NCBI GenBank assembly: GCA_949358305.1
Contig: OX442314.1
Location: 28,321,118-28,381,117, forward strand
Source: Strigamia acuminata
Taxonomy: Eukaryota; Arthropoda; Chilopoda; Geophilomorpha; Linotaeniidae
Direction: 5' to 3'
DNA: 60,000 nucleotides
Shown: positions 1-60,000 of the stretch, one piece after another
Numbering within the stretch: the stretch's first letter is position 1
Layout of the letters: each line of letters opens with the position of its first letter
Program-made: the position numbers and the translations under genes
Notes under the pieces: generated by a model
Told to the model about the DNA's origin: nothing
Database searches by the model: none
The model's input: the letters and a program-made list of their open reading frames with translations, nothing else

Positions 1-275
1 TGTGTTAAATGAATTGTTTTAAAGTCCCTTTAATTATTTGGAAATGCTGGAAGTGACTAATTTGAAGAATCTATTTATTTTAGTGTTTCTAACAAGTTAT
101 TGGATCTTTTCATTGTATAATAGTATTTAAAATAATTTATATTTGTTCTGCACCTGTTGGGCTTTTGACAAATTTGCACAAAAGCCGTTGCCACTGCCCT
201 GGTAATTTCAGCTCTGGATTGGGGGGTTGCTGGGGCAAAACCCCAAATTGCAACGTTTCTAGGGCCAAAGCGTGC
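1..275. other. Intron sequence of DEG/ENaC gene copy A
   Basis: This stretch is a close paralogue of about 22326-22600, which lies in the intron between exons 2 and 3 of gene copy B. It therefore marks the interior of copy A, whose exons 3-10 would lie to the left of the window. No coding sequence is visible in it. Confidence 0.7.
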
Positions 276-1030
276 CGGGGCACACGCCACGCATGCGCAC
301 TGGCCGATTTTCCGGCCCAACTTGGAGCAATAAATCCGTTTATTGCTCACTCTTTGCATCTTCCTCACACCGTTCACATCAACACTGCTTTGTTCCAACT
401 AAAACACTGTTTAGTCCGTGACAAGTGAATTTGCCAAGTTTCATCTTGATTTGTCTGAACAAACGTTCAGACGAATCCTTCCCGGACGCCGAAGACGAAG
501 CGCAACGGACCGAACACTCGTTGTTTCCGCCGCCGCCTGAAGACAGACGTGCCAACGCCGTCGGAGACCGACGCCAGCCAAACCGCCGAGCGAAGCAGAG
601 CTAACGCCGCCGACGCTCGACCTGCCAACGACGGTAATTTACCGAGAAGAAGCGGACTTGAAAACCGGATTCGACAGTGCGAACCACGCCAGTTGGATTC
701 GTCAGTTTTCAACGGAGAATTTCCCAGTTTCGACTTGAGGGTTCACACCTCGTATTCTCCACTTCACCCTAGCTATCTAGCTGGCCACGATTCTGGCTCC
801 GCAGCCGATTCAACCCGCGAAGTCTCACGATTTCGCACCCGTTTGTGCATTTGCACCAATTTTCATGGCAATCCGTTGCCGCCATTTTCCAAACTTATTG
901 TTTCCGCGCGCGCGAACAATTCCCTTGTTTTCACCCCTAGACCCCTAGACATAAAAGTAACAGCCAAACCCGATACAAAACCTAACCATAGCATTCAACA
1001 GCTTCCACAAGATGAATACCGGGACCTAAT
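276..1030. mobile_element. Foreign insert replacing exon 2 of copy A
   Basis: Homology to copy B stops near 275 and resumes near 1031. The GC-richer sequence between has no counterpart in B or C and takes the place of the B segment that contains exon 2 (22955-23065). It holds an AATAAA-like stretch followed near 422 by GTGACA, which resembles the end of an LTR, and then a proline/serine/arginine-rich open frame (549-1073) that I cannot assign. A fragment of an LTR retrotransposon (LTR end plus leader) is the best guess, but I found no target-site duplication. Confidence 0.4.
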
Positions 1031-1286
1031 GCATTGTTTTACACAAGAGAGGTCATTTGTTGCTACTCTCTAACAGAGGAGCAACTCTTTATTGTTTCTT
1101 TCCCTGGCGAACCCTTGCTAAAGGAAAAATATGGAATTTGCATGAAGACATCAGTGACTGTATTGGTAGCAATATAACCCTAACTTTTATCATTACAAAC
1201 TAACAATTACATGAACCATGTGGTGACAATACATAATATCAACATAATATCCCATCCAGTATTAAGAAAATAATAGGATTAAATAC

Positions 1287-1781
1287 CTGTCTTATCTTGA
1301 CATGCTGTAAATTGCTTGAAATGTTGCTTTTTAACCAAAAATCTGTATAATTTTCAATTTTGACTGCTGCAGAAATCATTCCTCTCAGTGGCAAAATACA
1401 AACGTGTAATCTTTCAAGCATGCCTACCACTGAAGAATCTTCTTCCATTTTTTCCCAGTATTCGTACAAAGATCCGGTATCGAGTCCAAAGAACCTCATT
1501 TCTGGGAACTTCATTTCACCTATTGGAACATATTCAATTTCAACTTTGAAATGTCCATCAAAGTAAAATTGGATTCTTTCTATTGTCTGGTAACAACAAA
1601 TGGTGCCACAAACGATCAAAACAACGAACCAAACTGCCCGGACCAAACTTCTCTTTTCTTTGTTGAAAACATTATCAATAAACTTCAAACTATCATTGCC
1701 TGACAGTGAAGTTTGCATTTCTTGCCGTACAAAACGACGAATATGGCTTCGGCGAAGCCTGAGAGCTTTCACCACAGTCAT
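1287..1781 (-). CDS. DEG/ENaC-type channel, copy A, exon 1 (partial gene)
   Basis: Exon 1 of 165 codons from ATG at 1781 to a GT donor at 1286 (phase 0). It encodes the cytosolic N-terminus, TM1 at about residues 46-66 (start SLVRAVWFVVLIV), and the first extracellular strand with a FPEMRFFG segment in place of the family's FPxVTIC. An in-frame TGA sits just upstream of the ATG, which supports this start. The family's cytosolic His-Gly gating pair is replaced by Ser-Gly (SLSGND, residues 25-30). The frame is fully open, unlike copy B. However, the next exon of this copy has been replaced by foreign sequence, and exons 3-10 are outside the window, so function is uncertain. Confidence 0.85.
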
Positions 1782-2721
1782 TTTGCATCAAATTCTACTG
1801 TGATAATAGAGAGGTTCTGCTAGAGCCGAAACGTCATCACTTTATGTGCTGACGTCATGGGGCGGAGCTAAGTTCCAAGTTGAGCGCGTGGCCTTGGTCG
1901 TTTACAACGTGTGATGGTGGGTCCAGACATCGTTGCAGAACCTCTCGAATGAGAATGATAACCTCGGACAAACTCGTGTCAACGCTTAAACTATAATTTT
2001 TCAAACTATAATTTTTAATTATTGTCAACCAAATGTCCTTTGTTAACTGGGCTGGCCATCAGTCATAGAAGACCATGTTAAAAAATTTGATTTAAAGAAT
2101 TATTTGTTGTAACAAAACAAATAATTTTATGATACACACTCTAATAAACCCTTGTTCCGATCAATTTTGATCACACTACTCAAAATTGATGTCCTTATTT
2201 AGGCTGCTAAATCGGAAAGCAATTTTTGGACAAACAAAATTTTATTTTGAAATATACTACCATTTTTAAAAATACTTGAAAAACATAGCGTGTATTATGG
2301 TCACTACAGAGTAAAAAACACAATTTTATTAATTTTAGTGTGCATAACGTGTGTTATAGCGTGTATTACAGACGTATAATTTACTCAGTGATCGGTTCTT
2401 TATGAAATTTTAATGAATTTTTTTTCTGTCAGAAAAGTTGAAAACAATAATTATACGCTAAAGTTCATGTTTTAATTTTGTCACAAACATCGTCGCTAAT
2501 TATATAGTGCAGGCGCGCTTTATAAATAAATTGCAAAACATTATTAAATATTAAAAAAAATATTTTTAGTATATGTAAATTAAAAAAATTTCCAATAACT
2601 ACAACATCGATCTCAACAGTATGCATTCACAGGAAATGTGAAAAAGTGTTTACTGGTAGTATGAACGGTTAGTGAGATATAAAAAAAAGGCCTGGTTAAA
2701 TTCAAAAGTTCTATTTAAATA

Positions 2722-3478
2722 CAGGGTTTTTCGTTTAAGACTCCCCAGTCAATTTCCAGAATAAGTATATGCTTTTTTAAAAAACCAAGCAGATTATTCT
2801 ATAGCAAAGTTCGGATGACGAATCCAATGGTGTAATCAAATTTCATGCCAGACATGCAACAATGCACTTTTCATTTGCTAAATCGTTAGCTGGTTGTGAT
2901 AGAGCAAAATTTCCAATTACAAAGTTGTAGAGCACCATCAAATTAGTACTATCCAACTTATCTTAGTCATCTTAAGTTAATTTTTTTCATTTTAAAATGA
3001 AAACAAATCAACTAAAATAAAGCCAGCCATTGTGGCAAAAATTAAATTTCTACTGCAAAAGTACTGAATTTCTTCAATAAATGTATTCAAATTTGCATTA
3101 TTATGCAAGTAAACAAGAAAAACCACTGCATTTTGTTAATGCCTAAATTATTTTATTTTCTAAGAATAAAAGTTTTCAATTTGCTGATGTTTTCTTTTTT
3201 TTTTAAAAAAAAAAAACAGTTTACTTAACTTAACTAAGATAAGTTGGATAGTACTAATTTTATGATTCTCTACAACTTTGTAATCGAAAATTTTGCTCTA
3301 TCTCGACCAGCTAATGAGTTAGCGAATGAAAAGTGCATTGTTGCATGTCTGGCATGAAATTTGATTACACCATTGGATTCGTAATCCCTACTTTGCTGTA
3401 GGATAGTCTGCTTGGTTTTTTAAAAAAGCATATACTTATTCTGGAAATTGACTGGGGAGTCTTAAACGAAACACCCTG
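2722..3478. mobile_element. Fold-back MITE with long inverted arms, TA target site
   Basis: The arms of about 260 bp are inverted copies of each other, with ends CAGGGTTTTTCG and its near complement CGAAACACCCTG. The element is flanked by TA on both sides. Deleting it together with one TA restores exactly the uninterrupted sequence seen in copies B and C near 30885 and 48107. It has no coding capacity. TA target sites point to mobilisation by a Tc1/mariner-superfamily transposase. Confidence 0.88.
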
Positions 3479-3489
3479 TATATTTAAGA

Positions 3490-4290
3490 TTTCTGTTTTA
3501 ACTAATAGTTGTGATTTGCAGACCATTTGATAAACTAGAATTATGTAACATGAAAATTTTGCTAACTAATGGCTTGGGGATGGTTTCCCATGTGGGTATC
3601 AGTCCGAATCATCAAATTAAGGGTTTCATGGGCCAATATACTTATAAAAAAGTATTAGAGGATTGTTATGCTTCCATTTGCAGATGATAAACTGTCTTTG
3701 ACATGAATATTTCAGCAGGATAATGATCCTAAGCATAAAGTCATGTCGGTTACTCAGTGGTTACAAACCCATCACATTTAGGTTTTGACTTGGCCTGCAC
3801 AATCGCCAGATCTAAATCCTACAGAAACAGCGTGGAATGATGTTGAGAAAGCAGTAAAAAATGCAAAACCTGCAAATTTGTTGGGATTATTTGACATTAT
3901 CGAGGGGAAATGAGAAAACATTCCTCTCGAACGCTGTATTCGTTTAGTTCACTCAATGCCTCGTAGGTGTGCTACGGTCATACAAAATGTTAGTTATCCA
4001 AAATAATATTGAATAGATTATTCAAATAAACAATGAATTTCTGAAGAAACAAGTTTTTTATGTGCTTTTTTGAATGTTGTGCTAAACTTTTGTGCAGCAA
4101 CAATTTGTACACAAACACTAAAAATTACTATTGATAATTACAATATTGTATGATTTGTTTAAATGTTTTTGCATTTTCTAAAAGCAGAATTTAATGCCAA
4201 ATTCATATTTTGTATCAGAAAGACTTTTTGTCAAAACACAAAAAAGTGCAAATGACAGTAGTAATGCTAAACTTTTGGCCACCTCTGTAA
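3490..4290 (+). pseudogene. Tc1-like transposase relic (copy A)
   Basis: Broken frames encode the C-terminal half of a Tc1-like DDE transposase, including QDNDPKH and SPDLNPTE, which carry the second and third catalytic acidic residues in this family. In-frame stops lie before the QDN motif, before the VLTWPA segment and in the last third. The 3' end near 4250-4288 (GCTAAACTTTTGGCCACC) resembles a Tc1-type inverted repeat. The same stops occur in copy C (48110-48910) but not in copy B (30886-31650), so this relic predates the segmental duplication. Confidence 0.85.
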
Positions 4291-4315
4291 ATTCACTGCT
4301 TAGCTAAAAACTTAC

Positions 4316-5230
4316 TTCGCGATGTGATAAGTGATGATTAACTGTTGTCCGCCATCTTCACAAGTGTTTTTCTTCCGTTTTTGATCTACTAATTGCTTGA
4401 AATAGCTCCATTCACAACACTCATTACGAGTTTGCTCGATTTTCTGCGCTGTTCATATTTAAAATTAAAATTAAAATTATTTTTGAACTTTTAAATTCCG
4501 TTTATCAAATTTTATGATGTAATTTTACCTGGAGAATCGTTTCTGGGTGTTAATCTTGAGTCTTGAGTTTTGACCTCTCATTCCTTTATTTTCAGCCGTG
4601 TTTAGAGAATAATCGTTCGAGCTTTCAAACCAAGGCAACCATTGCTTTTTCGATGACGTCACTTCTGCAAAGAGTTATAAATATTTATTGATTATAAGAA
4701 TTTCAATGCTGAATAAGATTAATTAATTAATTCTAAATATATTTATGACAATCTTTGCTCTCTAATGTGTATAATTCAAAATTTTATCATTTAACTTGAG
4801 AAATAACGAAATATAAGCTCTGTGATTGGCTGATTTTTTTATTTGACTAACAAGTAAGCGACTGGAACAACCTTCATTTTTTCGGTTTCTGGAAGTGCTG
4901 AATTGTAATTTAAATATATTCATAGTGTTTTAGAAGTGATTAGGACCTGAAATCTCTATTTTTTTTAATGATTATTCTCGCAGCCGGATTTATAACGGCT
5001 GTCTCGATGCTTGCGCGGATACAGCCATACAGCCTACTCGTAAATTCGTGTGGTAGCAAGATTGCTAGAGAAGTATCAAATATACTTACACAACTGTATC
5101 GTCTATCGCTCCAATTTGGTTCAAAGTTGGCCTGATGGTTGAAGTTTTGCTATGTTCTGTTGTATAGTTTGGTAAGTTCTCTTGTCCAAAGGTGGGAAAT
5201 CCCCAAGGTTTATACAGTGGGGCCATGTGA
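4316..5230 (-). other. Three conserved exon-like segments, unrecognised gene (copy A)
   Basis: On the minus strand, segments 5090-5230, 4529-4664 and 4316-4448 each have an AG acceptor and a GT donor (GTAAG, GTAAA, GTAAG) and an open frame shared with copies B and C. Short peptides include KPWGFPTFGQENLPNY, QWLPWFESSNDYSLNTAEN and NECCEWSYFKQLVDQKR. Coding selection is suggested by length changes of exactly 3 nt between copies in the first two segments. In copy A the last segment has lost 7 nt, which breaks its frame. The reading phases of the three do not join simply, so an unseen exon or another splice choice is needed. I do not recognise the product. Confidence 0.45.
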
Positions 5231-5267
5231 CTGCTCGGGGTGCCCACCTGCCCTTCCAGGAGTTCAA

Positions 5268-5590
5268 TTTTAATTTGATAAAACTTAATTTAACATTAAA
5301 TTTTAATTTGATAAAACTTAATTTAACATTAAATTTTAATTTGATAAAACTTAATTTAACATTAAATTTTAATTTGATAAAATTTTATGCAATATTCAAT
5401 TTGATAAAATTTTATGCAATATTCAATTTTAATTTGATAAAATTTAATTTAATATTCAATTTTAATTTGATAAAATTTAATTTAATATTCAATTTTAATT
5501 TGATAAAATTTAATTTAATATTCAATTTTAATTTGATAAAATTTAATTTAATATTCAATTTTTATTTGATAAAATTTAATTTTAATTCAG
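5268..5590. repeat. AT-rich minisatellite, mainly 33-bp period (copy A)
   Basis: Tandem units contain AATTTTAATTTGATAAAA with variable spacing, mainly 33 bp, plus two shorter units. The array is homologous to those at 32646-32892 (27 bp period) and 49885-50050 (33 bp). The open frame through it is only a consequence of the period being a multiple of three. Confidence 0.9.
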
Positions 5591-5921
5591 CGTTTTTATG
5601 TTCAGCCAGTGGCTACAGCAACAATGCCTTTGAAAACTGTCACCAGGGAAATCGGAGTTGCATTAGGCGCCTACTGTAGTTGAAGGGTCTGACTAGGGTC
5701 GTAGTAGGGCAGGGGCAAAAGGTATGGAGGGAACTGACCCAGTTTGCAGTAAAGCAGGGGCAGAGGGGAAATAGGGCACATCGGATGCCAAAATTTCAAA
5801 AATTTGTCAAATTTCATTGAAATTTTGTACAAGATTTTCAAATATTGCTGAAAATTTATAAACGCTGGCAACACCACAACCCTTTTTGATGTCTTTCAGT
5901 TTATAGAAACGGTAAAAACTG

Positions 5922-8535
5922 TGTGGTGATCTCGATTTATTTCCTCGATGTTTTAAATAAATTTCACCACTAAAAATTATATTGTGTATTATTTTATTTC
6001 ACATTAGAGGTTTTGCGATTGCACTTTTTTCAAACTTATAACTTATAACTTATAGCTATAAAAGTAAAAATCAACTTATAGATTTGATCTATAAGTTGCC
6101 CTATACGTTGTCCTATACGTATAGTACGGGTTACAATAACTGGCGCTTATTCATTTCGCACTTATTCATTTCCCGCCAATTCAATTGGGCATGCTTGATT
6201 TCCGCGCTTAGGCGATTTTTAAAATTGATTAAGCGCGGAATGGTGTATTTATTTCATTTCGTGCTCAGGTAGCTTTTAAACTTGATTAAGCGCGGAATGG
6301 TGTATTTATTTCATTTCGCGCTCAGGCAACTTTAGAAATTGCCTGAGCAATGAAAAAAGTGTATCAAATAATGACGTATTGCATCTCGAGGTTCATCTAA
6401 TTAAATAAGAATCATCAGAAGACAGGGTTTAAAATAAAAATGTGGAATTTTAAGTTACCTTGCTCAAAACACGTACGCACAGTTTTGTAAACAGGACAAA
6501 TATAATTTAGATCTCTTTCATTGGAAACCTTAAAAATATAATTTTATTTATACATAAACTTCGAATGAGATTGATCTTACTTTATGAATGCTTTTTTGAG
6601 TGAGATTAAAACAAAATATTAGCCAAAAACGTAACCAAAACTGCCACCCCTAAATATTAGCTTGAATTAATGGGCGAGAAGAGATGGAATAAATTGCATT
6701 TTACTTTGTGCTTGATAGGAGTGTAGGCTTTGAATTCACCATCGCTCTCGCTGGTTTTACTGGATTTACCTGATTTACTCGACCCGGTAATGCATTCTAT
6801 GACCGAATCGTGTGAAACGATTTTGTTCGCAGGAGCATCTTTTTTTAGTAGCTTGGTCACAAGAAAAACAACAAATTAAAAACTTGTATTGTTTTTGTAT
6901 TCCGCGCTTATTCAGTTCGAACTTTTGTCCCAATTTCGCGCTTATTCAGTCTGAATTATTTCCCAATTTAGCGCTTATTCAGTCTGAATTATTTCCCAAT
7001 TTCGCGCTTATTCAGTTTGAAATTATTTATCAATTTCGCGCTTATTCAGTTAACAATGTATACATTTCGCGCTTATCCAACAATTGACTTGAACATTTCG
7101 CGCTTATTCATTTCGCGCCAGTTCAATTTACTGAAAACGGGTTTGTGCAAAAAAAATTATTCCGCGCTAATTCATTTCGCGCCAGTTATGAAACCCCGTA
7201 TAGTACGTATAGGCCACGCATGCGCATTGGTCAACAATTGGTCAAAACCAGGCGCCATTTTGTTTAGCGATAGATCGCACAGACACAAGGTGGGTTCAAT
7301 GATAAAAACTTGATTACAAAATCGCTTTTTAACTGTGAACAAGTTAAAAACCGATTTTATAATCAAGTTTTTGATTATCTTGAGCACAAATCGGCTGCAT
7401 TTGATCGCGCAAATGCGGGCGAACGTCGCCCGCATTCGATCGCGGAAATGCGGCCGAACTTCGCCCGCATTCGATCGCGCAAATGTGGCCGAATATCGGC
7501 CGCATTTGATCGCGGAAATGCGGCCAAACTTTGCCCGCATTCGATCGAGGAAATGCCGTCGAACATTGCTTAGAAAAATAAAAATAAATAAATGGATAAA
7601 AGAAAAGAATTAAAAAATTAGAAACAGTTTAACATATCATTTTTAGTTTTTGTGTTTATAAGTTATATGTTACAAAAAAATTCAATCGCAAAATGAATGA
7701 ACTTATAACTTATAAATTATAACTTATAAATTATAACTTATAACTTATAAATTATAACTTATAACTTATAAATTATAACTTATAACTTATAGGTCATGAA
7801 TCTATAAGTTATAAGTTACACTTTTAAGAAGTGCAATCGCAAAACCTCTATTAGTGTGCCAAACTATGTCACGTGACTTGGGGGAGAATACTCCCTGAGC
7901 AGATTTCACCCCAAATTGGCTGGGGTGAACGGTAATTAACCGTTTTGGTGCAACAGATTCCTTTGTTGCACCAAATGGAGTTAATTGCTCAGAGTTTCTG
8001 TGCAACTCAGAAGTTGGAACCCCAATTTTGGCACACTCTTGAATATACACTAAAACTAACAACACCTTGTCACTGCTACGCTCCAGAATCTCGCTGGTAT
8101 TGATTGTGTTACAGTTCGTGTATTTTGAGACCTCTGCTTGCTTTGCCCATTGTGCAAAGCTAGCACCCGTTTGCGCCTTGCGTGAATTAGCAACCGCTAA
8201 TTTACGCCTTTGAGAAGAAGTTAAGACTCCTCGTGAACCACCGCCATCGTGAGTGCGCGAACGCTCACCATCGTCATCGTACGAGAATTCCTTGCTCGCC
8301 GTCAACCATCGCCGTCGCAGGAGCCACCGAGAGCCACTCCGGAGTTCCCGCCACCGCCATCGTACAGTGAGTTAACGTGGAAGAAGACGAAGCCATTCCA
8401 ACAACGAGCCATTGTTGTACACCCGTCGCATGTTGCATGTACCTGCTGTTACACGCCATTTGCCATTCTTTCATATTTCATTATTCCGCGACACAGTCAC
8501 ATTTCATTATTTATTATATCCATTGTATAAATTAC
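5922..8535 (-). mobile_element. Copia-type LTR, split by a TIR element
   Basis: The ends at 5922-6005 and 7850-8535 together align with the solo LTR at 45200-46141. Both begin with TGTGGTGATCTC and share the GGTAATTAACCGTT and GGTGCAA blocks. The LTR is interrupted by the TIR element 6006-7849 and is cut off near 8535, where a decayed copia pol begins directly. With pol on the minus strand this would be the 3' LTR of that element, with the RT-to-LTR segment deleted. Confidence 0.7.
6006..7849. mobile_element. Non-autonomous TIR element inside an LTR
   Basis: The terminal inverted repeats start AGAGGTTTTGCGATTGCACTT and are flanked by ATT on both sides. Just inside are arrays of CTTATAACTTATAAATT. 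The interior holds about ten spaced copies of TTTCGCGCTTATTCA (6898-7185) and a GC-rich array of GATCGCGCAAATGCGG units (7394-7566). No transposase is visible. The superfamily is undecided. Confidence 0.8.
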
Positions 8536-8540
8536 CATTG

Positions 8541-9150
8541 ATTTCCCATCCAAGCATGACCGCCAATGCCAAAATCGTTCGAATTGTTTCGATTCCTGCC
8601 ACTGGTGAATATGTGTCGGTGTAATCTTCGCCATATCTCTGGGTAAATCCTTTTGCCCTCTGGTAAGTCTGTAATTTCCCAGGTGTTGGTCTTTTTCAAA
8701 CTTCCTAGTTCACTTGCAATTGCTTCTTTCCATTTTTCGGATTCTTTGCTGCTAATTGCTTCGTTGTACGTCCTGATTCCTCGTTTCCGCAAAGTAACGT
8801 GCTAGCTGCTATTTCGTCGATTTTCTCATCCGATGAATCTTCATCAGCATCTTGTGGTTGAGCTTTGCTGCTACGCAACTTCATTTGCGTTGGCTCATAA
8901 ACCTTTTTGACCGCTTCTTCCTTTGTCGGACGTCCACGCCTTTTCTTCGCAACTTCCGGTCCCGGTTTTGCTACTTCTTCATCATTCTTCAATTTCTCCC
9001 CCTCGAAGAATAGCGTATTGCTGTATTCCGATCCCAATTTGTCCTCTTTGAAGACTGCATCACGTGATGTCAAAATTGTTTGTTTCTCTGGACACCAAAA
9101 ATGATAAGTTTTCTCTCCAAGCTTGTATATCCAACACATACGCTTTCCAA
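8541..9150 (-). pseudogene. Decayed Ty1/copia pol fragment
   Basis: Minus-strand frames read from the integrase C-terminus (9139-8705, with the family's SRDAVF-type motif and an acidic linker) into the N-terminal part of reverse transcriptase (8792-8532, TYNEAISS and a W-x2-A-x3-EL pattern). A frame change lies near 8650. The sequence ends abruptly in RT at the LTR border. RNase H and most of RT are deleted. Confidence 0.8.
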
Positions 9151-9235
9151 ATCACATTATACAAACATAGCAACTTAAAACTAACACAATCTTTAGATAT
9201 ACGGTAACAAATTGTTAAAAATGACTTGGTTGGCA

Positions 9236-9690
9236 ATCAGCCATAGAAGACCATGTTAAAAAAAATTTAATTTAAAGAATTATTTCTTATAACAAATAAT
9301 TTTATGGAATACTCTAATCTCCACACCCTTGTTATAATGAATTTTGATAACACGACTCAAAATTGATGTCTTTATTTAGGCTGCTAAACAGGAAAGCAAT
9401 TTCTGGACGAACAAAATTTTATTTTGAAAAATACTACTGTTTTGAAAATTATTTGAAAAACATAGCGTGTATTCCAGGTGTATAATTTAGTTAGTCATCG
9501 GTTGTTTATGAAAATTTTAAGAAATTTTTTTTTCTCTCAGAAAAGTTGTAAATAATAATTATACACTAAAGTTCATGTTTTAATTTTGTCACAAACATCG
9601 TCGCTAATTATATAGTGTGGCACGCTATGAAAATAAATTGCAAAACATTATTAAATATTCAAAAAATATTTTCAGTATATGTAATCAACA
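9236..9690. repeat. Partial, diverged copy of the upstream block
   Basis: This segment resembles 2050-2580, sharing AGAAGACCATGTTAAAA and the CATAGCGTGTATT motif, with deletions. It ends near 9690. It is a second, incomplete copy in the A-B interval. Confidence 0.75.
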
Positions 9691-10573
9691 GTTCAAAAAT
9701 ATACAAGAGAGTGGCGGCCTCTTGTAAATCAACTGGTCAAATTGTTCAATTCGTATTCAAGTTCGTAGCAACTTGAAGAATGTAAAATTTCTCGAGAAAA
9801 ACTCACGCGGACACACAATTGATGGTTGCAAAAATTACACTAGCTGCATTCAAAATCTAAAATATTTTGTGTTTTACTTCAATTTTAAACCAAAAATGAC
9901 ATCATTTCCTGTTTAAACCCATGTTAAAACTTAAAATACATTTAAATTAAAATTGTTATTTTGGTTTTTGAATGCAACTACTGATTTTTATTCTCGTGGT
10001 TAAAACAAAGAAATAAAAAGAAGAATACAATACTTGTCATTCGAAATCGCCAATGACGTCAATAAAAGGAAGTTACAAAGATCAATAACTGAAAGTGGGT
10101 CAAATTCCAAAAATCAAATATCAAATCCCATTGAATCTCACAAAACACAGATATTTAAATTCAAAACATTAATTATTAATTTCAACACTAAAATGAATTT
10201 ATCAAAATCAAAACAAACAACATTATTTTTTTTATCTTTCAAATTCTTAAATTTCACATACGTACAATGTACGCAAGCCGTACGTACAATACAGCCAATA
10301 ACACACACAACACTTCATTTCTTTCTTAATTTCTTCTTAATTATTTTCAGTATGTATTTTAGCTTATGAATTATGTGTGTCCCATAAGTGTCATTATTGT
10401 GTTAAGTAGAATAATGAAAAGAATTTGATTACAACAGTAATTTCACCGAGTTACGGACGATGTTCAAGTTTTAAAAGATAAATTTAACTCGAACTTAAAT
10501 GTTAGCAATTCAATTCATGAAAAATAGTGAATTTATCAAAATAAAAGAGTAAATAAATTCAATAAGTAGTTTA
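9691..10573. other. AT-rich spacer, nothing recognised
   Basis: No coding pattern or RNA gene is seen. The last part (about 10400-10573) is paralogous to 33575-33735 downstream of the next unit, so it belongs to the tandem unit. The rest has no counterpart in the other units. Confidence 0.5.
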
Positions 10574-10581
10574 AGATTAGC

Positions 10582-11602
10582 GGGCCGCTATTCCACGCGC
10601 GACATGGGTTGGCGCGACGTCGCGATCGTGGATACGTCCAACATTCGTTGTAGCGATGTCGCGCCAACCCATGTTGTGGTTATTCGCTGTGGCGACGTCG
10701 CAACAACGGATAACCTGCGTATTTGTTGGCGCGACGCACATATTGGTTGGCACAACGTCGCTACAACGAATAACCACAACATTGGTTGGCGCGACGCACG
10801 TATTGGTTGGCGCGACATGGTTGATTTGTTCATGTATTTGTTTATTTACCTATTTACCTGTGTATTTTGTCCGCCACTCAAACCAGAAGAATTTATACTT
10901 ATATCTATTCTTAATGTGTGTTCTTATTCTTTTTACTCTAAAAATTACTTATTTTTGGCGAAAATTAGGTTTTCGTAGTTTTTGACCCATTTTAACAATT
11001 TCCTTGTCCAAAATGTTCGAAATTTGGTTTTTTGAGATTCCTAAATGGTTGCGTGGTAATTGCCACTTCATTTCAATCTAAACACCGTACTTTTCTGGGT
11101 CTTTTACCTCAGAAATGGTCGGTTTTGCGGTAAATTTGTTGCGCATGGCGATGAACCATGCAGCCAATCATTCCATTTTCTACGAAAAATGTTTTAAAGT
11201 TGATTTTTATGGGTTTTTCGAATGGTTTGAGGTTTGTAACCAAAACATTCTATCCCAATTGTGTGTTTTTCGCAAAACTTTGACAAAATGTTGGTTTTTT
11301 GTTGAAAAAAATGTCCAGTAAAGGGTTGGCACTCGAGCCGGCACGGTTTGAGTCATGTCGCGCCAATTCATCGCTGAAGGTTTGGGCAATGTCGCTCTTG
11401 TTCATACCGCCAATATCAGCAAGAGCGACATGTCGCGCCAATTCATCTTGCAGCACAAGATTTGTAGAACGTCGCTCTTGTTCATACCACGCATATGAGC
11501 AAGAGCGACGTCGCGCCTGTGGATTTTTGCCGGCAGCAGCAAGATTGGTTGGTGCGAATTCGAATGTCGCGCCAACCCATGTCGGGCGTGGTACGTAACA
11601 CC
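10582..11602. mobile_element. TIR element with 8-bp target duplication
   Basis: The ends are inverted copies sharing CGACATGGGTTGGCGCGAC, and the element is flanked by the direct repeat AGATTAGC at 10574-10581 and 11603-11610. Removing it restores the site seen near 33730. The inner sequence is dominated by GTCGCGCCAACC-type motifs in both orientations. An 8-bp target duplication is typical of hAT and related superfamilies. No transposase frame is visible, so it is non-autonomous. A relative lies at 41156-42388. Confidence 0.85.
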
Positions 11603-11844
11603 AGATTAGCATAAGTTTAATGAGACTCTAAACAAACATTCAGCAAGTCTAAATTGATGAAGTAAACAACGTTTTTGAGTCAATTAACAGAAGAAGAAAA
11701 TCTATCAAAAGATTAAGAAATATAGAAATATACAAGTGAGTAATTATGTGTTTCACATCATTCAATAGAAAATTACAAGGAGCATTCAAATTGGTTAGAT
11801 AAATACCTGACGTTTGCTTTCATGAATAAAAAGATAAGTGAAAG

Positions 11845-12021
11845 TATTGTGTTCTTTAAGTTGATTGTTGTGGATATGTCGGAGTAAGAAGAAAGACGGC
11901 CATGTTGGTTAAGGAAATTAACATAAGTGATTTATTCAAAAAAGATAAAAATAGGTGGCGCTGAGAACAGCGCATCATAACAAATAAAATGGTCGATTGA
12001 CCAATGGAGTCAAACACTCCA
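11845..12021 (-). repeat. Gypsy 3' LTR (left)
   Basis: The 177-bp LTR is the same sequence as 17652-17828. On the minus strand it starts TGGAGTGTTTGAC. The adjoining inner sequence on that strand, AGAGGGGATGT, is a good polypurine tract. Confidence 0.93.
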
Positions 12022-12214
12022 ACATCCCCTCTAATTGGGACAAACACCAATTACAAATTTAAAACTAACACAATAGGTCAAGTAAATTAGAAAGGTAATA
12101 AACAAATAACTAGTTAAACAATGTAATATACGGATTAATAAAAGATTAAATTTTAAACACAAATGGAAATAAGAATTATTCAAATAAAAACACATGAAGA
12201 AACAAAACACAAAT

Positions 12215-13957
12215 TCACTCGTTCACTGGATAGCCATAAAAGTCCGGTGGCTTTCTTGTGCGCACAGGACGTGGACTACGAGCAGGTGGAGGAGCAGAAC
12301 TCGAGCCGGCAACAGCAGGCGGTGACGGCGCACGAGCAGGTAACTGAGGAGCAGGAACCTGAGCAGTGGTTTGTGGTGCAACTGTAGGAGCTGGTACGAC
12401 AAGTGGAGCAGGTAAAGTCGGTGGAATGTTCATATTTGCAGGTGGAACTATCGGTTCTGGAATGGGCAACAAAGAAAGAAGCGAACTTCCGCAATTCTTC
12501 CCCTCAATATGAGGCAATTTAGCACCATCCGAGCGCGGGCGCAACTGATCCACGTGACGGCTCCAAACAACGTCCAATGCGACCTCGATGTCGTACGTAG
12601 TTGAGGACGTTTTACGACAAACAATTCCAGGAACCCAACGTTTGGTGCCTCGATAATCACGAGCGAACACCAAGTCGTTTACTTCGAAATGTCGTGGCGT
12701 TTTGGTTTGTCCAGTGTCGGGCAACAACCTCGGGTTTAAAAGATGCAACCTGGAGCGCATTTCCCGATTTGTAAACGCCAAAGCAGCTGAAATGTTAGTT
12801 GTGGCATGCGGAGTGGAGCGATATGAAGCAAGAAAATGCGACACAGCGTCCGACAACGAAAAACTTACAGCCAACAACTTGTCAACCTGATTTTTGAAGG
12901 TTTTCACAAATCCTTCGACGGCACCATTTGTTGCGGGGTGGTACGGCGGCGAAAGAGTGTGACGAATACCGTTGACAGCCAAAAATTTACGAAATTCTTG
13001 TGACGTGAACTGAGGTCCATTGTCGGTGTGGAAATGCAACAGCAATCCATGGGACTCGAACCAAGACTTCACAATATGAGGCAATTTAGCACCATCCGAG
13101 CGCGGGCGCAACTGATCCACGTGACGGCTCCAAACAACGTCCAATGCGACCTCGATGTCGTACGTAGTTGAGGACGTTTTACGACAAACAATTCCAGGAA
13201 CCCAACGTTTGGTACCTCGATAATCACGAGCGAACACCAAGTCGTTTACTTCGAAATGTCGTGGCGTTTTGGTTTGTCCAGTGTCGGGCAACAACCTCGG
13301 GTTTAAAAGATGCAACCTGGAGCGCATTTCCCGATTTGTAAACGCCAAAGCAGCTGAAATGTTAGTTGTGGCATGCGGAGTGGAGCGATATGAAGCAAGA
13401 AAATGCTACACAGCGTCCGACAACGAAAAACTTACAGCCAACAACTTGTCAACCTGATTTTTGAAGGTTTTCACAAATCCTTCGACGGCACCATTTGTTG
13501 CGGGGTGGTACGGCGGCGAAAGAGTGTGACGAATACCGTTGACAGCCAAAAATTTACGAAATTCTTGTGACGTGAACTGAGGTCCATTGTCGGTGTGGAA
13601 ATGCAACAGCAATCCATGGGACTCGAACCAAGACTTCACGACAGCAATGGTGGCAGCAGCTGTGGTGGTAGACATCGCGCGCACTTCACACCATTTGGAT
13701 TTTGCGTCAACGGCCAGTAGAAACATCGAGTTGTGGAAAGGACCAGCAAAATCCAGGTGCACTCGACCCCACACCTGATCAGGGACAGGCCATTTAACGG
13801 TGTTAGTCTTTGGGGGAGCGGGCAGGCTTCGCTGGCAAACATCACAACTTTTGATCGTGCGCTCGATATCTGCAACGATTCCAGGCCACCAAACCGTGGC
13901 GCGAGCCAACGATTTAGTACGGACAATACCGTAGTGACCAGCGTGGAGTTCGATGAG
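12215..13957 (-). pseudogene. Gypsy integrase with internal duplication
   Basis: The segment begins just left of the solo LTR with an H-x3-H type zinc-finger region (ELHAGHYG), then ARATVWWPGI, CDVCQ, the core with DFAGPF and HTDNGPQF, and GAVEGFVKTFKN carrying the catalytic Glu. The second half of the core and the C-terminal domain then occur twice because of a 567-bp in-frame tandem duplication. A TAG at 13406-13408 replaces a Ser codon in the first-read copy. A Pro/Ala-rich tail ends at 12215. Confidence 0.9.
12505..13638. repeat. 567-bp tandem duplication in gypsy integrase
   Basis: 12505-13071 and 13072-13638 are nearly identical; differences seen are TGCCTCG/TACCTCG near 12639/13206 and AAATGCGAC/AAATGCTAC near 12835/13402. 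The period of 567 bp is exactly 189 codons, so the polyprotein frame is kept through the junction. Confidence 0.95.
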
Positions 13958-13962
13958 AACCG

Positions 13963-14538
13963 TGTGACTGGTATGGTCTCGCCAATGTAACTAGGGGACT
14001 AATAACACTGGGTAGGGACGCATACATCACGTAATAATAACGAGACTCCCACAATATTGGTTGGTTGGCCTTTATTGTCGTTGTCTAGGGGTATGGGGAA
14101 TCCTGCTACCCGTTGCAGGGGTGCTCGAAGGCACGCCGCACCGGCAACCGACCCGTCACACACTGGGCATGAGTCCAATGTGTGACGTGGTCGGTTCAAC
14201 TTTACATTCATGCTGTACTTACCTACAGCCCGCAGTGACCACTCATGGAGGCTGTATTGGGTGGAGAACCCAGATACTGAGCATCGCTGTGGTGAATGGG
14301 AAGGAGATGCAGAGTCCTCACAGCCGGGACAACCTTGTCCCCTCGATGACTACAACTGGAACTCTTACCACACGACCGTCCTGGTCGGTGTCCGCACTCT
14401 CTCTACATCTCCTCCCACACCACTCCGCTCCCTCCTTCCCCCGGGCTAGATCACTTTCCCCAATCAGGGGGTGATCTTGGGGCCGCACGGTGGTGTGTGG
14501 CAGTGACGTGGGTCACCCCAGGTGGCCAGACGGTCACA
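13963..14538. mobile_element. Solo LTR inside gypsy pol
   Basis: A 576-bp sequence with ends TGTGAC and GTCACA, flanked by the 4-bp direct repeat ACCG (13959-13962 and 14539-14542). The pol reading frame on each side joins cleanly once it is removed. A diverged partial copy, reversed, is at 33280-33570. It has no coding content. TG..CA ends and a 4-bp duplication fit an LTR left after recombination. Confidence 0.8.
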
Positions 14539-14574
14539 ACCGAGCGCTGAACAGCAGAAGGAATCACCAATCTG

Positions 14575-15405
14575 TCAGATAAAAATAAAAAAATTGTCGT
14601 AAGTAGAAAATGATTCACGGTGCTTGAAATATAAATTCAAGTTCGATGATTTCGATTCCCATCCAGTTCGAACGTGGTGCAATACGGATTGCAGAACCTC
14701 GTCAGCTGCTAAAGCAGCTTTCAATGAAGCGGTGGACATTGGAAAATCTGTAATGGAGGTCGAAAATATCGAATTAATTCCAATGTCCAAATCCTCTTTG
14801 CCATCAACAACTGGTTGCGGATTCCGGGACAAGCCGTCAGCGACAGCATTGTCTGCAGCGGGCACGTGCTCGATAACGTAATCGTAGGCAGAGAGAAAAA
14901 CTGCCCAGCGGTGTAGCCTCGCTGCCACAACCTGGTTGCACCTCTTCTTATCTCCAAAAATTGAGACAAGGGGTTTGTGGTCGGTGCGCAAGAAGAATTT
15001 ACGACCAAACAAATAGTGGTGGAACTTGCGAATGGCATAAATAATGGCCAAGCCCTCACGCTCTATTTGTGCGTAATTCTTCTGCGCAGCCGACAACAAC
15101 GAACTGGCAAAAGCTATCGGTTTGTGGACGCCATCTGAACCTAAATGGGAGAGAAAAGCACCAACTCCAACTGGAGAGGCGTCAACCGTTAGAAACAACT
15201 TTTTGGATTGGTCAAAATGCGCCAGTGCCGATTCAACAGACACTGCGACTTTAACCGCTTTCCAAGCCGACTCATGCTCCTCTTTCCATTCCCATTTGAT
15301 GTCATCTCGAGTCAAGCGGTACAATGGCTCAAGCAGGGTGGAAAGATTCGCGATGAAGCGACCATAATAATTTACAAGGCCCAAAAAAGATTTCAACGAC
15401 AACAC
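14575..15405 (-). pseudogene. Gypsy RT thumb and RNase H
   Basis: It is in the same frame as the upstream Gag-RT segment, separated by two stop codons. It shows the RT connection (FLGLVNYYGRFI), the RNase H start (FLTVDASPVGVGA), the REGLAIIYA segment with its catalytic Glu, and TDHKPL. The frame is lost in an A/T homopolymer near 14580, shortly before the solo LTR insertion that separates it from integrase. Confidence 0.9.
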
Positions 15406-15525
15406 GTCGGATGGGTGAGTCGCCTCACGTAAAGGGGCGAGTTTTGAATCGATGGGGGAAATACCATTCTTCGAAATATTAAAACCAAGGAATTGTACAA
15501 CCTGTTAGAGAAAACGACACTTCCT

Positions 15526-17472
15526 TCAATTCAGGGTCAAACCGGCTTTCAGGAACGTGTGTAGAAACTTGTCCAAGTTTTTTAAATGCACTGCATTTGT
15601 TCCGCCGGTCAGCGCCGAATCATCGATAAAAGGTTGTGTGCTTTCAATCTTAGCAGTCAGGATGTCCATCTCCCTCTGGAAAATCGCTGGAGCGGACGAA
15701 ATGCCGTAGAATAGCCGGTTGACCCTGAAAAGACCAAGGTGGGTATTAATTGTACAACATAATTGGGATTCAGGATCTAATTCGATTTGGTTGTATGCCG
15801 AAGTCATGTCAAGAATAGAATAAGTTTCCCCCCCGGATAACTTAGTGGTGATATCAGCAAACAAAGGAAGCAGGTAGGAGTTTGGGAGAATAGCTTTGTT
15901 GATTGTTCTGTTGTAGCAACCAGCCAACTTAATTGTTCCATCTGACTTCTTGACGTGCATCACTGGAGTTGCCCAACGTGATGACGCGACCGGTGTGATT
16001 ATGCCCAGCGACTGGAGTCTCTCCAATTCGGCCTCGACAAGCGACTTCATGGCGATAGGGACTGGATACGCTTTCAAGAAGATAGGCTGCACGGCAGGAT
16101 CGATGTCGATGTGGGCCTGTGACGTGTTCAAGCAGCCAATTTTGTCCCGGAACACGCGTTCGTATTTCAGCAGTAAGGCGTCCAATTCTGATTGCGTGGC
16201 GGCATCGAGGACAGCGGCTTCGGGAGCGATCATGTCCACTTTATTTATCTTAGCGCCAACAGCTTCTGCAGCTTTCGACAGCAAACCAAACATGCAGAGC
16301 CAACCTCGTCCCAACAGCGGTACAGGACCATCCCGTGCGATGCAGAGCGGCAAAAGGAAATTACGATTCTTGTACGTGACTGGAACCTCGATCACTCCCT
16401 CCATCGGAATTTGATGTCCAGTATACGTCGTCATGCCGCACGGAATGGTCTGCAAGGGGAAACGAGAGAAAAATTTTAAATAAGTGTCCAAATTAATAAT
16501 TGATGCGCTGGCACCCGTATCCAACTCCATGTCCAAGTCCACACCGTCGATACGTACGGTGACAAAGACTGACTGCACTCGAGGCAAATGGACCGAGTTT
16601 ACCACCTGCTTGTGCTGAGTCTGGACACGATAGAATGTCAAATCGTCCAAAACGTCTACTGAATGAGTTGGAGCGTGGTTCTGGACTGGTGCGCGACAGA
16701 TAGGACGAATGTGTCCCGTTTTGCCACAACCGTGGCACTTGGCGTCTTTGAAACGGCACGTCTCGCGAGAATGGTCATTCCTGCCGCACGATGCACACGC
16801 AGAAGCATTTCCCTGCTTTCGGGATGATTGCTGCGGGGCCGTGAACGATGAGGTGCCCTTCGTCGAGCGTTTTCCACCCCACTTCTTGTTGTTATTGTGG
16901 CGTGGTCTGGAATCGTTGACTTTATTCACTTGTGCAGATGAAGCTGGTTTCGCAGCAATTTCGGAAAACTCCTTGTGTGAGATCTCCGCCGACGCCGCAA
17001 ATTCAACCGCCTCATCGAAAGTCAAATTCTCCTTCAAGGTGAGAGCTTGCTGGACCTGCTCATTTTTTAGTCCACACAAGAAACGATTCCGCAATTCATC
17101 CGACTTATTTGCGAACTTGCAATTTTGCGCCAATTCCTGCAAAGCCATTGAATACTCCAGCACCGTCTCGCCCTGTAGTCGATCGCGATGGTGGAACCGT
17201 CGGATTTCAGCCAGAACGAGCGGCTTAGGACGTGCATTTTTCTGCGTTAGGGCGATTAGATCCGCGTATTTGACTTCATCAGGTCTCTTCGGAGCGGCTA
17301 GGGTAACCAACTGCTTGAAAGTCGGCATACCCACGTACGATAGCAGCGTATGGACTTTCTCTTCATCGTCGACAATTTTATTGCACTTAAATATGCTATT
17401 CATCCGCATACAGTACAGTTCCCAGTCGTCTGCTGGGTCGTACTCTTTCGGTGTGCCTTTAAGCGACGACAT
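15526..17472 (-). pseudogene. Gypsy Gag-protease-reverse transcriptase
   Basis: The open frame starts at the ATG at 17472 (MSSLKG); a few in-frame residues precede it. Gag covers about the first 270 codons and ends in two zinc knuckles (CASCGRNDH and CHGCGKTGH). The aspartic protease motif LDTGASASI lies near codon 320. The RT region follows (GRGWLC linker, VKKSDGT, FYGISSAP). The RT catalytic motif reads FIDD where the family usually has Y-x-DD. The frame stops at 15526 within RT and resumes in the same frame after a second stop, so the break is by nonsense codons rather than a frameshift. Confidence 0.9.
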
Positions 17473-17651
17473 ATTGGTCAAAAGGCGATCACGAGCACGA
17501 AAAATCAAAAAACAGGCAACTAGGCCTAACGAGAAGACGCGTGGTCAGCGATGGTCCGAAGTTGGTCAAAAAGTTCGCAAAGTTCTCAAAAAAGCACAAA
17601 TTTCACATTTACCGCATGGATTGTTGTAGATCGAATCATACTCGTCGCCAA

Positions 17652-17828
17652 TATTGTGTTCTTTAAGTTGATTGTTGTGGATATGTCGGAGTAAGAAGAA
17701 AGACGGCCATGTTGGTTAAGGAAATTAACATAAGTGATTTATTCAAAAAAGATAAAAATAGGTGGCGCTGAGAACAGCGCATCATAACAAATAAAATGGT
17801 CGATTGACCAATGGAGTCAAACACTCCA
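17652..17828 (-). repeat. Gypsy 5' LTR (right)
   Basis: Second 177-bp LTR, apparently identical to the left one, so the insertion is fairly recent. On the minus strand it is followed by TTGGCGACGAGTA, which begins like the TGGCGAC primer-binding sites reported for some gypsy elements; the exact tRNA is not certain. Confidence 0.93.
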
Positions 17829-17833
17829 GAAAG

Positions 17834-18290
17834 CACTGACATAAGCCCCTTGCTTAAAGTTAATCAAAATAAATGGACTACTTAATAAAATACGTCGTAA
17901 ATTACGTCATGTGCGAAATACATGGTCAAACAGATTTTTCTAAACTAATTTGAAACCACCTACTTAAATTTTAAATGATTAGACAGGCATTAAAATTCTA
18001 ACTATTTCCCTACATTATATTAAACAGTTAAAACTATTCTAGTTTTTCTAGAGGCAACACAGAGAAGTGTTAAACACCAAAACGAAAGGTGTTGTACTAT
18101 AAAACTGTAGCTATTTTTATCTACAGATTGTTTCAGTCACTGAAACTAGATAAACACTGTGCAAGTGCAGTAAATGATACTCCGTAATTAATAATTGGAA
18201 AGCTGCATTTTAGGTAACTTCAGATTTGATGCTCTCAATTAGCATCTGGCTTTTTTAACTCGAGAATATGATAAGAAGTGTTATTTTAGA
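17834..18290. other. 3' flank of DEG/ENaC copy B
   Basis: Paralogous to 33960-34347 and 50800-51104, so it is the conserved 3' flank of the gene unit. It probably holds the 3' untranslated region, but I see no single convincing polyadenylation signal. Confidence 0.55.
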
Positions 18291-18648
18291 TTAATTCTGA
18301 GTACCATAAACTGATTTACTATCTTTTGCAAGAATTGAAAGACCAATCATTAGTGCAAAAGAATTTCCAACATCGCAACACAATGCAACTGCAGTGTAGG
18401 ATAATATTTGTGTGATCTGTTCAATTATGTTATTCAGTGGACTTATAGCAAGAACATTGAGTAGATATGCTTTAGGATGTTGAAAGTAAACGTAAGTGTC
18501 AAATATTTGTTCTTCACAAGGAGGATGACATCCACAGTCTTTTGTTACGTCAACTTTTAAGGAATTCTTCATGAATAGTCGTAATGAAGAAATTGCTTCT
18601 TCAGCATTTGCACATGAATTACTTGTTACATTATCCAAAAATGGTAGT
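18291..18648 (-). pseudogene. Copy B exon 10 (unit 2 Cys-rich end and TM2)
   Basis: The acceptor AG lies at 18650-18649; the exon completes a Lys codon with exon 9. It encodes LPFLDNV, the paired-cysteine motif CGCHPPC, and the second TM2 with FALMIGLSILA. In copies C and D the frame continues with IPELLQKIV. Here 17 bp are missing between two TTGCA copies, giving an altered tail of about ten residues and an early stop at 18291. Confidence 0.88.
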
Positions 18649-18942
18649 CTAAAATTATAAAGACTTATTACAACCCGGTGCAGTAACTCATGGTGTCATC
18701 CCCTTCAACTTTTCCCATGGACCTCCTCCGAGTCCTCTTGTACCAACCTAAACAGACTCTTTAGTTATGTTTGTAAATTTAGATTCTAAATTTACAAATG
18801 ACTAAAAAAAAGGACAATAGAATTTGAGATAGACACACGACAATCTTATTTTGCATTCTGATTGAATGGTGTAAGCCAGTGCAGTCCATACTCCCTGAAC
18901 TCTGGGAAAGAATTTTTATTTTTAACTATAGAACTCCTGGAT

Positions 18943-19157
18943 GCAATTATACAGTATTACAATGTATTTTGAAATGGATTAACTTTTACAATACATGATT
19001 GGTAATGCATTTTCTAATACATTTTTGCATGCTGTTGGTTGGAAATAAGAATACATTTTTGAAAATGTATTTTTAACTATTCACATGTTAAGACTAAATT
19101 AACGTTATGCCAATTCTGCAATATTCTCGTCTGGTTTTTTGCATAAAGCTCCAGAAG
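18943..19157. mobile_element. Short insertion with 8-bp direct repeat
   Basis: A 215-bp AT-rich insert absent from copies C and D, flanked by TCCTGGAT (18935-18942 and 19158-19165). Inverted ends are not obvious. It may be a small hAT-type MITE. Confidence 0.5.
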
Positions 19158-20407
19158 TCCTGGATTTTGAGGGCCCAACCGGCAACATGCTCAAATTCAA
19201 TTGTGTGAAAAAGTTACAACTCACTTGCATCGAACAGAATTATAAATATTTTTTTCATAACATTCATCCTGGCATCGTTTGTATTTGTCAGGGTCAAGAC
19301 AAGGTTGTGCTCGTAAGTTTAATCGAACTGTCTAAAATAGAGCCAAAGTTTCAACAGTTTATACAGTATGTAATAATCTGATTATTACTTTAAGCATTTT
19401 AAATGTAATAATGATGAAAGTGTTATCGACAACACTTCTTCTACTTCTGAGAATTGATGGTATTTGAGCATCATTTTGTTGAAAGTATATCTATGAAAAA
19501 AATTACGATTTACCACAATTTCTACATTTATACTCATAAGTAAAAATATGAGCAGTTCCTGTGTGCTATTTACACCCGTGAAACAACCATCCATGTTCAT
19601 TTACCATAACATGACTTTCCTTAAAACTATCATTACCGTAGTTATGTTATGATTACCAAATACTCAAAGTGGTTAAAAAAATTTGAAAACTATTTGAATA
19701 ATGAGTTAGTTGCTACTATTCTTGACAAAAGTGTTAATTGAAACGTGATAGGTGCATTAATTGACGTGTACACGAATTATACATTACTTCATACTCATGC
19801 TGATTACATATTTGATCCTGCAATGGTAGCAGCTTGAAAAATATTATTGAGGCAAGTCCGGTAAATTTCATTGGAGCTGTAACATGCTCATATTAATATT
19901 GTAAGTACAATTTATCTAAAATGACAATTTATGTACCGATGTCAGATTGAAAGCATGTTCCAGTTGGCATAGCTATTTTACTCCACGTTACATTAGTTCT
20001 TACTCCAGCAGCCTGCGGAAACATTTATGATCAACTTTCACATAAATAACACAGGTTTGTAGATTAAACAATTCTATTTATTAAAAAGTGCAACCTGATT
20101 TTGAAACCTTCTCAAAAAATTAATTCTGTTATGTACAGAAAATGTAACCCACTGTAACCCACTAAGAAAATAACATCCCAGAACAACAGAATTTACCTTA
20201 ATTATGTTATTATTATTTTCTCTTCTACATTCTGCCTAACACATCCACTTCATTAGTATAAATTTTATTTGGTTTATAAACCTTTCGTGATTTGACGATA
20301 CGTTATGTGTTTTCATGATGGGTCCACACTTGCGGAACATCGCGATTTTGAGGCAAGTATCCGCAATGTATATGCAGATGTGAACCCATCTTTAGTGGAA
20401 TACTTAC

Positions 20408-21084
20408 CACAGTAGCAGTGCTCATTGCTACTTTATCCATCACAGGCGTTTGGAATCGCCACACATCTTCTATTGACAGTTTTTTATGATTTTTAGTTAT
20501 GTTCATTAAATTAATAAAATGAATCTTGCATTCATTCATGCCTATTTCTTTAGCATATGTGTGCCTGTACTTAGTCATTAATGGTCCATCCATACATGCT
20601 ATTAAATTAGGTAAATACAATGTGTGATTTTCTTGAATAATTACCACATATCTTGTCGGCTCACGTATATATAATGTGATTCTTTCTTTGCTTACATAAA
20701 CTGCCAATATCGCAGAAGTAACTATAAGAATTAAATTCAATGTAGATTGCAGTAGAAGTTTTTTTTGTGGCCGCTGCATCACACCTCGTGAATCACCTTT
20801 CTTTTTGTCGATGACCAAATGCATTTGTTTAGTAGTTTTCTTTTTTATGCTCCCTTTAAGTTGAGCAGGTCTGATGTATTTAGACAAAATGAGAAGAAAC
20901 ATTTGTGCAATTTCAATTAAAGACAGAAGAGAAAATCCCAAAGAGAATCCCAAATTGCCCCCAAAATCAATCAATAAGTTTGGAATGGTGTAAATGTAGG
21001 TTTCTGTCATTCTGACAAACAATTCTTCCAATACTTTAAAATTGAGACTTATTAGATCTTTGCCATTTAGTTCATCTTGAAAAT
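20408..21084 (-). CDS. Copy B exon 5: fusion exon, TM2 of unit 1 and TM1 of unit 2
   Basis: The exon has 677 nt, acceptor AG at 21086-21085 and donor GTAAGT at 20407. It opens with the pre-TM2 region (DLISLNFKVLEELF), then TM2 of unit 1 (FGGNLGFSLGFSLLSLIEI, matching the family's GGxLGxxLGxSxLSLxE). About 40 basic, cytosolic-type residues follow, then a new TM1 (STLNLILIVTSAILAVYV), a YVVIIQ strand and LPNLIAC, which equals the start of a second channel unit. There is no stop between the two halves. The same 677-nt exon is open in copy C. No lesion is seen in this exon although the gene is broken elsewhere. Confidence 0.9.
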
Positions 21085-23834
21085 CTAACTTAAAACATAA
21101 TAATTTTGAGAATTATGCATAAACATAGAAGATATTATTGTTTAACTTGTATCAGAATAGGCTATAAACAAATAAACATTCTGTTCACAAGGTCTCAAGC
21201 AACCACATTCATACGATGGCAGTGTATTCTTTTCATGGAAAAGTGCTTCCTCATACATTTCAGCCACAATTGATTTGTTTGACTCTAAACTGCAATCCAT
21301 CAAATTTTTGTTGGACATAAAAGGCAACCTGGTAAGCCAAAAATCTATGAGTTTATCAATATTTAGATGGTGCATGCATTTAGACCTGCATCGTTGATCA
21401 ATTTTTTTTCTCACACAATCTTCGTAGCATTGGGTTTCCTTTTTCTTATCCGGTTCACAATAGGGAAATCTCGAAGCTAAAAATTTATACTACCAAGAAA
21501 CATATGCAGCATTACACTTTTGGTGATCCATCACAATAACAAGATTAAAAAGCTGATATCTGATATATTCCAACTTATAGACTTTTGTGATGCGCTACAA
21601 ATTTTACAATAAGGGGAATCAGAAAAGAAATTTAAATACTTAACTGGTTAAGTACTAAAGTGTGGATATGCAACTGAGCATGCCCAGAACATTTTTTAAA
21701 GTTTGTTTTTACACACTAACTTAAAACACAGGCTGCTAAACACTTAAGCAGTTAAGTGTTTAGCAGCAAATACAAATACAACAGCTTACACTTCGAATAA
21801 AAAATTGAGTTTGAGATTCAAATCCTGACGTCACCACGAAAGTGAATTGGTAAGACATAACGCTAATTATCGTTATCGCCTAATATTTAATTGTGTAAAA
21901 ATAAAAGTATAAGTTACAAACTCCAATAAAATAGTAAATGATGAGATTCTTACCGAAATCTGTGGATTGACACAGTTGGTTCTATTCGTTTTATAGAGTA
22001 TGTGAAATTTCATATTGGGTGCTAATTTTCGATCTATAGATTCAGCCAAAAATATTAAAACTTCAAAATTATTTAATTTTGTTTTTATTTCTAACCAGAA
22101 GTAAAGACCAAAGATCGTCCAATTACATCATTTCGATAGCTTAGTGAAATTTCTGTCTTATCCTTTCTAGAAATTCCTTCCTTAATTGTTGTTTCATGCA
22201 ATACAGTTTTGCCCTGAAAAGTTATACGATTACAGATGTAATTCAGCAGATTACTTGTTGTGACCCCAAATGTCCTTTTTTATTGGAATATGTTGAGAAT
22301 AAGAAATTAATGATTTAATTTTCTGATGTGTTAAATGAATTGTTTTACAGTCCCTTTAATTATTTGGAAATGCTGGAAGTGACTAATTTGAGGAATCTAT
22401 TTATTTTAGTGTTTCTAACAAGTTATTGGATCTTTTCATTGTATAATAGTGTTTAAAATAATTTATATTTGTTCTGCACCGGTTGTGCTTTTGGGCAATT
22501 TGCACAAAAGCCGTTGCCACTGCCCTGGTAATTTGAGCCCTGGATTGGGAGGTTGCTAGGGCAAAACTCCAATTTGCACCGTTTCTAGGGCCAAAGCGTG
22601 CCGCGCAGCCCCCCCTTGTTAGCCCTTCTTAGGAATTAAACCTAGGTTTTTGTGTCGCTAAAATGACATGTTTGCTAAAATGGTGTGTCGCTAAAGTAAA
22701 ATCGCTAAAATGAAATCGCTAAAATGAAGTACATCCGTGCCGAGATACGATCTGCACTTGGCTTTCACGTTGTGGACAAGAACAGGGGAAAGAATAATTT
22801 TTATTCCCCATACTATAAAAAAAATTATACCACCATGTCCATGAATTTACTGTCATTTACTGTCATCTCCATGAATAAAATTGAACAATTCCGGTCCTAC
22901 TAACATTTGCTTTGAATTGTTATTTTTCATAATAATTTTTACAAGGGTGAATACTTGTGATGACAACTGTAGGATTCTGGGTTTCAGCATCAGTGACCAA
23001 TTCCCTGGCATCCCATCCTTGCCCAGAATATGGAATAATTCAGACACGAGCTCATGATTTAGTGTCTACAGTAACTTCACTGCTTGTTTTACACAAGAGA
23101 GGTCTTGTTGCTACTATCTAACAGAGGAGCAACTCTTTATTGTTTCTTTCCCTGGCGAACCGTTGCTAAAGAAAAAATATGAAATTTGCATGAAGACATC
23201 AGTGACTGTATTGGTAGCAATATAACCCTAACTTTTATCATTACAGACTAACAATTACATGAACCATTTCATGTGGTGACAATACATAATATCAACATAA
23301 TATCCCACCCAGTATTAAAAAAATAATAGGATTAAATACCTGTCTTATCTTGACGTGCAGTAAATTGCTTGAAATGTTGCTTTTTAACCAAAGATCTGTA
23401 TAATTCTCAATTTTCACTGCTGCAGAAATCATTCCTCGCAGTGGCAAAATACAAACATGTAATCTTTCAAATATGCCTTGCACTGTAGAATCTTCTGGCA
23501 TTTTTTCCCAGTATTCGGACAAAGATCCGGTATCGAGACCAAAGAACCTTATTTCTGGGAACGTCATTTCACCTATTGGAACATATTCAATTTCAACTTT
23601 GAAATGTCCATCAAAGTAGAATTAGATTCTTTCCGTTGTTTGGTAACAACAAATGGTGCCACAAACGATCAAAACAACGAACCAAACTGCCCGGACTAAA
23701 CTTCTTTTTTTTTTGTTGAAAACATTATCAATAAACTTCAAACTATCATTGCCGGACAGGGAAGTTTGCATTTCTTGCCGTACAAAACGACGAATATGGC
23801 TTCGACGAAGCCTAAGAACTTTCACCACAGTCAT

Positions 23835-24595
23835 TTTGCATCAAATTCTACTGTGATAATGAGAATGACAACCTCGGACAAACTCGTGTCTACGCTCAAA
23901 CTATAATTTTTCAAACTATAATTTTTAATTATAGTTCACATTTTTCAAAGTATAATTTTTAATTATAGTTTACATCTCTATGAAAATCAATTGGTGTCTT
24001 TTGCATAAAGAAATCAATGAATATAAATAATTCATTTCTTTTAAAATTCAGCTGCATTGAGAACATGAATTGAAAATTCTTAGGATTGATTTTTTTTATA
24101 ACCAGTACATGAATTACTAAGAAACCGTATTTCTTCGAATTAAAGTCGCCCTCGATTACAAGTCGTGACAAAAATTCAGTATGTGGAATACATGTCGCTA
24201 TCGATCTTAATATTCAAAGAATTTCACAAAAACAATTTCTTACTGCTTCATGTAATATCTTTTGAACGCAAAATTTATTTAGGTATTTCAGCTGTAAAAT
24301 ACAAGTACAATAAAACAGAACTTGTTGATAATAAAAAAACGTGCCAATTTTGAACAACATGTTAACATAATTTCCACATTGGCGCTCTGAAGCTGCGTCC
24401 ACAGAACGGACGCACCTAACAATTTCAACTAAAAGTCAACCTCGATTAGAACTCGTGGCAAAAAATTGCATTTCCAATTATAAGCCGTAACTTTTAATCA
24501 AAAGAAATACGGTACTAATAAGTGCGTTCAATTTTTTAAAGAAGAAGACGTATCTACTTTTTTCCCTTTCAGATAAACGCATAATTTGTCAACCA
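23835..24595. other. 5' flank of copy B
   Basis: Paralogous to 47040-47580 upstream of copy C (shared CTTCGAATTAAAGTCGCCCT). It is probably promoter-proximal sequence. No TATA box or other element can be fixed with confidence, and no coding pattern is conserved. Confidence 0.5.
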
Positions 24596-24969
24596 AATGT
24601 CCTTTATTAACTAGGCTGGCCATCAGTCATAAAAGACCACGTTAAAAAATTTGATTTAAAGAATTATTTGTTATAACAAAACAAATAATTTTATGATACA
24701 CTCTAATAAGTCCTTGTTCTGATCAATTTTGATCACACGACTCAAAATTGATGTCCTTATTTAGGCTGCTGAACCGGAAAGCAATTTTGAAAAATACTAC
24801 TAGTTTTTACTTGAAAAACAGCGTGTATTATGGTCACTACAAAGTAAAAAACACAATTTTATTAATTTTAGTGTGCATAACGTGTATTATAGCGTGTATT
24901 ACAGACGTATAATTTATCCAGTGATCGGTTCTTTATGAAATTTTAATGAATTTTTTTTCTGTAAGAAAA
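24596..24969. repeat. Duplicated upstream block, copy B, left part
   Basis: Homologous to 2030-2430 and 47585-47810. It is cut at 24969 by the copia insertion and continues at 30604 after the element. Confidence 0.88.
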
Positions 24970-25194
24970 TGTTGTTATGTTGCTAAGAGAACGAATGTGA
25001 TATGCACGGAACGACTTGGAGAGAACTGATTTTATTCAAATAAACATGTGGGTTATATACACAAAATACATGGAAACGTCACATGGACGTTTCCGGTCAG
25101 TTTTGACCAATGGGGTCAACATCCAACACACCCACTCAACACGGATGTATCGTGGACGTTTTGTAGCGATGCGGGAATGTTTGATATTCCAACA
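24970..25194 (-). repeat. Copia 1 3' LTR (left)
   Basis: 225-bp LTR with ends TGTTGTTATG and TTCCAACA. The next inner bases on the minus strand (GAGTGGGTG) are a purine-rich tract. Confidence 0.93.
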
Positions 25195-25218
25195 CACCCA
25201 CTCAAACTTTCACGCTCT

Positions 25219-28158
25219 TTATTCAATCCGAACAAGTCCCATCATTAAAAGGAACTTCTCGTGTTTAGGTGCAAATAAACCTTTAGTTAACACGTCCGCT
25301 GGCATCTCACCTGTTTGTAAATATTCGACTCGAATGTGTCCATTTTCTTGGACTTCACGGATGAAATGGTAGCGGATGTCGATGTGTTTGGTTCGAGAGT
25401 GGTTTACCGGATTTGCTGCTAATCGTTTTGCTCCTTGATTGTCATTATAAATAATTACAACTGGTGGTACTGATTTTTTGCTGATTTCTTCAATGAATCT
25501 TTTTAGGCAAATAGCTTCTCGTGAGCAGTCCGATATTGACATATACTCGGCCTCAGTGCTCGATAAGGCAATTGTTTTTTGTTTTTGAGCAGTCCAGCTA
25601 ACTGCGCAGCCCGCCAATTTGAACACGAATCCAGTGTGTGAGTGGCGACTATTTAAATCACCTGCCCAGTCGGCATCGGCGTATGCGACGAGATCTTCTC
25701 CGGTTTTCTTGAACATTAATCCTAAGTTGATCGTCTCGTGGAGGTATCGTAGAACTCGTTTTCCTGCGACAATGTGCTGTGAATCAAAGTCATTGTTATA
25801 CTGACTCAATGCGCTCACGGCATATGCGAGGTCGGGACGAGTCATTACGGCCAAATACATTAGGGACCCGACCAAACTTTGATAAGGAAATTTTCGTGTT
25901 TCCGGTTTTCGATCTTCGAGTTTAACACCTGATCGCCTCAATTTAGCGTTTGCGTCCAGTGGGGTTGCGATCGGTGTGCACTGGTCCATATTAAAACGTT
26001 TTAACACGTCGAACGCGTATTTTCTTTGGCACATCGTGATCGTATTTTTTGCGAGATTCTGAGCAAATTCGATTCCGAGGCAGTAACCAATGGCACCCAA
26101 ATCTTTCATTTCGAATTCGCCTTTTAACGATTTTTTCAGGTTTTTGAACGATTTTTCATTGTTGAATGCGATAATTAAATCGTCGACGTAGATTCCGATG
26201 ATCGTGTATTCGGTTCTGGTTTGTTTGATGTATACGCATGGGTCGAAATTCGATGGTTTAAAACCAAACTTACGCAATTTTTGGTCGAGCTTGATGTACC
26301 ATTGTCTCCCGGACTGTTTTAAACCGTAAATCGATTTCAAGAGTCGCAACACTTTGTCGTTCTTCGTTCCGGTGACTTCATCAAATGATTCGGGTTTTTC
26401 CATATAAATTTCCTCCTCGAGTTCGCCGTTAAGGTATGCGGTGACTGCATCCAACTGTTCTACAGTCAGATTTTTCTCGACGGCGATTGCCATAATCATG
26501 CGAATAGAATTGGCACGAGCAACTGGTGCGAACGTTTCATTGTAGTCGACTCCAAAGCGTTGCGTGAAGCCCTTCGCTACAAGGCGCGCCTTCCGTCTTT
26601 CGATGGTTCCGTCCGCTCTGTATTTAGTTCGTAGGACCCATCGGCTGCCAATCGTTTTTTGTTTCTTGGGCCGTTCCACTTCTTCCCACGCACCGTTTTT
26701 AATCAATGCGTCGTATTCCGATTTTAATGCGGCTCTCCATTCGTTCGCGTGGTCGCTCTCGAGAGCCTCTCTAGCGGTCACTGGATCATCGCACTCAACG
26801 AAGTTCGCAAAGATTTCGTCCTCGTCTTCACTCTGATCCGGAATGGTAGGAACAGTTTGGTAAACTTTCCTGGGTCGCCCTCTCTTTCCGGTCTTGACGA
26901 GTAATGGACGTCCGGGCCCCCTTTTACGCTGGGGTGAGTCGGGGACGACATCTGCGGCTTCCGGTATGATTTCGGGGATTTCGTTCTCGGACTCGGTTTC
27001 ACTTGAAACTTCGGTTTTAGTTGTTTCGATGACTTGGTTCGTTTGAATTTCCAAAAAATCGTATTCGTTTTCGTCTTCATCTTCGTCTCGGAACTCGGGT
27101 TCGATTCTGGCGTCTTCGTTTACGAACTTAACGTCCCGTCCTTTGAAAAACCTGCATTTTTTAACGTCGTAGAGTCGGTATGCTTTTGAATCTTCGTCGT
27201 ATCCGGTGAAGATGCACTCGAATGATTTCGCGTCAAACTTTCCAAGATTTGAGCCTTTATCGAGGCAAAAGGCCTTCGATCCGAACTTTTGAAAGTAACT
27301 GATATCCGGTTTTTTTCCTTTCCAAATCGAATATGGAATTTCACCATCTAGTGACTTCGAGGGGCAGCGATTTCGAATATGATTTGCGGTGAATATCGAC
27401 TCGGCCCAAAATGATTTCGGTAAATGTGAATTCAAAATCTGGCATCGTGCCATTTCGACCAGCGTCCGGTTACGTCTCTCGGCGACGCCATTTTGTTCTG
27501 GCGTGTATTCGACCGTTAATTGACGTTTAATACCATTGTCGGACAGGAAATCGTCGAAATTTCTATTTACGTATTCCCTTCCGTTATCGCTGCGAAAAGC
27601 TTTAATTCGTTGTCCAGTTTGATTTTCTGCATACCGTTTGAACTCTTTAAAAGCGTCCAAAACTTTGGATTTTTTCGAGAGAAAAAATATGGCGCCCCAT
27701 TTCGATTTATCGTCGATGAATGATACGAAATATCTGGAACCGCCGGGAGATTGAACACGCATCGGGTCGCAAACATCGGAGTGGACCAAATCTAGTAAGT
27801 TTTCACTTTTCGATTTGCTCTTTTTCGGGAACGATTTTTGGGTTAGCTTCCCTTTAATACAAGTTTCACATGGTTCGAGCTTGTCAGATTTCTTGATCGT
27901 TATCCCGCTTACGAGCTGATTGTTGACGAGTTTTTTCAAGTCGGATTCGTTTAAATGGCCAAGTTTTTCGTGCCATTGTTGAATTTTGTTTGAATATGGG
28001 AAGTTGTTCCACTGTCCAACACCCATTCGTTGGAACTTTCTCGTGCAAGGTTCGATTTTTCGGTGTTTTTTCCCGGCCTTATGTCTGCAAGGAAAGATCG
28101 TAAATATGATGAGTCTTCGAATTCCGCGGCCTTCTGTTGTTTTTTCAGTAAAAAACAT
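25219..28158 (-). CDS. Copia 1 integrase-RT-RNase H polyprotein
   Basis: Recognisable homology starts about 60 codons in with the integrase zinc finger (WHEKLGHLN and CETCIKGK). Then come the integrase core (HSDVCDPM, RSDNGREY, NGVAERRNRT), an acidic linker with a GRP-type basic motif, RT (GSRWVLRTKYR, QLDAVTAYLNGELEEE, YVDDLI) and RNase H (YADADWAGD, ALSSTEAEYMS). All catalytic acidic residues that I can check are present. The first 60 or so codons overlap gag in another frame and are probably not natural sequence but read-through of the deletion junction. It lies in the -1 frame relative to gag. Confidence 0.9.
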   Translation of the reverse strand: MFFTEKTTEGRGIRRLIIFTIFPCRHKAGKKHRKIEPCTRKFQRMGVGQWNNFPYSNKIQQWHEKLGHLNESDLKKLVNNQLVSGITIKKSDKLEPCETCIKGKLTQKSFPKKSKSKSENLLDLVHSDVCDPMRVQSPGGSRYFVSFIDDKSKWGAIFFLSKKSKVLDAFKEFKRYAENQTGQRIKAFRSDNGREYVNRNFDDFLSDNGIKRQLTVEYTPEQNGVAERRNRTLVEMARCQILNSHLPKSFWAESIFTANHIRNRCPSKSLDGEIPYSIWKGKKPDISYFQKFGSKAFCLDKGSNLGKFDAKSFECIFTGYDEDSKAYRLYDVKKCRFFKGRDVKFVNEDARIEPEFRDEDEDENEYDFLEIQTNQVIETTKTEVSSETESENEIPEIIPEAADVVPDSPQRKRGPGRPLLVKTGKRGRPRKVYQTVPTIPDQSEDEDEIFANFVECDDPVTAREALESDHANEWRAALKSEYDALIKNGAWEEVERPKKQKTIGSRWVLRTKYRADGTIERRKARLVAKGFTQRFGVDYNETFAPVARANSIRMIMAIAVEKNLTVEQLDAVTAYLNGELEEEIYMEKPESFDEVTGTKNDKVLRLLKSIYGLKQSGRQWYIKLDQKLRKFGFKPSNFDPCVYIKQTRTEYTIIGIYVDDLIIAFNNEKSFKNLKKSLKGEFEMKDLGAIGYCLGIEFAQNLAKNTITMCQRKYAFDVLKRFNMDQCTPIATPLDANAKLRRSGVKLEDRKPETRKFPYQSLVGSLMYLAVMTRPDLAYAVSALSQYNNDFDSQHIVAGKRVLRYLHETINLGLMFKKTGEDLVAYADADWAGDLNSRHSHTGFVFKLAGCAVSWTAQKQKTIALSSTEAEYMSISDCSREAICLKRFIEEISKKSVPPVVIIYNDNQGAKRLAANPVNHSRTKHIDIRYHFIREVQENGHIRVEYLQTGEMPADVLTKGLFAPKHEKFLLMMGLVRIE

Positions 28159-28889
28159 TCCGAAATGTTGTGTCCGAGCTTTTTACAGTGGTCGCACTGT
28201 TTTCCGTTGGATTTTCGGACGGTATTCACACGATCGTTTTTAGATTTCGGTTTTCTGTTTTTGGCAAACATTGCGTTATCGTCCGAATCTGTTCGATCCT
28301 CGACATTTTTTCGGCTTTGCCAATCGTCCGTCACCTTTTTAAGGACTTTTTCGAATGTTGGCATGGTCTTTTTGGTCCGAATGGCAGCTCGTATTGCGGT
28401 GAAGCTTTCGGGTAGGCTTAGCAAGAATATCGCAGTGGTCAGTTTATCGGGCGTAAGTTTTGTCGAGTTTTCTTCGAGACTTCGAAGGGTTTCGGAAAAG
28501 AATATCGAGTGATTTTTAAAATCGTCGTCTGATTTTAGTTTTTTCATGATCATTTCGGTCAGCATCGATGTGATTTTTATGTCGCCCGTATCGTCGTAGA
28601 CTTCCTGGAGTTTTTTGTACATATGAAATGCACTCGGTTGGCCGTCCACGTGTCGCATTTGATCGAGTGAGATCGCGGTTAGTAGATCGCTTTCGGCTTT
28701 GCCGTTATTTTCGTTCCATTCTTCTAGTTCGGTTTCTGATTTTTTATCGCCGGCGATTACGGCTGGGCGAGGATGTTCGGTTTCAATCCATTTCCAGGTC
28801 TTTCGTGCATAACATGCGGCTTTTAGCTGCAGTTTCCACCCACGATAATTGGTGTCGTTTAGTTTCTCCACTCTGGTATGATCGGTCAT
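27951..28889 (-). CDS. Copia 1 Gag and start of protease
   Basis: 312 codons from ATG at 28889. It has the copia-type Gag start (LNDTNYRGWK), a CCHC knuckle (CDHCKKLGHNISEC) and the protease active-site motif WVLDSGTTSHI near the end. The frame then closes after about 15 more residues. In complete copia elements roughly a hundred residues separate this motif from the integrase zinc finger; here the distance is about 25 residues, so most of the protease is missing. Confidence 0.9.
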   Translation of the reverse strand: MTDHTRVEKLNDTNYRGWKLQLKAACYARKTWKWIETEHPRPAVIAGDKKSETELEEWNENNGKAESDLLTAISLDQMRHVDGQPSAFHMYKKLQEVYDDTGDIKITSMLTEMIMKKLKSDDDFKNHSIFFSETLRSLEENSTKLTPDKLTTAIFLLSLPESFTAIRAAIRTKKTMPTFEKVLKKVTDDWQSRKNVEDRTDSDDNAMFAKNRKPKSKNDRVNTVRKSNGKQCDHCKKLGHNISECFLLKKQQKAAEFEDSSYLRSFLADIRPGKNTEKSNLARESSNEWVLDSGTTSHIQTKFNNGTKNLAI

Positions 28890-28973
28890 TTTCGATTTAT
28901 TTCGAATATTTCGGACGGATTTAACGAGATTTAGTTTACGTGGAACGAAGCGATTACGATTGCCAATTAGTTT

Positions 28974-29003
28974 GCGCAGTGGAAGCGTGCTGGGCCCATA
29001 ACC
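28974..29003 (-). other. Primer-binding site: initiator tRNA-Met 5' half
   Basis: The 30 bases next to the 5' LTR read, on the plus strand, as the anticodon-arm half of animal initiator tRNA-Met (GGAAGCGTGCTGGGCCCATA then ACC). Drosophila copia is known to use the 5'-half fragment of this tRNA as primer. The match to the tRNA as I know it reaches back to GCGCAGT at 28974, longer than priming needs. Confidence 0.85.
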
Positions 29004-29092
29004 TGTTGTTATGTTGCTAAGAAAACGAATGTGATATGCACGGAACGACTTGGAGAGAACTGATTTTATTCAAATAAACATGTGGGTTATAT

Positions 29093-30460
29093 CATAATAG
29101 TAGAAAGGGAAGTAGCGAAACTCCCTATTTCGGGTGTTGGTCCGCATGGTGGCGCCACTGTCTTTAGGGCTGGACACGGTTAAATTTAACATGTCTACAA
29201 ACATGTTTTTGGATTTGAATTTTGAATTTAATTTTTGATGATTTATTGAAGATTTAGTATTATTTAGTCTTTGTTTATAAAGATTTAGTGTTATTTTGTC
29301 TTTGTTTATAAAGATTTAGTGTTATTTTGTCTTTGTTTATTAAATTTAGTGTTACTTTTTATTTATAAAGATTCAATGTTTTTTATTTATTTATATGGGG
29401 ATATAGTTTTTTGTTTAATTTATTTATTACTTTGTAAGAAAGATTTAATTTAATTTTTCGTTTTATTAAATTTTAATATTATTCTTCATCTATATTTTCA
29501 TTTAGTTTTTAAATGATTTTAAAAGGCTCCGTGACAAGTAACTAAAACACAATACAATGATACAATTGGTTTGTTATTTATTCTTTTTATATTACCAGGG
29601 CTGGACTGGATGCAAATTTAGTATTGGGAAAACTGGATGAGTCGGGCCACAAGGACGGGCTACGGTGGGCCACAGGGACGACGGGATACGGTGGGCAACA
29701 GGGACGGGCTACGGTGGGCCACAGGGACGGGCTACGGTGGGCAACAGGGACGGGCTACGGAGGGCAACAGGGACGGGCTATGGTGGGCAAGAGGGACGGG
29801 CTACGGTAGGCAAGAGAGACGGGCTACGGTGGGCCAGGAAAGGGTCACGGTGGGCCCGGCACAGGCCACCGAGAAATTCCCGGTAGCCCGCCGGGCCAGT
29901 CCAGCACTGTATGTTATCTACAGCTTCAAATTAAAGCTTCAAACTTCAAACTTCTAAACACCAGATGTGAATGTGCCTCCAATAGGGATGCGCACTAAAA
30001 ATAACTATTTATTACCTAAAAGCATTCAAAAAATGACAAAATTTAGTTCACCTAAAGGAAAATTAAATTAGATTTCAAAAAGGTGTTCAAACAAAATATA
30101 GAACATCAAAATAAATAAGTCAAACCTTTAAAGTTTACATGTAGCAGACGCGTGGGCTTTAAATCCCCAGCCCTATTGACTGCAGCGCCAATTCGCAAGT
30201 TTTTTCCGCGGAAACTCTTACTGGATTCGCTCACCAACACACTGTTGTGATTTTAATTAGCAATAACTAAACAAATACAGAATTAAGACTGAAGTTTTAA
30301 ATGAAAAGTAAAATATTGTTTATTTCGTTGTGTAAATTCATCGGTATTTTAATTATTTTTCATTTCACATTTGAGAATTTGAGCTTTTTCCCGACCTATG
30401 TCGTGAACTGGGAAGGAGGCGGAGCTTAGGAGTTTCGCTACTTCCCTTTCTACTATTATG
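29093..30460. mobile_element. TIR element inserted in copia LTR
   Basis: Inverted ends of about 32 bp match perfectly (CATAATAGTAGAAAGGG and so on). It is flanked by GTTATAT (7 bp; 8 bp GGTTATAT if the last G is counted with the flank). The interior has AT-rich repeats (GATTTAGTGTTATTTTG near 29245-29350) and a GC-rich minisatellite. No transposase is visible; a non-autonomous hAT-type element is possible. Confidence 0.85.
29640..29862. repeat. 23-bp GC-rich minisatellite
   Basis: About nine tandem units of the form GGGACGGGCTACGGTGGGC plus CACA or AACA, with point variants. Open frames through it in all phases are artefacts of composition. Confidence 0.92.
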
Positions 30461-30885
30461 GTTATATACACAAAATACATGGAAACGTCACATGGACGTT
30501 TCCGGTCAGTTTTGACCAATGGGGTCAACATCCAACACACCCACTCAACACGGATGTATCGTGGACGTTTTGTAGCGATGCGGGAATGTTTGATATTCCA
30601 ACAGAAAAGTTGAAAATAATAATTATAAGCTAAAGTTCATGTTTTAATTTTGTCACAAACATCGTCGCTAATTATATAGTGCAGGCACGCTTTATTAATA
30701 AATTGCAAAACATTATTAAATATTCAAAAAAATATTTTCAGTATATGTAAATTAAAAATATTTCCAATAACTACAACAACGATCTCAACAGTATGCATTC
30801 ACAGGAAATGTGAAAACGTGTTTAGTATGAACGGTTTGTGAGATAAAAAAAAAAAGGCCTGGTTAAATTCAAAAGTTCTATTTAA

Positions 30886-31650
30886 ATGTATTTAAGATTT
30901 CTGTTACAACTAATAGTTGTGATTTGCAGACCATTTGATAAACTAGAATTATATAATATGAAAATTTTGCTAACTAATGGCTTGGGGATGGTTTCTCGTA
31001 TGGGCATCGGTCTAAATCATCAAATTACGAGTCTCATGGGCCAATATACTTACAAAAAAGTATTGGAGGATTTTTATGCTTCCATTTGCAGATGATAAAC
31101 TGTCTTTGACATGGATATTTCAGCAGGATAATGATCCTAAGCATAAAGTCATGTCGGTTACTCAGTGGTTACAAACCCATCACATTGAGGTTTTGACTTG
31201 GCCTGCACATTCGCCAGATCTAAATCCTACAGAAACAGTGTGGAACGATGTTGAGAAAGGAGTAAAAAATGCAAAACCTGCAAATTTGTCGGAATTATTT
31301 GACATTATCGAGGTGAAATGGGAAAACATTCCTCTCGAACGCTGTATTCGTTTAGTTCACACAATGAATAGATTATTCAAATAATAATTATTCAAATAAA
31401 CAATGAATTTCTCAAGAAGCAGGGTTTTTTTGTGCTTTTTTGAATGTGCTGCTAAACTTATGTGCAGCAACAAATTGTACACAAACACTAAAAGTTACAA
31501 TTGGTAATTACAATGTATGATTTGTTTAAATGTTTTTGCATTTTCTAAAAGCAGAATTTAATGCCAAATTCATATTTTGTATCAGAAAGACTTTTTGACA
31601 AAACACAAAATAGTGCAAATGACAGTAGTGGTGCTAAACTTTTGACCACC
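30886..31650 (+). pseudogene. Tc1-like transposase relic (copy B, best preserved)
   Basis: Frames 30886-31095 and 31076-31384 overlap in different phases. The second carries FQQDNDPKH and SPDLNPTETVW with catalytic-site residues and runs on to the C-terminus without stops. The first half of the transposase is missing. The 3' end GTGCTAAACTTTTGACCACC near 31631-31650 looks like a Tc1-type terminal repeat. It lacks the stops shared by copies A and C. Confidence 0.88.
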
Positions 31651-31682
31651 ACTGTAAATTCACTGCTTAGCTAAAAACTTAC

Positions 31683-32610
31683 TTCGCGACATAATAAGTG
31701 ATGATTAACGGTAGTCCGCATTCCGCCATCGTCACAAGTGTCTTTCTTCCGTTTTTGATCTATTAACTGCTTGATATAGCTCCATTCACAACACTCATTA
31801 CGAGTTTGCTTGATTTTCTGCGCTGTTCATATTTAAAATTAAAATTATTTTTGAACTTTGAAATTCTGTTTATCAAATTTTATGATGTAATTTTACCTGC
31901 GGAATCGTTTCTTGGTGTTAGTCTGGGATAGTCTTGAGTTTTGACCTCCCATTCCTTTGTTTTCAGCCGTGTTTAGAGACCAATCGTTCGAGCTTTCAAA
32001 CCAAGGCAACCATTGCTTTCTCGATGACGTCACTTCTGCAAAGAGTTATAAATATTTATTGATTATAAGAATTTCAATGCTTAAGAGGATTAATTAATTA
32101 ATTCTAAATATATTTATGACAATCTTTACTCTCTAATGTGTATAATTCAGAATTTTATCATTTAACTTGAGAAATAACGAAATATAAGCTCTGTGATTGG
32201 TTGATTTTTTTTATTTCACTAACAAGTAAGTGACTGGAACAACATTCATTTTTAAGGTTTCTGGAAGTGCTGAATTGTAATTTAAATATATTCCTAGTGT
32301 TTTAGAAGTGATTATGACCTGAAATCTCTATTTTTTTAATGACTATTCTCGCAGCCGGATTTATAACGGCTGTCTCTAGTTACCTTAGGCTGTCTGGATG
32401 CTTGCGCGGATACGGCCTACTCGTAAATTCTTGTGGTAGCAAGATTGCTAGAGAAGTATCAAATATACTTACTCAACTGTATCGTCTATCGCTCCAATTT
32501 GGTTTAAAGTTGGCCTGATGGTTGAAGTTTTGCTGTGATCTGTTGTATAGTTTGGTAAGTTCTCTCCAAAGGTGGGAAATCCCCAAGGTTTATACAGTGG
32601 GGCCACGTGA
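31683..32610 (-). other. Three conserved exon-like segments (copy B)
   Basis: Segments 32473-32610, 31897-32035 and 31683-31822, each with AG and GT borders as in copies A and C and open in the same frame. Differences from C are mainly third-position or conservative (for example TTG/TTA Leu, Glu/Asp). The last segment is 140 nt in B and C. The product is not recognised; no link to DEG/ENaC is visible. They could be a separate neighbouring gene, or leader exons of the channel gene, whose exon 1 has its own upstream stop. Confidence 0.45.
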
Positions 32611-32645
32611 CTGCTCGGGGTGCACACCTGCCCTTCCAGGAATTC

Positions 32646-32892
32646 AATTTTAATTTGATAAAATTTAATTTAACATACAATTTTAATTTGATAAAATTTT
32701 ATGCAATATTCAATTAGATAGAATTTTATGCAATATTCAATTAGATAAAATTTTATGCAATATTCAATTAGATAAAATTTTATGCAATATTCAATTAGAT
32801 AAAATTTTATGCAATATTCAATTAGATAAAATTTTATGCAATATTCAATTAGATAAAATTTTATGCAATATTCAATTAGATAAAATTTTATG
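32646..32892. repeat. AT-rich minisatellite, 27-bp period (copy B)
   Basis: About seven units of CAATTAGATAAAATTTTATG plus CAATATT. It sits at the same place as the 33-bp arrays of copies A and C, so the array has been re-amplified from a different unit. Confidence 0.92.
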
Positions 32893-33080
32893 CCAGTGGC
32901 TACGGCGACAATGCCTTTGAAAACTGGCACCAGGGGAATCGGAGTTACATTAGGCGCCTAGTTGAAGGGTCTGACTAGGATCGCAGTAGGGCAGGGGCAA
33001 AAGGTATGGAGGGAACTGACCCAGTTTACAGTAAAGCGGGGGCAGAGGGGAAATAGGGCACATTAGATGCCAAAAATTAG

Positions 33081-33279
33081 CTTAGCTTGGCTAATAAATT
33101 CTTTTATTACATATTCTGAACCTATACACAATACACATGCACCAAATAACAGATTTGAATTCTACTGAATATTACACAGCCCAATAACCTGTCAAATTAA
33201 TGGGAAAAAAATTTCATAACTCTTAAATGAAGCCTAGCCCATGCTAAAAAGCTGTTTGTTTGTCGCCGATGGTCACATC
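33081..33279. other. Spacer, nothing recognised
   Basis: AT-rich sequence between the upstream block and the LTR fragment. No conserved frame or RNA gene was seen. Confidence 0.4.
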
Positions 33280-33570
33280 CTCCATGAATGGCTGCGTGGG
33301 TCGTAGGTGAGTACGACATGAATGTTATGTTGAACCGACTACGTCATCCGTGGGGCTCACGCCCTGTGTGTGACGGGTCGGTTGGCGGTGTGGTGTGCCT
33401 GACTGGCACCCCTGCAACAGGTGACGGGATTCCGCAACCCCTAGACAAACGTAGTAAAGGCCAACAACCACTAATATGGAGTTTCTCGTCATTTCACGTG
33501 AGTATCCGTCCCACACCAGGATAACCAGTCCCCGGGTTACCTTGGCGAAGACCATACCAGTCACAACCTT
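33280..33570 (-). mobile_element. LTR fragment related to the solo LTR in gypsy
   Basis: Reverse-complement similarity to 13963-14255, sharing TGTGACTGGTATGGTCT at the end and CCGACCCGTCACACAC inside. Only about half the LTR is present and no target duplication can be seen. Confidence 0.75.
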
Positions 33571-34347
33571 TAAGCAGAATAATGAAAAGAAAGTGATTAC
33601 AATAGTACCGACAATGTTCAAGATTTAAAAGATAAATTGAACTCGAACTTAAATGTTAACAATTCAATTCATCAAAAATAGTGAATTTATCAAAATGAAA
33701 GAGTAAATAAATGCAATAAGTAGTTTAAGATTAGCATAAATGTAATGTGACTCTAAACAAACATTCAGCAAGTCTAAATTGATGAAAGAAACCACGTTTT
33801 TTAGTTAATTAACAGAAGAAGAAAAATCTATCAAACGATGAAGAAATATACAAGTGAGTAATTATGTGTTTAATATCATTCAATAAGGAATTACAAAGAG
33901 CATTCAAATTGGTTAGGCAAATGCCTGAAGTTTTCTTTAATGAAAAAAGGTAAGTGAAAGGACTGCCATAACCCCCTTGCTTAAAGTAAATCAAAATAAA
34001 TGGATTACTTGAGTAAAATACGTCGTCAATTACATCATGTGCGAAATACATGGTCAAGCAGATTTTTCTAAACTAATTTGAACGCACCGACTTAAATTTT
34101 AAATGATTAGACAGGCATTAAAATTCTAACTATTTCCCTACATTATATTAAACAGTTAAAACTATTCTAGTTTTTCTAGAGGCAATACAGAGAAGTGTTA
34201 AACACTAAAAAGAAGAGTCATGTACAATAAAACTGTAGCTATTTTACCCTACAGATTGTTTCAGTCACTGAAACTAGATAAACACTGTGCATGTGCAGTA
34301 AATGATACTCCGTAATTAATAATTGGAAAGCTGCATTTTAGGTAACT

Positions 34348-34795
34348 TCAGATTTGATGCTCTGAATTAGTATTTGAGTTTTTTAACTCGAGTATATATA
34401 ATGGGAGATGTCCGTATATAATTATTCCGAGTACCATAAACTGATTTACTATCTTTTGCAATAATTCTGGAATTGCAAGAATTGAAAGGCCAAGCATTAG
34501 TGCAAAAGAATTTCCAATATCGCAACACAATGCAACTGCAGTGTAGGATAATATTTGTGTAATCTGTTCAATTATGCTATTCATTGGACTTAAACCAAGA
34601 ACCTTGAGTGGAAATGCTTCAGGATGTTGAAAGTAAACATAAGTGTTAAATATTTGTTCTTCACAAGGATGGTAACATCCACAGTCTTTCGTTATGTCAA
34701 CTTTTAAGGAATTCTTCATGAATAGTTGTAATGAAGAAATTGCTTTTTCAGCATTTGCACAGATATTATTTGTTACATTATCCAAAAATGGTAGC
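34348..34795 (-). CDS. Copy C exon 10 (unit 2 Cys-rich end, TM2, C-tail)
   Basis: Open throughout. It encodes DCGCYHPCEEQIF, then TM2 with GNSFALMLGLSILAIPELLQ, where GLS matches the G-x-S selectivity filter and the Glu of IPELL matches the conserved LxE after the filter. A short cytosolic tail of about 40 residues ends at 34348. It shows what copy B lost through its 17-bp deletion. Confidence 0.88.
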
Positions 34796-34961
34796 CTAAA
34801 ATTATAAAGACTTATTACAACCCAGTGCAGTAACGCATGGACCTCTTCCGAGTCCTCTTGTACCAGCCCATACAGAATCTTTAGTAATGTTTGTAAATTT
34901 AGATTCTAAAATGACCAAGAACTTGAAAAAAAATATAATTTGAGATAGACACACGACAGTA

Positions 34962-35119
34962 GGTGCATTCAATAAGTGTAAAACGTATGCAAAACTCGTT
35001 TCGTGTTTGCACGTGACGTCATTCCCATTGAATAACATGTTATTCAATTCGAATGGGAATGACGTCACGTGCAAACACGAAACGAGTTTTGCATACGTTT
35101 TAGACTTATTGAATGCACC
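34962..35119. mobile_element. Near-perfect palindromic MITE, 158 bp
   Basis: Two arms of about 70 bp around a short centre, ends GGTGCATTCAATAAGT, flanked by TA. It is absent from the paralogous position in copy B (near 18840). Each arm contains CACGTGACGTCATTCC, with a CACGTG E-box overlapping TGACGTCA, a perfect CRE consensus. It lies between exons 9 and 10 of copy C. Confidence 0.88.
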
Positions 35120-35764
35120 TAGTCTTATTTTGCATTCTGATGTCACCCTGATTGATGGGGTCAGCCCAGTGCAGTCTGCACTCCCTGAACTCTGATAAAG
35201 AATTTTTATTTATAACTCTAGAACTCCTGGATTTTGAGGGCCCCAGTAACTTAGCAACATTCAAATCTGTGAAGAATTACGACTCACTTGCATAGAACAG
35301 AATTATAAATCTTTTTTTCATAACATTCATCCCGGCATCGTTTGTATTTGTCATGGTCAAGACAAGGTTGTGCTCGTAAGTTTAATCGGACGATCTAAAA
35401 TAAAGCAAATGATTCAACAGTTTATATGTAATAATCTGATTATTACTTTAATCATTCTATATGTAATAACGACTAAGGTGTTATCCACAACACTTCTTCT
35501 ACTTCTGAGAATTGATGGTATTTCAGCATAATTTTGTCGAAAGTACACCTAAGAAAAAATTACGATTTACCATAATTTTTACATTTATACTCTTGAGTAA
35601 AAATATGAACACTTCCCCTTTGCAATTTACACCCGTATAACAACCATCCATGTTCATTTACCGTAACAATGACTTTCCATAAAACTAACATTACTCGTAA
35701 GTGATGTTTTCCAAATACTCAAAGTGATAAAAAATATTATAAAACTATTTGAATAAAGAGTTAG

Positions 35765-37098
35765 TAGGGATTGCAGTACCGGTTTCAGTATCGGTTCCAG
35801 TACCGGTATTGGTACCGGGATTCAGTACCAGTCTTGGTACCGAGGTTTTTTTTCTGTCGGTACTGAGGGCCGGTACTAGTACCGTAAGCTTTTCTTGGTA
35901 CCGGAACCGTCCCTCACACCGGAACCGGAACCGGTACTTTCCATCATCACAAACAACACAACAACGCCAACTACTACCAGCATTTCTAATGATGTAGGAG
36001 GTGACAAATTTTATTTCACTCGTTATTTACTCTTTTTAAATTAACTTGGAAATAGTAATAATGGCAAATGGCTGAACTAGAACAGCAAGCTTTTGAATCT
36101 GACACAAAAAAGACTTGTACTAAATTTCCAAATCTGGTGCCACAACTTCAAACCCCAATATCTCAACAACCAGACCACGGATTTTTTTATTTCCAAAACC
36201 AAACGATATAGAGGACCTTCTCCTCTACAAACCCTAAAAGGCAGAACACTCTATCCCTCTTGGTTTTTGAGCGGCGACCGTTTGAATTTGGCGCAACTGA
36301 AATTACAAAACCCAAATATTCCAAGTTTTTAGCATTTTTGATTTCAGCGTTTTTGATTTCACGGTTTTTGTTTTCCTCATTTTTGTAATTCAGCGTTTTA
36401 TGTTTTCAGCGTTGTTGCATTTCAGAGTTTTTGATTTCCATGCTTGCTACACGAAGGATCCCCGAAGGATCGCCGAAAGCTCTCCTGCAGGCTCCCCAAT
36501 GTTTAAGTGTCCGCCACTCGAAAACTAAGAGGGGTAGAGTGTTGTACCTTTCAGGGTTTGTAGAGAAGGTCCTCTATATCGTTTGGTTATTTAAATAAAA
36601 AAATCCGTGATCAGGTTGTTGAGATATGGGGTTTGAAGTTGTGGCACCAGATTTGGAAATTTAGTAAAAGTCTTTTTTGTGCCATGCTTGCTGCTCGAAA
36701 ATTAAGAGGAGTAGAGACTTGTGCTGTTCACGGTTTGTTTAGGAGTAAGTCCTCTATCTTTTCGTGTAAAAACCATTGAAATCCGTGGTAACAAAAATTG
36801 GGATTTGTTCTATCTGTAGTTGGGCAAATGTGAATGTGGTGCCAACTTCAGCCTGGTGAATAAATTGCAGTACTACAGTATTATCTAATTATACATGACA
36901 AATAAATATTTTTGTTGAAAAATAGACTGACTTTCCAGAACCGGTACCAATACCGGTGCCAGTACCGCTTTCGGTAGTAGTACCGGCCCAATACCGGTGC
37001 CCATTTTTCATTGGGAACCGGAACCGAATATAGTACCGGAAAAAAATTTCAGTACCGAATACCGGTACCATGAAAACCGTCCGGTACTGCAATCCCTA
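35765..37098. mobile_element. hAT-like non-autonomous element
   Basis: Ends TAGGGATTGCAGTACCGG and its inverse, with the 8-bp duplication AGAGTTAG (35757-35764 and 37099-37106). The empty site is readable in copy B near 19707. TAGGG-type ends with 8-bp duplications are typical of hAT. The subterminal regions are packed with GGTACC/ACCGGT motifs. A second fold-back (about 36100-36290 against 36520-36690) is nested inside. No transposase is visible. Confidence 0.88.
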
Positions 37099-38064
37099 AG
37101 AGTTAGTTGCCACTATTCTTGACAAAAGTGATAATTGAAACTTCATATGTGCACTAATTGACGTGTAGACAAATCATACATTACTTCATACTCATGCTGA
37201 TTACATAATTGACCTGCCAATGGTCGCAGACTAAAAAATATTAGTGAAGCAGCTCCGGCATATTTCAGTGGTGCTGCAACAAGATAGTGCTCGCATTAAT
37301 ATTTTATATACATTTTATATATAAAATGACAAGTTATGTACCGATGTCAGATTGAAAGCATGTTCCAGTTGGCATAGCTATTTTACTCCATGTTACATTA
37401 GTTCTTACTCCAGCAGCCTGCAAAAACATTTATGATCAACTATGATCAACCTAAGTTACGTTTGGTATATAGCACATCCTCAATTTACGACCATCCAAAA
37501 TTTCAGAAATACCAACTACAAATTAGTTTACGTTGTTGGCACTAGGATAAGCTCAAAACTCACGCTCTTATTGTTTTTTAAAATAAACCATTTATTTATT
37601 TAATAGACAAAAATCATAAAAAAAAATATGATTTAAAAATGTTTTATTTTAATTATTGGGGTGAACAATTTTTTCACTTTTTACATCCTTGAACAATTTC
37701 TAGGAACCGTATTAGTACTAGTTCGAAAGTTGAGGACCTGCTGTATACAGGGTGTCCCAAAAGTCTGAACCTTCCCAAGTAATTTCCAAAATACTTGAGA
37801 TATCAGAAAACTGAAAAAAAAAACTCATACAGGAAATCATTCATTGCAAATCTGATGGCATCCTCAAATTTGACCTCAAAGGTTATTTTCAGGGTCATTC
37901 CCTTGCTAACTTCTAAACCAATCAGGTTAGAGCAAAATTTCCAATTAGAAAGTGGTAGAGCATGGCCTAATTAGTCTAAAAACATGATTTACTAAAAGTA
38001 TTTTCCTAAAAATTTTTTGAAAAACCTACTAAAATTGTCTCTACAGCTGCATGCTGAAATTAAG

Positions 38065-38911
38065 GGCCAATAATAAAACGCCTCCCCAAAAACTCTGATT
38101 TCTCCCGCAAAATAAAATACAATACCCCCCACTTTTGAGACCCCCACAAAAATATCCACTTTACCCCCCTTTAAACTAGATTTCCTCCCCATTTTCCTAA
38201 ACCCCCAAAACAAGGTATTTAAGCCTCGATACGTCGCACGTACATACCGGTTCTGTGGTTGGCACGTGGGCCATTGCGTAGGATCTCCCTGCACTAATAA
38301 CGGATTAGAGGCTACAAACAATGTCATCAAGTCGCACCACACATTCTGTAATAGACAGCCCATGCACTGTTTCATTCCGATTTTAAAAGAAATGGTCCGC
38401 AATTGGTCCAGTGAACGAAAACCCGATTGTGTAAACGCCAAACTGTTTGCCTGCACCCCTACGCTTACTCTAAAACAGATCACGGAGGCTTATAACTGGA
38501 AGCAGTCGATGCCAGTAATTAAAATCGGGATAGAAGACACTAAGCGGTATTTCGTTGTTCCTGCTATGAAAAAGACACTGCGCGAAAATGACATCGACAA
38601 GTGGTGAGAAGCTATACTCTGTTTCGCTTGAGGCAAAAAATGTTCCTCTAGGAGAAAAAAGAAAACGTGGCAGGCCGTCTAAGGCTAAAAAGGCACTTGT
38701 AGTGCAAGAACTGCCACGTATTATGCTTATTTTGGGGGTAATTGAGTGATTTCTGATATTTCTGTTTGGGGGGAATTCAGTTTTTAGGGGGTCCAAAAAT
38801 GTTTTTTGGGGGACTAACTAGATTTTCCTTTTTAGTTTTATTTGGGGGGCCAAACAAATACTTTCAGGGGGGGGGGGAAACCCGTTATTTCAGGGGATCG
38901 TTAATTGCAAT
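38065..38911 (+). mobile_element. MULE-like element nested in the fold-back element
   Basis: Flanked by the 11-bp direct repeat CTGAAATTAAG (38054-38064 and 38912-38922), in the 8-11 bp range usual for MULEs. The ends are weakly inverted: CCCC-rich on the left, GGGG-rich on the right. It contains a transposase C-terminal fragment. Confidence 0.72.
38266..38607 (+). pseudogene. MULE transposase C-terminal fragment
   Basis: 113 codons with TNNGLEATNNVIKSHHTF followed by a V-x-x-WS-x-ER pattern, typical of the region after the catalytic core in MULE transposases. The upstream core (first two catalytic Asp) is absent and the frame begins abruptly, so this is a remnant. Confidence 0.75.
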
Positions 38912-39368
38912 CTGAAATTAAGTAAACACAGTAAATAAGCTTTACCAAAATTTTACAAAGTTATGAAAATAACCTGCAAACATTAGATTTTCTATAATCT
39001 AAAAAAAGTAAATGAAAACAAATTAAACAAGTAAAGCATCTGTTTGATTAGCTTGTTGCTAATCAAGCTGTAGAGACAATTTTAGTAGGTTTTTTTCAAA
39101 AATTTTGTAGGAAAATATTTTTAGTAAATTATGTTTTTAGACTAATTAGGCCATGCTCTACCACTTTCTAATTGGAAATTTTGCTCTAACCTAATTGGTT
39201 TAGAAGTTAGCAAGTGAATGACCTTGAAAATGACCTTTGAGGTCAAATTTGAGGATGCCATCAGATTCGCAATGAATGATTTCCCGTATGAGTTTTTTTT
39301 CAGTTTTTTGATATCTCAAGTATTTTGGAAATTACTTGGGGAGGTTCAGACTTTTGGGACACCCTGTA

Positions 39369-39860
39369 CCGTACTGCCTCATTTAAACGCCCGGATTTAT
39401 TCAAACGCCGGGCCCGTTTTAACGCCTGGCAAGCGTACACAAAGCAGGTTATAGACGCCGGCCTCGTATTAACGCCGGTTTTCAAATTAGCGCCGGGTAA
39501 ACGCGGAAATGGCCATTTACGTAGCCAAAACGTTTCGGAAATGCCGTACACGTAACGTACGATACTCTTCCCGGTCGATGAAGTATTTAAGTACTTAAGT
39601 ATTTAAGTGTTGGCACTTCCAATCCGGGTGCCTTTGCTATTTCTGATCTCTTATTAGCTCAATGGAATGTCTTTTATCATAAATAAAAATTTATTTCCAA
39701 AAAAAATATTTTTCTGCTACTTTGTTTTCCCGATAACTTATTTTTGACTATTTTTCTGACTAAACGCCTGGCTCAAATAAACGCCTGGTTTCAATTTACC
39801 GCCTGGCTGTAGGCCCTAAAAAAAATTTAAACGCCCGGGCGTTTAAATGAGGCAGTACGG
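39369..39860. mobile_element. MITE with TIR CCGTACTGCCTCATTTAAAC
   Basis: 492 bp, ends CCGTACTGCCTCATTTAAAC and its inverse, flanked by TA (39367-39368 and 39861-39862). The left TA is also the right target copy of the fold-back element. The interior has repeated AAACGCCTGG/AAACGCCGG motifs. No coding capacity. Confidence 0.88.
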
Positions 39861-39862
39861 TA

Positions 39863-40985
39863 TATTGTTACGCGCCCGGACCATGTTGTGAGGCAGCCGG
39901 TACAAACACTGTGGTTTAAGTGCAAGTTTGTGAAACTTTCACTACGTGGCGCTAGATGAGCTATGCACTCGGCACCACCGGGACTGTTAACTTTGGCTTA
40001 ACGGGAGAAAGGTAGTTTATCTGATTAAAGATAGAACTGACTTAACTCAGTTCTGCTTTAGATTTCAAACCATCATTTACTCCAGTTTGATGCTCAAACC
40101 TTTTCCTTTTGAGACAGGCGGATAAATGATAAAAATAAAGGAAATAAAATAAAATAAAGTAATGTCACGTATTAATTTTAGATGTTAGAATTAATGGGAC
40201 TTGAATTCGCGCAAATGTGAATTTAGCGCAAATAAGTGGGCTCGTTCGCAGATTTACTCGTAAATAACCGCCGTCAAGTGTGGACATCGGGCGAGGAATA
40301 AACCTAAACTCGCTGTAACACACATTATTTATATTCGACGAGATTCAAACTCACGTTATGGGTGTTGTATGTAAAAGAATGAGTAAGCGCAATGTAATTC
40401 CTTGAGCGGGAGGGCGAGGAACGTCACAGGCATGCAAAATAAAATATGGGCAAAAAGAGGCGCTATTAGGGCTAGATAGAAGTGCGCTGTTTAGAACGCA
40501 GTGTTAAACTAAAGATGACATTCTTATGCTCAATCTAAGAGGTGTGACCTGGTTGAGAGAGGTGTGAGAAGTGATATTAATCAGGAAAAAGGTGACTAAG
40601 TAAACTTGAGTCATGTGGTCAGGTTTATGAAAGTGGGTGAGGGGGTGAAAAATATAAAATAACTTCGATTGTTGAAAATAATGTAATGCGCGAGGTGAAG
40701 CTGCGCATACATTTAGGAAGATGGATCATCACACTTAGATGAGAAGATAAATTGGGAAAAACTGGGAAAAATAAAGATGGGTAAAACCAAGTGGAAAATA
40801 ATACAAAAAATAGGGTGGGTAGCCTGCCTGTGACAGTAATAAATTTGGAATTAGGCAAAAATGAAATAATTTCGGGAAACTAAAACAATTTTCCAATAAA
40901 AATGGGAAAAATCAGGGAAAAGGCGCAAAATGCGCTCAAAATTTCAAAAATTTCCACTGTCTAGAGTCAGGACCGTGACAAGGTA
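39863..40985. other. Unassigned repeat-like sequence
   Basis: It has no counterpart in copies A or B, so it is inserted sequence. It starts near TGTTACGCGCCC and contains GTGACA near 40975, which would suit the ends of a solo LTR, but flanking duplications do not match. No coding frame is convincing. Confidence 0.4.
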
Positions 40986-41155
40986 CACACAGATTGTTGC
41001 AATATTAAATGTGAAGGATTGTTATGTGATGCTGAATGAGATCCTGAAATAATTTCATTCCATAAACAGCCAGCAATGTAAACAATGAGCTCAAAGTTTG
41101 CACTATTTTGTCTGTGTATTTATCCAATCTGAGCAATCAGGCCTAGTGGATGAAT

Positions 41156-42388
41156 GGGACGCTATTCCACGCGCGACATTGGTTAGCCCGACGTCGCGAT
41201 TATGGATGTGTGAAACATTAGATGTCGCATGTCGCGCCAGCCAATGTTGTGCTTATTCGATGTGGCGACGTCGTGACAACGAATAACGTACGTATTTGCT
41301 GGCGAGACGCACGTATTGTTTATGCTTTTATCGTTGTGCTAAGCTCGGGAATTTTCTCCCATTTAGCAGGAGGAAAACCATTGAATAATTGTGTTTTAAT
41401 CAATGTTTCAAAAAAATGTACGAGTGGGAAATGTCGGGCCAATTGTTATGGCACTTCCAGGTGAAGCATCCATCCACCAGCGATTTTACGCGTATTATAA
41501 TGCCCCGAACTACAACAGAAACCCGCGTACTAATTACAGATTATAAATTGTCCTCGTTCTTTACTAGAGTCTCTCAGTTTAATGGAGACCAGCACACAAT
41601 AAGAGGAAATACAGTCTGCACCAAATTCAAACAATTCTATTTTTTTCACACGAAAGCACAAAAATCTAAAATCGTTTACTGCACACACATCATTTAACCC
41701 TTCCAACCCGAAAGTATTTGTCTCCCTTTTCTCCCTAAGATGGGCATTTTTTTTTACCCAGATTCTGCACATGCGCAAAATCCGGGTTTTAGGGAATTCC
41801 TATTAGGAATTCCCTAAAACCCTAACATGTAGCCAATGGGGTTAGATTGTAGTGAACGCCATATGGACGTGGTAGGCATGATTGACATTAGCGGAGCCTG
41901 CTGATGATCATTATTTTTGTCCTTTGGACTCCTAAGATGTGTCTTTTTTGACCCAGTTAAACTTTGAGTTCAAATTATAGAAAAACTTGAGAAAGTAAAA
42001 AAATTTCAACTGTGGTATAGTGTCTGGTGATGTTTCAAAGAAATAGTCACCAAAAATCAGATAAAAAAAAATTATTTTTTATAAAAATAATGATTTTTTT
42101 AAAACGGGGTCACAAAATGACCCATCTCAGGGTTGGAAGGGTTAATCGTGTCGCACAAAGCGGAATAAACGTGTCGCGCCACGTAATCCTTACACGTCGC
42201 GCCACTTATACTTATATGTCGCGCCACGTAATACAATTGCGGTTAAACATCATGATGTCGCGCTAGGTCATACGACCGACATGCTTAATAGCGACGTCGC
42301 TCTAAATCATCTGTTACGCAACTACCCAGATACGTAGGTGCGAATTTGCGTGTCGCGCCAACCCATGTCGCTTGTAGTACTCATCACC
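41156..42388. mobile_element. TIR element of the GTCGCGCCAACC family, nested
   Basis: The left end (GCTATTCCACGCGCGACAT) is shared with 10582-11602, and the right end carries GTCGCGCCAACCCATGTCG. It is flanked by GGATGAAT (41148-41155) and GTATGAAT (42389-42396), a 7-of-8 match. The inner sequence differs from the 10582 copy. Confidence 0.75.
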
Positions 42389-42532
42389 GTATGAATACTG
42401 TAGGTGACAAAGTGTAAAAAAAATAGTTCCAAGATCCAAGTTGAATTTTATCATTTGAGATTCAATGATGTCATGACATCAGAACTTTGTTCACCAACAT
42501 GACTGCCTGCATGAAGACAATAATAGTTTGTA

Positions 42533-42604
42533 GTGGTGGTCCAGTGGTTAAGGCAATGGACTAGTTATCTTTCCACACAGGTTCAAATCCTGTTGTCTAT
42601 GAAA
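42533..42604 (+). pseudogene. tRNA-Ser-like sequence (pseudogene or SINE head)
   Basis: It has a polymerase III A box (TGGTCCAGTGGTTAAGGC) and B box (GGTTCAAATCC) at tRNA spacing, and starts GTAGTGGTGG like tRNA-Ser. The anticodon stem no longer pairs, the anticodon position reads AGT rather than AGA, and the long variable arm of tRNA-Ser is missing. An A/T-rich stretch follows it. Confidence 0.65.
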
Positions 42605-43112
42605 ATTTTTAATTTTATTTTTAATTCATTTTTAGCAGTAATTTTAATGTTTGTAATTTTATATTTGTTTTATTTTTTTAACAAATATAAAATAGTGCAA
42701 ACTTTAATCTCATTATTTTCATTGTTGGCTGTTTATGGAATAAAATTATTTCAGGATCTCATTCAGCATGACATAACAATCCTTCACATTTAATATTGCA
42801 ACAATCTGTGTGTATCTTATTCATGTGCTTCCCTTGTGAGTGCATTCGTACTCAATCCTTGATATTGGCGCCCTCTTGCAACCACTGGTGCCAATACTGT
42901 TTAATTTACATACAATGACAACTAAATTCACTTTTGAGTGATATTTGTCATTGGTGCTCAAAATTTTATTTGGTTTATAAACCTTTCGTGATTGGACAAT
43001 ACGTTATGTGTATCATGATCAGTCCACACCTGCGTACCGTAACATCACAATTTTGAGGCAAGTATCCGCGATGTAAATGCAGATATGAACCCATCTTTAA
43101 CGGAATACTTAC

Positions 43113-43789
43113 CACAGTAGCAGTGTCCATTGCTCCTTTGTTCATTGATGGCGTTTGGAATCGCCACACTTCTTCTATTGACGGTTTTTTCTTTCGGATG
43201 GTCATGTTCATTAAATTGATAAAATGAATCTTGCATTCATTCTTGCCAATTTCTTTAGCATATGTCCTCCTATAGTGAGTCATTAATGATCCATCCTTAC
43301 ACGCAATTATATTGGGCAAATACAATGTGTGATTTTCTTGAATAATTATCACATATCTTGTTGGCTCAATCATATACAATGCGATTCTTTCTTTGCTCAC
43401 ATAAACAGCCAATATTGCAGAAGTAAATATAAGAATTAAATTCAATGTAGATTGCAGTAGAAGCTTTTTTTGTGGCTGCTGCATCAAATCTTGTGAAACA
43501 TCTTTGTTTTTGTCAATGACCAAATGCATTTGTTTAGTAGTTTTCTTTTTTATGCTCGCTTTAAGTTGAGCAGGTCTGATGTATTTAGATAAAATGAGAA
43601 GAAACATTTGAGCAATTTCAATTAAAGACAGAAGAGAAAATCCCAAAGAGAATCCCAAATTGCCCCCAAAATCGATCAATAAGTTGGGAATGGTGTAAAT
43701 GTAGGTTTCTGTCATTTTGACAAACAATTCTTCAAATACTTTAAGATTGAGACTTATTAGATCTTTGCCATTTGATTCATCTTGAAAAT
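43113..43789 (-). CDS. Copy C exon 5: fusion exon
   Basis: 677 nt, acceptor AG at 43791-43790, donor GTAAGT at 43112, both as in copy B. It reads TM2 of unit 1 (GFSLGFSLLSLIEI), a basic linker, then TM1 of unit 2 (STLNLILIFTSAILAVYV) and LPNIIAC. Differences from copy B are substitutions with no frame change, including in the linker. Confidence 0.9.
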
Positions 43790-45199
43790 CTAACTTAAAA
43801 CATAATAATTTTTAGAATTATGCAAAAACATAGAAGATATTATAGTTTAACTTGTATCAGAATAGACTATTAACAAATAAATATTCCGTTCGCAAGGTCT
43901 CAAGCAACCACATTCAAATGATGGCAGTGTAGTCATTTCATGGAAAAATGCTTCCTCATACATTTCAGCCACAATTGATTTGTTTGATTCTACACTGCAA
44001 TCCATCAAATTTTTGTTAGACATAAAAGGCAACCTGGTAAGTCAAAAATCTATGAGTTTATCAATATTTAGATGTAACATGCAATTAGACCTGCATCGTT
44101 GAGGAATTTTTTTCCTCACACAATCTTCGTAGCATTGGGTTTCCTTTTTCTTATCCGGTTCACAATAGGGATGTCTCGAAGCTAAAAATTGATACTACCA
44201 AAAAACAATAATGCAGCATTACTATTTTTGGTGATCCGTCACAATAAACAAGATTGAAAAGCAGATATCTGATATACTCAAACTTATACACTTTTGTAAT
44301 GCACTTCAAATTTAACAAAATTAATTGGGCTTACACTTCGAATAAAAAATTGAATATCAGATTCAATTCCTGACGCCACCGAGAAAGTATATTGGTAAGT
44401 CATGACGCCAACTACCGTTGTTATCTAATACTCAATTGTGGAAAAATAAGTTACAAACTCCAATAAAATAGTAAAAGGTGAGATTCTTACCGTAATCTGT
44501 GGCGTGACACAGTTGGTGCTATTCGTTTTAAGGAGCATGTGTGCTTTCACATTTACTGCAAATTTTCGATCTATAGATTTAGCCAATAATATTAAAAGTT
44601 CAAAATTATTTTATTTTGTTTTTATTTCTAACCAGAAGTAAAGACTAAAGATCGTCCAGTTACATCATTTCGATAGCTTAGTGAAATTTCTGTGTTATCC
44701 TTTCTAGAAATTCCTTCTTTAATTGTTGTTTCATGCAATACAGTTTTGCCCTGAAAAGTCATACGATTATCGATGTAATCCAGCAGATTACTGTATGCAT
44801 ATAGAATGCACACTACGCATACATTTGACGCCAATAATCAAGTAGAGGGCACCTGTGCCGAGTTACAATCTGCATATGATTTTTATGTTACATGTCCCTT
44901 TATTAAAATGCTTTCGCCAAATGTATGGACATAAACAGACCAATGGCCCAGAGATAAGCCCTATCCTACCATACAGTGATCCGACCCAGTAAGGCAGAGG
45001 AGAGGGTTGAGTAGAGTTGTGGGAGTCCAGTTGTGGACAAGAGCAGGGGTGACAATAATTTTTATTCCCCATACTATAAAAAAATTAAGGCACCATTTCC
45101 ATGAATTTACAGTCATTTACTGTCATGTCCATGAATCAAATTGAACAATTCCGGTCCTACTAACACTGCATTGTTTTTTAATAATTCTTACAACCGTCT

Positions 45200-46141
45200 T
45201 GTGGTGATCTCAAACTGTTTCACCACTTAGGAGAAAAATATTAATTATTTCCTAATTAATTTGGCTTGGCACACGCCAAGTCAGATCATGTGACCGAGGG
45301 CAGAAATCTTCCCTAGGCACATATCACCCCAGGTTGGCCGGGGTGAAAACGGTAATTAACCGTTATGGTGCAATAATCCCTTGTTGCACCAGTTTTAGCT
45401 AATTGCGCAGATTATCTGCGCAATATTGAAGGGTGCCGGGCTCGCACCCTCGCTTCAATCGGGACTCTTAAAAATACATCACAACCCTCAACATCACTGC
45501 TTATTCTCTCCGAAAAGTATTGACAGAGTCACGTGAGTAATTTAAGTTTCACCAAGCTTTCCTTGTGCAACACCGTGCAAGGCCAGCTTATCCGCGAGAA
45601 TTAGCCGCAGCTAATTTCCCGCATCGAAGTGAGAAGTTCCCAATCGACGTGAACTATCGCCATCGCAAGTGCGCGAACACTTGCTATCGCCATCGTACGC
45701 TGACCGGACGCCTATCCGACGTGAACCACCACCATCGTGCAGTCGTACACCGAGTGGAAGAACCCACGAGAACCATCGTCGCAGGACCATCGTTCGTGAG
45801 TTAGAGGAAGGCAACCGTCTTCCTAACAACTTTGAGTTGTAAAGCGCCATTAGGACGCTTTTGTCTCACAACGGTCGTTGCGAGAATTTCCATCGTTCTT
45901 TCCCGCATTATTTCGCGACTTGTCGCTTTCATTCTCGTATATTAATCGTATTATTATCCATTTTTATTGTATTATCCGAATAAATATAAAGTGTGCTTTG
46001 AATTGAAAAACTTTGTGTTTTTATTTTCCTATTAAATTAACCCTAGATAATTTAGGCCGCGATATAAGTCCTTCGTGGCATTCACCTGCGGTTTTAGGCT
46101 TATTTATTAGAAATAAGCGTGATAAAACCCGGATTGCAGCA
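45200..46141. mobile_element. Solo LTR, 942 bp
   Basis: Begins TGTGGTGATCTC, ends GATTGCAGCA, flanked by GTCT (45196-45199 and 46142-46145). Copy B has the uninterrupted site near 22948. It shares long blocks with the split LTR at 5922-8535. It lies immediately beside copy C exon 2. Confidence 0.85.
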
Positions 46142-46532
46142 GTCTGAATAATTCTGATGACAACTGTAGGATACTGGGCTTCAGCATCACAGTGACCAAT
46201 TCCCTGGCATCCCATCCTTGCCCAGGAGATGGAATAATTCAGACACGAGCTCATGATTTAGTGTCTAACTTCACTTCTTGTTTTACACAAGAAAGGTCAT
46301 TTGTTGCTACTCTTTAACAGAGAATCAACTCTTTATTGTTTATTTCCCTGGCCAACCGTTGCTAAGAGAAAAATATGGAAGCTGCATGACGACATCACTG
46401 ATTGTATTGGTAGCAAGACCCCTCCCCCCAACCCAACTTATATCATTAAAAACTAACAACTTCATGTGATCACTTTACATAATATCAACATAATATCCCA
46501 TCCAGTATTACGAAAATAATAGAATTAAATAC

Positions 46533-47027
46533 CTGTCTTATCTTAACGTGCTGTAAATTGCTTGAAATGTTGCTTTTTAACCAAAAATCTGTATAATTTT
46601 CAATTTTCACTGCTGCAGAAATCATGCTTCTCACTGGCAAAAGACATTCACGGTATCTTTTGAGTTTGCTTTGCACTGAAGAATCTTCTGGCATTTTTTC
46701 CCAGTATTCGGACAAAGATCCGGTATCGAGACCAAAGAACCTCAATTCTGGGAACGTCATTTCACCTATTGGAACATATTCAATTTCAACTTTGAAATGT
46801 CCATCAAAATAGAATTGGATTCTTTCCATTGTTTGGTAACAACAAATGGTGCCACAAACGATCAAAACAACGAACCAAACTGCCCGGACTAAACTACTCT
46901 TTTGTTTGTTGAAAACATTATCAATAAACTTCATACTATCGTTGCCTGACAGTGAAGTTTGCATTTCTTGCCGTACAAAATGACGAATATGACTTCGACG
47001 AAGCCTAAGAGCTTTCACCGCAGTCAT
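46533..47027 (-). CDS. Copy C exon 1
   Basis: 165 open codons, same borders as copies A and B. TM1 reads SLVRAVWFVVLIVCG. The extracellular start is FPELRFFG. Ser-Gly again stands where most family members have the gating His-Gly. Six or so differences from copy A cluster in the region after FFGLDTGS (residues 110-130). Confidence 0.88.
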
Positions 47028-47039
47028 TTTGCATCAAAT

Positions 47040-47584
47040 TCTACCGTGGTAATGACAATGACAACCTTGGACAAACTCGTGTCAATGCTCAAACTATAAT
47101 TCTTAATTATAGTTTACATCTGTTTGAAAAGTAATTGGTGTCTTGTGCATAAAGAAATCATGAAACTAAATAATTCATTTCTTTGAGATTCAGCTGCTAG
47201 CGTGGGAATATTAGTTGAAAATTCTCAGGATTGATTTTTTTTTATAACCGGTACATGAATTACTAAGAGACCGTATTTCTTCGAATTAAAGTCGCCCTCG
47301 ATTACAAGTTGTGATAAAAATTCAGTATGTGGAATAGAAGTCGCTATCGATCCTAATATTCAAAGAATTTCACAAAAACAATTACTTTAATTTCTTTTGA
47401 ACGCAAAAATTATTTAGGTATTTCGGCTGTAAAATACCGGTACAATATAATAGAACTTGATAATAAAAAAGTGCCAATTTTGAACAACATGTTAACATAA
47501 TTGCCACATTGGCGTTCTGGAGCTGCGTCCACAGAACGTATGCATCTAAACGATTTGAATTAAAAGTCGCCCTCGATTAGAAGT
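47040..47584. other. 5' flank of copy C
   Basis: Paralogous to 23835-24595. It is probable promoter-proximal sequence with no element that I can fix. Confidence 0.5.
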
Positions 47585-48109
47585 CCTGTCCTTATTTAGG
47601 CTGCTAAACCGGAAAGCAATTTTGAAAAATACTACTCCGCGTACTATTTTTTACTTGAAAAACATAGCGTGTTTTATGGTCACTTCAAAGTAAAAAGCAC
47701 AATTTTATTAATTTTAGTGTGCATAACGTGTATTATAGCGTGTATTACAGACGTATAATTTACTCAGTGATCGGTTCTTTATGAAATTTTAATGAATTTT
47801 TTTTCTGTCAGAAAAGTTGTAAATAATAATTATACGCTAAAGTTCATGTTTTAATTTTGTCACAAACATCGTCGCTAATTATATAGTGCAGGCGCGCTTT
47901 ATAAATAAATTGCAAAACATTATTAAATATTAAAAAAAATATTTTCAGTATATGTAAATTAAAAAAATTTCCAATAACTACAACAACGATCTCAACAGTA
48001 TGCATTCACAGGAAATGTGAAAAAGTGTTTACTGGTAGTATGAACGGTTAGTGAGATAAATAAAAAAAAAAGGCCTGGTTAAATTCAAAAGTTCTATTTA
48101 AATATATTT

Positions 48110-48910
48110 AAGATTTCTGTTTTAACTAATAGTTGTGATTTGCAGACCATTTGATAAACTAGAATTATATGTAACATGAAAATTTTGCTAACTAATGGCT
48201 TGAGGATGGTTTCCCATGTGGATATCAGTCCGAATCATCAAATTAAGGGTTTCATGGGCCAATATACTTATAAAAAAGTATTGGAGGATTGTTATGCTTC
48301 CATTTGCAGATGATAAACTGTCTTTGACATGAATATTTCAGCAGGATAATGATCCTAAGCATAAAGTCATGTCGGTTACTCAGTGGTTACAAACCCATCA
48401 CATTTAGGTTTTGACTTGGCCTGCACAATCGCCAGATCTAAATCCTACAAAAACAGCGTGGAATGATGTTGAGAAAGCAGTAAAAAATGCAAAACCTGCA
48501 AATTTGTTGGGATTATTTGACATTATCGAGGGGAAATGAGAAAACATTCCTCTCGAACACTGTATTCGTTTAGTTCACTCAATGCCTCGTAGGTGTGCTA
48601 CGGTCATACAAAATTTTAGTTATCCAACAAAATATTGAATAGATTATTCAAATAAACAATGAATTTCTGAAGAAACAAGTTTTTTATGTGCTTTTTTGAA
48701 TGTTGTGCTAAACTTTTGGTGTAGCAACAATTTGTAAACAAACACTAAAAATTACTATTGATAATTACAATGTATGATTTGTTTAAATGTTTTTGCATTT
48801 TCTAAAAGCAGAATTTAATGCCAAATTCATATTTTGTATCAGAAAGACTTTTTGTCAAAACACAAAATAGTGCAAATGACAGTAGTGGTGCTAAACTTTT
48901 GGCCACCACT
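48110..48910 (+). pseudogene. Tc1-like transposase relic (copy C)
   Basis: Same truncated C-terminal transposase as in copies A and B. It shares with copy A the TGA before the QDN motif, the TAG before VLTWPA, a stop in the last third and the short segment CCTCGTAGGTGTGCTACGG, none of which is in copy B. Confidence 0.85.
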
Positions 48911-48939
48911 GTAAATTCACTGCTTAGCTAAAAACTTAC

Positions 48940-49850
48940 CTCGCGATATGATAAGTGATGATTAACGGTAGCCCGCCATCCGCCATCGTCACAAGTGTTC
49001 TTCTTCCGTTTTTGATCTACTAACTGCTTGAAATAGCTCCATTCACAATACTCATTACGTGTTTGCTTGATTTTCTGCGCTGTTCATATTTAAAATTAAA
49101 ATTATTTTTGAACTTTGAAATTCTGTTTATCAAATTTTATGATGTAATTTTACCTGCGGAATCGTTTCTGGGTGTTAGTCTTGTATAGTCTTGAGTTTTG
49201 ACCTCTCATTCCTTTGTTTTCAGCCGTGTTTAGAGACCAATCGTTCGAGCCTTCAAACCAAGGCAACCATTGCTTTTTCGATGACGTCACTTCTGCGAAG
49301 AGTTATAAATATTTATTGATTATAAGAATTTCAATGCTTAAGAAGATTAATTAATTAATTCTAAATATATTTATGACAATCTTTGCTCTCTACCGTGTAT
49401 AATTCAAAATTTTATCATTTAACTTGAGAAATAACGAAATATAAGCACTGTGATTGGCTGATTTTTTATTTCACTAACAAGTAAGCGACTGGAACAACCT
49501 TCATTTTTAAGGTTTCTGGAAGTGCTGAATTATAATTTAAATATATTCATAGTGTTTTAGAAGTGATTACGATCTGAAATCTCTATTTTTAATGACTATT
49601 CTCGTAGCCGGATTTATAACGGCTGTCTCGATGCTTGCGCGGATACGGCCTACTCGTAAATTCGTGTGGTAGCAAGATTGCTAGAGAAGTATCAAATATA
49701 CTTACACAACTGTATCGTCTATCGCTCCAATTTGGTTCAAAGTTGGCCTGATGGTTGAAGTTTTGCTGTGTTCTGTTGTATAGTTTGGTAAGTTCTCTCC
49801 AAAGGTGGGAAATACCCAAGGTTTATACAGTGGGGCCACGGGCCACGTGA
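48940..49850 (-). other. Three conserved exon-like segments (copy C)
   Basis: Segments 49706-49850, 49154-49292 and 48940-49079 with AG and GT borders. Open frames include KPWVFPTFGENLPNY, QWLPWFEGSNDWSLNTAEN and EYCEWSYFKQLVDQKR. A 7-bp duplication (GGGCCAC) lies at the start of the first segment relative to copy B. Confidence 0.45.
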
Positions 49851-49884
49851 CTTCTCGGGGTGCCCACCAGCCCTTCCAGGAGTT

Positions 49885-50050
49885 CAATTTTAATTTGATA
49901 AAATTTAATTTAATATTTAATTTTAATTTGATAAAATTTTATTTAATATTCAATTTTAATTTGATAAAATTTTATTTAATATTTAATTTTAATTTGATAA
50001 AATTTTATTTAATATTCAATTTTAATTTGATAAAATTTTATTTTAATTCA
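49885..50050. repeat. AT-rich minisatellite, 33-bp period (copy C)
   Basis: About five units of AATTTTAATTTGATAAAA plus AATTTAATTTAATATTC-type spacer, at the same site as the arrays in copies A and B. Confidence 0.9.
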
Positions 50051-50400
50051 GCGTTTTTATGTTCAGCCAGTGGCTTCGCCAACAATGCCTTTGAAAACTG
50101 GCGCCAGGGAAATTGGAGTTGCATTAGGCGCCTACCGGTAGTTGAAGGGTCTGACTATAGGGTCCAAGAGGGTCGCAGTAGGACAGGGGCAAAAGGTATG
50201 GAGGGAACTGACCCAGTTTGCAGTAAAGCAGGGGCAGAGGGGAAATAGGGCACATTAGATGCCAAAAATTCAAAAATTTGTCAAATTTCATTGAAATTTT
50301 GTACAAGATTTTCAAATATTGCTAGAAATTTACCGTAAAATCGCTTGCAACACCACAACCCTTTTTGATGTCATTCAGTTTATAGAAACGGTAAAAACTG

Positions 50401-51104
50401 TCAAAATAGAAGGCGCCTACTGTTTCCAAGCAACCAGCTACAATGTTTAAATTTGGTCTCATTATTACATCAATGCAAATTATTGCCAGCATAAGTTATG
50501 TGAGGAATACATAGCGCAACGCACATGTACAATACTGGTCATAAAAAGGGGGGGGGGGAGTCAACAATAATTATACAGGGTGTCCCAAAAGTCTGAACCT
50601 CCCCAAGTAATTTCCAAAATACTTGAGATATCAGAAAACTGAAGAAAAACTTCCTACTCAATTAGGACACTTTATTGGGTCATACTTGTAAGTAGAAGAG
50701 AGGAAACACAAAAGAAAGGAAATAATTTATTTTGGAAATACATTCCACATGATAGTTTTAAGTTACAAAGCTGAGTAGACTAACATTTCAAACCTTTTTT
50801 TCTCAAAACACGTCACGTGCAAAAATACATAGTCAAGCAGATTTTTCTAAACGCACCTACTTAAATTTTAAATGATTAAACAGGCATTAAAATTCTAACT
50901 ATTTCTCTACATATTAAAGTTAAAATTATTCTAGTTTTTCTACAGGCTATACAGAGAAGTGTTACACACTAAAAAGAAGGATGTTGTACGATAAAACTGT
51001 AGCTATTTTTACCTTCAGAATGTTTCAGTCACTGAAACTAGAAAAACACTGTGCAAATACAGTAATTGATAATTAATAATTGGAAAGCTGCATTTCAGGT
51101 AACT
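50401..51104. other. Spacer and 3' flank of copy D
   Basis: Contains one arm fragment of the CAGGGTGTCCC fold-back family at 50575-50650 and a G run at 50549. From about 50800 it is the conserved gene 3' flank, as at 17834-18290. No coding frame seen. Confidence 0.55.
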
Positions 51105-54100
51105 TCAGATTAGATAGCCTGAATTAATATCTTTTTTTTTAACTTTTTTAACTCGAGAATATAATAAGAGGTGTTCTTTTATATTTATTCTGAGTACCAT
51201 AAACTGATTTACTATCTTTTGCAATAATTCTGGAATTGCAAGAATTGAAAGGCCAAGCATTAGTGCAAAAGAATTTCCAATATCGCAACACAATGCAACT
51301 GCAGTGTAGGATAATATTTGAGTAATCTGTTCAATTATATTATTCAGTGGACTTAAACCAAGAACCTTGAATGGAAATGCTTCAGGATGTTGAAAGTAAA
51401 CATAAGTGTTAAATATTTGTTCTTCACAAGGAGGGTGACATCCACAGTCTTTCGTTATGTCAACTTTTAAGGAATTCTTCATGAATAGTTGTAATGAAGA
51501 AATTGCTTCTTCAGCATTTGCACAGATATTATTTGTTACATTATCCAAAAATGGTAACCTACAAATATAAAGACATATTGCAACTCATTGCAGTAACTCA
51601 TTGTGTCGCCCCTTTCGACTTTCGCCGTGGACTTCCTCCTAGTCCTCTTGTACCGGCCCATACAGAATCTTTAGTAATGTTGCTCACATGCTCACATGCT
51701 CACATTCAATTCTGTGAAGAATTACGACTCACTTGCATCGAACAAAATTATAAATCAATTTTTTGTAACAATCATCCTGGCATAGTTTGTATTTGACGTG
51801 GTCAAGGCAAGATTGTGCTCGTAAGTTTAATCGAACGGTCTAAAATAGAGCAAATGTTTCAAGAATTTATACGTAATAAACTGATGTACGAGTATTACTT
51901 TAATCATCTTAAATGTAATAACAACTAAGGTGTTATCTACAACACTTCTTCTACTTCTGAGAATTGATGGTATTTCAGCATCATTTTGTCGAAAGTATAT
52001 CTACAAAAGAAATTACGATTACCAAACAATTTCTACATTTATACAAATAACTAAACGAAACCACAGTACAAGTAGTTCACCTGCACAATTTACACCTCTG
52101 AACCCATCCATATAAGCAGTTTACCATTAACCATAACTTTCCCTGATACATACATTACGTTACGTTTTCCACATATTCTGAGTGGTGAAAAATATTATAA
52201 AGAACAGTCACCATAGCCAATCTGTACTACAGGACTATTACACAATTGATCAAGACATACAAGATGGCATAAAAGGTGGGCCACTGATGTGTTTAGTCTT
52301 GTATGTGGGTCTAAAGACCATTTATTTGATCGATGTCGAATGTTTCTGATGTCAATTTAGCGTTTTATTTCACACGATGTAAACTTTTACTGCTTTAGAA
52401 TCAAATGCGGTATTTGTATTTGCTTTACGATTGTTCCGTACGAAATTCCGTACGATTTATGTATCTACTAATGAGATTTGTTCTATTTTTCAATGTTAAT
52501 GTTATTATCTGGCACTAGAGTGCCACACTTGTTTTCCTTGCAAAATCCAAGATGGCGCAACACACGGGCGTGTGTTGCCCTGACTGTTTATCCACATCAA
52601 AGTAATGTATTTTCGTTTAATTAAATTGTTTTTAGTAGTTTTAACAATTGTACTTACTTTAAAGCACCTTCTGTGCTCTTTTGTGCGCGAATAAGCGGCC
52701 TTAAGCCGCGCGCTTGTTACGAAACGTATTGCGACGTATCGCAAACGTTCGCGTCGCAGACCGACGCCATTACGGCAATTTGCCGCACGCTTCTCGGCGA
52801 TATCTCGCCGATATCTGCGCCCCTCTGTTCTACATTTGGTAGCAGAGGGTGGTTGCTGCCTAATTCCACGTTTATTTCGTTAATTTTCGACGTATTTGTC
52901 GCGAAATTCGCGACTTGTGCGCCGAAATTCGTTTATTTTCAGGTACCGACGATCCTCGCCTCGTCAGTTTCGTTTTACGAACGTCTACGACGTACCGCCG
53001 ACGTTCCACACAGCCAGGGCTGTTTATCCTACGATCATTTGACTAATTTTGTCCAAATTCTCGCGGGTTTCGCGGTTTTTGAGGCAAATTTATTTATTTT
53101 TGCAGATTTTTCGACAAAACTGGATTTTCGACACTGCTTAGCACGAAGCGGCAGTTCCAACGAGAACCGAACACTAGATTGTTCGCCGCTTAGTTCCCCG
53201 GTGAACGGCGGTTATCACCGATCTGTGCAAGTGGACGAAGAGCCTCGATTTATTCGAGAAGATTTCGGATTTCACATCCGAAATAGCGCTTTCTCCAGCT
53301 TTTCGAGAAAGCTGCGCCGTGCCTTCATTTGCACGAGGATCGCATCCGCGATTGATTCGTCTATTTCTCCTTCTTTCGACTTTACCTTTGTTAGAATTAA
53401 GGGTATTTTGGTGTGGGACCTTATTAGATTCGACACAGCTCTTCGGGCATTCCGTCCACCGCTGTGTTTGTATTTTGTGACAAGGCTGAGCCCTGCGCCA
53501 CCTAGCATTCCCGTGACCCCAGGAGGTCGTAAAGGACGCTAGGGGGACACTTGTCACAAGCTATCAGCTGATTGTAGCATCGGCTCCCCCTTTGAAGGTT
53601 TCCGCCTCGAAAGTGTGTGTGAAGTGCTTCAGTTCAGTGCTCCGAATCGAAGTCAGCATTTGTGCAGTGCTCCAGTATTTAACGTACCATTCCTTGAGTC
53701 AGTGTGTTCGTCGCGTTGTGTCGAGTTTTCCACTCCACAATGAAGAAAGCGTCGGAATTATCGGGCGGAACGGTTCCCGTACTCACCGTTGGGAACTATG
53801 AATCCTGGCAGCGCTCGATGCGCATGCTTCTAAAATCCGAAGGTTTATGGAGACACGTGACCGAGGAAAAGGAGGCCGAGCACCTTGCAACTTTAAATGA
53901 AAAGGAAAAGGACCGTTATGCTGTGAAAAAGGACAAAGCACTTGGTCACATATATATTCACGTCAGTGAAGCGAAACGATCGGCCCTCGACGCTTGCAAT
54001 ACACCTAAGCAAGCATGGGACAAGTTGGCCACCATTTATGCACCGAGTTCCAGGGCCAGACGAGCGGCCATGAGATGGGAATTTTTGAGCCTCCAACTCA

Positions 54101-57100
54101 AACCTGGTGAAGACATGCCTGATTTCATCGGTCGTGTGGACCATTTTGTTCAACAATTAAAAGACGTTGGTGAAAATGTCTCAGAAGAACATCATTCTTT
54201 CCAATATCTCAAGGGTTTACCACCGGAATATTCCCAGGCCACGTTTGCAGTATACCACTGGCCCGACGCAAACTTTACTCCAACCAAAGTGGCGGAACAG
54301 TTATTGTCCGAGCAGATGCGTTTAAAGGCAATGGGATTGACTAACCAACCGTCTGCACATACCTCGAAAGGACAGTTTCGCCAGCGTAATCAATCTCGCG
54401 GACCTCGAGATTTGTCTAAAATCAAGTGTTTTAACTGTGATCAAATGGGTCACTACGCTAATCGTTGCCCTCAACCACCACGTGGAGACGGGAATCAGTC
54501 CACAGCTTCTGTTCAGCGTTCGTCGCGAAGTAAAAGCCGCAGACGTAATAAAAATGCCGCTGCCAAAGTTGAAGACAATCGCCCACGCGGAAGTTCACGT
54601 CCGAAGCGAGAGGGGACATTCTTTTGCAGTGCTCCGCAGATTATTGAGCGTCCTACGGTCCATTTCATGCAATCCAATGAATGGATCGTGGATTGCGGGG
54701 CAACAGATCACGTTTCCCACGTGCGTGACTGGTTTACAGACTTTTCAAATATCCAGCCATTTGATATTGCGTTAGGCCAAGGCAAATCACAGGTGACAGG
54801 ACGAGGGACAGTTCAATTGCTCACGTCGGTCGATGGCGCGGATTGCACCATCAATTTGAAGAACGTTCTCTTTGCGCCGAATTTCGAAGCCAATTTGATT
54901 TCGGTGTCAAAGATTGACAAGACCAATCACCATGTGCATTTCTTTAATGGAGAGGTGAATGTTTATCAGACAGACTTCCGTTCACCTATTATTCGTGCGA
55001 GAGAACGCGGTGGATTATATTATTTGGACGGTTTATGCTCAACGCATCTTGTGACGCCAACTGTTTCAACAATTACTCAACCGCCAGTCCAGATATCACT
55101 CCAACCTGTGCAAACACTTGTCACAACAGAAGTAGATTTCGACAACGTGCCAAAGCCAAAGAAGGGCAAATCAAAACTACGGGAAATTTCAGACTTTCGC
55201 ATAACTTTGCCTGCTATCGAACCAGCGAAGCAAATGCCAGTTCAGCAAACTCCTAACCCTCCTTTACCTGCACAAGTCACCATTCCACCGCCTACCCAGA
55301 AAAATCCCAATATCCAATCCTATGTTGACATCCTAAAGTCCTTGCCACATGCCTTTCTACCCAGCGAAACCTCTAATCCAAAACAGAAGGTTGTTGCTAA
55401 TCCTACTACAGTGAAGGATGCAACTGGTTTGTGGCACAGTCGTCTTGGCCACCTTCATACGAACGCCATGAAGTTGTTAGCGGCCAATGAACAAGTCCAT
55501 GGAATGGAGCCAGCAGAAGTCCGTCAGGAGTTAGCCTGCAATGACTGTCGTATTGCTAAATCTACGAGGGCTTCTCACAAGCCGGACCCACATCCCATGA
55601 CTTCAAAGCCATTAGATCTTTTACACATGGATTTGTGGGGGCCAGCCCCAATCACTTCCTTGGGCGGCTCGGATTATGTATTCACCATAATTGACGATGC
55701 AACACGCTACACCTGGATTTTTCCTCTGACACATAAATCTCAGACATTTGCTGCATTTAAAGACTTCGTCGCCAGAGTTGAGCGGGTTCAGAACACTACC
55801 GTAAAAGCAATCAGATCCGATAGGGGCGGCGAATTCATGTCAAATGAATTCTTGCATTATCTTCAAGAAAAGGGTATCCAGGGACAGCGAACTAACCCCG
55901 CATCGCCACAAATGAACGGGACAGCAGAAAGGATAAACCGGACAATGGCCGACAGTGTCCGATCGATTATTTCAGAAACAAAGCTCCCTGATGCACTCTG
56001 GGCCGAACTCGCTGTTACCTTCGGGTATATAAAGAATAGGAGCCCACATTCCAGACTGAAACATCAAGTCCCATACATTCTTTGGCGACAAAGAGATTTA
56101 TCATTACGCCACCTACGTAAAATAGGATCCAAATGTTGGGTGCATTACACTGCACCGGGACGCAAGAAACTGGAAGCGCGTGCTTGGGAAGGATATCTTG
56201 TTGGCTACGCCACCAGCACTCGCGGCTACAGAGTCTGGAATCCAGTCGAAGACAGAGTATATGAATCTATTCACGTTAAAATCGACGAACATCAATCTTA
56301 TCGGAAGTCTTTGCGAGGTTCAACGCAAAGACCTGATGAAACATTCCTTGAAAACGGCAATGGACAACAATCCGTATCATTTGACGATAATGTCAGATAT
56401 CATCGTTGGCCGAAAGGGTCTGATTCTGATCGCTCTGATAACAGCGATAACGATGATGACAATGGCAATGACAACCAGACTTCAACATCTGCGTCAATGC
56501 ATACACCTCTTGTCTACTTGCCGCCTCCGACGACACCTGAGCAGCGATTATTGGATGCATGTGCGTTGGAGTTACCAAGCTCAGCTAGTTTGAGACAATC
56601 TCAATCGTATCCTATTCTATGGATTCCACCAGATGAGGACGATACAGATGCCGATATTAATAAAATAGATGAACTTTCAATTTATCCTGGAACATCTGAA
56701 TTCACTGGCACGTCGCCCGAACAATCGCCATGTCAAACTCCACCACCTTCACCTGCTCGGTCGCATCGCCAAACTCCACCAACTTCGCCTGACCGATCAC
56801 ATCATCAATCTGAAGCGTCAGCTGGACAGTTGGCTCATCAATCTCCGCCCGGTTCGCCAGCACGATATATCACGTATCGTCGTAAAGGGCGTGGAGCAGA
56901 CTCAGGAAGTCATACTGTACCAGTATTCGATGACACCCCAATGTCTCCTGCTCCGATTCCTCCCATAACAGGAACTGAAGTTCCGGCAGCGACTGAGCGT
57001 CATACAGCACATATGTGGCGACTTGTCGGCGGGAATTCCGAATGTAGTAATTGGAGACGCGAAGAGCATCTTAGAAAAGATCAAGTACCTGGGAAGATTA

Positions 57101-59967
57101 GGACCGACGTTTACTATTTTCCAATGCCTGGAATCAGACTCAGATCACCGAAAGACATTGAAGAATATTGCATGCTCAACAACATAGACTATGAGCCTGA
57201 ACTTTTCACGTTCCGCAATATTGAATACACGTTGCCAATTATCCCAGGACCCCAACATGCAGCCCATCTTTGTCGAACGGAACCGGCCTCTTATGCCGAA
57301 ATACCCAAATTCACGGACGCTCCGAAATGGCGCGAAGCCATCGATGAGGAGCTGGGAACGTTCGTCGAGAGAGAGGTCTATGTAGAAGTCCCTAGACCAC
57401 CTAACACTACCATCTTGGGCTGCAAGTGGATCTTCAAATTGAAGACGGATGTAACCGGCACCATCACACGATACAGGGCCCGTCTAGTCGCGCAGGGATT
57501 TCGTCAAACGCTGGGCGTGGATTATGATGAAGTTTTCAGCCCAGTGGTGAATTTCGTTTTAATTCGCCTATTCTTCTGTCTCCTGGTTGTGTTGCGTGGT
57601 TGGAAGGACGCCCATCTTGACATTAAATGTGCGTACCTGTATGGTGAGTTAAAACACAAGGTTTACATGAGGATCCCTGCAGGTGCCACATGCTCCGACC
57701 CCAACAACGTTTGGCTACTCGTAAAATCGCTCTACGGACTGCACCAATCAGGAAGGCAGTGGTTTGAAAAGCTGGATGAAGCCCTTCGAGATCTTGGATT
57801 TAAGAAGATGCCGGCATGTAACTGTGTTTACACATTTGGGAATTCTGCCGTAATGTTGATCTATGTGGATGATATTGTTCTCTTTTATGCTTCAGACAGC
57901 ATTTTCAGCCAGTTACTTGCCCTCATTAGTTCAAAGTTCCAGATAGTTAATCTTGGTCCAATCACGAGACTACTGGGCGTTGAGTTCATCCGTGACGCAG
58001 GGCGCACGTTCATCACACAACGTGCGTACATCGCAAAACTTGTGAAGAAATTTGGTATTGCAACCAACAATCGCATCAAGGTTCCCGTGACTCCCGGCAC
58101 CACACTCGTGAGAGGGTCAACCGAAAATCTGGCAGACTTTCCCTACAGGTCACTCATTGGATCATTATTATTCCTGGCGTCAAGAACGCGCCCCGACATT
58201 CTTTACTCAGTGATTGCTCTGGCACAATTCAACACATGCTACAATCAAACGCATATCCGTGCATTGCTACAGGTCATGCAATACGTCGCCAACACTGCGG
58301 ACTTGTGCATTGAGTTGTCCGGTTGCACATCATCACAACTGTGGGCATTCACTGACGCGTCGTGGGCAAGCGATCCAGAAACATCCTTGAGCTTCGGTGG
58401 CTACATCACCTATGTTGGAAACGTACCGATCGGCTGGTCTTGCCGAAAACAGTCAACCGTGGCATGCTCAACAATGGAGGCGGAGTTTATCGCCCTTGTT
58501 GAGTGTGTCAAGGAGCTGTATTGGTTGAATCACGTGTACACCCAGTTTCCAGCTTTGAATCGCCTATCTCGACCCGTCGTTTATTCCGACGCCCTGGCCA
58601 GCATACAGTTCACCTCAAACGATGTGGAGAACTCGAAGACTCGACATATCCGCGTTCGTTATCACTGGCTCAGGGAATGGTTCACGGCGGGACGCTTTGA
58701 TCTCCGAAAAGTGGAAAGCGAGTTCAATGTCGCGGACATTTTCACGAAATGGCTCAGTTCGGAGCGTCTACGATCGCTGATTGCCAACATCTTCAGATCA
58801 TAGACCTGCACTACCTTCAATAATGACATTCCTAAGTTATTTTTCCCAAAGTTGAGGATAATCGAGTTCAGTGGGAATCCTCGGGCTTCCTTAGTGAAGA
58901 GTTCTTCAATATCAGTACCCGGCTTGATTATTCGCCTATATTATTTGTTTTTCTGAATATAACACACTGTAATTCCAGCATCTGTTAGCTATCTCCCCTG
59001 TAATTATTCACCATCGAAGAGGGGATTTGTGGGTCTAAAGACCATTTATTTGATCGATGTCGAATGTTTCTGATGTCAATTTAGCGTTTTATTTCACACG
59101 ATGTAAACTTTTACTGCTTTAGAATCAAATGCGGTATTTGTATTTGCTTTACGATTGTTCCGTACGAAATTCCGTACGATTTATGTATCTACTAATGAGA
59201 TTTGTTCTATTTTTCAATGTTAATGTTATTATCTGGCACTAGAGTGCCACACTTGTTTTCCTTGCAAAATCCAAGATGGCGCAACACACGGGCGTGTGTT
59301 GCCCTGACTGTTTATCCACATCAAAGTAATGTATTTTCGTTTAATTAAATTGTTTTTAGTAGTTTTAACAATTGTACTTACTTTAAAGCACCTTCTGTGC
59401 TCTTTTGTGCGCGAATAAGCGGCCTTAAGCCGCGCGCTTGTTACGAAACGTATTGCGACGTATCGCAAACGTTCGCGTCGCAGACCGACGCCATTACGGC
59501 AATTTGCCGCACGCTTCTCGGCGATATCTCGCCGATATCTGCGCCCCTCTGTTCTACATTGTAGTCAGTTTTATTGTTTATAGAGGGATTAAGATCTGGA
59601 ATTTCAGATATTAATACGGTAGCTAATGGTTCTCTTGATTTTTTGAATTGAATATTCCATCTTTTCATTGTTATCTTTACCGTACGGACTACTTAAAATT
59701 GCAATAACATTTTCCCGTTCTATTTTAACTGAATTGAAGCTAAATAATGGTAGAATGTAGAATCATATCTTAACACCATATGTTATGTTTAAAAAATTGT
59801 ATGAAAATTGGTCATGACATGAACTTAATTTTGACCAATATTCTACTTATTTGGCAAGAAGTTGTACATTACTTCATACTCATGCTGATTACATATTTGA
59901 TATCGCAATGGTAATGGTTGTAGACTAAAAACTATTAGTGAGGCAGTTCCGGCATATTTTAGTGGTG
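51105..59967 (-). CDS. Two-unit DEG/ENaC channel gene, copy D (exons 7-10 only)
   Basis: Exons 59873-59967, 51899-52000, 51733-51839 and 51105-51558 are all open with correct borders and phases. Exon 7 is 95 nt instead of 89, adding two residues in frame. They encode the second unit from the TASLIVFSL strand through the Cys-rich region (CGCHPPC) to TM2 (GLSILAIPELLQ) and a cytosolic tail. The exon 7-8 intron contains the copia 2 element in the opposite orientation. Exons 1-6 lie beyond the right edge, so whether the whole gene is intact is unknown, but no lesion is visible here. Confidence 0.85.
52304..52834 (+). repeat. Copia 2 5' LTR
   Basis: Starts TGTGGGTCTAAAG, ends TGTTCTACA. 531 bp. 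Confidence 0.96.
52837..52852 (+). other. Copia 2 primer-binding site
   Basis: TGGTAGCAGAGGGTGG, two bases after the LTR, complements the 3' CCA end of initiator tRNA-Met. This is the conventional priming mode, unlike copia 1. Confidence 0.85.
52853..53739 (+). other. Copia 2 untranslated leader
   Basis: About 890 bp between the primer-binding site and gag. An open frame (52673-53542) crosses the LTR border and has no recognisable domain, so I treat it as chance. A packaging signal would be expected here by analogy, but none can be pointed to. Confidence 0.6.
53740..58803 (+). CDS. Copia 2 Gag-Pol polyprotein
   Basis: About 1687 codons from the ATG at 53740 (MKKASELSGG); an in-frame ATG 12 codons upstream (53704) is less likely. 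Order: Gag; CCHC knuckle CFNCDQMGHYANRC near 54427; protease motif WIVDCGATDH near 54682 (Cys where most relatives have Ser); integrase zinc finger HSRLGHLH and CNDCR; core HMDLWG, RSDRGGEF, NGTAERINRT; long Ser/Pro/Asp-rich linker; RT with QGFRQTLGVDYDE and YVDD near 57862; RNase H with TDASWASD and STMEAEFIAL. No stop or frameshift is present. As in many copia elements, Gag and Pol share one frame. Confidence 0.96.
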   Translation: MKKASELSGGTVPVLTVGNYESWQRSMRMLLKSEGLWRHVTEEKEAEHLATLNEKEKDRYAVKKDKALGHIYIHVSEAKRSALDACNTPKQAWDKLATIYAPSSRARRAAMRWEFLSLQLKPGEDMPDFIGRVDHFVQQLKDVGENVSEEHHSFQYLKGLPPEYSQATFAVYHWPDANFTPTKVAEQLLSEQMRLKAMGLTNQPSAHTSKGQFRQRNQSRGPRDLSKIKCFNCDQMGHYANRCPQPPRGDGNQSTASVQRSSRSKSRRRNKNAAAKVEDNRPRGSSRPKREGTFFCSAPQIIERPTVHFMQSNEWIVDCGATDHVSHVRDWFTDFSNIQPFDIALGQGKSQVTGRGTVQLLTSVDGADCTINLKNVLFAPNFEANLISVSKIDKTNHHVHFFNGEVNVYQTDFRSPIIRARERGGLYYLDGLCSTHLVTPTVSTITQPPVQISLQPVQTLVTTEVDFDNVPKPKKGKSKLREISDFRITLPAIEPAKQMPVQQTPNPPLPAQVTIPPPTQKNPNIQSYVDILKSLPHAFLPSETSNPKQKVVANPTTVKDATGLWHSRLGHLHTNAMKLLAANEQVHGMEPAEVRQELACNDCRIAKSTRASHKPDPHPMTSKPLDLLHMDLWGPAPITSLGGSDYVFTIIDDATRYTWIFPLTHKSQTFAAFKDFVARVERVQNTTVKAIRSDRGGEFMSNEFLHYLQEKGIQGQRTNPASPQMNGTAERINRTMADSVRSIISETKLPDALWAELAVTFGYIKNRSPHSRLKHQVPYILWRQRDLSLRHLRKIGSKCWVHYTAPGRKKLEARAWEGYLVGYATSTRGYRVWNPVEDRVYESIHVKIDEHQSYRKSLRGSTQRPDETFLENGNGQQSVSFDDNVRYHRWPKGSDSDRSDNSDNDDDNGNDNQTSTSASMHTPLVYLPPPTTPEQRLLDACALELPSSASLRQSQSYPILWIPPDEDDTDADINKIDELSIYPGTSEFTGTSPEQSPCQTPPPSPARSHRQTPPTSPDRSHHQSEASAGQLAHQSPPGSPARYITYRRKGRGADSGSHTVPVFDDTPMSPAPIPPITGTEVPAATERHTAHMWRLVGGNSECSNWRREEHLRKDQVPGKIRTDVYYFPMPGIRLRSPKDIEEYCMLNNIDYEPELFTFRNIEYTLPIIPGPQHAAHLCRTEPASYAEIPKFTDAPKWREAIDEELGTFVEREVYVEVPRPPNTTILGCKWIFKLKTDVTGTITRYRARLVAQGFRQTLGVDYDEVFSPVVNFVLIRLFFCLLVVLRGWKDAHLDIKCAYLYGELKHKVYMRIPAGATCSDPNNVWLLVKSLYGLHQSGRQWFEKLDEALRDLGFKKMPACNCVYTFGNSAVMLIYVDDIVLFYASDSIFSQLLALISSKFQIVNLGPITRLLGVEFIRDAGRTFITQRAYIAKLVKKFGIATNNRIKVPVTPGTTLVRGSTENLADFPYRSLIGSLLFLASRTRPDILYSVIALAQFNTCYNQTHIRALLQVMQYVANTADLCIELSGCTSSQLWAFTDASWASDPETSLSFGGYITYVGNVPIGWSCRKQSTVACSTMEAEFIALVECVKELYWLNHVYTQFPALNRLSRPVVYSDALASIQFTSNDVENSKTRHIRVRYHWLREWFTAGRFDLRKVESEFNVADIFTKWLSSERLRSLIANIFRS
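59016..59027 (+). other. Copia 2 polypurine tract
   Basis: GAAGAGGGGATT directly before the 3' LTR; the expected plus-strand primer site. Confidence 0.8.
59028..59558 (+). repeat. Copia 2 3' LTR
   Basis: 531 bp, same sequence as the 5' LTR wherever compared; followed by the target copy TTGTA. Confidence 0.96.
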
Positions 59968-60000
59968 CTGCAACAATATAATGCTCGTATTAATATTTTA

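Follow-up and report, generated by a model that had tools for sequence, protein, structure and literature searches.

The window, that is, the whole stretch of 60,000 nucleotides analysed here (C1:28321118-28381117), belongs to a Strigamia acuminata genome of 237,517,015 bases, and it contains parts of four DEG/ENaC gene copies (A to D), all on the minus strand and set amid LTR retrotransposons. In copy B, positions 20303-21112 of the minus strand form a single open frame of 269 amino acids which passes from a TM2 block (DFGGNLGFSLGFSLLSLIE) through a basic linker into a further TM1 with an LPNLIAC end. The frame includes exon 5 of the copy (20408..21084, minus strand), an exon of 677 nt bordered by AG (21084) and GT (20408). 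This exon, called the double exon in what follows, was assigned by its open frame, motifs, splice sites and a Pfam ASC match on its TM2 part (E = 1.1e-9, 38.2 bits against a cut-off of 23.6). It comprises the end of the unit-1 ectodomain, TM2 with the LGFS selectivity motif, a basic linker of about 45 residues, the TM1 of unit 2 and the start of the unit-2 ectodomain. The claim of a previous sequence-only reading of this DNA, namely that TM2, a basic linker and a second TM1 follow one another in this exon without a stop, is thus confirmed by the 269-aa frame.

The other exons of copy B lie on the same strand. Exon 1 (23340..23834) holds the start codon, the N-terminus and the unit-1 TM1; its DNA is 93-94% identical to that of copies C and A, and its frame is interrupted at 23622-23624 by a TAA, the corresponding codon of copies A and C being CAA. 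The unit-1 ectodomain continues in exon 2 (22096..22213), which is conserved in the family loci L041, L042 and L044, and in exon 3 (21954..22060), with an intron phase as in the complete gene on C11 described below. Exon 4 (21147..21489) covers the unit-1 Cys-rich region up to SDT and joins exon 5 in phase 1. The intron between exons 2 and 3 (22061-22095) measures 35 nt, and a relative on C6 (L087) has about 60 nt at the equivalent place. On the unit-2 side, exon 6 (19937..20012) encodes ectodomain, and exon 7 (19745..19817, 3' end approximate) is thrown out of frame by one additional base that copy C and L043 lack. Exon 8 (19389..19490) was matched by eye to exon 8 of the C11 gene and is conserved in copies C and D. 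Exon 9 (19225..19331, borders placed by eye) is the unit-2 Cys exon CLDPDKYKRCQDECYEKNIYNSVRCK, and exon 10 (18291..18648) carries the end of the unit-2 ectodomain and its TM2 (CDVGNSFALMIGLSILA), directly after which 17 nt are deleted relative to copies C and D. These lesions, namely the nonsense codon of exon 1 and the frameshifts of exons 7 and 10, make copy B a pseudogene.

Of copy A, exon 1 (1287..1781, minus strand) lies in the window and is open, the remainder of the copy lying to the left of the window; the reading of this copy covers exons 1-5, all of them open, with exons 2-5 outside the window (L007). Copy C, also on the minus strand, has an open exon 1 (46533..47027), exons 2 and 3 (44633-44750 and 44491-44597), an exon 4 (43852..44194) with an in-frame TGA at 44042-44044, and a double exon (43113..43789) which is 90% identical in DNA to that of copy B and open over its 677 nt, as the previous reading had stated. 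Its unit-2 exons 6, 7, 9 and 10 were placed, with approximate ends, at 37342-37417, 37127-37212, 35283-35391 and 34473-34807, with exon 8 sitting between exons 7 and 9. Of copy D, again on the minus strand, the window contains exons 8-10 (51236..52010, approximate) and, on the other side of an inserted LTR element, exon 7 (59862-59901), ahead of which the AG has seemingly been lost. The double exon of copy D lies to the right of the window and is open over the 670 of 677 bases compared.

The element between exons 7 and 8 of copy D is a copia-type LTR retrotransposon (52304-59560). Its two LTR stretches of 533 bases do not differ from each other, which suggests a recent insertion, and it contains an open frame of 1701 codons (53698-58803). 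A second copia-type element, with gag and pol frames on the minus strand, lies between copies B and C (25219-29069). Further minus-strand frames occur at 12215-17544, with a reverse-transcriptase match at 15526-17544 and weak aspartic-protease matches, and an identical 300-nt repeat is found at 12505 and 13072. Minisatellites with 27- and 33-base spacing are present at 5263-5707, 32628-32947 and 49883-50168 and apparently travelled along with the duplicated gene block. A DNA search against plasmids gave no match, as expected.

Double exons are found throughout the genome. The union of two protein-query searches gave at least 206 double-exon loci, 183 of them without a stop in the match, the total being a lower bound because both searches scored the best candidates only. 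With the 269-aa copy B exon as query, 142 of the best 143 matches scored span both membrane blocks, and 127 of these 142 are stop-free. With a distant second double exon as query, the best 135 rows included 130 spanning matches (112 stop-free) and added 64 new loci (56 stop-free). A stop in the match may fall outside the exon, and since the double exons of copies C and D were scored with a stop and are nevertheless open, the 183 stop-free loci are an undercount of the open double exons. The loci are distributed over C1, C3, C4, C5, C6, C8, C9 and C11, and many of the rows are merely 23-35% identical to the query. All 40 regions fetched gave an open frame matching the copy B exon, and 37 of them passed a filter on the TM2 motif and length. 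Among the three failures, L060 and L075 plainly show the same architecture and L077 has a shortened TM2; these three are absent from the trees, the dN/dS comparisons and the linker set (46 of 49 kept by the motif filter). Chance, or a lone pseudogene freak, is ruled out by these genome-wide counts, in which 142 of 143 matches span both blocks. On C8, between 11.12 and 11.21 Mb, three near-identical copies (11121899, 11151858 and 11212824; L061 covers 11121600-11122840) have a double exon that continues in one 390-codon open frame and seemingly includes exon 6, and the region has one more match, a partial one, at 11168955.

Many double exons are followed, at a distance of about 2 kb, by a unit-2 end exon. 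For the best 150 end exons, a known double exon is located 0.5-8 kb upstream in 112 cases versus downstream in 27, counted irrespective of the strand of the double exon. A further count gave 34 of the 150 end exons with no known double exon inside 12 kb; four of these were opened, of which two had an unlisted double exon and two had none. Of 143 double exons, 76 are followed downstream on their own strand by an end exon at 0.6-8 kb, with no end exon counted twice, and 19 have a same-strand end exon upstream; on the opposite strand no end exon occurs within 8 kb of any of them. Genes with three or more units were also considered; the closest listed double exons are 5.3 kb apart, and at L086 and L087 a last exon with a stop precedes the start of the next copy, which gives two units per gene at both loci. 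At L087 (C6), the last exon is followed by the first exon of the next gene; exons 6 and 7 could not be joined in phase there, and this copy is not counted as intact.

A complete two-unit gene was modelled on C11 (5040073-5044056, minus strand). It consists of ten exons joined in phase, with GT-AG at all introns, and encodes 840 residues followed by a terminal stop; the exon borders were placed by hand from homology and phase, and other AG sites are possible. Because the intron phases are 0,1,0,2 in unit 1 and 0,1,0,0,2 in unit 2, the two halves have a common intron plan; hence the most plausible view of the double exon is that a final exon, that of unit 1, and an initial exon, that of unit 2, have merged in it. 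Pfam detected ASC alone on the C11 protein (117.3 bits, four stretches) and no potassium-channel P-loop domains, and the halves taken alone scored 71.7 and 56.2 bits, so that the domain search on a spliced product proposed with the previous reading finds ASC in each of them. Many Cys lie between the membrane segments. In a hydropathy plot with a 15-residue window, the four strongest peaks coincide with the four expected membrane segments; with a 19-residue window and a cut of 1.6, TM1 and TM2 of unit 1 pass and both unit-2 segments fall below. Whereas a DEG/ENaC polypeptide has one unit, the C11 model has two in one in-phase frame. A recent internal duplication was rejected, as the C11 halves are 21% identical and the unit-2 exons form a clade of their own.

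The sequence-only reading had threaded ten exons in phase through copy B, giving about 850 residues in the order TM1-ectodomain-TM2-linker-TM1-ectodomain-TM2. The ten-exon plan is borne out by the C11 model with its 840 residues, and the one-frame order is well supported for this model and for the family of at least 206 exons. In copy B itself the ten exons can be placed, but the reading through them in one frame has to be given up, with the TAA in exon 1, the extra base in exon 7 and the 17-nt loss in exon 10.

In an alignment of 35 double exons, which are 20-78% identical to that of copy B, invariant residues flank the linker on both sides (D39, G42, N43, G49 and S51 before it; P142, P158 and C163 after it). 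The G-x-S motif that breaks TM2 is invariant in unit 1 (G49 and S51 in all 35 rows) and is retained in 19 of 22 unit-2 end exons, the other three having GFT (L103), GMC (L101) and ATS (L102). Most unit-2 TM2s read GN where unit 1 reads GGN. AlphaFold2, run on the copy B exon with 35 alignment rows (mean pLDDT 68, pTM 0.38), places TM2a and TM2b on either side of a break at G-x-S, then a helix in the linker and a long TM1' that leads into a strand, and the order of elements in this predicted model is that expected of a DEG/ENaC. Across 186 close pairs, which are non-independent and include copies B and C, the median dN/dS was 0.25 for TM2, 0.47 for the linker and 0.36 for TM1' and the start of the ectodomain; in some pairs the linker exceeded 1, with a maximum of 1.44.

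A tree was computed from 90 TM2 exons. All 24 that belong to unit 2 group together in a single clade (support 99/95, recovered in 100% of 200 bootstrap trees). Outside this clade fall 42 exons of unit 1 and 24 from genes presumed to be single-unit, and the unit-1 exons appear as one group in just 14% of the bootstrap trees. L107 was left out of the tree by the motif filter, and L017, L022, L024 and L036 gave no single-unit row; L018 and L033, considered as single-unit genes, are parts of tandem genes. The position of the unit-2 clade, apart from unit 1 and from the single-unit genes, indicates that the tandem is old and asymmetric. An equivalent join, looked for in related species as the previous reading had suggested, is present in a UniRef model of Strigamia maritima (T1ITA9, 346 aa; 58% identical over 92% of the query), and because this model carries the join too, the tandem architecture probably predates the split of S. 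acuminata and S. maritima. Searches of the protein collection yielded no full-length two-unit protein and no relative beyond T1ITA9; since they brought up no ordinary DEG/ENaCs either, the collection may be poor in animal proteins, and this is weak evidence.

Considering the double exon, its recurrence and conservation, the asymmetry of the two units and the complete in-phase gene model, we conclude with considerable confidence that Strigamia possesses a large natural family of tandem DEG/ENaC genes, which would place two unlike subunits in one chain. Each intact gene would be transcribed into a single mRNA and translated into one chain that crosses the membrane four times and has intracellular ends, and unit 1 and unit 2 would be two different subunits kept adjacent. 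Both ends of a DEG/ENaC unit are cytosolic, and the succession TM2-linker-TM1 thus requires no change of topology. The simplest reading of the sequences would be one fusion of two unlike subunits followed by massive duplication. We propose that two single-unit genes of like exon plan were joined, whereby the last exon of one (LPF-TM2-stop) and the first exon of the other (Met-TM1) would have become one exon. At this fusion the stop would have been lost and the second N-terminus would have turned into a basic linker of 35-56 residues. The fused gene would then have given rise to some 200 copies, some of which later decayed, the flagged copy B among them.

The linker bears on what becomes of such a chain. 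Among 46 linkers the length ranges from 35 to 56 residues (median 45.5), with a median of 11 K+R and 2 D+E. A strongly basic linker that is also the least constrained part of the exon is what might be expected if the one chain were a precursor that is cut there into two free subunits, a sub-case of the tandem reading. On the other hand, the linker is expected on the cytosolic side, out of reach of furin-type processing, and we regard this outcome as unlikely. Two products per locus could also be made without cleavage, if alternative splicing or polyadenylation terminated unit 1 behind its TM2, with unit 2 arising from an internal promoter or from a start in the linker. A Met is indeed present in 32 of the 46 linkers; however, it is absent from the other 14, and in every linker column at most 30% of the rows have a Met, so that unit 2 is without a conserved start of its own. 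Besides, the join lies inside a single exon, and the linker is kept in frame with a median dN/dS below 1, all of which makes separate products quite improbable.

The broken copies B and C, and the 23 of 206 double exons with a stop in the match (some of these stops lying outside the exon), would also suit a dead family, in which the double exons are mostly pseudogene relics that are open by chance. Against this, 183 of the 206 are stop-free, the median dN/dS is well below 1, even exons of 20-25% identity retain the invariant Gly, Ser, Pro and Cys, and the C11 gene model runs uninterrupted over 840 aa, and we consider a dead family very improbable. An assembly or annotation artefact that fuses neighbouring genes, which the repeat-rich tandem array of the window might bring to mind, deserves hardly any credence, as the join lies within one exon at 206 or more places on many chromosomes and in the S. 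maritima model as well.

DEG/ENaCs are regarded as trimers whose subunits are made separately, and the order and ratio of these subunits are studied with artificial concatemers. It had been suggested that a fused pair would impose a fixed stoichiometry or need an unusual assembly, which is a reasonable view of what the gene structure may entail. With at least 35 residues, the linker would be able to span the distance to an adjacent subunit, be it of the same trimer or of a different one. Given that one chain is made, the arrangement we favour, with as much belief as doubt, is a pair that sits in one heterotrimeric pore, where the third unit would come from a second tandem chain or from a single-unit protein. 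Three chains that form two linked trimers are conceivable, though doubtful; on the same premise, cleavage into separate subunits seems rather unlikely, and a tetramer of two chains decidedly so. That the family consists of covalent DEG/ENaC heterodimers which depart from the plain trimer, either as linked unit-1 and unit-2 pores or as a two-chain channel of four units, is put forward as a tentative and rather doubtful hypothesis.

A natural tandem of two channel units per chain exists in the K2P potassium channels, which have an unrelated fold. There, two chains complete a four-fold pore, whereas two DEG/ENaC units do not divide a three-fold pore. Among DEG/ENaCs themselves, whether ASIC1a at the cell surface is a trimer or a tetramer is presented as disputed in one report (PMC4529235). 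Laboratory concatemers such as those described in PMC4529235 and PMC10329638 likewise place subunits head to tail in one chain; they are engineered, whereas the join in Strigamia is genomic and repeated through a gene family.

New relative to the family as a whole are the two units predicted per polypeptide, the membership in DEG/ENaC resting on domains. Trimeric, cation-conducting and amiloride-sensitive channels are the rule in this family, of which the C11 protein is by its domains a putative member. No natural tandem or concatenated DEG/ENaC was found among the open-licence papers listed in the literature searches, and the earlier remark that a natural linked DEG/ENaC is not well described agrees with this search. 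In the main text of the S. maritima genome paper (PMC4244043), the terms ENaC, pickpocket, degenerin and sodium channel are absent; the same text describes geophilomorphs as an order without eyes.

That such a tandem has been kept open at about two hundred loci suggests that the forced pairing of unlike subunits is tolerated or favoured by selection. It also speaks for a large DEG/ENaC expansion in a geophilomorph. A DEG/ENaC expansion has reportedly taken place in spider mites as well, in work cited by PMC7738191. The natural tandems are ready-made constructs for studying how two linked units fit a three-fold pore. If an assembly other than the trimer were true, the sensory receptor repertoire of Strigamia would be built on an architecture otherwise familiar from engineered constructs.

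By sequence, the best PDB match of the C11 protein is BRTNaC1 (E 8.4e-14, over a stretch in unit 1), which is also the best match of unit 2 alone (E 2.5e-10). PDPNaC1 (PDB 9jf7) follows after variants of BRTNaC1, with E 9.4e-13 for the C11 protein and 1.8e-4 for unit 2. The PDB matches of the copy B exon are weak, with FaNaC1 (E 0.0011) ahead of BRTNaC1 (E 0.0045). BRTNaC1, a centipede heat receptor, is described as trimeric (PMC12804983), and the authors of the PDPNaC1 report cite it as a thermal receptor in the centipede from which PDPNaC1 comes (PMC12714832). PDPNaC1 itself is presented there as a proton-gated homotrimer of centipede antennal sensory neurons, with 421 aa and nine exons (PMC12714832). 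The likeness of the C11 model to BRTNaC1 is one of sequence, and the difference lies in the number of units per chain, one in BRTNaC1 (431 residues solved) and two in the C11 model. PDPNaC1 is likewise a centipede DEG/ENaC with a sequence match, but it has one unit and forms a homotrimer. A stop after TM2 of the BRTNaC1 and PDPNaC1 type is not found in unit 1, which reads on into the linker in 183 of 206 double exons. By analogy with these two channels, and with its array-like expansion, the family is probably sensory.

The presumed single-unit DEG/ENaC genes of this genome were read from 24 last exons, their 5' parts lying outside the reading. These exons resemble those of the tandem genes in having C.C...C followed by TM2, and differ from them in the stop after TM2 and in branching apart from unit 2. 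None lies closer than 28 kb to a double exon, for the 51 of 206 double-exon positions compared. Many presumed single-unit last exons occur on C1, C3, C4, C6, C9 and C11, several of them clustered, and some of their TM2s have GGTLGLYLG in place of GGNLG.
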